Of a stretch of 51,723 nucleotides of DNA, positions 1-51,723 are shown one piece after another (within the stretch, counting starts at the first letter, position 1; every line of letters starts with the position of its first letter). Position numbers and translations under genes: made by a program. Under the pieces are notes generated by a model. It was not told where the DNA came from. It made no database searches and saw nothing but the letters and a program-made list of their open reading frames with translations. This stretch comes from an uncultured Erysipelotrichaceae bacterium (GTDB lineage: Bacteria; Bacillota_I; Bacilli_A; Erysipelotrichales; Erysipelotrichaceae): contig CALVFJ010000009.1 in assembly GCA_944326795.1 (NCBI GenBank), positions 1 through 51,723 of the forward strand, given 5' to 3'.

Positions 1-60
1 TTACAAATGAACCTTACCGTTTTCAACCTACGGTATAAAGAAGGTTGATAGAAAGGAAAA

Positions 61-103
61 GGTATATTGTAGTGACTATTAGATGAGTCATTAACAATAT
101 ACC
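61..103. other. Long imperfect hairpin upstream of the TM2 gene
   Basis: Positions 61-70 (GGTATATTGT) are the exact reverse complement of 94-103. Inside them 71-77 pairs with 86-92 with one G-T pair, leaving a single bulged A at 93 and an 8-nt loop. That is about 17 base pairs. No T run follows, so it is not a normal terminator. It could be a leader structure or the end of an upstream unit. Bases 1-60 hold two short open frames ending at 38 and 48, which cannot be assigned to a gene. Confidence 0.5.
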
Positions 104-155
104 AGGAGAAGTTTGTACTATTGATCATAAAAGATAATGGTATAAAAAAGATTAT

Positions 156-401
156 ATGACAAATAATATGAATCAAAATATATATAATAATATTAGTGAA
201 AAAGATTGGTTAGTAACATTATTGCTGTGTATTTTCTGTGGTGGTATTGGAGTACATCGTTACTATGTAGGAAAAATTGGAACAGGAATTCTTTATACCT
301 TAACCCTTAGTTTTTTAGGTATTGGATGTCTTATTGATTTGATCATGATTCTCACTGGAAAGTTTACTGATAAGCAAGGAAGGTATATTCGTAAGAAGTA
401 A
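156..401 (+). CDS. TM2 domain membrane protein
   Basis: An 81-residue protein with the TM2 family layout: a polar N-terminus, a first membrane helix around residues 20-37, the family turn with G-x-H-R-Y-Y-x-G near residues 32-40, and a second helix around 43-66 ending in a basic tail. TM2 proteins are small inner-membrane proteins of mostly unknown role, often seen next to sensory or envelope genes. The ATG has no clear Shine-Dalgarno sequence. An extended -10-like TGGTATAAA lies at 138-146, so the mRNA may be nearly leaderless. A terminator follows, so the gene looks monocistronic. Family assignment is confident; function is unknown. Confidence 0.8.
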   Translation: MTNNMNQNIYNNISEKDWLVTLLLCIFCGGIGVHRYYVGKIGTGILYTLTLSFLGIGCLIDLIMILTGKFTDKQGRYIRKK

Positions 402-475
402 TTAAAAATAACGTTTAACAAATTAAGAAAGATAAGCTTATTATTTTACATAATTCTTAAATGGTGCATAAAATG

Positions 476-505
476 ATCAGATGGGTAAAAACCATCTGAT
501 TTTTA
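476..505 (+). terminator. Rho-independent terminator after the TM2 gene
   Basis: A nine-pair stem, ATCAGATGG (476-484) against CCATCTGAT (492-500), has a 7-nt loop and is followed by a T run. It lies 75 bp after the TM2 stop codon. Confidence 0.85.
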
Positions 506-535
506 TATGAAAACTTTTTAAATAAATACTAAAAA

Positions 536-580
536 CTACCCGCTACGGGTAGGGTAAAATATATAATATTGTGCTATATT
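536..580 (+). promoter_or_regulatory. Regulon motif copy 1: inverted repeat plus -10
   Basis: CTACCC (536-541), five bases, GGGTAG (547-552), then GGT, followed by exactly 19 nt and a -10-like TATATT (575-580). The same architecture recurs at 8669 and 20266. The repeat centre falls near -43 relative to a start site expected 7 nt after the -10, the usual place for a class II activator. No consensus -35 is present. The TACCC-N5-GGGTA core resembles sites bound by NarL/LuxR-type helix-turn-helix dimers. Which local regulator binds is inference. Confidence 0.75.
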
Positions 581-647
581 AAAAAATAATCATTTGTCTA
601 TCGCAAAAGTTAATGTGCTTGTTATGCGAATAAAGCATGATGGTTTG

Positions 648-656
648 TGATATAAT
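648..656 (+). promoter_or_regulatory. Extended -10 close to the solute-binding lipoprotein gene
   Basis: TGATATAAT is a TGn-extended -10 lying 21 bp before the ATG at 678, with the ribosome site AGAGGG at about 665-671. No good -35 is seen. It could give a second, constitutive start in addition to the motif-bearing promoter at 536-580. Confidence 0.45.
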
Positions 657-677
657 ACAAAAAAGAGGGATAAATCT

Positions 678-2042
678 ATGAAATATAGAAAAATAATAAT
701 TTTACTAATTTTCATGGTATTGGTTTGCTCAGGATGTTATGATACGATCAAAAATGAAGAAACACCAACAACCATTACCATTTGGCATGTATATGGTGGA
801 CAGACAGATTCTCCTCTTAATGATTTGATCGAGCAATTTAATCAAACAGTAGGTAAGGACAAAGGAATCAATGTTCAAGTTACTTCAGTATCTAATACCA
901 ATACGATACATGAATTAGTACTTGCTGCAGCTAATAAAGAGCCTGGAGCTTCAGAATTGCCGGATCTTTTTACATCATATCCAAAAACTGTCTTAGCTTT
1001 ACAGGATGATGATATATTGGTAGATTTTAAAGATTATTTTAGTGAAGAGGAACTTGCAGATTTTATTCCAACTTTTATTGAGGAGGGAATGATCGATGAA
1101 CGTTTGCTTATTCTTCCTATCGCCAAATCAACAGAAATCATGTTTATAAATAAGACCATATTTGATCGCTTTGCTCAAGATACTGGTGTAAGTATCGATG
1201 ATCTGAATACTTGGGAAGGATTATTTAAGACAGCTGAAATTTATGCCGAGTGGACCGATGGACAAACTCCAGATATTCCTGAAGATGCAAAAGCTATGTT
1301 TGTTCATGATTATTATTTTAATTATTTCCAAGTGGGGGCAAGATCTTTGCATGAAGACTTTTTTGATGATGATAAAATAATCTTTGATACAGCTTTTAAG
1401 CAAGCATGGGATCCATTAGCACAAGCAGCACTTAAAGGAGGTGTCTGGTTAAAGGGAGGGTATGCGACCGAATCTATAAGAACAGCAGGAAGCATCGTGA
1501 GCGTAGCTTCTTCAGCAAGCATCTTATACTATAGTGATTTTGTAACATATCCTGACAATACTTCGGAAGAAATTACTATTATTTCGCGACCATGCCCAAT
1601 ATTTGAGAATGGTGAAAAAATGGTGATGCAAAGAGGTGCTGGTATTTGCATGGTGAAATCTACTCCTGAACGTGAAGAAGCTGCTTCTATCTTCTTAAAG
1701 TGGTTGACAGAACCACAACAAAATGTTGAATTTGTTACTCAGGGTGGATATATGCCAGTCACTAGAACTGCATTTGAAGATGAGTTACCAAAGGCAATTG
1801 AAGCGCTAGATAGTGAAAAATATGCATCGCTTTATCAGGCTTATTTGGATACTCAAAAAAATTATGAGTTTTATGTACCTCCACAGATAGATACTTATCT
1901 GAGTCTTGAAACAACGTTTGAAAATAATATTAGGTCACAATTGTCATCTGGCAGACGTGATTATCTAGATGCTGATCAAACAAATCTAGAACAAATCAGC
2001 TCAGAGCGCTTTCAAATGTTACAGCAGATCATGGAGAGGTGA
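678..2042 (+). CDS. Extracellular solute-binding lipoprotein, sugar-type, with no transporter genes nearby
   Basis: A 454-residue lipoprotein. The signal peptide ends in the lipobox VCSGC, and the mature part begins a type I/II periplasmic-binding fold of the SBP_bac_1/8 kind, with TITIWHVYGG at about residue 32. Such proteins normally deliver sugars to ABC permeases, but no permease or ATPase gene adjoins. The next gene, 20 bp downstream, is a membrane-bound LuxR regulator with an outer domain, so I infer that this protein presents a ligand to a sensor rather than a transporter. Transcription probably starts at the motif promoter 536-580. The ligand cannot be read from the sequence. Confidence 0.8.
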   Translation: MKYRKIIILLIFMVLVCSGCYDTIKNEETPTTITIWHVYGGQTDSPLNDLIEQFNQTVGKDKGINVQVTSVSNTNTIHELVLAAANKEPGASELPDLFTSYPKTVLALQDDDILVDFKDYFSEEELADFIPTFIEEGMIDERLLILPIAKSTEIMFINKTIFDRFAQDTGVSIDDLNTWEGLFKTAEIYAEWTDGQTPDIPEDAKAMFVHDYYFNYFQVGARSLHEDFFDDDKIIFDTAFKQAWDPLAQAALKGGVWLKGGYATESIRTAGSIVSVASSASILYYSDFVTYPDNTSEEITIISRPCPIFENGEKMVMQRGAGICMVKSTPEREEAASIFLKWLTEPQQNVEFVTQGGYMPVTRTAFEDELPKAIEALDSEKYASLYQAYLDTQKNYEFYVPPQIDTYLSLETTFENNIRSQLSSGRRDYLDADQTNLEQISSERFQMLQQIMER

Positions 2043-2062
2043 TATGAGAAAGGAGGAACATC

Positions 2063-3655
2063 GTGCTTAAAAAACTAAAAGAAATAAGAGCTCTTAATGC
2101 TTTTGCGAAAAAGCAAAGCATAGGAATGCAAAGAAAATTGATGCTTTATTGGGTATCTATGATCTTGGTAGTTTTTAGCACGGTTATTTTCCTTTTATCG
2201 ATTGCTGGCGCGTTTTCTCAAGATGATAAGCAACTTCATGAAGTAATGAAATTATATCTTAAAAATACTCAAGATCACTTAGTTGATCATTTTGATAATA
2301 TTACTGCAAAGAGTTTAAATTTATCCAAAGAATTAAGTAGAGAGATTGAACTAGAATTATCTAAAGAAGGTGTTGATTTTGATGAAATCAACGATGATCC
2401 TCAACTTTTGCTACATTTGCAAGAAGTCATGTATCCTCTAGTGAATACAACTCTTCAAACTGCCGATTGTAATGGAGCATATGTGATCTTAAATGCAACG
2501 ATAAATACGGCTTTATCAGATGCAGTTAATTCACGAAGCGGAATTCATTTGCGTTATTCTAATTTAAGTTCAAGCAGTCCAGTTAGCCCGACTGTTGTAT
2601 ACTTTCGCGGTATTTCTGATATTGCTTTGCAAAAGAATTTGGAATTACATAATCGCTGGAATCTAGAATTTGATATTAGCCAGATTCCATTATGTTTTGA
2701 GATGATGAATGCAACTTTAGATCGGCCAGCAGAAAATTATTATTGGACAAAACGTATTAATTTGAAGGACACTTGGGAATCTTCCATGCTACTTAGCGTT
2801 CCTATCGTTAGTAGTGATGGTACGGTTTATGGGGTGTGTGGAGCAGAAATAAGTGCATTGTATTTTCAATTTTCTTACCCAATGGTGGAAGATAAATTTG
2901 GATCGGTAGTTACTGTATTAGCTCCTATTGAAGATAATCGTCTTGTATTAGCAAAAGGATTAGTTGGCAGTGTTAGTGGTACTTATTTAGATTCGCAAGA
3001 AAGCTTGGTTATCCATCAAGGTCGATATTTTAATGAATATGATACTGGTAACGGAAAATATATTGGTTTGCATAAAATTGTACCGATTTCAAATAGTGAA
3101 TTAGACGATACAGTTTGGGCTGTTGCGATAATGGTACCGCAAGATAGCTATGTTGCCTATATTGCAGATATAAAACAAAATTGGATAATTGCGGCAATGA
3201 TCTTATTATGTATATTGTTGGCTTTTTCCTTTTTCCTATCAAGAAGATTTGTCCGACCTATCACGGAAAGTCTAAAGCGATTCCAACAAGAAGAAATGCT
3301 TGAGCAAGCCATGTCTTCAGGGATTTCGGAAGTTGACGAACTTGCGGAATTCTTGAATGCAAGAGCTCGTAATCAAAGATTGGAACAAGGAGATCTTCCG
3401 CCAAATATTGCAGATTTGTTTGATCAATTTATCGAGCGTAAGCATTTGCTTACAACAGCGGAACGCAATATCCTTAGGTATTATATTGAGGGTCATGAAA
3501 TTGCAGATATTCCAGATCTTGCTTTTATCAGTATGAGTACGGTTCGTAAGCATAATCGTAATATATATGAAAAGTTGGGCGTTTCATCACGCGATGAATT
3601 AATGCTTTATATCGATCTTCTACGTCGTTGTGGAAGGTTAAATGAATTGTTATAA
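2063..3655 (+). CDS. Membrane-anchored one-component LuxR-type regulator
   Basis: A 530-residue protein starting at GTG 2063 behind AGGAGG. Residues about 29-50 form a first membrane helix and about 372-393 a second. The roughly 320 residues between them should lie outside the cell and look like a Cache-type ligand-binding domain. The C-terminal 65 residues are a LuxR/GerE helix-turn-helix with LTTAERNILRYY, the recognition segment MSTVRKHNRNIYEKLG and a final Leu-rich helix. No kinase or receiver is seen, so sensing and DNA binding appear joined in one membrane protein. It follows the solute-binding lipoprotein in an apparent two-gene operon closed by a terminator. It is one candidate for the protein that binds the three-copy motif. 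Confidence 0.75.
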   Translation: MLKKLKEIRALNAFAKKQSIGMQRKLMLYWVSMILVVFSTVIFLLSIAGAFSQDDKQLHEVMKLYLKNTQDHLVDHFDNITAKSLNLSKELSREIELELSKEGVDFDEINDDPQLLLHLQEVMYPLVNTTLQTADCNGAYVILNATINTALSDAVNSRSGIHLRYSNLSSSSPVSPTVVYFRGISDIALQKNLELHNRWNLEFDISQIPLCFEMMNATLDRPAENYYWTKRINLKDTWESSMLLSVPIVSSDGTVYGVCGAEISALYFQFSYPMVEDKFGSVVTVLAPIEDNRLVLAKGLVGSVSGTYLDSQESLVIHQGRYFNEYDTGNGKYIGLHKIVPISNSELDDTVWAVAIMVPQDSYVAYIADIKQNWIIAAMILLCILLAFSFFLSRRFVRPITESLKRFQQEEMLEQAMSSGISEVDELAEFLNARARNQRLEQGDLPPNIADLFDQFIERKHLLTTAERNILRYYIEGHEIADIPDLAFISMSTVRKHNRNIYEKLGVSSRDELMLYIDLLRRCGRLNELL

Positions 3656-3665
3656 AGGATATTAA

Positions 3666-3709
3666 AGATGTACAAGATGCTAATTTTACCATTTGTACAT
3701 CTTTTTTTT
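3666..3709 (+). terminator. Strong Rho-independent terminator
   Basis: A perfect 10-bp stem, AGATGTACAA (3666-3675) with TTGTACATCT (3693-3702), is followed by eight T residues. It separates the lipoprotein/LuxR pair from the following sensor operon. A weaker 7-bp hairpin (GATACTT/AAGTATC) lies just after it. Confidence 0.9.
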
Positions 3710-3805
3710 GTCCATAAGATACTTCTATAAAAAAAGTATCCTTTGGACCATATAATATTTCTTATTAATTATGTATATTAATTATAAAGAAAGGGGGAAT
3801 GAGCG

Positions 3806-4159
3806 ATGATGAATTTGCTGATCGATCATCTAGAAGATTGCTCTACTCCTAATTACTTTAGTTTCGCCATTCGCTGTGAAGTATGTGGAGAATTTTGGTA
3901 TAGCAACAGCATTCCTTTTTCTAAAGCAGGACAGGTTACAGATTATGTTGATAAAAAAGAGCTGTATGATGTACTTTATCAAAAAGAAAAACAACGTGCG
4001 CAATTAGCAGCAGCCAAGGAAGCTAGAGAACACTTTAGCCAATGTCCTATTTGTCGACGCTTGGTATGTGATTCTTGTTTTCTAATTTGTGATGAAATGG
4101 ATATGTGTAAAGAATGTGCCACGAGGATGAAGGAAGCAGGAGAACCTGTGATACCATGA
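3806..4159 (+). CDS. Small zinc-ribbon protein coupled to the 7TM sensor
   Basis: A 117-residue soluble protein with four cysteine pairs: CEVC near residue 25, CPIC near 79, CDSC near 87 and CKEC near 101. These should bind zinc as one or two ribbons or treble clefs. The middle is an Ala/Glu/Lys-rich helix. A strong ribosome site (AAAGGGGG) precedes the ATG. The stop codon overlaps the next start as ATGA (4156-4159), which implies translational coupling to the 7TM sensor and perhaps a physical link to it. I do not recognise a named family. A role as an adaptor or regulator is inference. Confidence 0.7.
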   Translation: MMNLLIDHLEDCSTPNYFSFAIRCEVCGEFWYSNSIPFSKAGQVTDYVDKKELYDVLYQKEKQRAQLAAAKEAREHFSQCPICRRLVCDSCFLICDEMDMCKECATRMKEAGEPVIP

Positions 4160-6579
4160 AAGCGCGTATTATATCGATTGTTTTATTGCTAGGATTGTTA
4201 TTTAGTGGTTGTACGATCTCACGCGAAACAAGATATCTGATCGTCAATGTTGAAGGCCTTGAAGAGTATAGTAAAACCTTACAAGATTATCTAGCAGGAT
4301 ATGAAATGGGCATAACAACAGATACTATTTATGCTGAGGTTGCAAAAGGTAATGCTGTAGCATGTTTTGATGTACAGGCAATCCCAGCAATAAATCAAGG
4401 TGTGGCAAATTATTGGTATCCACATGCTTTATCGACCGTTGTTATTGCGGTTGATAGAACGCAAACAGATGCTGTTATAACGGGATGGAAGAGTCTTTTA
4501 GATAGTAAGGAAATAGTGGGAATCAGCAGCAATTCTATCATTCGTGATATGCTAGTTATGGGCTCGATATCCTATGGCTTAGATCCAATAAGTCCTTCAA
4601 AAGATGATGTTTTGAATTTATTAAAAGAGTTAGAGAATAATGATAGATTTATGCTTGAGGATTCTAAGTCTCCTATTTTGCTCTGTTTGGATCATGAAGT
4701 TGTTGCTTGGAATAAAGCAGGTAGCAATTATGAGATAATCGTGCCTAAAGAAGGAACATTATCATTTCAAGTAGGTTTATTATCTGATATTCCTTTAACG
4801 ATAGATGAAGGATTTGATGATGCATTGTTAGCGGCTGAATTACCATTAGCAAACGGGTCATATCCAAAACAATATCCTGAAGGTTATCAATCAGCTCATA
4901 AGCTCAGTGATGAAGATTATAAGTGGTTTTTAAATGTAACAGATGATTGTAGCAGAGATCTAAGACGAAAAGTTTTTAAATCTCGACTATATACGACGGC
5001 TGATCTTCGTGAACATATCTTATTTGCTATAGGGATAATCGCAGCAATATTACTTTGGAAGGGTACGGTATATCATCGCATGATTCGCCCTAATGTCAGT
5101 AAGGTGGTAAGTATACTGTGCTGGTTGATGGTTGGATGGATAATGTTGCGATTGTTTAAATATCAACTAGTTACAGAGAATGAGCTATCTCGTTTGTGTT
5201 GGTATGGTTATTATATTTTTCAGCTAGCTTTACCTGTTACATTATTATATCTAACGGAAATAATGGATCAAGCTGAAGATGGATCGCATTCTTTGAATTT
5301 TATGTATATTCCTTTTACTATTTATATCTTATCGGTATTGTTGGTATTGACCAATGATTGGCATCAACTAGTATTTATTTTTGATCCTAATGGAAATTGG
5401 GCTAAAGATTATAGTTATGGTATTGGTTATTGGTTCATCATGATATTTTTTGTTTTGATTTTTATCCTTGCCATCATCAAACTTTTTTGTAAAGGTAGAA
5501 GAAGTAATTATGTTAAAGCTAAGGTTTTATTGCTTTTACTTTGTGGATTATTATTTTTATATATCATTGGTTATATATATCGTGTTCCTTTAGCATGGGA
5601 AAGTGATATTACTATTTTTATTTGTGTCATAGCTGTTATATTTTTCGAAACCGTTCTTCATACGGGATTGATTCCAGTAAATATACAATATCAAAGACTA
5701 TTTGCTAATGCCCCAATAGGTTTGAGCTTATTAGATGATAAGGGGAATATGGTTTTATCTTCCAAAGGAACACCACCTATTTCACGATCAATTTGGAAAC
5801 GATTATGTATAGATATGGATAAGCCGTTATTGCGTGATAATGATACACAATTACATGCCATTTCTATTCATGGTGGCATAGCTGTATGGCAGGAGAATCT
5901 TGCTGTTCTAAATAGAATTAGGAAAGAAATCAAGGAGGTTCAGATTCGACTTGAGACAGCCAATGCATTGCTCAAAGAAGAAGAGGAAGTTAAAAAGCGT
6001 TTGTTGCAAGCAGAAACAAATCGAAAGCTTTTTGAACATCTTGAACGTGATATGGAAAGTCGAATCAATGCTTTAGTTGAATTGGTTGATGGGCAATCGC
6101 AAATCAAACAGGCAAATGAATCTATTGCACTTATCATTTTGTGTCTTTGTCATATCAAGCGTAGGTGTAACTTATTTTTCTTGGCATGCCAAGGCAATAA
6201 GTTATTAGGTGAAGAATTAAGCGTTTATCTTGATGAACTGATTGAGCTGGCTAGCTATGATGGATTAAAAGTTTTGATTCGATGTGGACAAAGTGGTTTT
6301 ATAGGAATTAATAATGCTACCATTTGTTATGATTTTGCTTTTGAAACAATTACATGGGCCCTAAAGGACACTGCTTCTGTGTTGATGGGCTATCTTGAAA
6401 ATGATGATGGATGTTTGATGTTCCGTTTTCTTCCAGGAAGCGATCCAAATAAATGGTATTTTTCTGATGAATTAATAGCTGGGATATCTAAGGCTAATGG
6501 AAATATTGTATACAAAGATCTAGATGATGCAATTGGAATTTGTTTGGTTTTACCTTTAGGAGGTGAGATTGATGGCTGA
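4156..6579 (+). CDS. Lipobox-bearing PBP-like/7TM sensor with a kinase-like but apparently inactive C-terminus
   Basis: An 807-residue protein. I choose ATG 4156 because it gives a proper lipoprotein signal peptide ending LFSGC and an ATGA overlap with the preceding gene; an earlier in-frame ATG at 4114 would add 14 polar residues in front of it. Residues about 20-280 look like a periplasmic-binding-type sensor, 287-503 contain about seven membrane helices like the 7TM regions of sensor kinases, about 515-580 resemble a PAS domain, 580-660 are a charged coiled coil, and the rest has the length of a kinase core. I find no H-box histidine and no N- or G-box there, so it may be inactive. It overlaps a complete kinase gene and may be that kinase's input partner. 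Confidence 0.65.
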   Translation: MKARIISIVLLLGLLFSGCTISRETRYLIVNVEGLEEYSKTLQDYLAGYEMGITTDTIYAEVAKGNAVACFDVQAIPAINQGVANYWYPHALSTVVIAVDRTQTDAVITGWKSLLDSKEIVGISSNSIIRDMLVMGSISYGLDPISPSKDDVLNLLKELENNDRFMLEDSKSPILLCLDHEVVAWNKAGSNYEIIVPKEGTLSFQVGLLSDIPLTIDEGFDDALLAAELPLANGSYPKQYPEGYQSAHKLSDEDYKWFLNVTDDCSRDLRRKVFKSRLYTTADLREHILFAIGIIAAILLWKGTVYHRMIRPNVSKVVSILCWLMVGWIMLRLFKYQLVTENELSRLCWYGYYIFQLALPVTLLYLTEIMDQAEDGSHSLNFMYIPFTIYILSVLLVLTNDWHQLVFIFDPNGNWAKDYSYGIGYWFIMIFFVLIFILAIIKLFCKGRRSNYVKAKVLLLLLCGLLFLYIIGYIYRVPLAWESDITIFICVIAVIFFETVLHTGLIPVNIQYQRLFANAPIGLSLLDDKGNMVLSSKGTPPISRSIWKRLCIDMDKPLLRDNDTQLHAISIHGGIAVWQENLAVLNRIRKEIKEVQIRLETANALLKEEEEVKKRLLQAETNRKLFEHLERDMESRINALVELVDGQSQIKQANESIALIILCLCHIKRRCNLFFLACQGNKLLGEELSVYLDELIELASYDGLKVLIRCGQSGFIGINNATICYDFAFETITWALKDTASVLMGYLENDDGCLMFRFLPGSDPNKWYFSDELIAGISKANGNIVYKDLDDAIGICLVLPLGGEIDG

Positions 6580-8002
6580 GTTTTATTGCTTTCCTCACTG
6601 GATGCTTACGGCATTGGTAATGATAATAGCGCTGTGTATCATCATGCAAACGCAAACCATATCATATAGCATTAGAAGGTTACGGATTAGCTGGGTCCGT
6701 AGATTAGAAAACATGCTAGAATGTGCAATCTTGATAATATTATTTTTATTTGCTGCACTGTTAGCGCAAGTGCAGTATGCTTTGGATTGTCAATTTCTTG
6801 CGTATAGTGACTATATTGTTGCTAGACAAGTTGGATTTTTGCTGATTACGATAGTTGGTACCGTTACTGCTGTAGGAACAGAGCTAGTTTGGCCTTTATT
6901 GATCATTGCTGCATCTGCTGTTTTGTTACCGATGGCCGAAGATATTACAGGATCTTTTTATCCAATCTTATTTTTCATTAGTATCATGTTTTATCTGATT
7001 CGCAGTGTTCATATATGCTTTATTCGTCGTCTTGATATTCATACGAATATTTCTTCAGATTCTATCAAGGAAGCAATTGATAAGTTACGTACAGGTTTAT
7101 TGTTATATAACATTGATGGTGATATTTTGCTAAACAATCATCAAATGGATATCATTGCAAAGCAGATGATTGGCAAATCTTTGGAAAATGGTAAAAAATT
7201 TCAACAAGTTATTGAAAGTGATACATTTTTGAAAGATTGTACTAGAGAATATTTAGGAGGTCAACTAGTATTCCGTCTTTCTAATTCTACGGTATGGAAT
7301 ATTTCATTTTATGATATTCCAATGGGGCGAGATAAACTGATGTTACTTTGTGCTGATGATGTTACGCAACGTTGGGATGCAATGAAACATCTTGATGTTC
7401 AAAATCAACTATTACAAAAACGCGGAGAAGAATTACGTCATACGATAGAAAATCTGCAAGCAATTTGTGAAGCAGAAGAAATTGTGCGTAGTAAAGGTAA
7501 GATTCATGATATTTTGGGTCAACGCATTAGTTTGTTGCTTCGTGCTATTCGTGATGGGCAGCAACCGAATAAAGCAATGTTGATAGATTTTATACATAAT
7601 CTTCCTACAATATTTCGAGAAGAACAAGTATCGAGTCCAGCACAACGACTTAAAATGCTAAAGGATACTTTTCAAGGAATGGATGTGTTCGTGGAAATAC
7701 AAGGAGAATTACCTGAAGATGAAGAAGTAGCAGATAATTTTGTGAATATTGCGGCTGAGTGTGTAACCAATGCTGTAAGGCATGGATATGCCTCACACAT
7801 TCAGTTTCATTTTTTTCAGAATGATTGTTGGCGCATGAGTGTCACAGATAATGGCATAACACTTAGTAAACCAATTAGAGAAGGAGGAGGAATCAAAGAT
7901 ATGAGGCGAAGGATCGATCGTCTAGGGGGAACCTTAGAGCTTTATACAACCCCACGATTTAGCATACAAATTTTTGTTCCAAAGGAGGAAAAAAGAAAAT
8001 GA
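6572..8002 (+). CDS. NarL-type membrane histidine kinase
   Basis: A 476-residue kinase. ATG 6572 is chosen over GTG 6563 because AGGAGGTGA (6558-6566) sits 5 nt before it. It overlaps the end of the 7TM sensor gene. Residues about 10-150 carry five or six membrane helices, followed by a PAS-like segment and a coiled coil. The phosphorylated histidine should be H312 in IHDILGQR, typical of the HisKA_3 class. The ATPase domain shows the N-box ECVTNAVRHG, the G1 motif TDNG, and a G2-like GGGIKDMRRR before DRLGG. The stop overlaps the response regulator start (ATGA), so the two form a cognate pair. Confidence 0.85.
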   Translation: MAEFYCFPHWMLTALVMIIALCIIMQTQTISYSIRRLRISWVRRLENMLECAILIILFLFAALLAQVQYALDCQFLAYSDYIVARQVGFLLITIVGTVTAVGTELVWPLLIIAASAVLLPMAEDITGSFYPILFFISIMFYLIRSVHICFIRRLDIHTNISSDSIKEAIDKLRTGLLLYNIDGDILLNNHQMDIIAKQMIGKSLENGKKFQQVIESDTFLKDCTREYLGGQLVFRLSNSTVWNISFYDIPMGRDKLMLLCADDVTQRWDAMKHLDVQNQLLQKRGEELRHTIENLQAICEAEEIVRSKGKIHDILGQRISLLLRAIRDGQQPNKAMLIDFIHNLPTIFREEQVSSPAQRLKMLKDTFQGMDVFVEIQGELPEDEEVADNFVNIAAECVTNAVRHGYASHIQFHFFQNDCWRMSVTDNGITLSKPIREGGGIKDMRRRIDRLGGTLELYTTPRFSIQIFVPKEEKRK

Positions 8003-8616
8003 TCAAAGTTCTTATTGTAGAAGATCACGCATCGATGAGAGAATCATTGACTTTAGCATTAACAGCTACTGGGGAATTTATGATAGTTGGTGAAGTTACA
8101 AATGCTGATTATGCCCTTGATTATTGTGGCCGTTTACATCCTGACATGGTCTTGATGGATGTGTGTACAGAAGGAGGATCATCGGGGTTAAAAGCTGTAG
8201 AAGCAATCCGTAAATCTTTTCCTGATATAAAGATCATTGTTATGACCGCTTTTGATGAGATAACTTATATTCCACGTGCAAAAGCAGCAGGAGCTAACGG
8301 TTTTATTTATAAAAGCAAGAGCTTGAATTACTTTTTAGAGGTTGCCAGAGAAGTCATGGCTGGTGGTAGTATTTTTCCAGAGCCTAAGACCATTCCGGTA
8401 CCCCAAGGAGAAGCACCATTGACAGAACGAGAAATGGAAGTGCTAAGGTTGATGTGCAAACATATGACCAATAGAGAAATTGCTCAAGAATTATTTATAA
8501 GTGAAAATACCGTTAAGTATCATAAGATGAATATGTTAGGAAAGACTGGATTTTCCAAGGCTGTTGATCTAGCTTTCTATATGATTTCCAATGGTTGGAT
8601 CAACCCATTATATTAA
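7999..8616 (+). CDS. NarL/FixJ-family response regulator
   Basis: A 205-residue two-domain regulator. The receiver (about 1-120) has the acidic pair E8-D9, phospho-acceptor D54 in VLMDVC, T83 and K105. The C-terminus (about 138-200) is a LuxR-type helix-turn-helix with LTEREMEVLRLM and ISENTVKYHKMNML. It is the predicted partner of the kinase encoded directly upstream. The three nearby copies of a TACCC-N5-GGGTA inverted repeat fit the binding style of this family, so this is the leading candidate to control 536, 8669 and 20266. The gene ends the operon at a terminator. Confidence 0.88.
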   Translation: MIKVLIVEDHASMRESLTLALTATGEFMIVGEVTNADYALDYCGRLHPDMVLMDVCTEGGSSGLKAVEAIRKSFPDIKIIVMTAFDEITYIPRAKAAGANGFIYKSKSLNYFLEVAREVMAGGSIFPEPKTIPVPQGEAPLTEREMEVLRLMCKHMTNREIAQELFISENTVKYHKMNMLGKTGFSKAVDLAFYMISNGWINPLY

Positions 8617-8622
8617 ACAATT

Positions 8623-8658
8623 AATTCCACCCTTTAAAATTGGTGGAATTTTTATTTT
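8623..8658 (+). terminator. Terminator of the sensor-kinase operon
   Basis: AATTCCACC (8623-8631) pairs with GGTGGAATT (8642-8650), followed by a T-rich tract. It lies only 11 bp before the next motif-bearing promoter. Confidence 0.85.
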
Positions 8659-8668
8659 TGGATAAATA

Positions 8669-8713
8669 CTACCCATAGCGGGTAGGGTTAAATTGAATAA
8701 AAGCGGTTACAAT
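8669..8713 (+). promoter_or_regulatory. Regulon motif copy 2: inverted repeat plus -10
   Basis: CTACCC (8669-8674), five bases, GGGTAG (8680-8685) and GGT, then exactly 19 nt to TACAAT (8708-8713). No consensus -35. It should drive the receiver-like gene at 8751 and probably the long operon behind it. Geometry is identical to copies 1 and 3. Confidence 0.75.
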
Positions 8714-8750
8714 AAAATTACCAATATAGATTGAGCAAGGAGGTGGGTGT

Positions 8751-9128
8751 CTGAAAACAGTGATTTTAATAATGCAACGCGCTTCTTTAGCTCAAGGCTT
8801 AATAACTAAGGTACGTAATATCTCAAATATCAAGTTATATTATGAGCCAGATTACAATAATGCAAATGATACGATCAATAATTTTCGTGCTAATGGTGCA
8901 TTAGTAGAAGTAAGCGAAGATGATAAACATGATATAAACTCTTGCTTAACTTTGTGTGCAACGTTACGAAAAGCAACTCCTGAATGCCATTTGATGTTGA
9001 TGTGTCCTGAAGGACAAATGGAAACAATACATCGAGCTATTGAAGCTAAACGTAAAGGGGAAATTAATGATTTTGTATTTTATGATGCATCATTAGATTA
9101 TCTTGTGGCTTGTCTACAATCTTTGTAA
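8751..9128 (+). CDS. Degenerate receiver-like protein, copy 1, probable CTG start
   Basis: A small alpha/beta protein resembling a response-regulator receiver without an output domain. From CTG 8751 it has 125 residues, the same as its paralogue at 19216, and begins LKTVILIM against MKTILFIS. AAGGAGGTG (8737-8745) is 5 nt from this CTG but 14 nt from the next candidate, GTG 8760. The usual phospho-Asp position reads ALVEVSE, so phosphorylation seems unlikely. The C-terminus NDFVFYDASLDYL is shared with the paralogue (NNFIFYDNSMNYL). It is the first gene after motif copy 2. It may act as a stand-alone signalling or binding module; no function is known to me. Confidence 0.6.
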   Translation: MKTVILIMQRASLAQGLITKVRNISNIKLYYEPDYNNANDTINNFRANGALVEVSEDDKHDINSCLTLCATLRKATPECHLMLMCPEGQMETIHRAIEAKRKGEINDFVFYDASLDYLVACLQSL

Positions 9129-9440
9129 CCGTAAACATATTAATATATTTTTTGAAAAGTCACGATTGTATCTAAGAGGTAATTAATTGCTTCAATAATT
9201 TAAACGATAATAATATGAATGATGAAACAAATTGAGTTACATAAAGCGTTTGCGTTAACTAACATCAATAAGTTCATACAATGAAATAATTTGATAGCGT
9301 AGGTTGCAAAAATTATCTAAGACAATTTTAAGGAAAATTCAAACAAGTTCCTATACTACTAATGTCCATATTATATCTTTAAAGATTAATTTGGTAGATG
9401 GAAATATTTAAAGTAAAGAAAAAAGAAGAGGAGAAAAATT
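9129..9440 (+). other. AT-rich noncoding gap between receiver-like gene and SPFH operon
   Basis: These 312 bp have no credible reading frame and no terminator. Bases 9177-9216 resemble 19601-19642, and TAGGTTGCAAAAATTATCTAA-like sequence at 9300-9320 recurs at 20072-20095. Both similar stretches follow the two receiver-like paralogues, which points to an old duplication of gene plus downstream DNA. A good ribosome site (AGAGGAG) precedes the SPFH start at 9441. I see no clear promoter. Confidence 0.5.
9177..9216. repeat. Diverged repeat downstream of receiver-like gene 1
   Basis: Begins AGGTAATTAAT and ends AACGATAATAATAT. It aligns with 19601-19642 over its length with a few substitutions and a 2-nt length difference. 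The matching copy also lies just after a receiver-like gene. Confidence 0.5.
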
Positions 9441-10841
9441 ATGGGACTAATTAAAGCTGGATTAGGAGCTACAGGCGGCGTTTTAGCTGATCAATGGAAA
9501 GAGTATTTTTACTGTGAAGCAATTCCATCAGATATTCTTGCTGTAAAAGGAAAGAAGAAGGTAACAGGACGTTCAAGCAATAACAAGGGTGATGATAATA
9601 TCATTACTAATGGTTCGATAATTGCAGTTGCGGATGGTCAATGTATGCTGATCGTTGAGCAAGGAAAAGTTGTTGATGTTTGTGCTGAACCTGGTGAATA
9701 TACTTACGATATGTCAACAGAACCAAGTATCTTCTCTGGTGATCTTGGAGAAAGCATTGGACAGGTTTTCCAAAATATTGGCAAACGTTTTACATTTGGT
9801 GGGGAAGCACCAAAAGATCAAAGAATTTATTATTTTAACACTAAGGAAATCATCGGTAACAAGTATGGCACACCATCTCCAGTTCCATTTAGGGTGGTTG
9901 ATCAACGAGCAGGGGTAGATATCGACATTGCGATTCGTTGCTTTGGTGAATATAGTTTTCATATTATAAATCCTTTGTTATTTTATACCAATGTTTGTGG
10001 TAATGTTAATGATACTTATAATCGAGATGAAATTGTTGGACAGATGAAAGCAGAGCTTTTAACAGCGCTACAACCGGCATTTGCTAAGATTTCAGAGATG
10101 GGAATTCGCTATTCTGCACTTCCAGGGCATACCTTAGAGCTATCTGAAGCTTTAAATGAACAATTATCTTCGAAATGGCGAGATCTTAGAGGAATGGAAA
10201 TTGTTTCATTTGGTGTATCAAGTGTTAAAGCTAATGAAGAAGATGAACAGATGATCAAGGAATTACAGCGTAATGCTGCATTCATGGATCCAACACGTGC
10301 AGCAGCTCATCTGGTAGGAGCACAAGCTAGTGCGATGCAATCAGCAGCAAGCAATCCAAACGCTGGACCTGCTATGGCATTTATGGGCATGGGCATGGCT
10401 GGACAAATGGGTGGCATGAATGCTCAAAACTTATTCCAGATGGGGCAGCAAGCTCAACAAACTACACCACAACCAGCTCCTGCAGTACCAAATAATGGTT
10501 GGACTTGTTCGTGCGGACAAACAGGTATTAGCGGATCATTTTGCCCAAATTGTGGAACAAAGAAACCAGATGCTTCAAATAGTTGGAAATGTGATTGTGG
10601 AGCAATTGTAACAGGGAAATTCTGTCCAGAATGTGGCAAACCTAAACCTATGGCAAATGGCTGGACCTGTTCATGTGGGGCCCAAAACAAAGGGAAATTT
10701 TGTAGTGAATGTGGTAAACCAAAACCTGCAGGTGTTCCACAGTATAAATGTGATAAATGTGGATGGGAACCAACTGATCCAAAGAATCCACCAAAATTCT
10801 GTCCGGAATGCGGTGATCCTTTTGATGACGGCGATATATAG
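9441..10841 (+). CDS. YdjI-like SPFH (band 7) protein with four zinc ribbons
   Basis: A 466-residue cytosolic or membrane-peripheral protein. Residues about 1-290 match the SPFH branch known from Bacillus YdjI, with opening MGLIKAGLG and WKEYFYCEAIP followed by the band-7 core. Residues about 295-350 are a Met/Gly/Gln-rich linker. From about 353 come four CxC or CxxC zinc ribbons in tandem, each ending in CPxCG or CSECG. SPFH proteins assemble on membranes and organise lipid domains. B. subtilis YdjI acts with PspA, YdjG and YdjH in membrane stress, and YdjG- and YdjH-like genes follow here at 14941 and 16070. The ribosome site is AGAGGAG. No pspA is in the window. Confidence 0.85.
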   Translation: MGLIKAGLGATGGVLADQWKEYFYCEAIPSDILAVKGKKKVTGRSSNNKGDDNIITNGSIIAVADGQCMLIVEQGKVVDVCAEPGEYTYDMSTEPSIFSGDLGESIGQVFQNIGKRFTFGGEAPKDQRIYYFNTKEIIGNKYGTPSPVPFRVVDQRAGVDIDIAIRCFGEYSFHIINPLLFYTNVCGNVNDTYNRDEIVGQMKAELLTALQPAFAKISEMGIRYSALPGHTLELSEALNEQLSSKWRDLRGMEIVSFGVSSVKANEEDEQMIKELQRNAAFMDPTRAAAHLVGAQASAMQSAASNPNAGPAMAFMGMGMAGQMGGMNAQNLFQMGQQAQQTTPQPAPAVPNNGWTCSCGQTGISGSFCPNCGTKKPDASNSWKCDCGAIVTGKFCPECGKPKPMANGWTCSCGAQNKGKFCSECGKPKPAGVPQYKCDKCGWEPTDPKNPPKFCPECGDPFDDGDI

Positions 10842-10867
10842 GAATAAGAATATAAGAGGTGCTACAT

Positions 10868-11275
10868 ATGGAAGGACAAAAATTTTTAAAAGTAACTTCG
10901 ATATTAATGATAATTGGTGGAATAATAGGCGCTATTGCAGGTACCATCGTTATTTTAGGAATTGGAGCATTGTTGGCTTTAGCTGATGATGCTCAGGGCA
11001 GTGGTCTTTTCTATGCTAGTTCGATCATCATGATCGTTGTATCCATAATTCAATTTATTGCGGGTATCAAAGGAGTAGGAGCTTGCAGTGCTCCAGCAAA
11101 AGCTGCTTCTTGTATCAAATGGGGCGTTATCGTTGCAGTTTTAACCGTCATTTCGATGATCATTGGACTAATTGGTGGAGGAGAATTTAATCTGATCAAT
11201 ATCGTATTGAATTTATTGGTGCCTGGTTTATATATCTATGGAGCAATACAGCTAAAAGATGTTGTTAATAAATAA
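10868..11275 (+). CDS. Small four-helix membrane protein
   Basis: A 135-residue hydrophobic protein with four likely membrane helices: about 10-37, 50-70, 85-105 and 110-128. ATG 10868 is preferred to GTG 10859 because AGAGGTG lies at 10856-10861. It lies 26 bp after the SPFH gene and 21 bp before the next gene, inside the same operon. Gly/Ile-rich helices and lack of catalytic residues suggest a structural or accessory membrane component. It recalls small DUF4064-like proteins, but I cannot assign it firmly. Confidence 0.7.
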   Translation: MEGQKFLKVTSILMIIGGIIGAIAGTIVILGIGALLALADDAQGSGLFYASSIIMIVVSIIQFIAGIKGVGACSAPAKAASCIKWGVIVAVLTVISMIIGLIGGGEFNLINIVLNLLVPGLYIYGAIQLKDVVNK

Positions 11276-11296
11276 TATTGAAAAGGAGAAAGAATT

Positions 11297-12145
11297 ATGG
11301 GACTTTTTGGAAAATTGTTTGAAAAAAAGGAATGCTCTATTTGTGGTGGTGAAATTGGTTTATTAGGGAATCGCAAACTAGACGATGGCAATTTGTGTAA
11401 AAATTGTGCAAGTAAACTATCTCCATGGTTTAGTGATCGACGCCATAGCACGGTAGCAGAAATTAGTGAACAATTAGCTTATCGTGAAGCCAATAAAGAA
11501 AAAGTAGCTAATTTTCGTACAACTAGGACCCTTGGTGAAAGAACTAAGGTATTATTGGATGAAGATGCAGGTTTGTTCATGGTTAGTGCAGCTAAAGATC
11601 TAAAAGAAGCTAATCCTGATGTATTATCATTTGCTGATGTTACTGGTTGCAAGTTGGATATCGACGAAAGAAAAACAGAAATCGAATATCGTGATAAAGA
11701 AGGAAATCGCCAAAGTTTTAATCCTCCTAGATATGCATACGCATATGATTTCTATATCGTGATCAATGTCAACAATCCATATTTTAATGAAATTCGCTTT
11801 AAATTAAACAGCGAAACAATAGATAATGATGTAGAAACATTATTAGATGGACCAAATGATATGGGATCGATGCGCACCGGTCTTCGTCCTAAATATGGAG
11901 GCATGCGAGGTGGTTTTCCTACTTCAAATGCTGATGATGTTCGCGCTAGTGTAGAATATCGCCAGTATGAAGAAATGGGATTGGAGATCAAGGAGGCATT
12001 GCTTCAAGTAAGACAAAAGGTACGGGAAGAAGTAGTAGCAGCTAATGCACCTAAAACTGCCGTTACTTGTCCGTTTTGTGGTGCTACAACTACTCCTGAT
12101 GCTAGTGGTTGTTGCGAATTTTGCGGTGGTGCTATTAATGGCTAA
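11297..12145 (+). CDS. DUF4428-type zinc-ribbon protein
   Basis: A 282-residue soluble protein. The N-terminus has the DUF4428 signature: CSICGGEIG, the segment NRKLDDGNLCKNC, and SPWF. The middle (about 70-190) is a beta-rich domain like the PH-like folds that accompany this family. A second zinc ribbon, CPFCG then CEFCGG, ends the protein. Genes of this type often travel with SPFH and TPM proteins, which is the context here. The gene follows the small membrane protein by 21 bp with AAAGGAGA as ribosome site. The molecular role is unknown. Confidence 0.7.
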   Translation: MGLFGKLFEKKECSICGGEIGLLGNRKLDDGNLCKNCASKLSPWFSDRRHSTVAEISEQLAYREANKEKVANFRTTRTLGERTKVLLDEDAGLFMVSAAKDLKEANPDVLSFADVTGCKLDIDERKTEIEYRDKEGNRQSFNPPRYAYAYDFYIVINVNNPYFNEIRFKLNSETIDNDVETLLDGPNDMGSMRTGLRPKYGGMRGGFPTSNADDVRASVEYRQYEEMGLEIKEALLQVRQKVREEVVAANAPKTAVTCPFCGATTTPDASGCCEFCGGAING

Positions 12146-12164
12146 AAAATGAGGTAAATTAATC

Positions 12165-13631
12165 ATGAAAAATAAGATGAGATTAAAATGGATACTTGTT
12201 ATAACAATGATGTTATCTTTTATTACTGCCTGCGCGAGAGAAGTTAAACCAAATCCTGATATAAAGGATGAAGCCACTAAAATGTCAGAAGTTACTGATA
12301 AAGAATTAAGTTCGGAAACAACGATCAATACGAATTTGTGGGATCTAGTTTATGATGAAAATGATGGATGGGTATATGAAGAGAATGATCTTTATGATGA
12401 TGAAACATTTTCTAATATCATGATGACCATTCCAGATGGTGATGATACATTGATTTATCTAGAAATTTATGTTGCGATCGAAGAACCATATACTTTCCGT
12501 GAATATCTAACTAGTTTTGGCTTCGATCAGTATGAATATGCTGTTAATGATGCTTATGAACTAACCAATGTTGGAGGCATAGACTGTTTGAAAAATGAAG
12601 GTGAATACTGGGGCTCAGAACGCTTGCGTTACCTAAATCGTGTAGAAGGCGCTAATGCAACGGTCTTAATTGAAGTTACTGGTGATTGTCATGATGAACG
12701 CGTTGATAAGCTATTATCAGGCTTAACGATCAAGCTAGAAGATATTGGTAATGAAGATGGTCCTTGGTATTGGGAAGGTGAACCATTTAAAGCTGAGGCG
12801 CATAGCGTTACGGTTGGTTCATATACGATCAATAGCGAATGGATCGCTATAAATGACTTTATAATGACGGATGAAACCTTTAATCACGATATTGCTGGTA
12901 TCAATGATGAAGTATTCTTATTAGTAGATGGAGTGCTTAAACGTTATGATTTTGATGGGAAATCTTTAAACTTTGTGGAAGATGTTGCTTTAACTTATGC
13001 TTATGAAAAAATTGATGCTGATGTTAATGGTAATATTTGGTTATCAAACTTTGGTGGTCCATTGACACAATTGCAAGATGCAACAGAAAAAGCTTCTTTT
13101 GAAGGTACGAATTATGTAGCGATGGATCCTACAGGAGCTTGGGGCATTAGCTATTTCACAGGCCCTGATTGTGAAAAGATCACGATAACTAACGAAGCTT
13201 TGGAAATCAAACCAATCGTTTTCAGTGATGTTGATCTTATAAATCGTGTATTTGTGGATAATGATCATATTTACATTTGTGGTTCTGATGTAGATGGAAG
13301 CGGTCATAAGGTATTTATTTATGATACTGAAGGTAATTTGCAGATGAAATTGGCAGATGAAGATGGTAGCAGCTTAGGAAGCATTAGTTTCTTTACAGCA
13401 ACAGATAATGGTTATGTTGCTTTAGATGGTAATATGCGTGAAGTCGTATTATGGGATAAGAATGGTACACATATTGGTGCGATAGCTGATAGCGATATCT
13501 TCGGTACAAGTTATCCATGGTTCTGTAATGGTACAAGGTTACAAGATGGTAGCATCATTGTAATTTTGACCGAAGAGCGTCCAGATAAATCAGCTATGGA
13601 ATTAGTTGCGTTTAAACTTACAGGTTTTTAA
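12165..13631 (+). CDS. Lipoprotein with beta-propeller-like C-terminal half
   Basis: A 488-residue exported lipoprotein whose signal peptide ends FITAC. Residues about 50-200 form an acidic alpha/beta segment resembling small surface-associated PsbP/DcrB-like domains. Residues about 235-488 contain repeated short strands with D-x-N-G or D-G turns, such as DADVNGNIWLS, VDNDHIYICG and ATDNGYVALDG, typical of a beta-propeller. It should sit on the outer face of the membrane and may sense or scaffold. It lies 19 bp after the DUF4428 gene. The family is not recognised; the propeller call is from pattern only. Confidence 0.65.
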   Translation: MKNKMRLKWILVITMMLSFITACAREVKPNPDIKDEATKMSEVTDKELSSETTINTNLWDLVYDENDGWVYEENDLYDDETFSNIMMTIPDGDDTLIYLEIYVAIEEPYTFREYLTSFGFDQYEYAVNDAYELTNVGGIDCLKNEGEYWGSERLRYLNRVEGANATVLIEVTGDCHDERVDKLLSGLTIKLEDIGNEDGPWYWEGEPFKAEAHSVTVGSYTINSEWIAINDFIMTDETFNHDIAGINDEVFLLVDGVLKRYDFDGKSLNFVEDVALTYAYEKIDADVNGNIWLSNFGGPLTQLQDATEKASFEGTNYVAMDPTGAWGISYFTGPDCEKITITNEALEIKPIVFSDVDLINRVFVDNDHIYICGSDVDGSGHKVFIYDTEGNLQMKLADEDGSSLGSISFFTATDNGYVALDGNMREVVLWDKNGTHIGAIADSDIFGTSYPWFCNGTRLQDGSIIVILTEERPDKSAMELVAFKLTGF

Positions 13632-13647
13632 TTGAGGAGGATCGAAA

Positions 13648-14754
13648 ATGAAACATTTAAAAAAATTATTAAGCATCCTAGTTGTGATCATGATGATAAC
13701 AAGCTTAACAGCTTGTGGCGATACTAAACCACCAACAGATAATGATGAGGAAGAAGACGAAATATTATTAAAAGTTGGCAAAGACTATGAAATATTATAC
13801 AAAGATGCTTTTATTACCAAAGATTTTAATGATCAAGATGTCCTTGTCGTAGAATACGATTTTACGAATAAAACTTCTGAAAAAGTAACATTTTTCTGGG
13901 CAATCTTAGATCAAGCAATTCAAAATGATACAGAGTTGGAATATGCCCTAATTTTCTATAATGAAACTTATGATGAATTAGAAACAAATAAATTCATCGA
14001 AATTGAAAAGGATGAATCTATCTCAGTAATTGGAGCATACAACTTACAAGATTTAGAAAATGAAGTAGAAATCATCGTTGAAGATATGAATAGCGATAAT
14101 AAAGATTCATTCACCCTTGATATATCAAAACTATCATATAAAGATGTGGGAACTTCTGAAGATGGTGAAAATGTTGAAGAAGAACCTAAGGGTAATGCTA
14201 CGATCGATAAAGCAGGTGGTTCTGATAAAACAACAGGTAGCTTGGAAAGTATTACTGATTGGTGGAATGGCGACTATTATGGCTGGTGGGTCATGACAGG
14301 ATGCTCAGGTTATTATGAAGGCATGGATGGTGAATGGTGGGATGTCAATGGCAATATCATCATTGGTGATGATAATGTTGGTACCGTAACATTATGGGAC
14401 GAAGATTACAGTGCGATAGATCCAATGGCTTCAGTAATCGTCAATCTTAGTGAATATGGAACAGGTCCTTATGGTACTTTAACTTCAGAAGAAGGATGGT
14501 TTACAGATATTAGTGTTGAACATGCTGATTGGATCGTAGATCCAGCATTATTAGATTACGAAGATATGATCTGGATCAATGGTTTCTATGAAAATGGCGA
14601 AGATGAATATACATACGATATTTATTTGCGTCCTTGGGGCAAATATTGGGATGATGTAAATCCAGAAGAACGCCCTAGATATTATGATGATTGGTATATT
14701 CCAATGATCGAAGCTGGAAATTATATGCCAGATGCCATCGGCGAAGGTATGTAA
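13648..14754 (+). CDS. Lipoprotein with DUF5067-like domain
   Basis: A 368-residue lipoprotein with lipobox LTAC. Residues about 42-165 read as a DUF5067-type immunoglobulin-like domain, with LLKVGKDYEILYKDAF and VVEYDFTNKT. An acidic linker (about 168-190) precedes a Trp/Tyr/Asp/Gly-rich C-terminal domain (about 195-368). That second part has many alternating aromatic residues and may be a small beta barrel. It follows the propeller lipoprotein by 16 bp behind GAGGAGG. After it comes a structured 186-bp gap, so expression of the downstream half of the operon may be set there. Confidence 0.7.
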   Translation: MKHLKKLLSILVVIMMITSLTACGDTKPPTDNDEEEDEILLKVGKDYEILYKDAFITKDFNDQDVLVVEYDFTNKTSEKVTFFWAILDQAIQNDTELEYALIFYNETYDELETNKFIEIEKDESISVIGAYNLQDLENEVEIIVEDMNSDNKDSFTLDISKLSYKDVGTSEDGENVEEEPKGNATIDKAGGSDKTTGSLESITDWWNGDYYGWWVMTGCSGYYEGMDGEWWDVNGNIIIGDDNVGTVTLWDEDYSAIDPMASVIVNLSEYGTGPYGTLTSEEGWFTDISVEHADWIVDPALLDYEDMIWINGFYENGEDEYTYDIYLRPWGKYWDDVNPEERPRYYDDWYIPMIEAGNYMPDAIGEGM

Positions 14755-14790
14755 GGTAAAACCTCAAGATTGAAGATGGCGAGGAATAAT

Positions 14791-14887
14791 ATCTATCCAA
14801 ATGCTTAAAATGGTTAAGGATTGGATACGCTGATAATATTTACAAGATCGGCTCTCGCCTCACTTTGAGGTGGGAGCTTTATTATTT
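14791..14887 (+). other. Two consecutive hairpins between operon halves, possible attenuator
   Basis: Hairpin 1: TATCCAA (about 14791-14797) pairs with TTGGATA (about 14820-14826), with a TTAA/TTAA pairing inside. Hairpin 2: GCTCTCGCCTC (14851-14861) pairs with GAGGTGGGAGC (14867-14877), 11 pairs including two G-T, followed by a T-rich tract, so it is terminator-like. GGCGAG near 14779 could pair instead with CTCGCC in hairpin 2, which would break it. This suggests partial termination or an RNA switch upstream of the YdjG/TPM part. Hairpin 2 is clear; switching is speculative. Confidence 0.5.
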
Positions 14888-14940
14888 TTAGATGATAGTA
14901 GTAATAATTGCAATCTTATAGATAGAAATGAGGGATATAG

Positions 14941-16053
14941 ATGACCACACAAGTTACAAATTATCAATGCCCAAGTTGCACAGGTCCTCTCCATTTCGTA
15001 GGATCATCAGGTAAATTGGAATGTGAATATTGCGGATCGACTTATGATGTCGAGCAGATCGAAGCTCTTTATAAAGAAAAGGAAGAAAAAGCTATTGAAG
15101 CATCACAGGAAGCTAAAAGCAAGGAAACGGATGGCAGCACATGGGATACATCTGATTTTCAAGAATGGGGTAATGAAGGTAAAGATATGCAGGCATATAG
15201 TTGTCCTAGTTGTGGAGCGGAGCTAATTTGTGATAAGACTACCGCTGCAACTTCTTGTCCTTATTGTGGAAATCCAACCGTAGTTCCAGGTAAATTTTCA
15301 GGAAACTTAAAACCGGATTATATCATTCCTTTTAAGGTCAGTAAGGAAGAAGCAATCACAGCCTTGAAAAAACATTATAAAGGCAAGGTTTTTTTGCCAA
15401 AAACCTTTACACAAGAAAATCATATTCAAGAAATTAAAGGAATATATGTGCCTTTTTGGATGTTTGATGGTATGGCAAACGGATCGGCTAATTATGAAGC
15501 ATCACGTACCCGCGTATATCGCTCGGGAGACTATGAAATTGCCGAAACCAAACACTATGAAATATATCGTGAAGGAAATGTAAAGTTTGAAAGAGTTCCG
15601 GTAGATGCTTCAAGCAAGATGCCTGATGATCATATGGATTCCATTGAGCCATATAATTATAAGGAATTAAAAAATTTTTCAACAGCTTATTTACCTGGCT
15701 TTCTAGCAGATAAATTTGATGTATCGGTAGATGACAGCTTAGAACGAGCAGATACCCGTTGCGAAGGTACTCTATCAGCGGCATTACGTGGTAGTGTAAC
15801 TGGCTATGATATGTGCGTATTGAAAAATGAAAATATTAATTTACAAAAGGGTAAGGTTCATTATGCTATGATGCCTGTTTGGTTACTTAGCACCAGATGG
15901 CATGGTAAAAATTTCCTTTTTGCCATGAATGGACAAACTGGAAAATTAGTAGGTGATCTTCCAGTTGACTGGGTTAAGTTTTGGGGGTTATTTGTTGCCA
16001 TTGCTATTCCTTTATCGATTGTTAGCTCGATAATCGCCATTATAATTTTATAA
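14941..16053 (+). CDS. YdjG-like zinc-ribbon membrane protein
   Basis: A 370-residue protein. Two N-terminal zinc ribbons are visible: CPSC/CEYC at about residues 10-32 and CPSC/CPYC at about 88-110, separated by an acidic helix. A conserved central domain (about 120-320) contains PDYIIPFKVSKEEA and GIYVPFWMFDG, typical of the YdjG group often mislabelled as a primosomal N-prime-like protein. One membrane helix ends the protein (about 345-369). In B. subtilis YdjG works with YdjH and YdjI. The TPM (YdjH-like) gene follows 16 bp downstream, preserving that pair. It lies behind a structured gap. Confidence 0.8.
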   Translation: MTTQVTNYQCPSCTGPLHFVGSSGKLECEYCGSTYDVEQIEALYKEKEEKAIEASQEAKSKETDGSTWDTSDFQEWGNEGKDMQAYSCPSCGAELICDKTTAATSCPYCGNPTVVPGKFSGNLKPDYIIPFKVSKEEAITALKKHYKGKVFLPKTFTQENHIQEIKGIYVPFWMFDGMANGSANYEASRTRVYRSGDYEIAETKHYEIYREGNVKFERVPVDASSKMPDDHMDSIEPYNYKELKNFSTAYLPGFLADKFDVSVDDSLERADTRCEGTLSAALRGSVTGYDMCVLKNENINLQKGKVHYAMMPVWLLSTRWHGKNFLFAMNGQTGKLVGDLPVDWVKFWGLFVAIAIPLSIVSSIIAIIIL

Positions 16054-16069
16054 AAAGGAGGGAATATTA

Positions 16070-17380
16070 ATGATTAAAAAATTTTATACGATCCTAGCAT
16101 TAACCTTAGTCCTAACATTATTCCCTTGCCTTTCGGTAAATGCTTCAACCGAGTTTGGCGTAATCTATGATGAATCAGATCTTTTAGGAACATCAAGCCT
16201 GCAAAAGCAAGGTGAACAAATTCTACCACAGTTAATTGAAGAACTTGGTTTCGACATACGCGTAGATGTCTTGCTTGGTATCAATGGTGATAATCTAAAT
16301 GAAACAGCTTATTGGATCTATGATTATTATGATTATGGCTATGGTGAAAACAAAGATGGGCTTTCGTTAACAATTTATCTTGAAGAGCAGCCAGATGGTA
16401 GTTTAGTCATGCCAATAGATGTTAAACCGGTCATTTATGTTAATCTAAGTGAAGAAAGAGGATCATCACAAGTGCTATTTGATGAGCTTTATGAAGCTAC
16501 CAAATCATATTTAGATCCAAAGGCATGGAATGGTGGAGATGTGGATAAGAACGCAATAGCTCTTACACAAGCGGTAGATGCCATCATCAATGTAACAAGT
16601 AATTATTTCTTATCATCAAATAATGTAAATGATACCTCAGCGGTTAATGATCATGAAACAGAGACTACAGAGCAATATGATCAATATGTTTTTGATACTG
16701 TTGAACTACTTTCTTATAAAGAATGGGAAAATTTAGAAGCTTTAGCAAGAGATATCTCTAAAAAACAAAAATGTGGTGTTTATTTTGTGATCGTAGATGA
16801 TTTTACAGAGTATGGTAATGGTGATGTTTATGATGTAACTACCCAAATTTATCATAATTATGATTTTGGTTATGGTAAAAGAAGAGATGGCATAATCGTC
16901 TTGCTAAGCATGGAAGAACGAGATTATGCGATGTTTGTTTATGGTGATTATGCTGAATATGCTTTTGATAAATATGGTCAAGAACAATTAGAAGCAGCTT
17001 TTTTAAGTGATTTTGGCAACGATGATTGGTATAGCGGCATTTCTCACTATTTAAATACCAGCGATGAATATCTAACCTTGGCAGATGAAGAAAATCCCGT
17101 ACGCCGACCATATTTTCTATGGATCTTAGTTATGGTTGGTGGTTCTTGTTTGGTATCTGGAAGCATTTGCTTCTATTTGTTGACAAGAATGAGATCAGTT
17201 CATAAAAAAGTTGATGCTAATGAATATGTCAATGCAGAAGGTTTGAATTTAATGCAAAAATATGATCGATATACCCACACGACCGAAACCCGTACTAAAA
17301 TTCAAAAAAATAACTCTAGTGGTGGAAGTACTAGATCAGAAAGTGGCGGTGGTGGAAGTGGTCGCAGTGGTAAATTCTAG
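16070..17380 (+). CDS. TPM-domain membrane protein with two TPM-like repeats (YdjH-like)
   Basis: A 436-residue exported membrane protein. A signal peptide (about 1-26) is followed by a TPM-like domain (about 28-170) with VIYDESDLL and a YDYGYGENKDGLSLTIYL stretch. A second one (about 205-340) has YHNYDFGYGKRRDGIIVLLS. A membrane helix lies at about 345-372, then a cytoplasmic tail ends in a Gly/Ser/Arg-rich segment (SGGGGSGRSG). TPM domains occur in YgcG and YdjH proteins linked to membrane stress or photosystem repair. Two copies in one chain are less usual. The spacing to the YdjG-like gene is 16 bp. Confidence 0.8.
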   Translation: MIKKFYTILALTLVLTLFPCLSVNASTEFGVIYDESDLLGTSSLQKQGEQILPQLIEELGFDIRVDVLLGINGDNLNETAYWIYDYYDYGYGENKDGLSLTIYLEEQPDGSLVMPIDVKPVIYVNLSEERGSSQVLFDELYEATKSYLDPKAWNGGDVDKNAIALTQAVDAIINVTSNYFLSSNNVNDTSAVNDHETETTEQYDQYVFDTVELLSYKEWENLEALARDISKKQKCGVYFVIVDDFTEYGNGDVYDVTTQIYHNYDFGYGKRRDGIIVLLSMEERDYAMFVYGDYAEYAFDKYGQEQLEAAFLSDFGNDDWYSGISHYLNTSDEYLTLADEENPVRRPYFLWILVMVGGSCLVSGSICFYLLTRMRSVHKKVDANEYVNAEGLNLMQKYDRYTHTTETRTKIQKNNSSGGSTRSESGGGGSGRSGKF

Positions 17381-17394
17381 AAGGAGGTCAGCCA

Positions 17395-18537
17395 ATGAAA
17401 AAAATAAAGTTATATCGTTTCTTTCTAACGATATTAAGTTTGACCTTAATTTTAGGTTTAACCACTTCTTGTTCTTCGTCAAAAACATCATCTGAAGAAA
17501 AAATAAGCGTAAAAAATGATAAACCATCTAGGAACATTCCTACTACAAAAGGTGAAAAGGAAGAACCAGTAACCAGAAAAAATGATGATAGAAAATATGA
17601 AGCCGCTATTAAACAAGAAGATCAAGCACTTGAAATGTTAAAAAATAGCATTAATAAAGATGAATTTTATGTAGGAGCAGTTGTTTATCTAGGTTATGTA
17701 GGACCGGGCGATAAAAACTCATTAACAAAGTGGTTGAAGGATAATTGTGCGGACTATCTCGATCAAATGCCATTTATCTTAGATATCCCAAGAGATAGGA
17801 TCATTGGTCTGGGGCATGGTGATTTATTCTGTATCATTCCTAAAGATGATAATACGAGCATTTCAGTTAATCATATCACATGGAATTATGAAGATGATGA
17901 AATAACATCAATTATCGATGATGTGCTTTATCGTAGTGAGAATGCTGAACCATTGTTGGTGTTCGTAGAGCATGGTGCATGGCCAAGCAATCCAGATACT
18001 TTCATTGTCATTGTTGCTAATGATGGAAATATGGCACAATGGTATCCAATCATCAATGACCATGCTGATCCTATCTTGCCTTTTGATTCGATGGGAAATC
18101 CGCTTTTGATGGATCTTACGATTCAATATGAATATGTATATGATGATTATGATGAATATTGTTTTGGTGATAGTTGCTGGCTACCACCTACGACCTTAGG
18201 TTTAGCAAATACCAAATGGACATGGGATAAATGGCTTCTTGAATTATATTTTGATGATAGCGATACCAATTATCAACCATCAGCATACCTATATTTTCAT
18301 GAAGATGAAATCAAAGATTACGTTCTTGATTATTATGGATGTTGGGAAATGAAAGATAATTGTTTGGAATTAGAACTTTACGATTATAATGGTGACCATA
18401 TAAAGGGTTGCTTTCCAGTAATTATTGATCCATCGGGAGAAAATCTTCTTATTGAACAAGATAAAGTAAATAGAGTAAAACTACCATTCTTTGTCAATGA
18501 TGAAGTTTCTTTGAATTTAACATATTTATATGATTAA
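17395..18537 (+). CDS. Lipoprotein of unknown family
   Basis: A 380-residue lipoprotein with signal peptide ending LTTSC. A charged Ser/Lys/Glu linker (about 27-80) leads to an alpha/beta domain (about 85-230) with repeated short hydrophobic strands, then an acidic aromatic-rich C-terminal domain (about 245-380) that could be a lipocalin-like barrel (LANTKWTWDKWLLELYFDD). It follows the TPM gene by 14 bp with AAGGAGG. Its Trp/Asp-rich end recalls the lipoprotein at 13648, but I cannot prove homology. Function not recognised. Confidence 0.6.
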   Translation: MKKIKLYRFFLTILSLTLILGLTTSCSSSKTSSEEKISVKNDKPSRNIPTTKGEKEEPVTRKNDDRKYEAAIKQEDQALEMLKNSINKDEFYVGAVVYLGYVGPGDKNSLTKWLKDNCADYLDQMPFILDIPRDRIIGLGHGDLFCIIPKDDNTSISVNHITWNYEDDEITSIIDDVLYRSENAEPLLVFVEHGAWPSNPDTFIVIVANDGNMAQWYPIINDHADPILPFDSMGNPLLMDLTIQYEYVYDDYDEYCFGDSCWLPPTTLGLANTKWTWDKWLLELYFDDSDTNYQPSAYLYFHEDEIKDYVLDYYGCWEMKDNCLELELYDYNGDHIKGCFPVIIDPSGENLLIEQDKVNRVKLPFFVNDEVSLNLTYLYD

Positions 18538-18581
18538 AAAGTAAATACGAGATATCTGTAAAAAATGAGAGGAGAATTTAT

Positions 18582-19148
18582 ATGAGCATATTTGATAAAC
18601 TTAAAAATACTGCGGTGGGTGCTATGGCTTCATCTACGACAAATAAAGACCAAACAGTAAGCTTTAGTTTTAATAGATTACCAGAAAGCCTTGCTGAGCT
18701 ACAAGCTCTACCAGAAGCATCTCTCGATACTCCTTTTAAAACATCAGCTCTTACGGTCTTAGCTTTATGCGCATATGCAGCTGATCGTAATATCGGTAGC
18801 GAAATGCTTAATTGGCTTAGAGGACCTCGTCCTTTAAATGGACAAGATATTTCTTTTTTAAATGATCGCTTTCGCGATGGAAAAACATATCTTCCTTTTA
18901 CTTATTTTGTTGGAGCAACGCCAGACAATGACTACACGCCAGCGACTCCATATACCATCCGAGTCAAAAGCAACCATGTTTCAGCTCAGGAGCAAGGATA
19001 CATGAAGTTATTTATTCCTTGTGGGGGTGCAGATGATCCGCGTCCAATTAAACTGCGTCAACGCGGTAGTGATGGAAGGTGGTTCTTATGGGAACAGTAT
19101 TTGCTTACAGGGGTAAAAACACCAAAAGGTGCTGATCCATGGGGATAA
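18582..19148 (+). CDS. Conserved cytosolic protein, DUF6935-like
   Basis: A 188-residue protein with no signal peptide or membrane segment. Key stretches are LPESLAELQALPEASLDTPFKTSAL, shown here only by its ends LPESLAEL and FKTSAL, then ALCAYAADR, FLNDRF, YLPFTYFVGATPDNDYTP and RGSDGRWFLWEQYL. I recall this as the DUF6935 group, found beside YdjI/TPM-type genes in Bacillota; that name is from memory and should be treated as likely, not certain. No catalytic motif is evident. The gene is 44 bp after the lipoprotein with AGAGGAG as ribosome site. Confidence 0.6.
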   Translation: MSIFDKLKNTAVGAMASSTTNKDQTVSFSFNRLPESLAELQALPEASLDTPFKTSALTVLALCAYAADRNIGSEMLNWLRGPRPLNGQDISFLNDRFRDGKTYLPFTYFVGATPDNDYTPATPYTIRVKSNHVSAQEQGYMKLFIPCGGADDPRPIKLRQRGSDGRWFLWEQYLLTGVKTPKGADPWG

Positions 19149-19215
19149 TATATAGAAAAAATCAAAAAAACTTAATTGTTACAAGTAACCTAAGCTATTA
19201 GCATAGGAGGTAATT

Positions 19216-19593
19216 ATGAAAACAATTTTGTTTATTTCAGCTAACAAAATACTTGCTCATGGTTTATCTACGGCAATTTTATCCAAGCCAGAAGTTGGAT
19301 ATAAATGGACAACTCATCTTAATTATGCACAAGCTATGATTGGAGTCGATATTATTACGGCGGATATGGTGATTTTTGATATAGTAGATCAAAATGAAAT
19401 AGATCATGCTGTAAAGGTTTGTCAAAGGCTACGCTCAAGTAATCGTAACATTAAGATTTTGTTTTTGGTAAGACCTGAACAAGAAAACATTCGTAATAAA
19501 TCTGTTGATGCACAAAATGCAGGAATAATTAATAATTTTATTTTCTATGATAATTCTATGAATTATTTACTTGCTAAGTTAGAGGCATTATAG
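19216..19593 (+). CDS. Degenerate receiver-like protein, copy 2
   Basis: A 125-residue single-domain protein, paralogue of 8751. The fold order fits a receiver: strand KTILFIS, helix with KILAHGL, strand 3 MVIFDIVD, strand 4 IKILFLV and the end NNFIFYDNSMNYLLAKL. Unlike copy 1 it keeps an Asp in strand 3 (FDIV), but the paired acidic residues of an active receiver are missing at the N-terminus. AGGAGG precedes the ATG. It closes the long operon that copy 1 opens, so the two bracket the SPFH/TPM genes. They may be signalling adaptors. Function unknown. Confidence 0.65.
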   Translation: MKTILFISANKILAHGLSTAILSKPEVGYKWTTHLNYAQAMIGVDIITADMVIFDIVDQNEIDHAVKVCQRLRSSNRNIKILFLVRPEQENIRNKSVDAQNAGIINNFIFYDNSMNYLLAKLEAL

Positions 19594-20265
19594 TTTATAA
19601 AGGTAATTAATACGTTTGATAAAATTTAAAGCATAACAATATTGTTTAAAAAATGTGATTACTTAATGTATATGATAAGTACATTAATTGATATGGTAAT
19701 CATTTACAAGCTTAATAAATAAACGTTATATTACATAAAAATTATAAAATTTTTGTGGTAACAAATGGTATATTTAGGTAATGATATATATAAAGAAAAA
19801 ATTGAATAGTGATCTCAGGTAAGCTTTGATGAATTTGTATAATATGAATACATAATTCGTAGGTATGCAGATGTGCTCAAATTAGCTTCGTTTATTCAAT
19901 AATCAAGGTTCAGTAGATTAATCATATATTCTAGACTCTTTTGAAATGTTGATCATCAACAGCATTTTGGGAAAATTAAATGCAAAAATTTGAAAAGATA
20001 TCTAGGTAAATATAGGCTGTTGAAGCATATTATGAATAATATGTCGATGAAAATGTACACGATTTTTCAACTAGGTTGCAAAAAAATTATATCTAAAGAA
20101 AAAAGGTGTTGATATTTATTGATGATCACAGGAGAAATACTTAGTTAGATTGTATCGTATAAATTTATAGAGTGCATAAAAGATATATCAGATTATAAAA
20201 TAAAATTTTGTCAACAGACAATATAGTATTATTTACTACGAGGGGATTTTCGCGTAACGAAAAAA
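19594..20265 (+). other. 672-bp AT-rich noncoding stretch with a large hairpin
   Basis: No convincing gene is present. At 19656-19702 TGATTAC plus TTAATGTA pair with TACATTAA and GTAATCA, a 15-bp stem with an 8-nt bulge on the 3-prime side and a 9-nt loop. There is no T run. Bases 19601-19642 resemble 9177-9216, and 20072-20095 resembles 9300-9320. It may hold a small RNA, or decayed duplicated DNA. The third regulon motif begins immediately after. Confidence 0.5.
19601..19642. repeat. Diverged repeat downstream of receiver-like gene 2
   Basis: Partner of 9177-9216. It begins AGGTAATTAAT and ends AGCATAACAATAT, and lies 8 bp after the second receiver-like gene, as the first copy lies about 49 bp after the first. 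Confidence 0.5.
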
Positions 20266-20310
20266 CTATCCATAACGGGTAGGGTGTGGAATGTAAAATA
20301 AGGTTATAAT
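20266..20310 (+). promoter_or_regulatory. Regulon motif copy 3: inverted repeat plus -10
   Basis: CTATCC (20266-20271), five bases, GGGTAG (20277-20282) and GGT, then exactly 19 nt to a perfect TATAAT (20305-20310). One base of the left half differs from the other copies. It should drive the small lipoprotein at 20376. Confidence 0.75.
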
Positions 20311-20375
20311 AATATCAAACATCCACGATGCAGATAGATTATACTCTTGCATTAAAATGAAGAAAGGAGATAAGT

Positions 20376-20759
20376 ATGAAAATCAACATGAAGAAGCGAG
20401 CATTTACATTTCTAATGATTCTGGTAATGGTGATTGGCTTGGTTGCCTGTGGCAGTAAAACTATTGCAGGTAATTACAAGTTGACTGAAATTGAATCATA
20501 CGGTGAAAAAATGAGCGTAGAAGACCTAGCTAGTCTATTGGGAATGGATATCGACATGACCTTAAATTTAAAAAGTGATAAAAGTTTTGTTTGGGATACA
20601 GGCTTTTGGGGAGAGGATGAAAGTATCATTGGCAGTTGGCAGATAGAAGGAGATTCTTTGATCTTAATTGTTGAAGGTGAGGAATTATCTGGTACTTTTG
20701 ACGGTAAAAGCATCAATATGGATTTTGAAGGTGAGATATTTATTTTTGAGAAGCAATAG
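20376..20759 (+). CDS. Small lipocalin-like lipoprotein under the regulon motif
   Basis: A 127-residue lipoprotein with lipobox LVAC followed by about 100 residues of alternating strands: GNYKLTEIES, MTLNLKSDKSFVW, GSWQIEGDSLIL and GTFDGKSINMDFEG. This is the pattern of small lipocalin-like or META-like beta barrels that Bacillota export. The start has a strong AAAGGAG site. It is monocistronic, between motif copy 3 and a terminator, so it may be the most direct output of the regulon. The ligand or partner is unknown. Confidence 0.75.
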   Translation: MKINMKKRAFTFLMILVMVIGLVACGSKTIAGNYKLTEIESYGEKMSVEDLASLLGMDIDMTLNLKSDKSFVWDTGFWGEDESIIGSWQIEGDSLILIVEGEELSGTFDGKSINMDFEGEIFIFEKQ

Positions 20760-20831
20760 ATTTATGCAAATTATTCTTTAGAACATTATGATTATAATGT
20801 TGAGGTTCTACAATAATAGTTGAGATGAAGA

Positions 20832-20868
20832 AAAGATTAGATGAAAATTTGATATCTAATCTTTTTTT
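20832..20868 (+). terminator. Terminator of the lipocalin-like lipoprotein gene
   Basis: AAAGATTAGAT (20832-20842) pairs perfectly with ATCTAATCTTT (20854-20864), followed by T residues to 20868. Confidence 0.85.
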
Positions 20869-21009
20869 GTGTATGTAAAAAATAAAAGGTTAAATTACTT
20901 ATTGAGATAGTAGTTTGCTTAAAAAAATTCGTAGCTTGGGGAAAGATGAAAAGCAGTATCGAAAATTATTTCGCTAAAGAAAATATGAATAAATTTTACA
21001 AAAAAAATA

Positions 21010-21037
21010 TTGCATTTTGGTGAATATTATATATAAT
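21010..21037 (+). promoter_or_regulatory. Promoter of the XRE-cupin/potABCD operon
   Basis: TTGCAT (21010-21015), a 16-bp spacer and TATAAT (21032-21037). The strong ribosome site AAAGGAGGT precedes the ATG at 21098. Confidence 0.6.
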
Positions 21038-21097
21038 AAATTTGGTTTAATTAATAATAACTTTTAGTTTAGCAATATTAAACAAAAGGAGGTAGTT

Positions 21098-21637
21098 ATG
21101 GATCTAGGTAATCGCATTAGAAATTTGCGAAATAAAAATGGGCTTACCTTAGAGGAATTAGCTAGTCGCTGCGAGCTTACCAAAGGTTTCTTAAGCCAAT
21201 TGGAACGTAATCTTACGCAGCCGTCGATCACGACTTTGGAAGACATCTGTGAAGCTTTAGGCATTACCATGAGCAAGTTTTTTGAAGAAGAAACTGATGA
21301 ACAGATTGTCTTTTCACCTGATGACGCCTTTGTTGATGAGAAGGAACTGACCATTACTAATTGGATCATTCCAAACGCCCAAAAAAACGAAATGGAACCG
21401 ATCATTCTCGAGCTTAAACCTAGTGGAGAATCACAGCTGATCTATCCTCATGAAGGTGAAGAGTTTGGCTATGTTTTAAGCGGGAAGATCACGATCTATT
21501 TCGAACAGGATAAAAAAGGGATCGTAGTCAAGAAAAATGAAGCATTTTATATCAATGGCGATAAAGAGCATTATCTTAGAAATGATGCGATGAACAATGC
21601 TAAGGTGCTGTGGGTATGTACCCCACCAATCTTTTAG
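21098..21637 (+). CDS. XRE-family regulator with cupin domain, likely polyamine-responsive
   Basis: A 179-residue regulator. The N-terminal helix-turn-helix (about 1-62) has IRNLRNKNGLTLEELA and LSQLERNLTQPSITTLEDI. The C-terminal cupin barrel (about 105-178) has IYPHEGEEFGYVLSGKITIY and YINGDKEHYLRN. PuuR-like proteins of this build regulate polyamine genes, and this one lies 12 bp before potABCD, so it very probably controls the operon and itself in response to putrescine or spermidine. Operator and ligand are inference. Confidence 0.85.
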   Translation: MDLGNRIRNLRNKNGLTLEELASRCELTKGFLSQLERNLTQPSITTLEDICEALGITMSKFFEEETDEQIVFSPDDAFVDEKELTITNWIIPNAQKNEMEPIILELKPSGESQLIYPHEGEEFGYVLSGKITIYFEQDKKGIVVKKNEAFYINGDKEHYLRNDAMNNAKVLWVCTPPIF

Positions 21638-21649
21638 GGGGAGGATTTC

Positions 21650-23218
21650 ATGAAAAAAATTATTCAGTTTAAAAATATCGTTAAACAATTTGACAATCAG
21701 ATCGTTTTAAAGGGCATCAACCTAGATATTTATGAAAATGAATTTGTTACTTTATTAGGACCAAGCGGTTGTGGTAAGACCACTTTGCTGCGGATCCTAG
21801 GTGGTTTCTTGGATGCCGATGATGGTGAAATTATTTTCGATGGTGAAGAAATTAGCAAGGTGCCAGCCTATAAACGTGATATTAATACGGTATTCCAAAA
21901 GTATGCTTTGTTTCCGCATCTAAATGTTTATGATAATATTGCCTTTGGCTTAAAACTGAAGAAAGTATCAAAGGATATCATCGAGCAGAAAGTTAATCGT
22001 ATGCTAAGCTTGGTAGGCCTTGAAGGCTATGCCAAACGTGATGTTACCTTGTTGTCAGGCGGACAGCAGCAACGTGTGGCGATTGCTAGAGCTTTGGTCA
22101 ATGAGCCTAATGTCTTATTGCTTGATGAGCCATTAGGTGCTTTGGATCTTAAGTTAAGAAAAGAAATGCAGATCGAACTTAAGAACATTCAACAAGAAGT
22201 AGGCATCACCTTTATCTTTGTTACCCACGATCAGGAAGAAGCCTTAACGATGTCCGATAAGATCGTGGTCATGAAAGATGGCGAGATCCAACAGGTGGGA
22301 ACGCCTACGGAAATATATAATGAACCGATCAATGAATATGTCGCTCGTTTTATCGGTGAATCAAATATCATTGATGGTATCATGAAGGATGATTATCTAG
22401 TAAATTTTGATGATCATGATTATAAATGTGTAGATTTTGGCTTTAAGAAAAATGAACCGGTAGATATCGTTATCCGTCCTGAAGATATCGATCTAGTACC
22501 ACGTAATAAGGGCATCATGAATGGGGAAGTAAAATCGGTGCTGTTCAAAGGCGTACATTATGAGATCATCGTTGAAACGACTAGCGGTACTTCTAAAACA
22601 GTAACCATGCATGTCTTAGGAAATAAGGATATCGTCAATGATGAGGCGCATGAAAAGATAAGCGCTAGTGATTTCTATATGGATCTTGAAGATGTGGAAA
22701 ATCTTACGGATGCTATTGTGGTAGCTAGAGCTAATGCTCAAGCCTGGAATAATGAAGATGAAGATGTTTCTTTGGCAAAGATCGAATATGATGTCAAAAA
22801 TGCCATCGGTACCTATCCTTGTACCTTTGCAACAGCTAAAGGCACCGAAATTACGATCAATATTACGGTAGTTAAGCCGGTATATACCGAAGATAAAGCT
22901 AACGATGAAGCAATCCAAGCTTTTGATTTCTACAAGACCGTTGATGAGATCAAAGAAAGCATTGCTTTAGATACAGATCTAAAACAATGGGCAAACGCTC
23001 AAGCTTGGTCATTGGAAGATGAAAGTCCAATTGAGATTTGGGATGTTAAATATGATTTTGATGACGAAGATATCAAGGAAGGCGATTATCAAATCACATT
23101 CTCGACCATGGGACGTGAATTAAAGGTCCATACTACTGATTATCAAGAGGTAGGAACCAAGGTAGGGGTATTGTTTGCTCCTGAAGATCTGCACGTTATG
23201 AGCAAGATGGGTAATTGA
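21650..23218 (+). CDS. potA: Spermidine/putrescine ABC transporter ATPase with repeat insertion
   Basis: A 522-residue ATPase, far longer than the usual 350-370. Residues 1-240 are standard: Walker A GPSGCGKT (37-44), Q-loop FQKYALFPH, signature SGGQQQR (136-142), Walker B LLLDE (156-160) and H193. The C-terminal TOBE region starts normally ([11 protein letters not shown], about 299-309) but is split. About 180 residues (roughly 313-490) are inserted before it resumes at [17 protein letters not shown]. The insert contains two similar units sharing the words ANAQAW, at about 361-366 and 448-453, each with ADFY- or FDFY-like starts. Such repeats look like those of surface proteins, yet this is a cytosolic subunit. 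potB follows after 1 bp. Confidence 0.9.
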
Positions 23219-23219
23219 T

Positions 23220-24002
23220 ATGAAGAGCTTTTCACGTTTTACCTATCCATATATCATATGGATGATCATCATGATCTGCCTTCCGATGCTGATGATCGTG
23301 TTCTATGCTTTTACGACCCAAGGAAATGAGGTCTTGACCCTACAATTTACTTTGGATAATTTTTTAAGATTTTTTGAGGATAGCATCTTCCCTAGCGTGT
23401 TGTGGCGCTCGTTGAAGATTGCAATCAATACGACCCTTATTTGTATTGCCATCGGTTATCCTTGTGCTTATGTTATTTCTAAATTGCCTGGTAATAAACA
23501 AAGCTTGATGGTCTTGCTTATTACTTTGCCGATGTGGATCAATATGTTGGTGAGAACGTACGCATGGCGGGGCATGTTAAATGACAGCGGATTATCTAAT
23601 GAAATGAAGGTATATATCGGTATGGTATATAACTTCTTGCCTTTTATGATCTTGCAGATCCATACTTCTTTGAGCAAGATGGATCAAAGCTTGTTAGCAG
23701 CGGCAGAAGATCTAGGAGCTAGCAAATGGCAGGCATTTTTAAAGGTTACCTTGCCTTTAAGCTTACCAGGGGTCATCAGTGGCATTACCTTGGTATTTTT
23801 GCCGGCGGTATCGAGCTTCTTCATTCCTAAATTGTTAGGAGGAGGAGACTTTGTCTTGATCGGTAACTTGATCGAAAGCTACTTTATCTCCACCGGTGAC
23901 TGGAACTTTGGAAGTGCTATTTCCTTGATCATGGCGGTGATCATCTTGATTTCTATGTATATAACCAAGAAGCTGGATCGTCAATCCAAGGAGGTACATT
24001 AA
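23220..24002 (+). CDS. potB: Polyamine ABC transporter permease
   Basis: A 260-residue inner-membrane permease with six predicted helices, starting at about residue 13. The binding-protein-dependent transport motif is at about residues 158-175 (AAEDLGASKWQAFLKVTLPL), and INMLVRTYAWRGML is the PotB hallmark. It starts 1 bp after the potA stop, and its TAA overlaps the potC ATG as TAATG, so translation is coupled. With PotC it should form the pore for putrescine or spermidine uptake. Confidence 0.93.
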   Translation: MKSFSRFTYPYIIWMIIMICLPMLMIVFYAFTTQGNEVLTLQFTLDNFLRFFEDSIFPSVLWRSLKIAINTTLICIAIGYPCAYVISKLPGNKQSLMVLLITLPMWINMLVRTYAWRGMLNDSGLSNEMKVYIGMVYNFLPFMILQIHTSLSKMDQSLLAAAEDLGASKWQAFLKVTLPLSLPGVISGITLVFLPAVSSFFIPKLLGGGDFVLIGNLIESYFISTGDWNFGSAISLIMAVIILISMYITKKLDRQSKEVH

Positions 24003-24820
24003 TGAAAAAAGGTGCCTTGTTGTCAAAGATCTATTTATTCTTGATCTTATTATTCTTTTATGCGCCAATCGTTTATGTGTGCTTTTTCAGCTTCAATGAT
24101 TCAAAGTCACTTAGTCATTTTACGGGTTTCTCTTTGCAATGGTATGAAAAAATGTTTAGAGATCGAACGATCATGGAAGCTATCTATTATACGGTGATCA
24201 TCGCAATCATCGCAACGGTGGTTTCTACGATCGTAGGAACGATCACGGCAATTGGCATGAGCAAATCTCGTAAATTGATCAAAGAATCAATTGAACAGGT
24301 AAATAATTTACCGATGCTTAATCCAGAGATCGTTACCGCTATTGGCTTTATGTTGTTTTTTACTTCATTAAAGATCGAATTAGGCTTTATGACCTTATTG
24401 TTAGCACATATTGCCTTTTGTATCCCGTATGTGATCTTGAGCGTTATGCCAAAATTGCGACAACTAGATGATAATTTGGCGGAAGCAGCCCTTGATCTTG
24501 GGTGTACACCTTTGCAAGCACTGACCAAGGTCATCATTCCGCAGATCAAGCCTGGTATCGTAGCAGGAGCATTGGTTGCCTTTACCATGTCCTTTGATGA
24601 TTTTGTCATCTCTTTGTTTACGACTGGCCCGGGCATCAATAATATTTCGATCTATGTATATTCAAATGTTAAGAGGATCAATCCTACCATCAACGCATTA
24701 TCGACGATCATCGTCGTGGTCATAACGATCGTTTTGGTCTTAGTTAATGTGATACCAATGATAAAAGATAGAAGGGGAAAGAAAAGAAATGAAAAAATTA
24801 TGGAAAGCAGTATTAGCTAG
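24002..24820 (+). CDS. potC: Polyamine ABC transporter permease
   Basis: A 272-residue permease with six helices. The opening FFYAPIVYVCFFSFNDSKS and the EAA-loop AALDLGCTPLQALTKVIIP (about 161-179) are typical of PotC, as is the later MSFDDFVISLFTTGPG. The start overlaps the potB stop. Its last 32 bp overlap potD, which starts in another frame. It pairs with PotB. Confidence 0.93.
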   Translation: MKKGALLSKIYLFLILLFFYAPIVYVCFFSFNDSKSLSHFTGFSLQWYEKMFRDRTIMEAIYYTVIIAIIATVVSTIVGTITAIGMSKSRKLIKESIEQVNNLPMLNPEIVTAIGFMLFFTSLKIELGFMTLLLAHIAFCIPYVILSVMPKLRQLDDNLAEAALDLGCTPLQALTKVIIPQIKPGIVAGALVAFTMSFDDFVISLFTTGPGINNISIYVYSNVKRINPTINALSTIIVVVITIVLVLVNVIPMIKDRRGKKRNEKIMESSIS

Positions 24821-25865
24821 CATGCTGGTGCTAGGAATGAGCGGATGCAGCTCATCTAGCGATGTTGAACAGGTCATGGACGCGGAAGAGGTCTATGGAT
24901 GCAATGTTTTGAATGTTTACAACTGGGGCGAGTATATCGGAGAAAATACGATCAGTAATTTTGAAAAGATGTATAATGCTAAGGTAAACTATTCTTTATT
25001 TGATTCTAATGAAGCAATGTATACCAAACTTTTAGGCGGTAGCGCTTATGACATCTTGGTTCCAAGTGATTATATGATCGAACGCTTGATCGATGAAGAT
25101 CTATTGCAGCCAATCGATAAGAATATCGTAACTAATCTTGGCAATTTGGCTGATGGCGTAAAGAATCTGCCATATGACCCAGATAATACATATTCTGTGC
25201 CATATTTCTGGGGAATGGTTGGTATCGTTTACAATAAGAACAATGTATCTCAGGAACAATTAGAAGCTGAAGGCTACAATATCTTGTTAGATGAACAATA
25301 TAAAGGTAAGGTATTCTTATATGATTCGGAAAGAGATAGCTTCATGATGGCATTTAAAGCTTTAGGATATTCGATGAATACTGAAAATGAAGATGAGATC
25401 CAAGCAGCATATCAATGGCTATTAGATGTAAATGAAGCTGTTGATCCTGCGTTTGTAACTGATGAAGTAATCGATGCCATGGTCAATGGGGAAAAAGATA
25501 TCGCGATCATGTATAGCGGTGACGCAGCATATGTTCTAAGCGAAAACGAAGATATGGCTTACTTTACGCCAAACAGCGGCACTAATGTTTGGTCAGATGC
25601 TATGGTAATACCAGCTAATGCTAAATGTCCAGGTTTAGCAAATGAATTTATCAACTATATGTTAACTTATGAAGCAGCATATGATAATTCGTATACGGTT
25701 GGTTATACTTCTGCTAATGCTCAGGTCATGGAAGAATTATCCGAAGAGTATGATCCAAGCGCATATATTCCTCGTACCGGTTATGAAAAAGATGAAGTAT
25801 TCAAACATAACGAAGTATTGAAAAAAGAATTGACCGATCTTTGGATCAAAGTTAAAAATTCATAA
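24789..25865 (+). CDS. potD: Polyamine-binding lipoprotein
   Basis: A 358-residue lipoprotein with lipobox GMSGC and the PotD signatures LNVYNWGEYI, YDILVPSDYMIERLI, YFWGMVGIVYNK and IAIMYSGDAAY. It captures spermidine or putrescine outside the membrane and hands it to PotBC. The ATG lies inside the end of potC, behind AGAAGGGGAAAG. The operon ends at a strong bidirectional terminator directly after the stop. Confidence 0.93.
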   Translation: MKKLWKAVLASMLVLGMSGCSSSSDVEQVMDAEEVYGCNVLNVYNWGEYIGENTISNFEKMYNAKVNYSLFDSNEAMYTKLLGGSAYDILVPSDYMIERLIDEDLLQPIDKNIVTNLGNLADGVKNLPYDPDNTYSVPYFWGMVGIVYNKNNVSQEQLEAEGYNILLDEQYKGKVFLYDSERDSFMMAFKALGYSMNTENEDEIQAAYQWLLDVNEAVDPAFVTDEVIDAMVNGEKDIAIMYSGDAAYVLSENEDMAYFTPNSGTNVWSDAMVIPANAKCPGLANEFINYMLTYEAAYDNSYTVGYTSANAQVMEELSEEYDPSAYIPRTGYEKDEVFKHNEVLKKELTDLWIKVKNS

Positions 25866-25907
25866 AAAAAACCGCTTGAAGCAATTTTGTTTCAAGCGGT
25901 TTTTTTT
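25864..25907. terminator. Bidirectional terminator between potD and rpiB
   Basis: ACCGCTTGAA (25871-25880) pairs with TTCAAGCGGT (25891-25900), flanked by an A run on the left and a T run on the right, so it can stop transcripts from both convergent genes. Confidence 0.9.
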
Positions 25908-25920
25908 AACCTAATAAAGA

Positions 25921-26367
25921 TCAATGATTTTTGCTTTCGATCTGGTCGATCAATGCCAAGCGTTTGATGTGGCGGTCTTGTTCGAACTTGGCATTTAGCC
26001 AAGCATCAACGATGGCTTTAGCCATGTTTAAGCCAACGATCCTTGCACCAAAACAAATGATCTGCGCATTGTTGTGTTCTTTGGCAAGCTTCGCGCTTAC
26101 TGGTTCGCTACATACGGCAGCACGGATATTTTTAACTTTATTTGCGGCAATGCTGATGCCGATGCCAGTTCCGCATATGCAGATACCACATTCAACTTCA
26201 TGGGCGTTGATGGCGTTTGCTACGGCTTCACCAGCTAATGGGTAGTCATAAGCTTCGCAGCTGTCAGTTCCATAGTTGATCACTTCATGACCTTGCTGGG
26301 TCAAATAGTCAACGATGGCGTTTTTTAATTCAACGGCGCTATGGTCGTTACCAATTCCAATTTTCAT
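25921..26367 (-). CDS. rpiB: Ribose-5-phosphate isomerase B
   Basis: A 148-residue protein of the RpiB/LacA fold. It begins MKIGIGNDHSAVELK, with the catalytic region CGICICGTGIGISIAANK and the phosphate/ring-opening residues in NNAQIICFGARIVG. It interconverts ribose-5-phosphate and ribulose-5-phosphate; related LacAB or allose isomerases are hard to exclude, but no partner lac gene is present. GGAGGAAAC precedes the start. It is a single minus-strand gene between potD and the tRNA group. Confidence 0.88.
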   Translation of the reverse strand: MKIGIGNDHSAVELKNAIVDYLTQQGHEVINYGTDSCEAYDYPLAGEAVANAINAHEVECGICICGTGIGISIAANKVKNIRAAVCSEPVSAKLAKEHNNAQIICFGARIVGLNMAKAIVDAWLNAKFEQDRHIKRLALIDQIESKNH

Positions 26368-26420
26368 CTCGTTTCCTCCATGCGCCTTAATTATAAAGAT
26401 ATTAGCAGAAAATTACAATA

Positions 26421-26443
26421 AAAAAAGCCTTTTTCAAGGCTTT
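26421..26443 (-). terminator. Terminator of the minus-strand tRNA pair
   Basis: Read on the minus strand, AAAGCCTT and AAGGCTTT flank a GAAA loop and are followed by T residues. A near-identical terminator follows the other tRNA-Leu at 39501-39522. Confidence 0.85.
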
Positions 26444-26454
26444 GATCTTTAAGA

Positions 26455-26541
26455 TGGTGGAGATAATGGGACTTGAACCCATACGGTATTTCTACCACCG
26501 GATTTTAAGTCCGATGCGTCTGCCTATTCCGCCATATCTCC
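26455..26541 (-). tRNA. tRNA-Leu (TAA)
   Basis: 87 nt with encoded CCA. The acceptor stem is GGAGATA/TATCTCC, the anticodon loop CTTAAAA gives TAA, and there is a long variable arm as in type II tRNAs. It lies 5 bp downstream of tRNA-Cys on the same strand. Confidence 0.95.
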
Positions 26542-26546
26542 AGGTA

Positions 26547-26621
26547 TGGAGGTTCCTACCGGATTTGAACCGGTGATCACAGAGTTGCAGTCTGTTGCCT
26601 TACCAACTTGGCTAAAGAACC
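26547..26621 (-). tRNA. tRNA-Cys (GCA)
   Basis: 75 nt with encoded CCA and U73. Acceptor stem GGTTCTT/AGGAACC; anticodon loop CTGCAAC between ACAGA and TCTGT gives GCA. It is first of the two minus-strand tRNAs. Confidence 0.94.
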
Positions 26622-26643
26622 AGTTTTACGTCCGTGCTCAAAT

Positions 26644-26672
26644 ATATTACCATAATCTATCATATGATGCAA
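26644..26672 (-). promoter_or_regulatory. Promoter for tRNA-Cys/tRNA-Leu
   Basis: On the minus strand, TTGCAT (26672-26667), a 17-bp spacer and TAATAT (26649-26644), about 22 bp before the tRNA-Cys 5-prime end. Confidence 0.6.
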
Positions 26673-26822
26673 TACTTTTTTTAAATTAATTTTTGTAAAC
26701 ATAATTATGATATGTATTATATAATATGATAGCAAATGATAAAATTTTAAACATGTAAAATAAGGATATATGTTATATCAAGATATCGCAGATGAAAAAA
26801 ACAAAAAAAGTAAAAATAATAC

Positions 26823-26851
26823 TTGATTTTAATCGTCAGGTTTGCTATTAT
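26823..26851 (+). promoter_or_regulatory. Promoter for the seven-tRNA operon
   Basis: TTGATT (26823-26828), a 17-bp spacer and TATTAT (26846-26851), overlapping a TATAAT two bases further on. tRNA-Arg begins 30 bp downstream. Confidence 0.6.
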
Positions 26852-26881
26852 AATATAGCACTGTGAAAAACGGTGACATAT

Positions 26882-26958
26882 GCGCCCATAGCTCAACTGG
26901 ATAGAGTGTTTGACTACGGATCAAAAGGTTGCGGGTTCGATTCCTACTGGGCGCGCCA
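26882..26958 (+). tRNA. tRNA-Arg (ACG)
   Basis: 77 nt with encoded CCA; acceptor GCGCCCA/TGGGCGC; anticodon loop CTACGGA gives ACG, which is expected to be deaminated to ICG. Confidence 0.95.
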
Positions 26959-26966
26959 TATATAGT

Positions 26967-27043
26967 CGGGATGTAGCACAGCTTGGTAGTGCACTTGATT
27001 TGGGATCAAGGGGTCACAGGTTCGAATCCTGCCATCCCGACCA
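26967..27043 (+). tRNA. tRNA-Pro (TGG)
   Basis: 77 nt with encoded CCA; acceptor CGGGATG/CATCCCG; anticodon loop TTTGGGA between CTTGA and TCAAG gives TGG. Confidence 0.95.
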
Positions 27044-27063
27044 TTTATTTGAATTGCTAATAT

Positions 27064-27140
27064 GGCGAGGTAGCTTAGTTGGCTAGAGCGTTCGGTTCAT
27101 ACCCGGAAGGTCGTGGGTTCGAATCCCACCCTCGCTACCA
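27064..27140 (+). tRNA. Elongator tRNA-Met (CAT)
   Basis: 77 nt with encoded CCA; acceptor GGCGAGG/CCTCGCT with a G1-U72 pair as in Bacillus elongator tRNA-Met; anticodon loop TTCATAC gives CAT. Confidence 0.9.
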
Positions 27141-27161
27141 ATTCTAAGGATCGTAAGATAA

Positions 27162-27238
27162 GGACCCTTAGCTCAGTTGGTTAGAGCTACCGGCTCATAA
27201 CCGGTTGGTCGTAGGTTCGAGTCCTACAGGGTCCACCA
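27162..27238 (+). tRNA. tRNA with CAT anticodon, probably tRNA-Ile2 (lysidine type)
   Basis: 77 nt with encoded CCA; acceptor GGACCCT/AGGGTCC; anticodon loop CTCATAA. The acceptor and T-arm resemble Bacillus tRNA-Ile2, whose C34 is changed to lysidine to read AUA. It lacks the initiator C1-A72 mismatch. Confidence 0.8.
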
Positions 27239-27244
27239 AGAAAT

Positions 27245-27335
27245 GGAGGAATACCCAAGTGGTTGAAGGGTCCGGTCTTGAAAACCGGTAGGTCGGGAAA
27301 CTGGCGCCTGGGTTCGAATCCCAGTTCCTCCGCCA
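27245..27335 (+). tRNA. tRNA-Ser (TGA)
   Basis: 91 nt with encoded CCA; acceptor GGAGGAA/TTCCTCC and G73 (serine determinant); anticodon loop CTTGAAA gives TGA; long variable arm. Confidence 0.95.
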
Positions 27336-27350
27336 TTTAAAAATTGATAT

Positions 27351-27427
<77 letters not shown>

Positions 27428-27431
27428 TTAT

Positions 27432-27507
27432 GGTCTTGTAGCTCAGTTGGTAGAGCAATGGACTGAAAATCCATGTGTCGCCGGTTCAATCCCGGCTGAG
27501 ACCACCA
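27432..27507 (+). tRNA. tRNA-Phe (GAA)
   Basis: 76 nt with encoded CCA; acceptor GGTCTTG/TGAGACC; anticodon loop CTGAAAA between ATGGA and TCCAT gives GAA. Last tRNA of the operon. Confidence 0.94.
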
Positions 27508-27518
27508 TTTAAAAAAAT

Positions 27519-27545
27519 ACTCGGGAATAAACCTGAGTTTTTTTG
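27519..27545 (+). terminator. Terminator of the seven-tRNA operon
   Basis: ACTCGGG (27519-27525) pairs with CCTGAGT (27532-27538) with one G-T pair, followed by a run of T. Confidence 0.88.
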
Positions 27546-27621
27546 TGCATTTAAATAAAATAAAAATACAATAAAAAATAAAAAATAATAAAATAATATT
27601 TTACTTTTGCTGGAAATGTGC

Positions 27622-29107
<1,486 letters not shown>

Positions 29108-29109
29108 AG

Positions 29110-30021
29110 ATGAATGATATTTTAGCAAAACTTAATACGGAACAACAAAATCCTAATACGGTTGATATCGATGTATGTTCGACATCTGATATCTTAAAGA
29201 AGATCAACGATGAAGATAAAACAGTTGCCTTGGTCGTTGAAAAACAATTACCAGCTATCACTGCGTTGGTTGATGCAGCATTTGCCTCTTTGCAAAAAGG
29301 AGGAAGGATCATCTATGCAGGTGCAGGGACCTCGGGAAGACTAGGTATCTTGGATGCTTCGGAATGTCCTCCAACTTATGGCGTTAGCGAGGAATTGATC
29401 CAAGGTATCATTGCAGGAGGAACTGAAGCAATTTTTAAGGCAAAAGAAGGGGCTGAAGACTCCAAAGAATTGGCAAAACAAGACCTGATCGAGCGTAATT
29501 TAGGTGCTAATGATATGGTAATCGGGTTAGCGGCAAGTGGTCGTACCCCTTATGTAATCGGGGCATTAGAATATGCGAAAGAAATTGGAGCAACAACAGG
29601 AAGCGTTTGTTGCGTCAAAGATGCAGAGATCTCAGCGTATGCAGAATTTCCAGTAGAAGTCGTTACAGGCCCAGAAGCTGTTACAGGTTCAACAAGGATG
29701 AAAGCAGGCACTGCGCAGAAATTAGTCTTGAATATGATTTCAACAGCAACAATGATAAAATCTGGCAAAGTATTTCATAACTATATGGTTGATGTGCAAC
29801 CAACCAATCAAAAATTAGAAGTTAGAGCTTGTCATATCATCGAAACACTTGGCAAAGTAGATGGTGCAAAAGCTAAAGAATTATTTATTGCCGCTGATAA
29901 AAATGTTAAAACAGCGATCGTCATGGCGCTAACCAATAAATCACGGTTGATCGTTGAAGAAACATTAAATAAAACAAATGGTCATATTACCAAATCGGTA
30001 GAGTTATTAAAGGAGGAATAA
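29110..30021 (+). CDS. murQ: N-acetylmuramic acid 6-phosphate etherase
   Basis: A 303-residue SIS-domain enzyme that removes the lactyl ether from MurNAc-6-P to give GlcNAc-6-P. ATG 29110 is chosen, behind AAAGGAG; an upstream in-frame start at 29074 would lie inside the GH1 gene and add 12 unrelated residues. Signatures are LNTEQQNPNT at the start, IYAGAGTSGRLGILDASECPPT with its catalytic Glu (word ends shown: YAGAGTSGRL, DASECPPT), and GPEAVTGSTRMKAGTAQK. The length is typical. It anchors the assignment of the whole cluster to peptidoglycan sugar recovery. Confidence 0.95.
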   Translation: MNDILAKLNTEQQNPNTVDIDVCSTSDILKKINDEDKTVALVVEKQLPAITALVDAAFASLQKGGRIIYAGAGTSGRLGILDASECPPTYGVSEELIQGIIAGGTEAIFKAKEGAEDSKELAKQDLIERNLGANDMVIGLAASGRTPYVIGALEYAKEIGATTGSVCCVKDAEISAYAEFPVEVVTGPEAVTGSTRMKAGTAQKLVLNMISTATMIKSGKVFHNYMVDVQPTNQKLEVRACHIIETLGKVDGAKAKELFIAADKNVKTAIVMALTNKSRLIVEETLNKTNGHITKSVELLKEE

Positions 30022-30025
30022 GAAA

Positions 30026-30349
30026 ATGGAAGAAATGGAAATGATTATTTTTGAAATTATTAGTAATGGTGGAAATGCTAAAGGGTTGGTTTATGAAGCT
30101 ATTAGCGCAGCTGAAAACAAAGAATTTGAAAAGGCAGAAGCATTATTGAAAGAAGCTGACGAATTCTTAGTACAAGCTCATCAGATTCAAACTAATTTGA
30201 TCCAACAGGAAGCAGCTGGAGAGCATCATGAAGTAACTGTATTGTTTGTTCATGCGCAAGATCATTTGATGAGTGCGATGGAAGTAAGAACCATGGCAGA
30301 AAATATCATCAAGATAAATAAACGTTTAGCAGCTTTAGAAGCAAAATAG
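30026..30349 (+). CDS. PTS lactose/cellobiose-family IIA component
   Basis: A 107-residue helical protein of the Lac family IIA. The phosphorylated histidine should be H76 in FVHAQDHLM, with H80 as the companion. It accepts phosphate from HPr and passes it to IIB. The gene starts 4 bp after murQ. MurNAc uptake in other bacteria uses Glc-type MurP, so a Lac-type IIA here points to a different transporter for the same pathway. Confidence 0.92.
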   Translation: MEEMEMIIFEIISNGGNAKGLVYEAISAAENKEFEKAEALLKEADEFLVQAHQIQTNLIQQEAAGEHHEVTVLFVHAQDHLMSAMEVRTMAENIIKINKRLAALEAK

Positions 30350-30359
30350 GTGAAATTTA

Positions 30360-30719
30360 ATGGTTAAAACTGCAAAATGGGATACAAAAAAAGTTAAGAA
30401 AACTAATCAAACTAATTTTTTAGGTGATACTGATTATGATATTCCGCGCTTTGGCTATAAAAGTTCGTTTATTATCTTGATAACAACTTTGTTGTCTCTT
30501 TTTATCGTGCCATTTGCTTGTGAGTTATTGATGATAGATTATCGGATGCCTACGGTAATTATAGGTGGCACAGCAGCAGGATTTTCGACGGCATATACTC
30601 AATTTTTTATTGAACGGGATCAGAAGATAAATAAATCATTTTGGATCGTAGGAACTTTATTATCGCTTTTTAGTGCGATATTGATCTTTTTGTTGGTGTA
30701 TATGGGTAAATTGGTGTAA
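30360..30719 (+). CDS. Small three-helix membrane protein in the PTS operon
   Basis: A 119-residue protein with a basic N-terminus (about 1-34) and three likely membrane helices, about 35-55, 64-80 and 92-115. I do not recognise a family. It sits 10 bp after IIA and before a second promoter that starts IIB. It may be an accessory of the permease, but nothing in the sequence proves this. Confidence 0.6.
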   Translation: MVKTAKWDTKKVKKTNQTNFLGDTDYDIPRFGYKSSFIILITTLLSLFIVPFACELLMIDYRMPTVIIGGTAAGFSTAYTQFFIERDQKINKSFWIVGTLLSLFSAILIFLLVYMGKLV

Positions 30720-30758
30720 TAAAATTTCAATTAAAAGTTATTTTAGAGTAAAATAATA

Positions 30759-30787
30759 TTGCAAGGAAGCGATTACATTGCTATAAT
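30759..30787 (+). promoter_or_regulatory. Internal promoter with cre site before PTS IIB
   Basis: TTGCAA (30759-30764), a 17-bp spacer and TATAAT (30782-30787). The spacer holds AGGAAGCGATTACA (30764-30777), matching 13 of 14 cre positions. CcpA bound here would block RNA polymerase, so carbon catabolite repression is likely. Confidence 0.75.
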
Positions 30788-30819
30788 TGTACTGGCAGTA
30801 ATAGAAAGGAGAAAAAAGG

Positions 30820-31134
30820 ATGAAAGTCTTATTAGTTTGTTCACAAGGCATGTCAAGTGCGATCGCCGCTAAAGCATTGCAAGATGCAGCAGCAAAAAAA
30901 GGTCTTGAAATCGAAGTTCATGAATGTTCAACTCAAGCTTTTGCTGAAGAAATCAAGAATGGTTATGCGATCGGCATGGTTGCCCCTCAAATTCGTCATC
31001 GTTACGATGTGTTAAAACAGCAAGCTGATGCCGCTGGAATTCCATGTGTATTGATTCAACCACAGGGATATACTCCATTAGGCGGAGCTAAATTATTAGC
31101 ACAGATTCAAAATGAACTTGGCGAAATCAAATAA
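30820..31134 (+). CDS. PTS lactose/cellobiose-family IIB component
   Basis: A 104-residue protein with the phospho-cysteine C7 in VLLVCSQGMSS, typical of Lac-family IIB. It takes phosphate from IIA and gives it to the incoming sugar. It has its own cre-controlled promoter and precedes IIC by 28 bp. Confidence 0.93.
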   Translation: MKVLLVCSQGMSSAIAAKALQDAAAKKGLEIEVHECSTQAFAEEIKNGYAIGMVAPQIRHRYDVLKQQADAAGIPCVLIQPQGYTPLGGAKLLAQIQNELGEIK

Positions 31135-31162
31135 TATTTAATATTAAGGGAGGATCTTTTAA

Positions 31163-32503
31163 ATGTTCGACAAATTTTCCACATTTATGGATGAGAAATT
31201 GTCTACACCAATGGCTAAATTGGCTGAACAACGCCATTTAAGAGCCATTCGTGATGGTATCATCGCAACATTACCGCTGATCATTGTTTCATCAATGTTC
31301 ATGGTAATTGCTTTTTTACCTAACTCTATGCCTACTGATTGGGGCATCACTCAATTCATTGCAGCTAATCAAGCTAAAATTTTATTACCTTATCGTGTGT
31401 CAATGTATATCATGACATTGTATGCAGTGTTCGGTATTGGTTATTCTTTAGCAAATTCTTATGATTTAGATGGTTTATCTGGTGGTATCTTAGCAGAATT
31501 AGGTTTCTTGCTAACGATCATTCCTGCTTCTATCGGTGCGCCAAGCGAGGCTGTTGCTGCTTTAGCAGCAGAAAATGCTGATTTGGCAAATTATTTAGCA
31601 ACTATACCTAGCGGTTTCGTATTACCAATGGGAAATTTAGGATCAGCTGGTATGTTTATTGGTATCTTGGTTGCATTCTTTGCCGTTGAAGTATATCGTT
31701 TTACTCAAAAGAGCGGATTCAAGATTTCAATGCCACCTCAAGTACCTTCTTCAGTTGCTAGATCATTTGAATCTTTGACACCTACGGCAATCGTATTGAT
31801 CGTAGTAGCAACGATCACGATGTTCTTAGGAATCAATGTTCATGCTATCGTAGGTAATATTGTTTCACCATTGATCAAAGCTACGGATACCTTACCATCT
31901 GTATTGGTATTGATCTTCTTGGTTACATTCTTCTGGTCATTTGGTATCCATGGTGTTTCTATCGTTGGTTCATTAGCTAGACCTTTATGGTTAGTTTTGC
32001 TTGAAGAAAATACGACTGCATTTGCAGCTGGAACAGCTGTGACAAATATTGCTGCTGAACCTTTCTATCAATGGTTCATTTGGATCGGTGGATCTGGAGC
32101 TACGTTGGCTTTAGCTTTATTGTTTGCATTTAGATCTAAATCTGCTTATGGCAAAGCTTTAGGTAAAACTTCTTTGGTACCATCAATATTTAACATCAAT
32201 GAACCAATGATCTTTGGTGCTCCTATCGTATTGAACCCAATGTTGATCATTCCGTTCATCATTGCTCCAATGGTAAATGGTATCATCGCTTACTTATTGA
32301 CTAGTGCAGGTATGGTTAATGCGGTTGTAGCAAGTGCTCCTTGGACCCTTCCTGGACCAATTGGTGCATTCTTAGCGTGTGGAAATGATGTGCGTGCAGC
32401 TTTATTAAATGTTGCTTTGATCGTATTAGATATCGTTATTTATTATCCATTCTTTAGAATGTATGACAACAATCTGCTTGCAGATGAGCAAGAAGAAGCA
32501 TAA
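31163..32503 (+). CDS. PTS lactose/cellobiose-family IIC permease
   Basis: A 446-residue membrane permease with about ten helices. Family marks are the start FMDEKLSTPMAKLAEQRHLR, the central FWSFGIHGVSIVG, and NINEPMIFGAPIVLNP near residue 335, where Glu contacts the sugar. It binds and translocates a sugar or disaccharide while IIB phosphorylates it at C6. From neighbours the most likely cargo is a MurNAc-GlcNAc-type disaccharide or a beta-glucoside. A hairpin follows the gene. Confidence 0.92.
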   Translation: MFDKFSTFMDEKLSTPMAKLAEQRHLRAIRDGIIATLPLIIVSSMFMVIAFLPNSMPTDWGITQFIAANQAKILLPYRVSMYIMTLYAVFGIGYSLANSYDLDGLSGGILAELGFLLTIIPASIGAPSEAVAALAAENADLANYLATIPSGFVLPMGNLGSAGMFIGILVAFFAVEVYRFTQKSGFKISMPPQVPSSVARSFESLTPTAIVLIVVATITMFLGINVHAIVGNIVSPLIKATDTLPSVLVLIFLVTFFWSFGIHGVSIVGSLARPLWLVLLEENTTAFAAGTAVTNIAAEPFYQWFIWIGGSGATLALALLFAFRSKSAYGKALGKTSLVPSIFNINEPMIFGAPIVLNPMLIIPFIIAPMVNGIIAYLLTSAGMVNAVVASAPWTLPGPIGAFLACGNDVRAALLNVALIVLDIVIYYPFFRMYDNNLLADEQEEA

Positions 32504-32517
32504 ACTATATTAAAAAT

Positions 32518-32544
32518 AATGCCTTGTTTCAAACAAGGCATTTT
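32518..32544 (+). terminator. Weak terminator or processing hairpin after IIC
   Basis: AATGCCTTGTTT (32518-32529) is the reverse complement of 32531-32542, followed by a short T run. It may reduce read-through into the MupG gene. Confidence 0.65.
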
Positions 32545-32564
32545 CAAAAGAAAGAAGGTAAAAT

Positions 32565-33659
32565 ATGCGAAGATTAGGAATTTCGATTTATCCTGAAAAA
32601 TCTGATAAAGCAACGATCCTAAATTATATCGATCAGGCTGCAGCAGCAGGATTTTCAAGGATATTCTCTTGTTTGTTATCGGTAGAAAAAAGCAAAGATG
32701 AAATAAAACAAGATTTTACAGAAATTAATTCATATGCCAAAACTAAAGGCTTTGAGATCATCGTTGATGTATCTCCTAGAGTATTTGAACAATTAGGTAT
32801 CAGTTATAAAGATCTATCTTTCTTCCATGAAATCAAAGCTGATGGCTTGCGCTTAGATGCTGGTTTTAGTGGAAATGAAGAAGCTTTGATGACTTTTAAT
32901 CCTTATGGTTTGATCATTGAAATAAATATGAGCAATAACGTTCATACAATCGATACGATCATGGATTATCAGCCAAATCGTTATAAATTATATGGCTGCC
33001 ATAATTTCTATCCGCATGGATATAGTGGTTTAAAATTAGATTTCTTCAAGGGATGTACGGAACGTTTTAGTAAATACGGCATAAGAACAGCAGCATTTGT
33101 TAGTAGCCAAAATAAAGATACTTTCGGCTCATGGCCGGTTACTGAGGGATTACCAACTTTGGAAATGCATCGTCATCTACCTCTTGATGTTCAAGTTAAA
33201 CATATGATCGCTCTTGATAATATCGATGATATCATCATTTCAAATTGTTATCCAAGTGCTGAAGAGCTGCAAAAAGTTGCTGATCTAGATCTATCTTTGG
33301 TAACTTTTGATGTTACATTGGTTGATGGGGTACCAGAAATAGAGCAGAAGATCTTGTTTGAAGAACTACATTTTAACCGTGGCGATCAAAATGCCAATAT
33401 GTTACGTTCAACCCAAAGCCGAGTTAAATATAAAGGTCACAATTTTGTATTGTTTAATGCGCCAGAAGTTATCCATCGTGGTGATGTTATCATCGAAAGT
33501 AGCGAATATGGTCATTATGCAGGTGAATTACAAATTGCTTTGCATGATATGAAAAATTCTGGGATGACCAATGTCGTTGGCAAGGTAAATTCAGATGAAC
33601 TATTTATTTTGGATGCCATCAAACCATGGCAAAAATTTAGATTAAGAAAGGCCAGATAA
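32565..33659 (+). CDS. mupG: DUF871 family 6-phospho-N-acetylmuramidase
   Basis: A 364-residue protein of the MupG/DUF871 type: an N-terminal TIM barrel starting RRLGISIYPEKS, with FEIIVDVSPRVF, ADGLRLDAGFSGNEEALM and GCHNFYPHGYSGL, and a C-terminal cyclophilin-like domain with FRLRKAR at the end. B. subtilis MupG splits MurNAc-6-P-GlcNAc into MurNAc-6-P and GlcNAc. That fits murQ and the PTS here. It lies 1 bp before the sugar kinase gene. Confidence 0.85.
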   Translation: MRRLGISIYPEKSDKATILNYIDQAAAAGFSRIFSCLLSVEKSKDEIKQDFTEINSYAKTKGFEIIVDVSPRVFEQLGISYKDLSFFHEIKADGLRLDAGFSGNEEALMTFNPYGLIIEINMSNNVHTIDTIMDYQPNRYKLYGCHNFYPHGYSGLKLDFFKGCTERFSKYGIRTAAFVSSQNKDTFGSWPVTEGLPTLEMHRHLPLDVQVKHMIALDNIDDIIISNCYPSAEELQKVADLDLSLVTFDVTLVDGVPEIEQKILFEELHFNRGDQNANMLRSTQSRVKYKGHNFVLFNAPEVIHRGDVIIESSEYGHYAGELQIALHDMKNSGMTNVVGKVNSDELFILDAIKPWQKFRLRKAR

Positions 33660-33660
33660 G

Positions 33661-34575
33661 ATGAAATACTATATTGGTATCGATGGCGGCGGTACTAAAA
33701 CAGCTTTTGTTTGTTATGATGAAATGGACAATTTGGTGTCTAGCTGTATAAGACCAAGCTGTCATATCTTACAAGTAAATGATGAAAAAGCTATATCTAT
33801 CCTACGTTCAGGAATTGAAGAATTGTTAGCTAGTGTAAACGCAAAAGATGAAGTATATATTTGCGCCGGTTTAGCAGGTTATGGCAAAAATATCAATTTG
33901 CGCCAAAGAATTGAACAAAATGCTGCTTGTGCTTTTAAAGGATATCGTTATATCTTGCGTAATGATGGTGAAATTGCGTTAGCGGGCGCGTTAGATGGCG
34001 GTGATGGAATTTTAGTGATAGCTGGCACTGGTTCGATAGCCATTGCATCTAAAGACGATGTTGCTTATCGCTGCGGTGGCTGGGGATATATGATTGGTGA
34101 TGAGGGAAGCGCCTATTGGATCGCTAAACAATTACTATCAGCATATACCAAGCAATGTGACAATCGTCAGGACAAAAGTTTGTTATATTCTTATCTTTAT
34201 GAAAAATGGCAATTTAATGATGATTATGATGTTATTCCGTTTGTAGCTGATAAGTTGCAAAATAAACGTGATGCGATTGCCGGGCTAGCAGTTTATGCTT
34301 ATGAACTAGCGTTGATGAATGATCTAGAGGCATTGCATATTTATGAAGAGGCGGCGCTAGCTTTAGCTCAGTTGATCAATGCTTTGGCAATTAATTTTCC
34401 TGGTAAGGTCAAAGCAAGTTATGCTGGTGGAGTATGGCATGCCAAAGATATTTTGATGCCAATGATAAAAAAACATTTAGTGCAAAATGTTGATTTTATT
34501 GAGCCTCACAGATCACCGGTTGACGGCGCTAGCTTATTAGCGAAACATTATTTTTCACAAAATTGTAAAAAATAA
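33661..34575 (+). CDS. BadF/BadG-type N-acetylhexosamine kinase
   Basis: A 304-residue ASKHA-fold kinase. GIDGGGTKTAFV is the phosphate-1 motif, ILVIAGTGSIAIA the phosphate-2 motif, and CGGWGYMIGDEGSAYWIA is typical of GlcNAc/GlcN kinases. It probably phosphorylates the free GlcNAc released by MupG, or MurNAc. It starts 1 bp after mupG. The exact sugar is inference from the neighbours. Confidence 0.85.
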   Translation: MKYYIGIDGGGTKTAFVCYDEMDNLVSSCIRPSCHILQVNDEKAISILRSGIEELLASVNAKDEVYICAGLAGYGKNINLRQRIEQNAACAFKGYRYILRNDGEIALAGALDGGDGILVIAGTGSIAIASKDDVAYRCGGWGYMIGDEGSAYWIAKQLLSAYTKQCDNRQDKSLLYSYLYEKWQFNDDYDVIPFVADKLQNKRDAIAGLAVYAYELALMNDLEALHIYEEAALALAQLINALAINFPGKVKASYAGGVWHAKDILMPMIKKHLVQNVDFIEPHRSPVDGASLLAKHYFSQNCKK

Positions 34576-34582
34576 TTTCAAA

Positions 34583-34611
34583 TTCACTTAAAAAATAGTA
34601 TCCTATATATA
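34583..34611 (+). promoter_or_regulatory. Promoter before the RpiR-type regulator
   Basis: TTCACT (34583-34588), a 17-bp spacer and TATATA (34606-34611), 24 bp before the ATG at 34636. Confidence 0.45.
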
Positions 34612-34635
34612 TCAGGAAGCATGAGGTAGTTAATA

Positions 34636-35481
34636 ATGAGCTGTATATATAAGATCAAAGAAGCATTAAATTCTTTTACTTCGACCGAAAAAGCCATCGC
34701 CGATTATATTTTAGAGCACCGTAGCGAAACGATTGAAAAAAGTGCTCAGGAATTAGGAGCGATAACCAAGACTTCAGCAGCAGCATGGATAAGGTTTGCT
34801 CAAAAGCTGGGATATAAAGGCTTGACCGCCATGAAGGTCGATATAGCGAAAGGTTCGCAGGAAGAAGATGAATTATTTAGCGTGATAATTGAAGAAAATG
34901 ATTCATTAGATACGATGGTCAAAAAAGTTTATCAGATGTCTTTGCAGCATATTGATAAAACATATAAGCTTTTAAATAATGAAAGCTTAGACAGTGCCAT
35001 TAATTACTGTATTCATGCTAAAAGGGTCTTTTTAGTAGGTATTGGTGGAAGCGGGATCGTATGTACTGACTTGATGCATAAGCTGACCAGGATCAATAAA
35101 GAGGTAATTTATCATGAGGATCCTCATATCTTGCTGGCAAGGATCGCCCATATCCAAAAGGAAGATGTGTTGATTGCGATAAGTTATAGCGGTGAGACCG
35201 CATTGGTCAATTCTTCAGTTGAGTATGCGAAAAAAAATGAAGCACCAGTAATTGCGATTACGCAATATAACATCCGTAGTACTTTGGCAAATCTGGCCAA
35301 TGTTAAGCTTTATACGCCAATTGTGGAAAAGGAACTGCGTTTAGGAGCTATTGCTTCACGAAATTCTGCTTTGAGCCTAACTGATCTTATATATTATGGT
35401 GTAGCTAAGATGGACTTTGCAAAGACAAAGGAAGATCTGATCAAAACAAGAAATTTGATACATGAAATGGATACCAAATAG
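34636..35481 (+). CDS. murR: RpiR-family regulator, MurR-like
   Basis: A 281-residue regulator with an N-terminal HTH_6 domain (about 1-75; SFTSTEKAIADYIL, TSAAAWIRFAQKLGYKG) and a C-terminal SIS domain (about 120-255; VFLVGIGGSGIVCTDL, ISYSGETALVNS). MurR of E. coli represses MurNAc genes and releases DNA on MurNAc-6-P; the SIS domain here could sense the same ligand. It sits between the kinase and AnmK genes with its own likely promoter. The symbol rests on context. Confidence 0.75.
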   Translation: MSCIYKIKEALNSFTSTEKAIADYILEHRSETIEKSAQELGAITKTSAAAWIRFAQKLGYKGLTAMKVDIAKGSQEEDELFSVIIEENDSLDTMVKKVYQMSLQHIDKTYKLLNNESLDSAINYCIHAKRVFLVGIGGSGIVCTDLMHKLTRINKEVIYHEDPHILLARIAHIQKEDVLIAISYSGETALVNSSVEYAKKNEAPVIAITQYNIRSTLANLANVKLYTPIVEKELRLGAIASRNSALSLTDLIYYGVAKMDFAKTKEDLIKTRNLIHEMDTK

Positions 35482-35506
35482 GTATCCTTTATTTTAGGAG
35501 GTATAA

Positions 35507-36643
35507 ATGTTAGCAGTTGGATTAATGTCTGGAACATCATTGGACGGTATTGATGCTGTTTTATGCGAGATTGAAGGTTATTCTATTAATACTAAGATCA
35601 AACAATTAGCATTCATAACCATGGATATTCCAGAATATGTCAAGGAAAAGATCAAGCGTTGTTGTGCTAACGAAGCAAATGTAGCCGATGTTTGTTCTTT
35701 AAATTTTGAATTTGGGGAATTATTGGCAGAAGCTGTAAAAAAAGTATGCGCCATCAAAAACATATCAACCAATGAATTGGCTTTTGTTGCTAGTCATGGT
35801 CAAACGATCTATCATTTGCCTAAAGCAACGAAAGATCATGTTGCTAGTACATTGCAGATAGGTGAAGGTGCGATCATCGCTCAACGTTGTCATTGTTTGG
35901 TGATTAATAATTTTAGGGTTAAAGATATGGCGGCAGGAGGCGAAGGAGCTCCGTTGGTTCCGTTTAGCGAATATATACTTTATCGCAATGGTGATCATGC
36001 GATTGCTTTGCAAAATATCGGTGGGATTGGTAATGTAACCGTAATTAGTTCTAATGCAGATATCGATGAGGTATTTGCTTTTGATACTGGTCCTGGAAAT
36101 ATGATGATCGATGAAGCAATGCAATTGCTTTATGGGGAAAAATATGATGATCATGGGCAAATTGCAGCTAAGGGCAAGATCATCGTAAGTTTGCAAGAAG
36201 AATTGGCTCAACACCCTTATATAACGATGGATCCGCCCAAAACAACAGGCAGGGAAGTGTTTGGAGCTTTTATGGTCAAAGATATTTTGGCACGTTATCA
36301 AGATGCAAAGAAAGCTGATATCATAACGACTTTTACTTGGTTTACCGCTTATAGCATAGCCAGAAATTACCAGCTGTTCATATTGCCGAAGCACAAGATC
36401 AAAGAAGTTATTTTAGGTGGCGGTGGAGCTCACAATGATACCTTAAAGGCTATGCTTCAGCAGCAATTACCTGGTATCAAGATTTTGACCCAGGAAGACA
36501 AAGGATATTCCAGCGATGCCAAAGAAGCGATTGCTTTTGTGATCTTAGGCAACGAAACATTGCATAAGCAATTTTCAAATGTGCCAACAGCTACCGGCGC
36601 TAAGCAAAAAGTTATCTTAGGCAATATCGTTTATCCTGATTAA
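35507..36643 (+). CDS. anmK: Anhydro-N-acetylmuramic acid kinase
   Basis: A 378-residue kinase, typical length. Signatures are LAVGLMSGTSLDGIDAVL at the start, ASHGQTIYHLP, LQIGEGAIIA, FDTGPGNMMIDEAM and VILGGGGAHND. It opens and phosphorylates 1,6-anhydroMurNAc to MurNAc-6-P, which MurQ then uses. The presence of AnmK means that lytic transglycosylase products are a substrate source as well. AGGAGG lies before the ATG, 25 bp after the RpiR gene. Confidence 0.95.
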   Translation: MLAVGLMSGTSLDGIDAVLCEIEGYSINTKIKQLAFITMDIPEYVKEKIKRCCANEANVADVCSLNFEFGELLAEAVKKVCAIKNISTNELAFVASHGQTIYHLPKATKDHVASTLQIGEGAIIAQRCHCLVINNFRVKDMAAGGEGAPLVPFSEYILYRNGDHAIALQNIGGIGNVTVISSNADIDEVFAFDTGPGNMMIDEAMQLLYGEKYDDHGQIAAKGKIIVSLQEELAQHPYITMDPPKTTGREVFGAFMVKDILARYQDAKKADIITTFTWFTAYSIARNYQLFILPKHKIKEVILGGGGAHNDTLKAMLQQQLPGIKILTQEDKGYSSDAKEAIAFVILGNETLHKQFSNVPTATGAKQKVILGNIVYPD

Positions 36644-36685
36644 TTGATATTTTAATTAAAAAATATCAAAGATATGCATTATAAT
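36644..36685 (+). promoter_or_regulatory. Palindrome and -10 before the hybrid kinase gene
   Basis: TTGATATTTT (36644-36653) pairs with AAAATATCAA (36660-36669), ten bp with a 6-nt loop and no T run. TATAAT follows at 36680-36685. The palindrome covers the expected -35 area, so it may be an operator rather than a terminator. Confidence 0.45.
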
Positions 36686-36715
36686 AGAAACGATGATAAT
36701 GCGAGGTAATTGCAG

Positions 36716-39235
36716 ATGAAAAGAAAAAATCATAATGTGATCGTTGTGATCACAGCTTCGTGCTTACTGATCGTCTTTGCATTTATGATCTATTGGAGCA
36801 CGATCCTTGTTCGCAATAAGATCTTATATAATGCTGATACCATGGGTACTTATCTGGTTCAAAGCTATGCTACGGAAGAAACCAATATTTTAAACATGCA
36901 CAAGATCTTTTTAAAGCTGGGTTCGACCTATATCAATGAATATAAAGAACAAGGCATAAGTATGGAGACATTGCATGAATGGATGCAAAAGTATGCTGAA
37001 AATATTGCGCAAACGATCGGTTATGATATAGTTGATCCCTATGCGGTCATCGATGGTCAGATCGTAGCCGCCTATCCATGGGAAGGTGGCAGTGATTATG
37101 ATTATGCCAATACTAGCTGGTATCAAAATGCCATGGAAGCTGATGGCAAGATCATTACGACCGATCTATCCACGGATGCGATTACTAGTAAGAAACTGAT
37201 AACGTTGGCAATGAAATTAAATGATGATGGAGATGTCTTAGCTTTTGATATTTTTAATGATAATTTTCATGCTAAAAAAGAGCGAGAATCAATGCCGGAT
37301 GAATCATCTTTCTTCTTATACGATGCTAGTGGCAACCTGATGTATTATAACAGCACCTTAGATAATGATGATTATCATCAGTTTATCGATCAGCTATATG
37401 AAGATGTAAAAAAAGGAATATATGATCCATACGATTCTTTCTTCGTTGATACCAATGGCAATAAGCGTGGCGTATATTATGCTATATTAAGCAATGGTTG
37501 GGTAGCGGTGATAACCATTCCTACCAATCAGCTATTACATGGTGATATGGACTCAGTGATGTATCTGTTGGTAGGAATGTCGGCAGTCTTGCTAATTGGC
37601 TTGGCAATCTTGATCGTTTACAATATGTTTAAAGATCGAAAGAATCGTTATGTCAATGAAACCTTAAAGATCTTAGGCAATACTTATTATGCGATATATC
37701 GTATCAATTATGAAAATGCCACTTACCAAGCGATCAAATCAAATGAAGATATGGCTGATCTAATAACAACGAAAGGGCATTATGAAGATTTGATCAAAGC
37801 AATCAAGCTTAAGGTTGAAGAAAGAACCTATGAAGAATTTGAACGTAGTTTTTCCTTGCAAAATATCAGAAGCTTGATCGATAAGAAAGTTTATGAATTT
37901 GGCGGTGATTTCCAACGTAAGTTTGATGATGGATACCATTGGGTTAGCATTCATATCATTTATAGTCAGCAGCTAGGTATCAATGAAGTGCTTATGTGCT
38001 TTAAAAACGTAGATACCGAAAAGCGTAAGCAGTTGGATCAATATCGTATCATGGAAAATGCTTTGAAGATTTCAAAACAAGCTACAAATAAAAAGAATAT
38101 ATTTTTCAGCAATGTTTCCCATGATATGCGTACACCACTTAATGCCATCATTGGTTTGTCAAAATTAGCTATGGAAAATAAAGATGATTCGAATAAAGTA
38201 ATGGATTATCTGCAGAAAATATCTCGTTCAGGAGGCCAATTGTTAAATTTGATCAATGATATCTTAGATATTTCTAAAATGGAGCAAGGTGGCAAAAATG
38301 CTTTGAATTATAAGATGATCAATCTAGATGAATGTATCAATGAAAATGTTAGCGTTTTTACCGATACCTGCAAAGAAGCACATAAGCATATGGAGTATCA
38401 TTGTAATGCTAAAGATCTAAACGTATATGCTGATGATTTCCGCTTGAAGCAGATTTTGAATAATCTGATCAGCAATGCCATCAAATACAGCTTGGAAAAT
38501 GCCACGATCAAGGTGACGTTAAATCAGATCGAACAAAACAGCAATATCGGTAAGTATCAGATCATCGTTGAAGATAATGGCATTGGCATGACCAAGGAAT
38601 TTTTAAATATCATCTTTGAACCGTTTGCCCAAGAGACGATGTTTAGACCTACTAATGTAACAGGTACAGGCTTAGGAATGTCGATCGTCAAAGGAATAGT
38701 GCAGCAGATGAGCGGAGAAATCGCGGTTGAAAGCGAAGTAGGCAAAGGCTCAAAATTCACGGTTACCTTACCGTTAGAAATCGTCAATAATTATCGTCAG
38801 GATAAAGTGCAAGATCAGACAAAAGATGTTCAAGAATATGATCTGCAAGGAAAAAAGATCCTGTTGGTCGAAGATAATAATATCAATATGGAAATTGCCA
38901 AAGAGATGCTGGAAATGTTTGGTGGTGAGGTCATTGAAGCATGGAATGGCTTAGAAGCAGTAGAAATATTCAGCAAATCCCAAATCAATGAATTTGATCT
39001 TATCTTGATGGATATGCAGATGCCGAAAATGGATGGTTGTACGGCGGCTAGAACCATCAGAGAAATGGATCGTGATGATGCAAAGAGAATCTTGATCATT
39101 GCGCTTACCGCTAATGCTTTTGCCGAAGATATCGCTGCAACCAGCGCAGCTGGTATGAATGGACATGTTTCTAAACCAATTGATTTTAAACAATTATTAG
39201 CAACGATTGCCAAATTAAAAAAAGACATCGAATGA
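36716..39235 (+). CDS. Hybrid sensor histidine kinase with extracellular Cache-like domain
   Basis: An 839-residue sensor. ATG 36716 is chosen with GAGGT 8 nt upstream; TTG 36710 is too close to it. A first membrane helix (about 8-30), an extracellular ligand-binding region (about 31-280, Cache-like, with YPWEGGSDYDYANTSWYQNA in pieces), a second helix (about 280-303), a linker or PAS-like region, HisKA with H469 in NVSHDMRTPLNAIIG, an ATPase (NLISNAIKYS, VEDNGIGM, GTGLGMSIVKG), then a receiver with D766 in LILMDMQMPKMDG. No output partner adjoins. Its place after anmK hints at sensing cell-wall fragments, but that is unproven. Confidence 0.88.
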   Translation: MKRKNHNVIVVITASCLLIVFAFMIYWSTILVRNKILYNADTMGTYLVQSYATEETNILNMHKIFLKLGSTYINEYKEQGISMETLHEWMQKYAENIAQTIGYDIVDPYAVIDGQIVAAYPWEGGSDYDYANTSWYQNAMEADGKIITTDLSTDAITSKKLITLAMKLNDDGDVLAFDIFNDNFHAKKERESMPDESSFFLYDASGNLMYYNSTLDNDDYHQFIDQLYEDVKKGIYDPYDSFFVDTNGNKRGVYYAILSNGWVAVITIPTNQLLHGDMDSVMYLLVGMSAVLLIGLAILIVYNMFKDRKNRYVNETLKILGNTYYAIYRINYENATYQAIKSNEDMADLITTKGHYEDLIKAIKLKVEERTYEEFERSFSLQNIRSLIDKKVYEFGGDFQRKFDDGYHWVSIHIIYSQQLGINEVLMCFKNVDTEKRKQLDQYRIMENALKISKQATNKKNIFFSNVSHDMRTPLNAIIGLSKLAMENKDDSNKVMDYLQKISRSGGQLLNLINDILDISKMEQGGKNALNYKMINLDECINENVSVFTDTCKEAHKHMEYHCNAKDLNVYADDFRLKQILNNLISNAIKYSLENATIKVTLNQIEQNSNIGKYQIIVEDNGIGMTKEFLNIIFEPFAQETMFRPTNVTGTGLGMSIVKGIVQQMSGEIAVESEVGKGSKFTVTLPLEIVNNYRQDKVQDQTKDVQEYDLQGKKILLVEDNNINMEIAKEMLEMFGGEVIEAWNGLEAVEIFSKSQINEFDLILMDMQMPKMDGCTAARTIREMDRDDAKRILIIALTANAFAEDIAATSAAGMNGHVSKPIDFKQLLATIAKLKKDIE

Positions 39236-39248
39236 TGTCTTTTTTTTT
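39221..39248 (+). terminator. Terminator overlapping the hybrid kinase stop codon
   Basis: AAAGACATC (39221-39229) pairs with GATGTCTTT (39234-39242), followed by T to 39248. The TGA stop codon lies in the loop and stem. Confidence 0.88.
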
Positions 39249-39254
39249 GTGGGA

Positions 39255-39284
39255 TTGACCTTGGTAAGAAGAAAAGTATATAAT
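39255..39284 (+). promoter_or_regulatory. Promoter of the small membrane protein gene
   Basis: TTGACC (39255-39260), an 18-bp spacer and TATAAT (39279-39284). A close match to a housekeeping promoter. Confidence 0.7.
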
Positions 39285-39334
39285 AAATTTAGTTAGTTGA
39301 TGATAACTTTGTGTTCAAAAGAAAGAGGTTAATG

Positions 39335-39502
39335 ATGAAAAAACAGCTTATTTCTTATTTGTGGTTAATAGGGTCTATTGTCTGGGGCGTAAATGCTTTG
39401 GGCAATTATCTGCAAAATAAGCAAGGCATGGCAATAATAAATATTATCATCATGATCTTATTTTTGCTTCATGCTGTGCAAGGATTTATGGAAAATAAAT
39501 AA
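39335..39502 (+). CDS. Small two-helix membrane protein
   Basis: A 55-residue protein with two hydrophobic helices, about 5-20 and 28-48, separated by LGNYLQNKQG. AAAGAGG (39322-39328) is 6 nt before ATG 39335, which I prefer to ATG 39332 or GTG 39311. It has a good promoter upstream and a terminator directly at its stop, so it is an independent unit. I cannot assign a function. Confidence 0.65.
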   Translation: MKKQLISYLWLIGSIVWGVNALGNYLQNKQGMAIINIIIMILFLLHAVQGFMENK

Positions 39503-39522
39503 AAAAGCCTTTTTCAAGGCCT
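39501..39522. terminator. Bidirectional terminator between small membrane gene and tRNA-Leu
   Basis: On the minus strand AAGGCCTT and AAGGCTTT flank GAAA, followed by T residues, closing the tRNA-Leu(CAA) unit. It also stops the plus-strand gene ending at 39502. Nearly the same sequence ends the other tRNA-Leu unit at 26421. Confidence 0.75.
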
Positions 39523-39537
39523 TAGATATTTAAGCAA

Positions 39538-39624
39538 TGGTGCCCGAGGCCGGACTCGAACCGGCACGGTATCGCTACCGATGGATTTTGAGTCCATTGC
39601 GTCTACCAGTTTCACCACTCGGGC
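39538..39624 (-). tRNA. tRNA-Leu (CAA)
   Basis: 87 nt with encoded CCA; acceptor GCCCGAG/CTCGGGC; anticodon loop CTCAAAA between ATGGA and TCCAT gives CAA; long variable arm. A lone tRNA gene. Confidence 0.95.
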
Positions 39625-39663
39625 ATGCTCAAATATTATATAATAGTTTGTATTAATTTGCAA

Positions 39664-41121
39664 TCACATATTTAAATTTTTGAAAAATTTATCAGCATAA
39701 CTAAGATAATGCTCCAGATCAAAGCATGTAATGCTATGATCTTTGGTTATTTCTTCGCAAAGATGATTATAAAACCATACAGCCATGACGCAGGCAAGGT
39801 AATTATCTTTTACTAAAGCACAAAGGGCGCAAATAAATCCTGTTAGCAGATCACCGCTGCCTGCGCGAGCCAAGGCTTGATTGCCATGGGTATTGATATA
39901 TGTTTCACCATTAGGAGAAACGATGATCGTGTTGGTATCTTTCAATACCACGATGGTATGATAATCTTTGGCAAATTCTTTAGCTAAGCTAATCTTATGC
40001 GCTTTAACCAATTCTATAGGCTTGTTGATCAGGTCGGCAAATTCTTTGATATGAGGCGTTATGATCAATTGGGGCTTGCTTAGCTTTAAGATAAAAAGCT
40101 TATCGATCAAAAGACGAATCGCTTGAGCATCCAAGATTACGGTCTTATATGAATATTGTAGCAATACTTCAAGAATATCGTTGCGATAAGGTAAGCGATC
40201 TATTCCGCTGCCATAACATATGGCATCAACATTATGCATGATGCTTTCGATTGCTGAGCGGAAACAATTGCGATCAAAGGGGTGGAACACCACGTTAGCA
40301 AAGCGGGATGCTAAGATCGGATAGATCGTATCTTCGCATGCTACATGAAGATAGCTCATTCCACATGATAATGCACCGATGGTATTTAGGATGGCAGCTC
40401 CTGCCATGCCGAATGATCCACCGATTATCAATGATTTTCCATTGCAACCTTTATGATCGTTAACTTTGATCTTAGGATAGGATTGTATAAAAGTTTCTTG
40501 ATCCATCGTATAAAAATCGGTTTTATTTACTTTAGTTAAAGGAAGATCGATCAACATTAGTTTTTTAAACATTTGGTGTTCTTTTTGGAACATATGAAAT
40601 GGTTTATAATGACCTAAAGCGATGGTTAGATCTGATTTGAAGGCATGCGGGTCACAGCAAGGGTCATCAGCTTCACAACCGCTGTTGATATCGATGCTGA
40701 TCTTATAGGCATCAATCTTATTCAATTTATCAAAAAGCGCTTTTTCCTTATAGCGAATATGTCCTTTGAAACTAAAGCCATAGATGCAATCGATGATGAT
40801 CGTAGGATGATAAATGCTGATGTCGCTTAATATATACGTAGATGGCAGAGCATTGAGCAATTGCTGATTTTCCAAGGTTTTAGCTTTTTCGTGAAATAAG
40901 TAAACCGCGATATCATGACCTTGGTGCAGCAAAAGCTTGGCTAAGGCCAAGCCATCTGAACCATTATTACCTTTACCGCAAACGATCATGATCTTGTCAT
41001 CTTTTTTGATCATTGGTTCGATGACATTAAATAAAGCTTTGCCAACTTCATCGATCAGTTCCATGGTCGATAAAGGTGTCATTGCTTCGATTGCTTGCAT
41101 TTGCTCAACATTTACGATCAT
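39664..41121 (-). CDS. nnr: Bifunctional NAD(P)HX epimerase/dehydratase
   Basis: A 485-residue metabolite-repair enzyme that restores hydrated NADH or NADPH. The N-terminal YjeF_N epimerase part (about 1-205) has IMIVCGKGNNGSDGLALAKLL in pieces (CGKGNNGSDG). The C-terminal ADP/ATP-dependent dehydratase (about 215-480) has GGSFGMAGAAILN, LIITPHIKEFADL and ARAGSGDLLTG with the catalytic Asp. ATAGGAGA precedes the ATG. A TTGACA promoter on the minus strand overlaps that of the divergent gene at 41233. Confidence 0.92.
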   Translation of the reverse strand: MIVNVEQMQAIEAMTPLSTMELIDEVGKALFNVIEPMIKKDDKIMIVCGKGNNGSDGLALAKLLLHQGHDIAVYLFHEKAKTLENQQLLNALPSTYILSDISIYHPTIIIDCIYGFSFKGHIRYKEKALFDKLNKIDAYKISIDINSGCEADDPCCDPHAFKSDLTIALGHYKPFHMFQKEHQMFKKLMLIDLPLTKVNKTDFYTMDQETFIQSYPKIKVNDHKGCNGKSLIIGGSFGMAGAAILNTIGALSCGMSYLHVACEDTIYPILASRFANVVFHPFDRNCFRSAIESIMHNVDAICYGSGIDRLPYRNDILEVLLQYSYKTVILDAQAIRLLIDKLFILKLSKPQLIITPHIKEFADLINKPIELVKAHKISLAKEFAKDYHTIVVLKDTNTIIVSPNGETYINTHGNQALARAGSGDLLTGFICALCALVKDNYLACVMAVWFYNHLCEEITKDHSITCFDLEHYLSYADKFFKNLNM

Positions 41122-41163
41122 ATGTAAAAATCTCCTATAATTATTTTAGCAATAAAACATTTT

Positions 41164-41205
41164 ATTTTAAATATTATTTACATTTTTGTCAAAATTTTTT
41201 ATAAT
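41164..41205. promoter_or_regulatory. Overlapping divergent promoters of nnr and the lysine-rich gene
   Basis: Plus strand: TTTACA (41177-41182), 17 bp, TATAAT (41200-41205). Minus strand: TTGACA (41192-41187), 17 bp, TAAAAT (41169-41164). The two -35 regions interleave, so polymerase can probably serve only one direction at a time. Confidence 0.75.
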
Positions 41206-41232
41206 ACAATAGAAGCAAGGGAGGCGATTGTA

Positions 41233-41655
41233 ATGGCTGAAAAGAAAACAACTAAGAAAACTGCTACACCTAAGAAAGAAAAAGTAACGAAAGTTGCTGT
41301 AGAAGAAGTTAAAGAAACAAAAAAACCAGTTAAAAAATCTGCTCCTAAAAAACCAGCTGTTGAAAAGAAATCATTGCAACATTATATTGATGTGATCAAC
41401 TGGAAAAAATGGGAAGCACATAACATGGATTGGCTATATATCGAAGTTAATGCTGGGGATTTATTAACGGAGATCGAAGCAGGTGTCAGCAATCTTAAAA
41501 CGGCATGCAATGCAATCTTAGATTGTATGCTTGAAGGTGATACTTTTATCGTTGAACCAAAATCAAAGACTAAAGTTAGTGCATCTTTAACGGTTAGATA
41601 TTATTGCGATAACTTAAGCGAAACCAGAAAAAAATATTCCGAAGTAAATGAATAA
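41233..41655 (+). CDS. Lysine-rich histone-like tail protein
   Basis: A 140-residue protein in two parts. Residues 1-47 are almost wholly Lys, Thr, Ala, Pro, Val and Glu with repeated KK or PKK, like histone H1 or Hc1-type DNA-binding tails. Residues 48-140 form a compact domain starting LQHYIDVINWKKWEAHNMDW, predicted alpha/beta. GGGAGG precedes the ATG and the promoter is near consensus, so it may be abundant. DNA or RNA binding is inferred from composition only; I know no family name for the second part. Confidence 0.7.
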   Translation: MAEKKTTKKTATPKKEKVTKVAVEEVKETKKPVKKSAPKKPAVEKKSLQHYIDVINWKKWEAHNMDWLYIEVNAGDLLTEIEAGVSNLKTACNAILDCMLEGDTFIVEPKSKTKVSASLTVRYYCDNLSETRKKYSEVNE

Positions 41656-41656
41656 G

Positions 41657-41682
41657 AAAAAAGCCTCTACTAAGAGGCTTTT
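41657..41682. terminator. Bidirectional terminator shared by convergent genes
   Basis: AAAAGCCTCT (41659-41668) pairs with AGAGGCTTTT (41673-41682). The last four codons of the minus-strand gene lie inside the stem. Confidence 0.88.
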
Positions 41683-42140
41683 AAATTGGTCAAAAAGATG
41701 GAAGAGCAGCTAATATATAAGATTTCACAAACTCCAATTATCGACCCGTATTGTAAGATCAAGGCCAGACAGACACCGATCATCATTAAGTAAAGTTTTT
41801 TGAAATTTAATGGCAGATGGATATATGTTAGATAGTTAAAGATGAATAGAGCAGCATATGCTAAAAATACATGCCAAAAACTATAAAAAACATGCTCTAG
41901 ATCATAAGGTATCCATAAGGTTGTAAAGCTCAATAAAAAGAAGATCCTGGCATACTTTATATTAAGATCCTTTAATAGATAATAAAAATAAGCTAAGATC
42001 AAACATGCGGATAATCTAATTGGCCAAAGATGTAGCAATGAGGTATAGTTTGCAATGAAAAGCCGATAATGCCAACCGGTAATGATCATAAATGCAGGTA
42101 CCCCCAAATAACCAAAAATTTTTAAAAATAATTTTCTCAT
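41670..42140 (-). CDS. Small multi-helix membrane protein, possibly leaderless
   Basis: A 156-residue protein with about five membrane helices and a basic start (MRKLFLKIFGYLG). I do not recognise a family, although WHYRLF and IRLSACLILAYF recall small acyltransferase-like or TraX-like membrane proteins. There is no Shine-Dalgarno sequence. Instead an extended -10, TGGTATAAT, ends 6 nt before the ATG on the minus strand, which would place the transcript start at or next to the start codon. It is divergent from pheA. Confidence 0.6.
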   Translation of the reverse strand: MRKLFLKIFGYLGVPAFMIITGWHYRLFIANYTSLLHLWPIRLSACLILAYFYYLLKDLNIKYARIFFLLSFTTLWIPYDLEHVFYSFWHVFLAYAALFIFNYLTYIHLPLNFKKLYLMMIGVCLALILQYGSIIGVCEILYISCSSIFLTNLKAS

Positions 42141-42175
42141 GGTAAAATTATACCAAAGAAAGTAGGGGAAAATAA

Positions 42176-43000
42176 ATGTATAAAGTAGGATTTCAGGGAA
42201 AAAATGGTACTTTCAGCGATCTGGCGGTCGATCGTTTTTTTGCCGGTAAGGATTTTCAAAAAGCAAATTATCCCAATTTTAAACTAATCATCAAAGATTT
42301 GGAAAAAGATAAGATCGATTATGCTTTGATACCGGTAGAAAATACTACGACTGGCATCATCTCAAGGACCTATGATTTTTTCTTTGATCATGATATCTAT
42401 GCCATAGGGGAGATATGCATCGCCATAAAAGAGCAGCTTATAGCATTACCGGGAGCTGAATTAACTGATATCCAAGAGGTTTATTCACATCCTGAAGCGT
42501 TGAGCCAATGCTCACACTTTTTAGCTGCCCATCCTGAACTGCGTTCGATAGCTTTTCAAGATACCTCGGCAAGCGTTGAACATATCAAAAACTGCAATGA
42601 TATCCATAAAGCGGCGCTAGCTAGCGCGAATGCTGCAGCATATTATGATCTACCGATCCTGCTTAAAGATGTTCAGGATAATGATCATAATATGACCAGA
42701 TTTTTATGTATCTGTCATAAACCACAAAAGGTAGAAGGCGCTAATAAGATCAGTGCTATGTTTATCTTAAAGCATGAAGCAGGATCGTTGTTTCGCTTGT
42801 TAGAAGTATTTGCCAAGAAGAATATCAATCTTTTAAAGTTAGAATCGCGTCCAATGCCCAAGCATAGCTTTGAATATTTATTTTATCTTGATTTTGAACT
42901 GTTGCCGGGCCAACCTTGTATCGAATCTTTGCTTGCAGAAGCTAGTAAGCATTGTGCGGCTCATAAGTTATTAGGTTATTATAAAGCTTATGAAATGTAA
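42176..43000 (+). CDS. pheA: Prephenate dehydratase
   Basis: A 274-residue monofunctional enzyme that turns prephenate into phenylpyruvate. The catalytic domain (about 1-180) has VGFQGKNGTFSDLA, VENTTTGII and the active-site NMTRFLCI. A C-terminal ACT domain (about 190-270) with LLKLESRPMPKHSFEYLFYLDFE (key residues ESRP) should bind phenylalanine for feedback control. No chorismate mutase domain is fused. It starts the aromatic cluster, 166 bp upstream of aroB, and is divergent from the membrane protein gene. Confidence 0.93.
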   Translation: MYKVGFQGKNGTFSDLAVDRFFAGKDFQKANYPNFKLIIKDLEKDKIDYALIPVENTTTGIISRTYDFFFDHDIYAIGEICIAIKEQLIALPGAELTDIQEVYSHPEALSQCSHFLAAHPELRSIAFQDTSASVEHIKNCNDIHKAALASANAAAYYDLPILLKDVQDNDHNMTRFLCICHKPQKVEGANKISAMFILKHEAGSLFRLLEVFAKKNINLLKLESRPMPKHSFEYLFYLDFELLPGQPCIESLLAEASKHCAAHKLLGYYKAYEM

Positions 43001-43026
43001 AAGTTTTCAGTAAAAAAATGTTTGTT

Positions 43027-43055
43027 TACATTTTTAGAATTATGTTGTAACATAT
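43027..43055 (+). promoter_or_regulatory. Probable promoter of the aroB operon
   Basis: TTTACA (43027-43032), a 17-bp spacer and TAACAT (43050-43055). It would give a leader of about 105 nt that includes the hairpin at 43121-43152. Confidence 0.45.
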
Positions 43056-43099
43056 CAGCATATAAATAAAGATATACTTTGGGATATCAGCTTGATATG

Positions 43100-43152
43100 G
43101 ACAATATATGATAAAAAGTTAGCTATATAGATATTGTCTATATAGCTTTTTT
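43100..43152 (+). terminator. Terminator hairpin in the aroB leader, candidate attenuator
   Basis: AGCTATATAGA (43121-43131) pairs perfectly with TCTATATAGCT (43137-43147), followed by six T residues, just 14 nt before the aroB ATG. No promoter can fit after it. GACAATAT (43100-43107) is the exact complement of ATATTGTC (43131-43138), which covers the loop and part of the stem, so an antiterminator form is possible. It may instead simply end pheA transcripts with some read-through. Confidence 0.6.
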
Positions 43153-43166
43153 GTTGGGGGTAAAAG

Positions 43167-44156
43167 ATGCGCATTGAAGTTAATTGCAGCCGAAGCTATC
43201 CGATAATCATTGAAAAAGGATGTTTGCAGCAGGCACAAAAATATATAGATGGTCAAAGACGAATAATGATCATAACCGATGATATGGTTCCCGCAAGTTA
43301 TCGGCAGATCTTGCAAGAACAGTTTCCTCACTGTGATGTCAAGATCGTAGAACATGGTGAAAAAGCTAAAAGCTTGGCGGTCTATGAAGATTGTTTAGCC
43401 GCATTATTGCAGCTAAATTACTCTCGTAAAGACATCGTTATTGCCTTAGGTGGTGGAGTAGTGGGCGATCTAGCGGGCTTTGTAGCGGCTACTTATAAGC
43501 GTGGCATTACCTTTATCAATATTCCTACCACGACCTTGTCACAAATTGATTCTAGCATTGGGGGCAAGGTTGCCATCAATATGTTAGATATAAAAAATTG
43601 TGTTGGAGCCTTTTATCAGCCTTCGCTAGTCTTGATCGATCCTTTGGTATTGCAAACGTTAAGCAAGCGACATTATCATAATGGATTGGTTGAAGCAATA
43701 AAAGCGGGCTTGATCTATGATCCTGCTTTATTTGCGATGTTTGAACAAGATGATCTTGATATCGAAAAAGTCATCTATCGTTCGTTGCTAGTGAAAAAAG
43801 CAGTTGTCGAACAGGATGAGAGAGAAAATGGTATCCGCAAGATCTTAAATTTTGGTCATACTTTCGGTCATGCTTATGAAAGCTATTATCATCTGCATGA
43901 TTATTATCATGGGGAATGTGTTGCCTTAGGCATGATGACAGTATTACAAGATCTGGATATCAAAAAACGTTTAGCAGCGATCTTACAAAAGATGGATATT
44001 CCGATAATGTGTGATGCTGATAAGGAAAAGATCTTTGCATTATTAGCAACAGATAAAAAAGCCGACCATGAAATGATCGATCTGATCGAGGTCACCAAGA
44101 TTGGTCAGGCCAAGATCGTAAATCTTCCACTGGCTCAATTAAGGGCATATTTATAA
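43167..44156 (+). CDS. aroB: 3-Dehydroquinate synthase
   Basis: A 329-residue NAD- and metal-dependent enzyme for the second shikimate step. Signatures are VEHGEKAKS, IALGGGVVGDLAGFVAATYKRG in pieces (GGGVVGDLAGF), PTTTLSQIDSSIGGK and the metal-binding NFGHTFGHAYE. GGGGG precedes the ATG. It begins a tightly packed operon of eight genes, with aroC 13 bp behind. Confidence 0.95.
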   Translation: MRIEVNCSRSYPIIIEKGCLQQAQKYIDGQRRIMIITDDMVPASYRQILQEQFPHCDVKIVEHGEKAKSLAVYEDCLAALLQLNYSRKDIVIALGGGVVGDLAGFVAATYKRGITFINIPTTTLSQIDSSIGGKVAINMLDIKNCVGAFYQPSLVLIDPLVLQTLSKRHYHNGLVEAIKAGLIYDPALFAMFEQDDLDIEKVIYRSLLVKKAVVEQDERENGIRKILNFGHTFGHAYESYYHLHDYYHGECVALGMMTVLQDLDIKKRLAAILQKMDIPIMCDADKEKIFALLATDKKADHEMIDLIEVTKIGQAKIVNLPLAQLRAYL

Positions 44157-44169
44157 GAGGATATGGGAT

Positions 44170-45288
44170 ATGAAGAATACTTTTGGCAATAATTTAACGA
44201 TAACCTTGTTTGGGGAGTCACATCAACAAGCTATTGGAGCAACCTTAGATGGTTTGCCAGCCGGCATATATATTGATGAAAAAGAAATTGAACGCATCAT
44301 GGAGCTACGTAAACCGCAGGGAACGATTTCGACCAGCCGTAAAGAAAGCGATCGTGTCGAGATCATCAGCGGCTTATTTGAACAGCATACGACCGGGACA
44401 CCATTGACCATCTTGATCAAAAATGAAAATGTTCGCAGTAAGGACTATGCCAGCCAGCGCTATATTGCTCGCTGTTCCCATACGGATTATAGTGCGTACA
44501 TGAAATATCTTGGTTATAATGATTATCGTGGCTCAGGTCATTTTTCAGGGCGCTTAAGCGCAGCTATCGTTGCTTGTGGAGCTATTTGCCTGCAGATATT
44601 AGCGTTAAAAGATATTCATATCTATAGTCATATCAAACAGATCGGGACCTTAACCGATGAACCATTTGCTAGCTGTGATAAACATCTATTAAACAAGCAG
44701 CTTATGGCATTAAAGGATGCTTATTTTGCCGTGATCGATGAAGAACAAAAAGCAAAGATGCTGGAAGCAATAGAGGATGCTAGATTGCAGCAAGATTCGA
44801 TCGGCGGTGTTATAGAATCTTTGGTAGTTAATCTTGATCCTGGCATTGGTGAGCCGACTTTTGATTCCTTAGAAAGCATGCTTGCTCATGGTATCTTTGG
44901 CATTGGCGGCATCAAAGCCGTAGAATTTGGTGATGGAATGGCGATGAGCACGATGTGCGGCTCAAAAGCCAACGATCCTTTTAGGGTCAAAGATGGCAGG
45001 ATCACTACTTTGACCAATCATAATGGTGGCATCAATGGCGGTATCTCCAATGGCATGCCTTTAGTGATCAAGAGTTATATCAAACCGACCCCATCGATCA
45101 TGCAGCTGCAGCAAACTGTTGATTTTAAAAAGTTAGAAAATGTCGAATATCAACTGAGTGGTCGGCATGATCCGTGCATCGTTCATCGAGCAAGGATCGT
45201 AATCGATAGCATGATTGCTATCACGCTTTGTGATATGCTGATGATGCGTTATGGCGAATTATATTTTAACGGAGGATTTAAAGAATGA
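44170..45288 (+). CDS. aroC: Chorismate synthase
   Basis: A 372-residue FMN-dependent enzyme making chorismate from EPSP. Key motifs are FGESHQQAIGATLDGLPAG, RYIARCSHTDYSA, DYRGSGHFSGR and the later GGINGGISNGMPL. The length is normal. Its stop overlaps the aroE-aroK start as ATGA. Confidence 0.95.
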   Translation: MKNTFGNNLTITLFGESHQQAIGATLDGLPAGIYIDEKEIERIMELRKPQGTISTSRKESDRVEIISGLFEQHTTGTPLTILIKNENVRSKDYASQRYIARCSHTDYSAYMKYLGYNDYRGSGHFSGRLSAAIVACGAICLQILALKDIHIYSHIKQIGTLTDEPFASCDKHLLNKQLMALKDAYFAVIDEEQKAKMLEAIEDARLQQDSIGGVIESLVVNLDPGIGEPTFDSLESMLAHGIFGIGGIKAVEFGDGMAMSTMCGSKANDPFRVKDGRITTLTNHNGGINGGISNGMPLVIKSYIKPTPSIMQLQQTVDFKKLENVEYQLSGRHDPCIVHRARIVIDSMIAITLCDMLMMRYGELYFNGGFKE

Positions 45289-46511
45289 GGGGCTTGATCG
45301 GTTTTCCATTAGGGCATAGCTATTCACAATTGATCCATGAATATCTTACGCATAAGCCTTATCAGCTTAAAGAACTTGATGAGGAAAGCTTTCATGATTT
45401 TATGAAAGAAAAAAAATTTTCCTGTATCAATGTTACGATACCTTATAAGCAAATGGTCATTCCTTATCTTGATAAGATCGATGAATTAGCATTGAAACTT
45501 GATGCCATCAACTGTATCGTGAATAAAGATGGCAAATTATTTGGATATAATAGTGATTATTATGGATTTAGGCTGATGCTGGAAGCTAACGGCTTTGAAA
45601 TCAAAGATAAAATTGTGGCGATATTAGGCAATGGCGGAGCTAGCAAGGCGGTATATGAAGTAGTAAAGGATATGCAAGCTAGCAAGATCTTGATCGTCGA
45701 TCGGCGTACAAGGCCTAATACGATTGGTTATGATGCGGTTTATGCCGCTGATCCTCAGGTAATCATCAATACGACCCCGGTAGGTATGTTTCCCGACAAT
45801 GATGGCTGTATCGTTGATCTTGAGCGATTTTCCAATTTAGAAAGCGTGATCGATATCGTATACAATCCTTTGCGAACAAAATTGGTGCTTGAAGCAAAAA
45901 AACGCGGGATCAAAACCATTGCCGGCTTGGAAATGTTGGTAGCTCAAGCCGTAAAGGCTTTGGAATTTTTTGATGGGATACCTGTTGATCTTGGTAAGAT
46001 CAAAGAATGCCAGCGAATGTTGGTCAATGATAAACAAAATATCGTTTTGATCGGGATGCCTAGCAGCGGTAAGACAACGATCAGCAAATTATTACAAGAT
46101 AAGCTGCAACGTGAAGTGTTTGAGATGGATGAGATGATCGTGCAAAAAATACAGATGCCGATCAAAGATTATATAGATAAATATTCAGAAGAAGCATTTC
46201 GTCAGCAGGAGATCGCTTTGGCCAAAGAATTGCGCAACCATCATCATGCGATAATTTCTTGTGGCGGAGGCATCATCTTAAAGCAAGAAAGCATGAATTA
46301 TCTGCAGGAAAATGGTTGTATCATCTTTATCGATCGTGATCTTGATAAATTATATTGTAGCGATGATAGGCCATTGTCCAACACCGTTGATAAGTTGCAG
46401 CAGTTATATCATCAACGCTATGAGTTATATCAAAAATATAGCGACATCATCATAAAAAATAATGGCGATCTAGAAACAACGGTTGCCAAGATCATAGAAA
46501 GCGTAGGTTAA
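45285..46511 (+). CDS. aroE-aroK: Fused shikimate dehydrogenase-shikimate kinase
   Basis: A 408-residue fusion of two consecutive pathway steps. Residues about 1-245 are AroE: GFPLGHSYS for shikimate, catalytic K55 in IPYKQ and D91 in NSDYYGF, GNGGASK (115-121) for NADP, and GLEMLVAQA. Residues about 250-408 are AroK: P-loop GMPSSGKT (257-264), the DE pair in MDEM, CGGGI (326-330) and DDRPLS. Most bacteria make these as separate proteins. It overlaps aroC by 4 bp and is followed by DAHP synthase after 6 bp. Confidence 0.93.
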   Translation: MRGLIGFPLGHSYSQLIHEYLTHKPYQLKELDEESFHDFMKEKKFSCINVTIPYKQMVIPYLDKIDELALKLDAINCIVNKDGKLFGYNSDYYGFRLMLEANGFEIKDKIVAILGNGGASKAVYEVVKDMQASKILIVDRRTRPNTIGYDAVYAADPQVIINTTPVGMFPDNDGCIVDLERFSNLESVIDIVYNPLRTKLVLEAKKRGIKTIAGLEMLVAQAVKALEFFDGIPVDLGKIKECQRMLVNDKQNIVLIGMPSSGKTTISKLLQDKLQREVFEMDEMIVQKIQMPIKDYIDKYSEEAFRQQEIALAKELRNHHHAIISCGGGIILKQESMNYLQENGCIIFIDRDLDKLYCSDDRPLSNTVDKLQQLYHQRYELYQKYSDIIIKNNGDLETTVAKIIESVG

Positions 46512-46517
46512 AAAAAC

Positions 46518-47534
46518 ATGATCATAACATTAAAAAAAGATGCTCCTAAGCATGAGGTAGAAAAACTAATCAAGCAGTTTGAAAATCAAGGATTAAAGGT
46601 CAATCTGATCACCGGTGAAAATTATAATGTCTTCGGTTTGGTTGGTGATACGGCCAAGATCGATGAACGCCGTGTTCAAGCTAATGAATGGGTAGAAAAT
46701 GTTCAAAGGATAGCTGCACCATATAAATTAGCGAATAGGATGTTTCATCCGGAAGATTCGATCATTGATGTTGCTGGCATCAAGATCGGTGGTAATAAAC
46801 CGATCGTGGTCATGGCAGGACCTTGTTCGGTTGAAGGAAAAAGCATGATCGAGCATCTGGCTCAAGAAGTGAAAAAAGGCGGTGCCAAGATGCTAAGAGG
46901 TGGAGCTTATAAACCACGTACCTCACCATATGCTTTTCAAGGAATGCAAAGTGAAGGCATCAAATGTTTGGTAAGCGCCAAGGAGAAAACCGGGTTGCCG
47001 ATCGTAACAGAGCTGATGAGCGCCGATAAGATCGATGAATTCGTGGAAAATGTCGATCTGATCCAAATTGGAGCGCGTAATATGCAAAATTTTGATCTGC
47101 TAAAAGCTGTTGGTAAGATCGATAAACCGATCCTTTTGAAACGAGGCTTGAGCGCAACCATCGAAGAATGGATCATGAGCGCAGAATATATCATGGCTAG
47201 CGGTAATCCTAATGTCATCTTATGCGAACGCGGGATCAGGACCTTTGAAAAATATACACGCAATACCTTGGATGTTAGCGTTATTCCGATCATCAAGGAA
47301 AAGACGCATTTACCGATCGTTATCGATCCATCTCATGCGACTGGTGATTGGAAACTGGTAGAAGCGATGTCTTTAGCAGCAATCGCGGCAGGGGCAGATG
47401 GTTTGATCATTGAGGTTCATGATCAGCCGGATTGTGCATGGAGCGATGGCGCACAGTCTTTAAAACCAGAAAAATTTGCACGTTTGATGAAAAAGGCTAA
47501 GGCCGTAGCTAAAGCCGTAGGCCGTGAGATATAA
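46518..47534 (+). CDS. aroF: DAHP synthase with N-terminal regulatory domain
   Basis: A 338-residue first enzyme of the pathway, joining PEP and erythrose-4-phosphate. Residues about 1-70 are a ferredoxin-like regulatory domain, as in Thermotoga-type enzymes. The barrel has VMAGPCSVEGKSM, LRGGAYKPRTSPYAFQG, LQIGARNMQN-like IQIGARNMQNF, ILLKRGL and IDPSHATG. The regulatory domain suggests feedback by Tyr or Phe. A weak ribosome site precedes it and its TAA overlaps the aroA ATG. The symbol is by family; aroG would serve equally. Confidence 0.92.
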   Translation: MIITLKKDAPKHEVEKLIKQFENQGLKVNLITGENYNVFGLVGDTAKIDERRVQANEWVENVQRIAAPYKLANRMFHPEDSIIDVAGIKIGGNKPIVVMAGPCSVEGKSMIEHLAQEVKKGGAKMLRGGAYKPRTSPYAFQGMQSEGIKCLVSAKEKTGLPIVTELMSADKIDEFVENVDLIQIGARNMQNFDLLKAVGKIDKPILLKRGLSATIEEWIMSAEYIMASGNPNVILCERGIRTFEKYTRNTLDVSVIPIIKEKTHLPIVIDPSHATGDWKLVEAMSLAAIAAGADGLIIEVHDQPDCAWSDGAQSLKPEKFARLMKKAKAVAKAVGREI

Positions 47535-48808
47535 TGAAAACAATCATTCATCCGCAGAAAAATGCGGTGGTAAAAATCAATCTGCCTTGCAGCAAATCTT
47601 TGGCCCATCGCTATATCATCTGTGCTTGTTTATCTAAAGGGCATAGCAGCATCACTAATATTACGCTTAATCAGGATATCATGGCAACGATCGAGGTCTT
47701 GCGACATTTAGGAGCTAAGATAACGATCGATGGTGATCGGGTCGATATTGATGGTATAGAATGTTGGCACTATGATCATGAAATCTTAGATTGCCATGAA
47801 TCAGGTTCGACCTTGCGATTTATGATTCCTTTGTGTGCTTTAATAAGTGAAGATGTAGTTCTTAGTGGATCGAAGCGATTGCTGGAAAGACCGCAGACAG
47901 TATATGAAGAGCTATTTGCAAAACAAGGCATCAAGTTTGAACGCAATCAGCAAAAGCTAATCGTTGGCAGCAGGTTGACAAGCGGAACTTATGTTATTGA
48001 TGGCAATATTTCTAGTCAGTTTATAACCGGTTTGCTTTTGGCGCTTAGCTTATTGCCTGAAGATTCTGAACTGATCATCAAACCACCGTTTGCATCTTCT
48101 TCATATGTTGAGCTAACGATCGATGTCATGGCTCGGTTTGGAGCTAAGATATCTTATGTGAATGATCATCAGCTGCATATCCAAGGAAATCAGGGCTTTA
48201 TCGGTGGTAATCATCAAGTAGAAGCCGATTATAGCCAGCTAGCTTTTTTTGCTGCCTTAGGCACTTTGAATAATGGAATCAAGGTTGGTCGCTTTGCTTT
48301 AGATTCTAAGCAAGGTGATAAAGCTATCATCGCGATCTTGCAGAAGATGGGAGCAAAAATAACCTTTAATGATGGTTATTATGAATTTTATCCTAGCTGT
48401 TTGCATGGAACGATCATCGATCTGGAAGATTGTCCAGATCTGGGACCGATGCTGTTTGCGTTAAGTACCCAAGCGCAAGGGCAAACGATTTTTATCAATG
48501 CCAAGCGCTTAAGGATCAAGGAATCAGATCGTATCCAAGCGATGGAAGAAGAATTGCGCAAATTAGGCTGTGAGATATCTTCTAGCGAAGATACTGTATA
48601 TGTTAGCTATCAGCCTAAGATTAAGCCTTTAGCGGCATTAGATGGGCATAATGATCATCGTATCGTGATGGCTTTAAGTATCCTAGCCACGATTGCCCAA
48701 GATGATGTATGGATCATAGGCTCGCAGGCTATCGCAAAAAGCTATCCGCGCTTTTTTGAAGATCTAGCATCAGCTAAGATAAAGGTGGAACATCATGAGG
48801 ATAACTAA
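47534..48808 (+). CDS. aroA: 3-Phosphoshikimate 1-carboxyvinyltransferase (EPSP synthase)
   Basis: A 424-residue enzyme. Near the start are LPCSKSLAHRYIICA, with the S-K pair that binds shikimate-3-phosphate, and HESGSTLRFMIPL. Later are GNISSQFITGLLLAL, the Asp of EADYSQLAFF and KESDRIQAMEEELRKLG. GNISSQ and SGSTLRF differ slightly from the textbook form, as in class II variants. It overlaps both neighbours (TAATG; 14 bp into tyrA). Confidence 0.93.
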   Translation: MKTIIHPQKNAVVKINLPCSKSLAHRYIICACLSKGHSSITNITLNQDIMATIEVLRHLGAKITIDGDRVDIDGIECWHYDHEILDCHESGSTLRFMIPLCALISEDVVLSGSKRLLERPQTVYEELFAKQGIKFERNQQKLIVGSRLTSGTYVIDGNISSQFITGLLLALSLLPEDSELIIKPPFASSSYVELTIDVMARFGAKISYVNDHQLHIQGNQGFIGGNHQVEADYSQLAFFAALGTLNNGIKVGRFALDSKQGDKAIIAILQKMGAKITFNDGYYEFYPSCLHGTIIDLEDCPDLGPMLFALSTQAQGQTIFINAKRLRIKESDRIQAMEEELRKLGCEISSSEDTVYVSYQPKIKPLAALDGHNDHRIVMALSILATIAQDDVWIIGSQAIAKSYPRFFEDLASAKIKVEHHEDN

Positions 48809-49640
48809 AGAAACAAAGATCTGCATCGTTGGCTTAGGATTGTTAGGTGGTTGTTATGCCCAAAAACTAAGGGCATTAGGATATCAGGTCATGGCTGTCG
48901 ATAAAGATCAAACAAGCATAAATTATGCTATGGAAAAAAATTATATCATTAAAGGATCAACCGATCCATCGCTGGTTAAAAATGCTGATCTGATCATTTT
49001 TGGTTTGTATCCTCAAGCTTTGATCAACTGGTTAGAAACTTATCAAGATCTATTGCCTAAAGGTTGTGTCTGTACAGATGTTACTGGCATAAAGCAGATG
49101 ATCATTGATAAGATCAAGCCTTTTTTGCGATCAGATATTCATTTTGTCTTTGCCCATCCTATGGCTGGCAAGGAAGTGTCTGGCGTACAAAATAGTGATG
49201 CAACGATCTTTAAAAATGCCAATTTCATCATTATCAAAAACGATGATGAAAAAGCCATGACTATGATCCATCAATTAGCCCAATTGTTAGAATTTGCTAA
49301 TATCAGCTATCTTGATGCTCAGGAGCACGATGAGATGATCGCTTTTTTGTCTCAACTTACTCATGTCATTGCAGTTTGCTTGATGAACTGCAAGGATAAT
49401 ACACATTTAAAGGATTATACCGGTGATAGCTTTCGCGATCTAACCAGGATCGCAAAGATCAATGAGGATCTGTGGTATGAGCTGTTCATCGATAACAAAG
49501 AAACATTATTGGCGCAGATTGTCCAATTTAGCATGACCTTAAATGATTTCAAAGAAGCATTGCAAAATGAAGATGAAACAAAGATCAAAGCTTTGTTTAG
49601 ACAATCGACCAAAAGAAGGAAGGAGTTTGATAAGAAATGA
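48795..49640 (+). CDS. tyrA: Prephenate dehydrogenase
   Basis: A 281-residue NAD-dependent enzyme giving 4-hydroxyphenylpyruvate. The N-terminal Rossmann fold has ICIVGLGLLGGCYAQKL. FAHPMAGKEVSG carries the catalytic His, and HDEMIAFLSQLTHVIA belongs to the helical domain. There is no ACT domain and no chorismate mutase domain. It begins 14 bp inside aroA, and its end overlaps the next gene by 4 bp. Confidence 0.93.
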   Translation: MRITKETKICIVGLGLLGGCYAQKLRALGYQVMAVDKDQTSINYAMEKNYIIKGSTDPSLVKNADLIIFGLYPQALINWLETYQDLLPKGCVCTDVTGIKQMIIDKIKPFLRSDIHFVFAHPMAGKEVSGVQNSDATIFKNANFIIIKNDDEKAMTMIHQLAQLLEFANISYLDAQEHDEMIAFLSQLTHVIAVCLMNCKDNTHLKDYTGDSFRDLTRIAKINEDLWYELFIDNKETLLAQIVQFSMTLNDFKEALQNEDETKIKALFRQSTKRRKEFDKK

Positions 49641-50080
49641 AGATCTTGATCATCAATGGTCCCAATATCAATATGATCGGTATCAGAGAAAAAAATATCT
49701 ATGGAACCTTGTCCTATGAAAAGATCATTCAGTTGATCACCCAAGAAGGAAAAAAGCGGGGAATGGAAATTACTTGTGTCCAGTCAAATCATGAAGGAGA
49801 TCTGGTTACTTGGATCCAGGATGCATATTTCGAAAAATATGATGGCATCGTGATCAATCCAGGGGCGTATACGCATACCAGCATTGCCTTGCTGGACGCT
49901 ATTAAGGCCATTGTTCCTTTACCAGTAGTTGAAGTTCACCTTAGCAATGTTGATGAACGCGAAAGTTTTAGACATCTTAGCTATATCTCCCAAGCCTGCA
50001 TCGCTACCATTAAAGGGCATAAGGAACAAGGTTATATCGAAGCCTTGGATATCCTGCAAGCACATATAACGAATAATTAA
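49637..50080 (+). CDS. aroQ: Type II 3-dehydroquinate dehydratase
   Basis: A 147-residue dodecamer-type dehydratase for the third shikimate step. Signatures are INGPNINMIGIREKNIYG, with the catalytic Tyr near residue 22, QSNHEGDLVTWI, INPGAYTHTSIALLDAI and VEVHLSNVDERESFR. It overlaps tyrA as ATGA and the MATE gene as TAATG. Confidence 0.95.
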   Translation: MKILIINGPNINMIGIREKNIYGTLSYEKIIQLITQEGKKRGMEITCVQSNHEGDLVTWIQDAYFEKYDGIVINPGAYTHTSIALLDAIKAIVPLPVVEVHLSNVDERESFRHLSYISQACIATIKGHKEQGYIEALDILQAHITNN

Positions 50081-51438
50081 TGTTGGTGCTTAAACGTTAT
50101 TTTGGAGATAAAGCTTTTTATTTTAAGACTGCGAAGATTGCTATACCATTAGCATTGCAGCAAATGCTGACCAGTGCTCAAAGCATCGTAGATACCATAA
50201 TGGTAACATGGATCAATATGGTTACTCCCGTGGGAACGGCAGCGCAGATCGATACTTTATGCAATATGATCGCCTATGGGGTGATCGGTGGGGTCAGCAT
50301 GTTTTCTGCACAGTTTTATGGTGCCAATGATGAACATAATCTTAAACGATCGTTTGGCTTAAGTTTGGTATTGGCTTTAGGCAATGCTATTTTTTGGTGC
50401 TTGATCGCATCGCTTTTCGGTGAGCAGATCTTGCGCTTTTATATGAATGATGATCAGATCATCATGTATGCGTTAGAATATTTGACGATCATGCGTTTTT
50501 CGTTGATCGTAGGAGCTATTACTTTTTGTTTTAGTTATATGTACCGTTCATGTCAAAAAGCGACGATCGCATTGAATACCAGCATCATCATGACCTTGCT
50601 GAATTGTACTTTTAACTATCTTTTTATCTTTGTCTTTGATATGGGCGTCAAAGGAGCGGCGTTAGGTACTTTGTTGGCGCAGGGCATAGCTGCTATTTTC
50701 TTGGTCGTATATGCCTATGCTACCAAGCAGCCTTTTGTTGGCAGCTTTGCGGAAATGTTTGGGGGCTTAAAGCGCAACTTTGTCGAACCGATCATTACCA
50801 AGATTGTTCCGTTGATCGTAAATGAGACACTATTTGGTTTTGGCACGACCTTATTCATCAAAGCTTTTGGTCAATTAGGCACTAAAAGCATGGATGCTTA
50901 TTATGTAGCTAATCAGATTTTTAATGTTTTCTTGTTCATCGTTTATGGCTATGGTTCCGCTGTTCAGGTGTTGTTAGGATCAAAGTTAGGCAAAGGACAG
51001 ATCGAGCAAGCTAAGCAAGAGTGTGCATATCATCTTGGAATGTCTTTTATCTTAGCCATCATCTTGGTTTTTGGCATCATCGTCTTTGCGCCTTATATGG
51101 TAGATATTTTTGCTTTGAGCGATATGTATGTATATGATCTTGCCATCAAGATGATGTATGTCTTTGCCATCAAGATTTCGATGCGATTGTTTAACTTCAT
51201 CATCTTTTCGATCTTGCGCTCAGGTGGTGATACCAAGATCATTCAATTTTTGGATTCAGGCTTGCTTTATATCGTAGGTTTGACCTTAGCTTTTGGCTGT
51301 GTCAATATCTTACATATCAATGATATCGTTTTGGTACTTTTGATAACGCAGCTAGAACAATTGGTAAGGATGATCTTTGGCTTAAAGAGGGTATCAGCTA
51401 ATATTTGGGCAAAAGATTTAACGACAACTGTGATTTAA
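50080..51438 (+). CDS. MATE family efflux transporter
   Basis: A 452-residue membrane protein with twelve helices. MATE features are IPLALQQMLTSAQSIVDTIMV in helix 1, VGTAAQI, and GVKGAALGTLLAQGIAA between the two halves. It would exchange Na+ or H+ for a cationic or aromatic compound. Its TAATG start at the end of aroQ suggests co-expression with the aromatic pathway; export of an aromatic metabolite is possible but unproven. A terminator follows. Confidence 0.9.
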   Translation: MLVLKRYFGDKAFYFKTAKIAIPLALQQMLTSAQSIVDTIMVTWINMVTPVGTAAQIDTLCNMIAYGVIGGVSMFSAQFYGANDEHNLKRSFGLSLVLALGNAIFWCLIASLFGEQILRFYMNDDQIIMYALEYLTIMRFSLIVGAITFCFSYMYRSCQKATIALNTSIIMTLLNCTFNYLFIFVFDMGVKGAALGTLLAQGIAAIFLVVYAYATKQPFVGSFAEMFGGLKRNFVEPIITKIVPLIVNETLFGFGTTLFIKAFGQLGTKSMDAYYVANQIFNVFLFIVYGYGSAVQVLLGSKLGKGQIEQAKQECAYHLGMSFILAIILVFGIIVFAPYMVDIFALSDMYVYDLAIKMMYVFAIKISMRLFNFIIFSILRSGGDTKIIQFLDSGLLYIVGLTLAFGCVNILHINDIVLVLLITQLEQLVRMIFGLKRVSANIWAKDLTTTVI

Positions 51439-51493
51439 TAGTGTATAATACCTGTCTTTAGAGGTTTGCATTAAAATATGGTGAGAAAATATT

Positions 51494-51526
51494 AATGAGC
51501 TACAATTTGTAACTCATTATTTTTTC
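51494..51526. terminator. Terminator after the MATE gene
   Basis: AATGAG and CTCATT (51513-51518) plus TAC and GTA inside form a stem with one mismatch, followed by T residues. The stop codon of the convergent minus-strand gene lies in it. Confidence 0.7.
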
Positions 51527-51723
51527 GTATTGTTTTTGGTTGATCATTGCATTCGTGATGGGGAGTTTAACCTTTTTGGCTAGCTTGGTAATAAAGTCTG
51601 ATCTAGTTGCCATATTGATATATTTATTTCCTACAAGTACATAATAGTATTCTCTTATGAATTTAAATATATCTTGATATGAATCTTCATCTTTTAGTTC
51701 ATATATTTGAAGTAGGCGAATGA
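51500..51723 (-). CDS. C-terminal part of an unidentified minus-strand gene
   Basis: An open frame enters from the right edge and ends at TAG (51502-51500), giving 73 residues without a start. It reads IRLLQIYELKDEDSYQ at the edge and ends MINQKQYEKIMSYKL. It is rich in Lys, Tyr, Ile and Asp with predicted helices and no cysteine. I cannot assign a family from this part. Confidence 0.6.
   Translation of the reverse strand, partial: IRLLQIYELKDEDSYQDIFKFIREYYYVLVGNKYINMATRSDFITKLAKKVKLPITNAMINQKQYEKIMSYKL

Follow-up and report, generated by a model that had tools for sequence, protein, structure and literature searches.

The locus studied here raises the question of what a solute-binding lipoprotein does when its gene is followed by that of a membrane-held LuxR-type regulator, with no permease or ATPase gene adjoining the two. 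The pair lies in the analysed window, a stretch of 51,723 nucleotides that is a whole contig (CALVFJ010000009.1) of an uncultured Erysipelotrichaceae bacterium, the genome of which measures 1.44 Mb in 37 contigs and is 80.7% complete. We conclude that the two proteins probably form a self-contained one-component signalling system, in which the solute-binding protein (SBP) gates the DNA-binding helix-turn-helix (HTH) of the membrane LuxR protein. The features on which the argument draws are collected in Table 1.

Table 1 Features of the SBP/LuxR locus and its candidate control sites (window coordinates)
Feature	Position	Strand	Basis
Palindrome CTACCC-GCTAC-GGGTAG (CTACCCGCTACGGGTAG) in the pair promoter	536..552	+	Motif scan; TANNNT 22 nt on
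-10-like hexamer TATATT, 22 nt past the palindrome	575..580	+	Motif scan
Solute-binding lipoprotein, SBP_bac_8, member of the sensor-paired subfamily	678..2042	+	PF13416, E 3e-29; 454 aa
Membrane LuxR regulator	2063..3655	+	Pfam and hydropathy; 530 aa, GTG start
Outer sensor domain portion, with homology to the outer domain of GGDEF-EAL proteins	2210..3178	+	hhalign
Part coding for the LuxR/GerE HTH	3446..3610	+	Pfam
Hairpin and T run resembling a terminator, behind the regulator gene	3667..3710	+	By eye; unlisted by the terminator scanner
Dyad GATACTT...AAAGTATC, candidate second operator, before the zinc-ribbon/kinase/response regulator operon	3718..3740	+	Inference; conserved in place
NarL-type response regulator, alternative candidate for binding the palindrome	7999..8616	+	Pfam
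Second palindrome, before receiver-like gene 8760-9128 and the SPFH/zinc-ribbon/TPM genes	8669..8685	+	Motif scan
Third palindrome, before lipoprotein 20376-20759	20266..20282	+	Motif scan

The anatomy expected from the original prediction, a sugar-type binding lipoprotein followed by a two-pass membrane LuxR protein, was borne out with exact coordinates. Cys20, the presumed lipid attachment site of the SBP, is invariant in 12 family members, and the lipobox reads as non-textbook since the residue at -3 is Cys. The regulator gene starts 20 bp after the SBP stop. Its product consists of a first transmembrane helix (TM1, residues ~27-50), an outer Cache-type domain (~50-372), a second helix (TM2, ~373-393), a cytosolic linker and a GerE HTH (462-516; PF00196, E 2.3e-10), which is the only family above the Pfam cut-off. 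Because hydropathy shows only two strong peaks, we read the protein as two-pass with an outer domain of ~320 residues. This outer domain matches no Cache-family model, and a PDB profile search of it gave nothing significant, the best hit being a weak one to a Cache domain protein (E 0.03); it is called Cache-type because its relatives match Cache-type families, with dCache_1 in 6 and MCP-like_PDC_1 in 9 of the 17 homologous outer domains. Single-protein AF2 models, built from three sequences each, reached a mean pLDDT of 46 for the regulator and 39 for the SBP, too poor to carry a structural argument.

A search of 294 genomes from the order gave 16 proteins that match the SBP at 212 bits or more and are taken as its family; the next-best match stands at 70 bits. 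All of these loci were opened, and in 16/16 the next gene downstream encodes a homologous membrane sensor. A 17th pair, again an SBP followed by a homologous membrane sensor, was found in Anaerotignum lactatifermentans An390 (locus L058), and the gaps between the two genes run from -8 to 68 bp over the 17 pairs. None of the 17 pair loci has a permease match, compared with 14 of 15 control loci of next-tier SBPs, in a test that used four queries from the window genome, may miss distant permeases and took in only the first 16 kb of the window; the lone control locus free of a match is a 3.7 kb contig. These counts uphold the predicted dedicated signalling unit lacking a transporter. Since the SBP family is always sensor-paired, the search for the gene pair in other genomes also returned co-occurrence, and not the absence of it that was named as evidence against the prediction. 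The pairing is beyond chance, and it is old and dedicated. Outside the order, the SBP profile had no match at E 1e-60 in 395 genomes of the class, with at most four candidates scored per genome.

The sensors of the 16 pairs carry three kinds of output: GGDEF-EAL in 11 (seven by Pfam, four by 40-86% full-length identity to those), a LuxR HTH in three (the window genome and G056 by Pfam, G120 by 72% identity) and a hybrid kinase in two (G103 by Pfam, G098 by 41% identity over 1291 residues). The An390 protein is a fourth LuxR-output form. Homology of the outer domains extends across these outputs (hhalign E 2e-16, 98.7%, 349 columns). Trees were built for 12 of the 17 pairs, one from the SBPs and one from the outer domains. 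In both, the LuxR-output members form one clade with support 100/100 that takes in the distant G056 pair (identities of 33% and 25%), while many other forks stay open. Pairwise distances of SBPs and outer domains correlate with r = 0.94 over all pairs and 0.88 over 62 distant pairs, to which shared species history contributes in part.

Because of the pairing, the permease absence and the exchanged outputs, NspS-MbaA and XylFII-LytS are the most likely models for how the pair works, with a DNA-binding domain taking the place of their outputs. In the proposed mechanism, the lipoprotein would catch a ligand, probably a carbohydrate-like solute, and dock on the Cache-type domain that the regulator exposes outside. 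Via TM2 and the linker beyond it, the resulting change could then reach the LuxR HTH. This domain may bind DNA as a dimer while still held in the membrane and switch a neighbouring promoter, for which the palindrome regulon and the GATACTT dyad are the candidates. The window pair would be a branch of an older SBP-sensor module, other branches of which end in GGDEF-EAL or a histidine kinase.

The original prediction also placed the regulon motif in the promoter of the pair, and the motif is present there, with 0 occurrences expected from 100 shuffles; the nearby copies that were to be sought also turned up, at 8669 and 20266. Elsewhere in the genome the palindrome occurs near the end of contig C1 (C1:104153), and six further sites lie in the related loci (L057:741 and 9222; L058:483, 1595, 3797 and 11945). 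A TANNNT hexamer follows the 17-mer by exactly 22 nt at 10/10 sites, each other offset from 8 to 45 being found at fewer than 3/10, although these ten palindromes are not ten independent events since several are orthologous. The layout suggests an activator site overlapping the -35 position. Among the 294 genomes, matches with 0-1 mismatch are confined to the window genome (G000) and G120, 19 others having 2-mismatch matches only; a reversed-pattern control gave scattered matches as well.

Which protein reads the palindrome is less clear, and here a competing explanation has about an even chance: the palindrome regulon may be run by the two-component system of the same gene cassette (kinases 4114-8002 and the NarL-type regulator), with the membrane LuxR protein being one of its targets and acting elsewhere, for example at the GATACTT dyad. 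Such an arrangement opposes autoregulation and leaves SBP gating untouched. A LuxR-type response regulator stands beside the membrane LuxR protein in all three cassettes, those of the window, L057/G120 and An390. The motif follows the cassette and co-occurs with both regulators, so its presence does not separate the two candidate binders. A palindrome lies directly after the response regulator gene in all three, and the HTH of the response regulator is the more conserved (94-97% identical; membrane regulator HTH 88-91%, outer domain 66-73%). The recognition helices of the two proteins differ (TVKYHKMN against TVRKHNRN) and are both conserved, so the two HTHs probably read different sites. Additionally, the L057/G120 cassette has no palindrome at up to five mismatches before the SBP gene, bar an oppositely pointing site ~490 bp off. 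An SBP-promoter palindrome is thus found in two of three cassettes, and autoregulation would be possible in those two; the promoter site itself is real, whereas the claim of autoregulation is weaker, given the cassette that lacks the site and the rival binder. In three cassettes the dyad immediately follows the gene for the membrane LuxR protein, and the window genome has a single copy of it, which makes it a natural, if thinly based, candidate target of the membrane regulator. It is only a lead, because neither the letters nor the spacing are the same in the G120/L057 copy. The distance between the GATAC arms varies from 11 to 13 nt, which speaks against the dyad as the alternative site, and the exact pattern is absent in G120 and G056. 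The G056 pair points the other way as well. It has no kinase or response regulator neighbour, yet is divergent from a similar operon of zinc-ribbon and TPR-lipoprotein genes, and this context fits control of zinc-ribbon/lipoprotein operons by the membrane LuxR protein. On balance, we lean slightly towards the response regulator as an equal or better candidate for binding the palindrome.

The gating step has been weighed against two further explanations. That the SBP is an ordinary transport protein using a distant permease, with the regulator reporting substrate availability only, appears improbable: its subfamily always adjoins a sensor, no permease-like match was found at the 17 pair loci, and permeases of their own accompany the other SBP_bac_8 loci opened in the window genome, on C19 and in the pot operon of C9. 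The permeases nearest to the pair (23220-24820) belong to this potABCD-like operon with its own SBP (24789-25865). Binding-protein-dependent permeases do occur in the genome, with 20 PF00528 matches, sugar binders of UgpB and MBP type match the SBP profile, and orphan permeases could use this SBP given that the genome is 80.7% complete. Still more doubtful is the idea that the SBP triggers regulated proteolysis of the membrane LuxR protein and that this activates it by setting the HTH free. The ~60-residue cytosolic linker between TM2 and the HTH would suit such cleavage, but no gene in the cassette was recognised as encoding a protease, and for membrane one-component activators, CadC among them, DNA binding in the membrane is described in an excerpt of PMC6320335. 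SBP gating of an intact, membrane-held regulator is the reading that we retain.

The surroundings of the pair are themselves conserved. In both the L057/G120 and the An390 cassette the genes follow the order SBP, membrane LuxR, zinc-ribbon, SBP-like 7TM, kinase, response regulator, receiver-like and SPFH, with one extra gene ahead of the SPFH gene in An390, and the hairpin behind the regulator gene has the same position in all three cassettes. In the protein encoded at 4114-6579, a lipoprotein-like N-terminus that matches SBP_bac_6 weakly is joined to a 7TM region of kinase type, for which no HATPase match was obtained. Its neighbour is an HATPase protein in its own right (6563-8002), and the 4114-6579 product is perhaps a second SBP-coupled sensor in the cassette. 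Two small proteins with no Pfam match (8760-9128 and 19216-19593) flank the SPFH operon at either end. They look like receiver domains that have no output domain, and they are related to each other, as the second is matched by the L057 orthologue of its counterpart (24%, E 5e-14). The gene run 9441-19593 encodes SPFH, DUF4428, DUF5067, zinc-ribbon-like, TPM and DUF6935 proteins, of which the SPFH (9441), zinc-ribbon-like (14941) and TPM-domain (16070) proteins stand behind the 8669 palindrome. We take this SPFH/zinc-ribbon/TPM run to resemble the ydjGHI-type envelope stress genes of B. subtilis. The SPFH protein YdjI acts with YdjG, YdjH and PspA in membrane stress, according to passages of PMC8581546. 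A role of the palindrome and cassette genes in envelope maintenance is plausible from their predicted products.

The membrane LuxR form is rare, being present in 3 of 272 family genomes and in none of five genus mates. One named contig carries it, NZ_JACSNY010000026.1 of An390, where the cassette may reflect misassembly or misbinning. From this rarity, from the fact that G120 belongs to a genus other than that of the window genome and from the GC difference at the An390 contig (44% vs 37%), the cassette looks accessory and perhaps transferred. Plasmid matches for the regulator and viral-contig relatives of the SBP were sought, and none were found.

Known SBP-driven receptors include kinases, chemoreceptors, c-di-GMP enzymes and Ser/Thr kinases, as listed in parts of PMC9602780 and PMC11113362. 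With such systems the window pair shares an SBP gene next to the receptor gene, no permease, and a receptor whose outer domain lies between two membrane helices. The window protein is none of these receptors, its output being a GerE HTH only, while its relatives have GGDEF-EAL or kinase outputs; the DNA-binding output is the variant feature of the pair among SBP-activated receptors. In NspS-MbaA of Vibrio cholerae and Sinorhizobium, a periplasmic binding protein is believed to relay its signal to a membrane-bound GGDEF-EAL protein and not to a permease (excerpts of PMC5646818 and PMC9993111). This layout is that of the GGDEF-EAL members of the SBP-sensor family, whereas the window pair has a LuxR HTH output, a sugar-type SBP_bac_8 protein and relatives in low-GC Bacillota-type genomes. 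The clostridial three-component systems XylFII-LytS and CuaD-CuaSR use a second SBP, apart from that of the transporter, which binds the outer domain of the neighbouring sensor (PMC10384115, in the portion consulted). They employ a histidine kinase and a separate DNA-binding response regulator, whereas in the window the sensor and the DNA-binding domain are one protein.

The original prediction had further held a membrane-bound LuxR regulator to be unusual. This does not apply to membrane LuxR proteins as such, since Eggerthella lenta has 83 transmembrane LuxR-type regulators, but does apply to SBP coupling through a Cache-type outer domain; DadR, HcdR and CadR of Eggerthella are membrane LuxR-type gene activators, shown genetically (both from sections of PMC9734109). 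That type has 10-12 helices, whereas the window regulator has two, one on each side of its large outer domain, and is partnered by an SBP. Unlike the window regulator, proteins of the CadC/ToxR family have an N-terminal winged-helix DNA domain, a single transmembrane helix and no SBP partner. Like the proposed regulator, they are membrane-integrated one-component activators that bind DNA from the membrane (described in parts of PMC6320335 and PMC7888679). A search of the open-access literature, which leaves most subscription journals outside, found no paper joining an SBP-activated receptor with a membrane LuxR protein.

We therefore somewhat favour the view that the pair represents a further class of SBP-driven receptor, in which an SBP gates a membrane-tethered LuxR protein, the output having been exchanged within an old SBP-Cache module, and which is layered over a two-component system and an SPFH/TPM envelope operon, all within a compact cassette that is perhaps transferable. 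If true, this would be the shortest SBP-driven path, leading from an outside ligand to a promoter in two proteins, and it would offer a simple test bed for SBP signalling through a membrane helix. The SBP-sensor family provides natural chimeras, the same module with three outputs, for studying the exchange of output domains.
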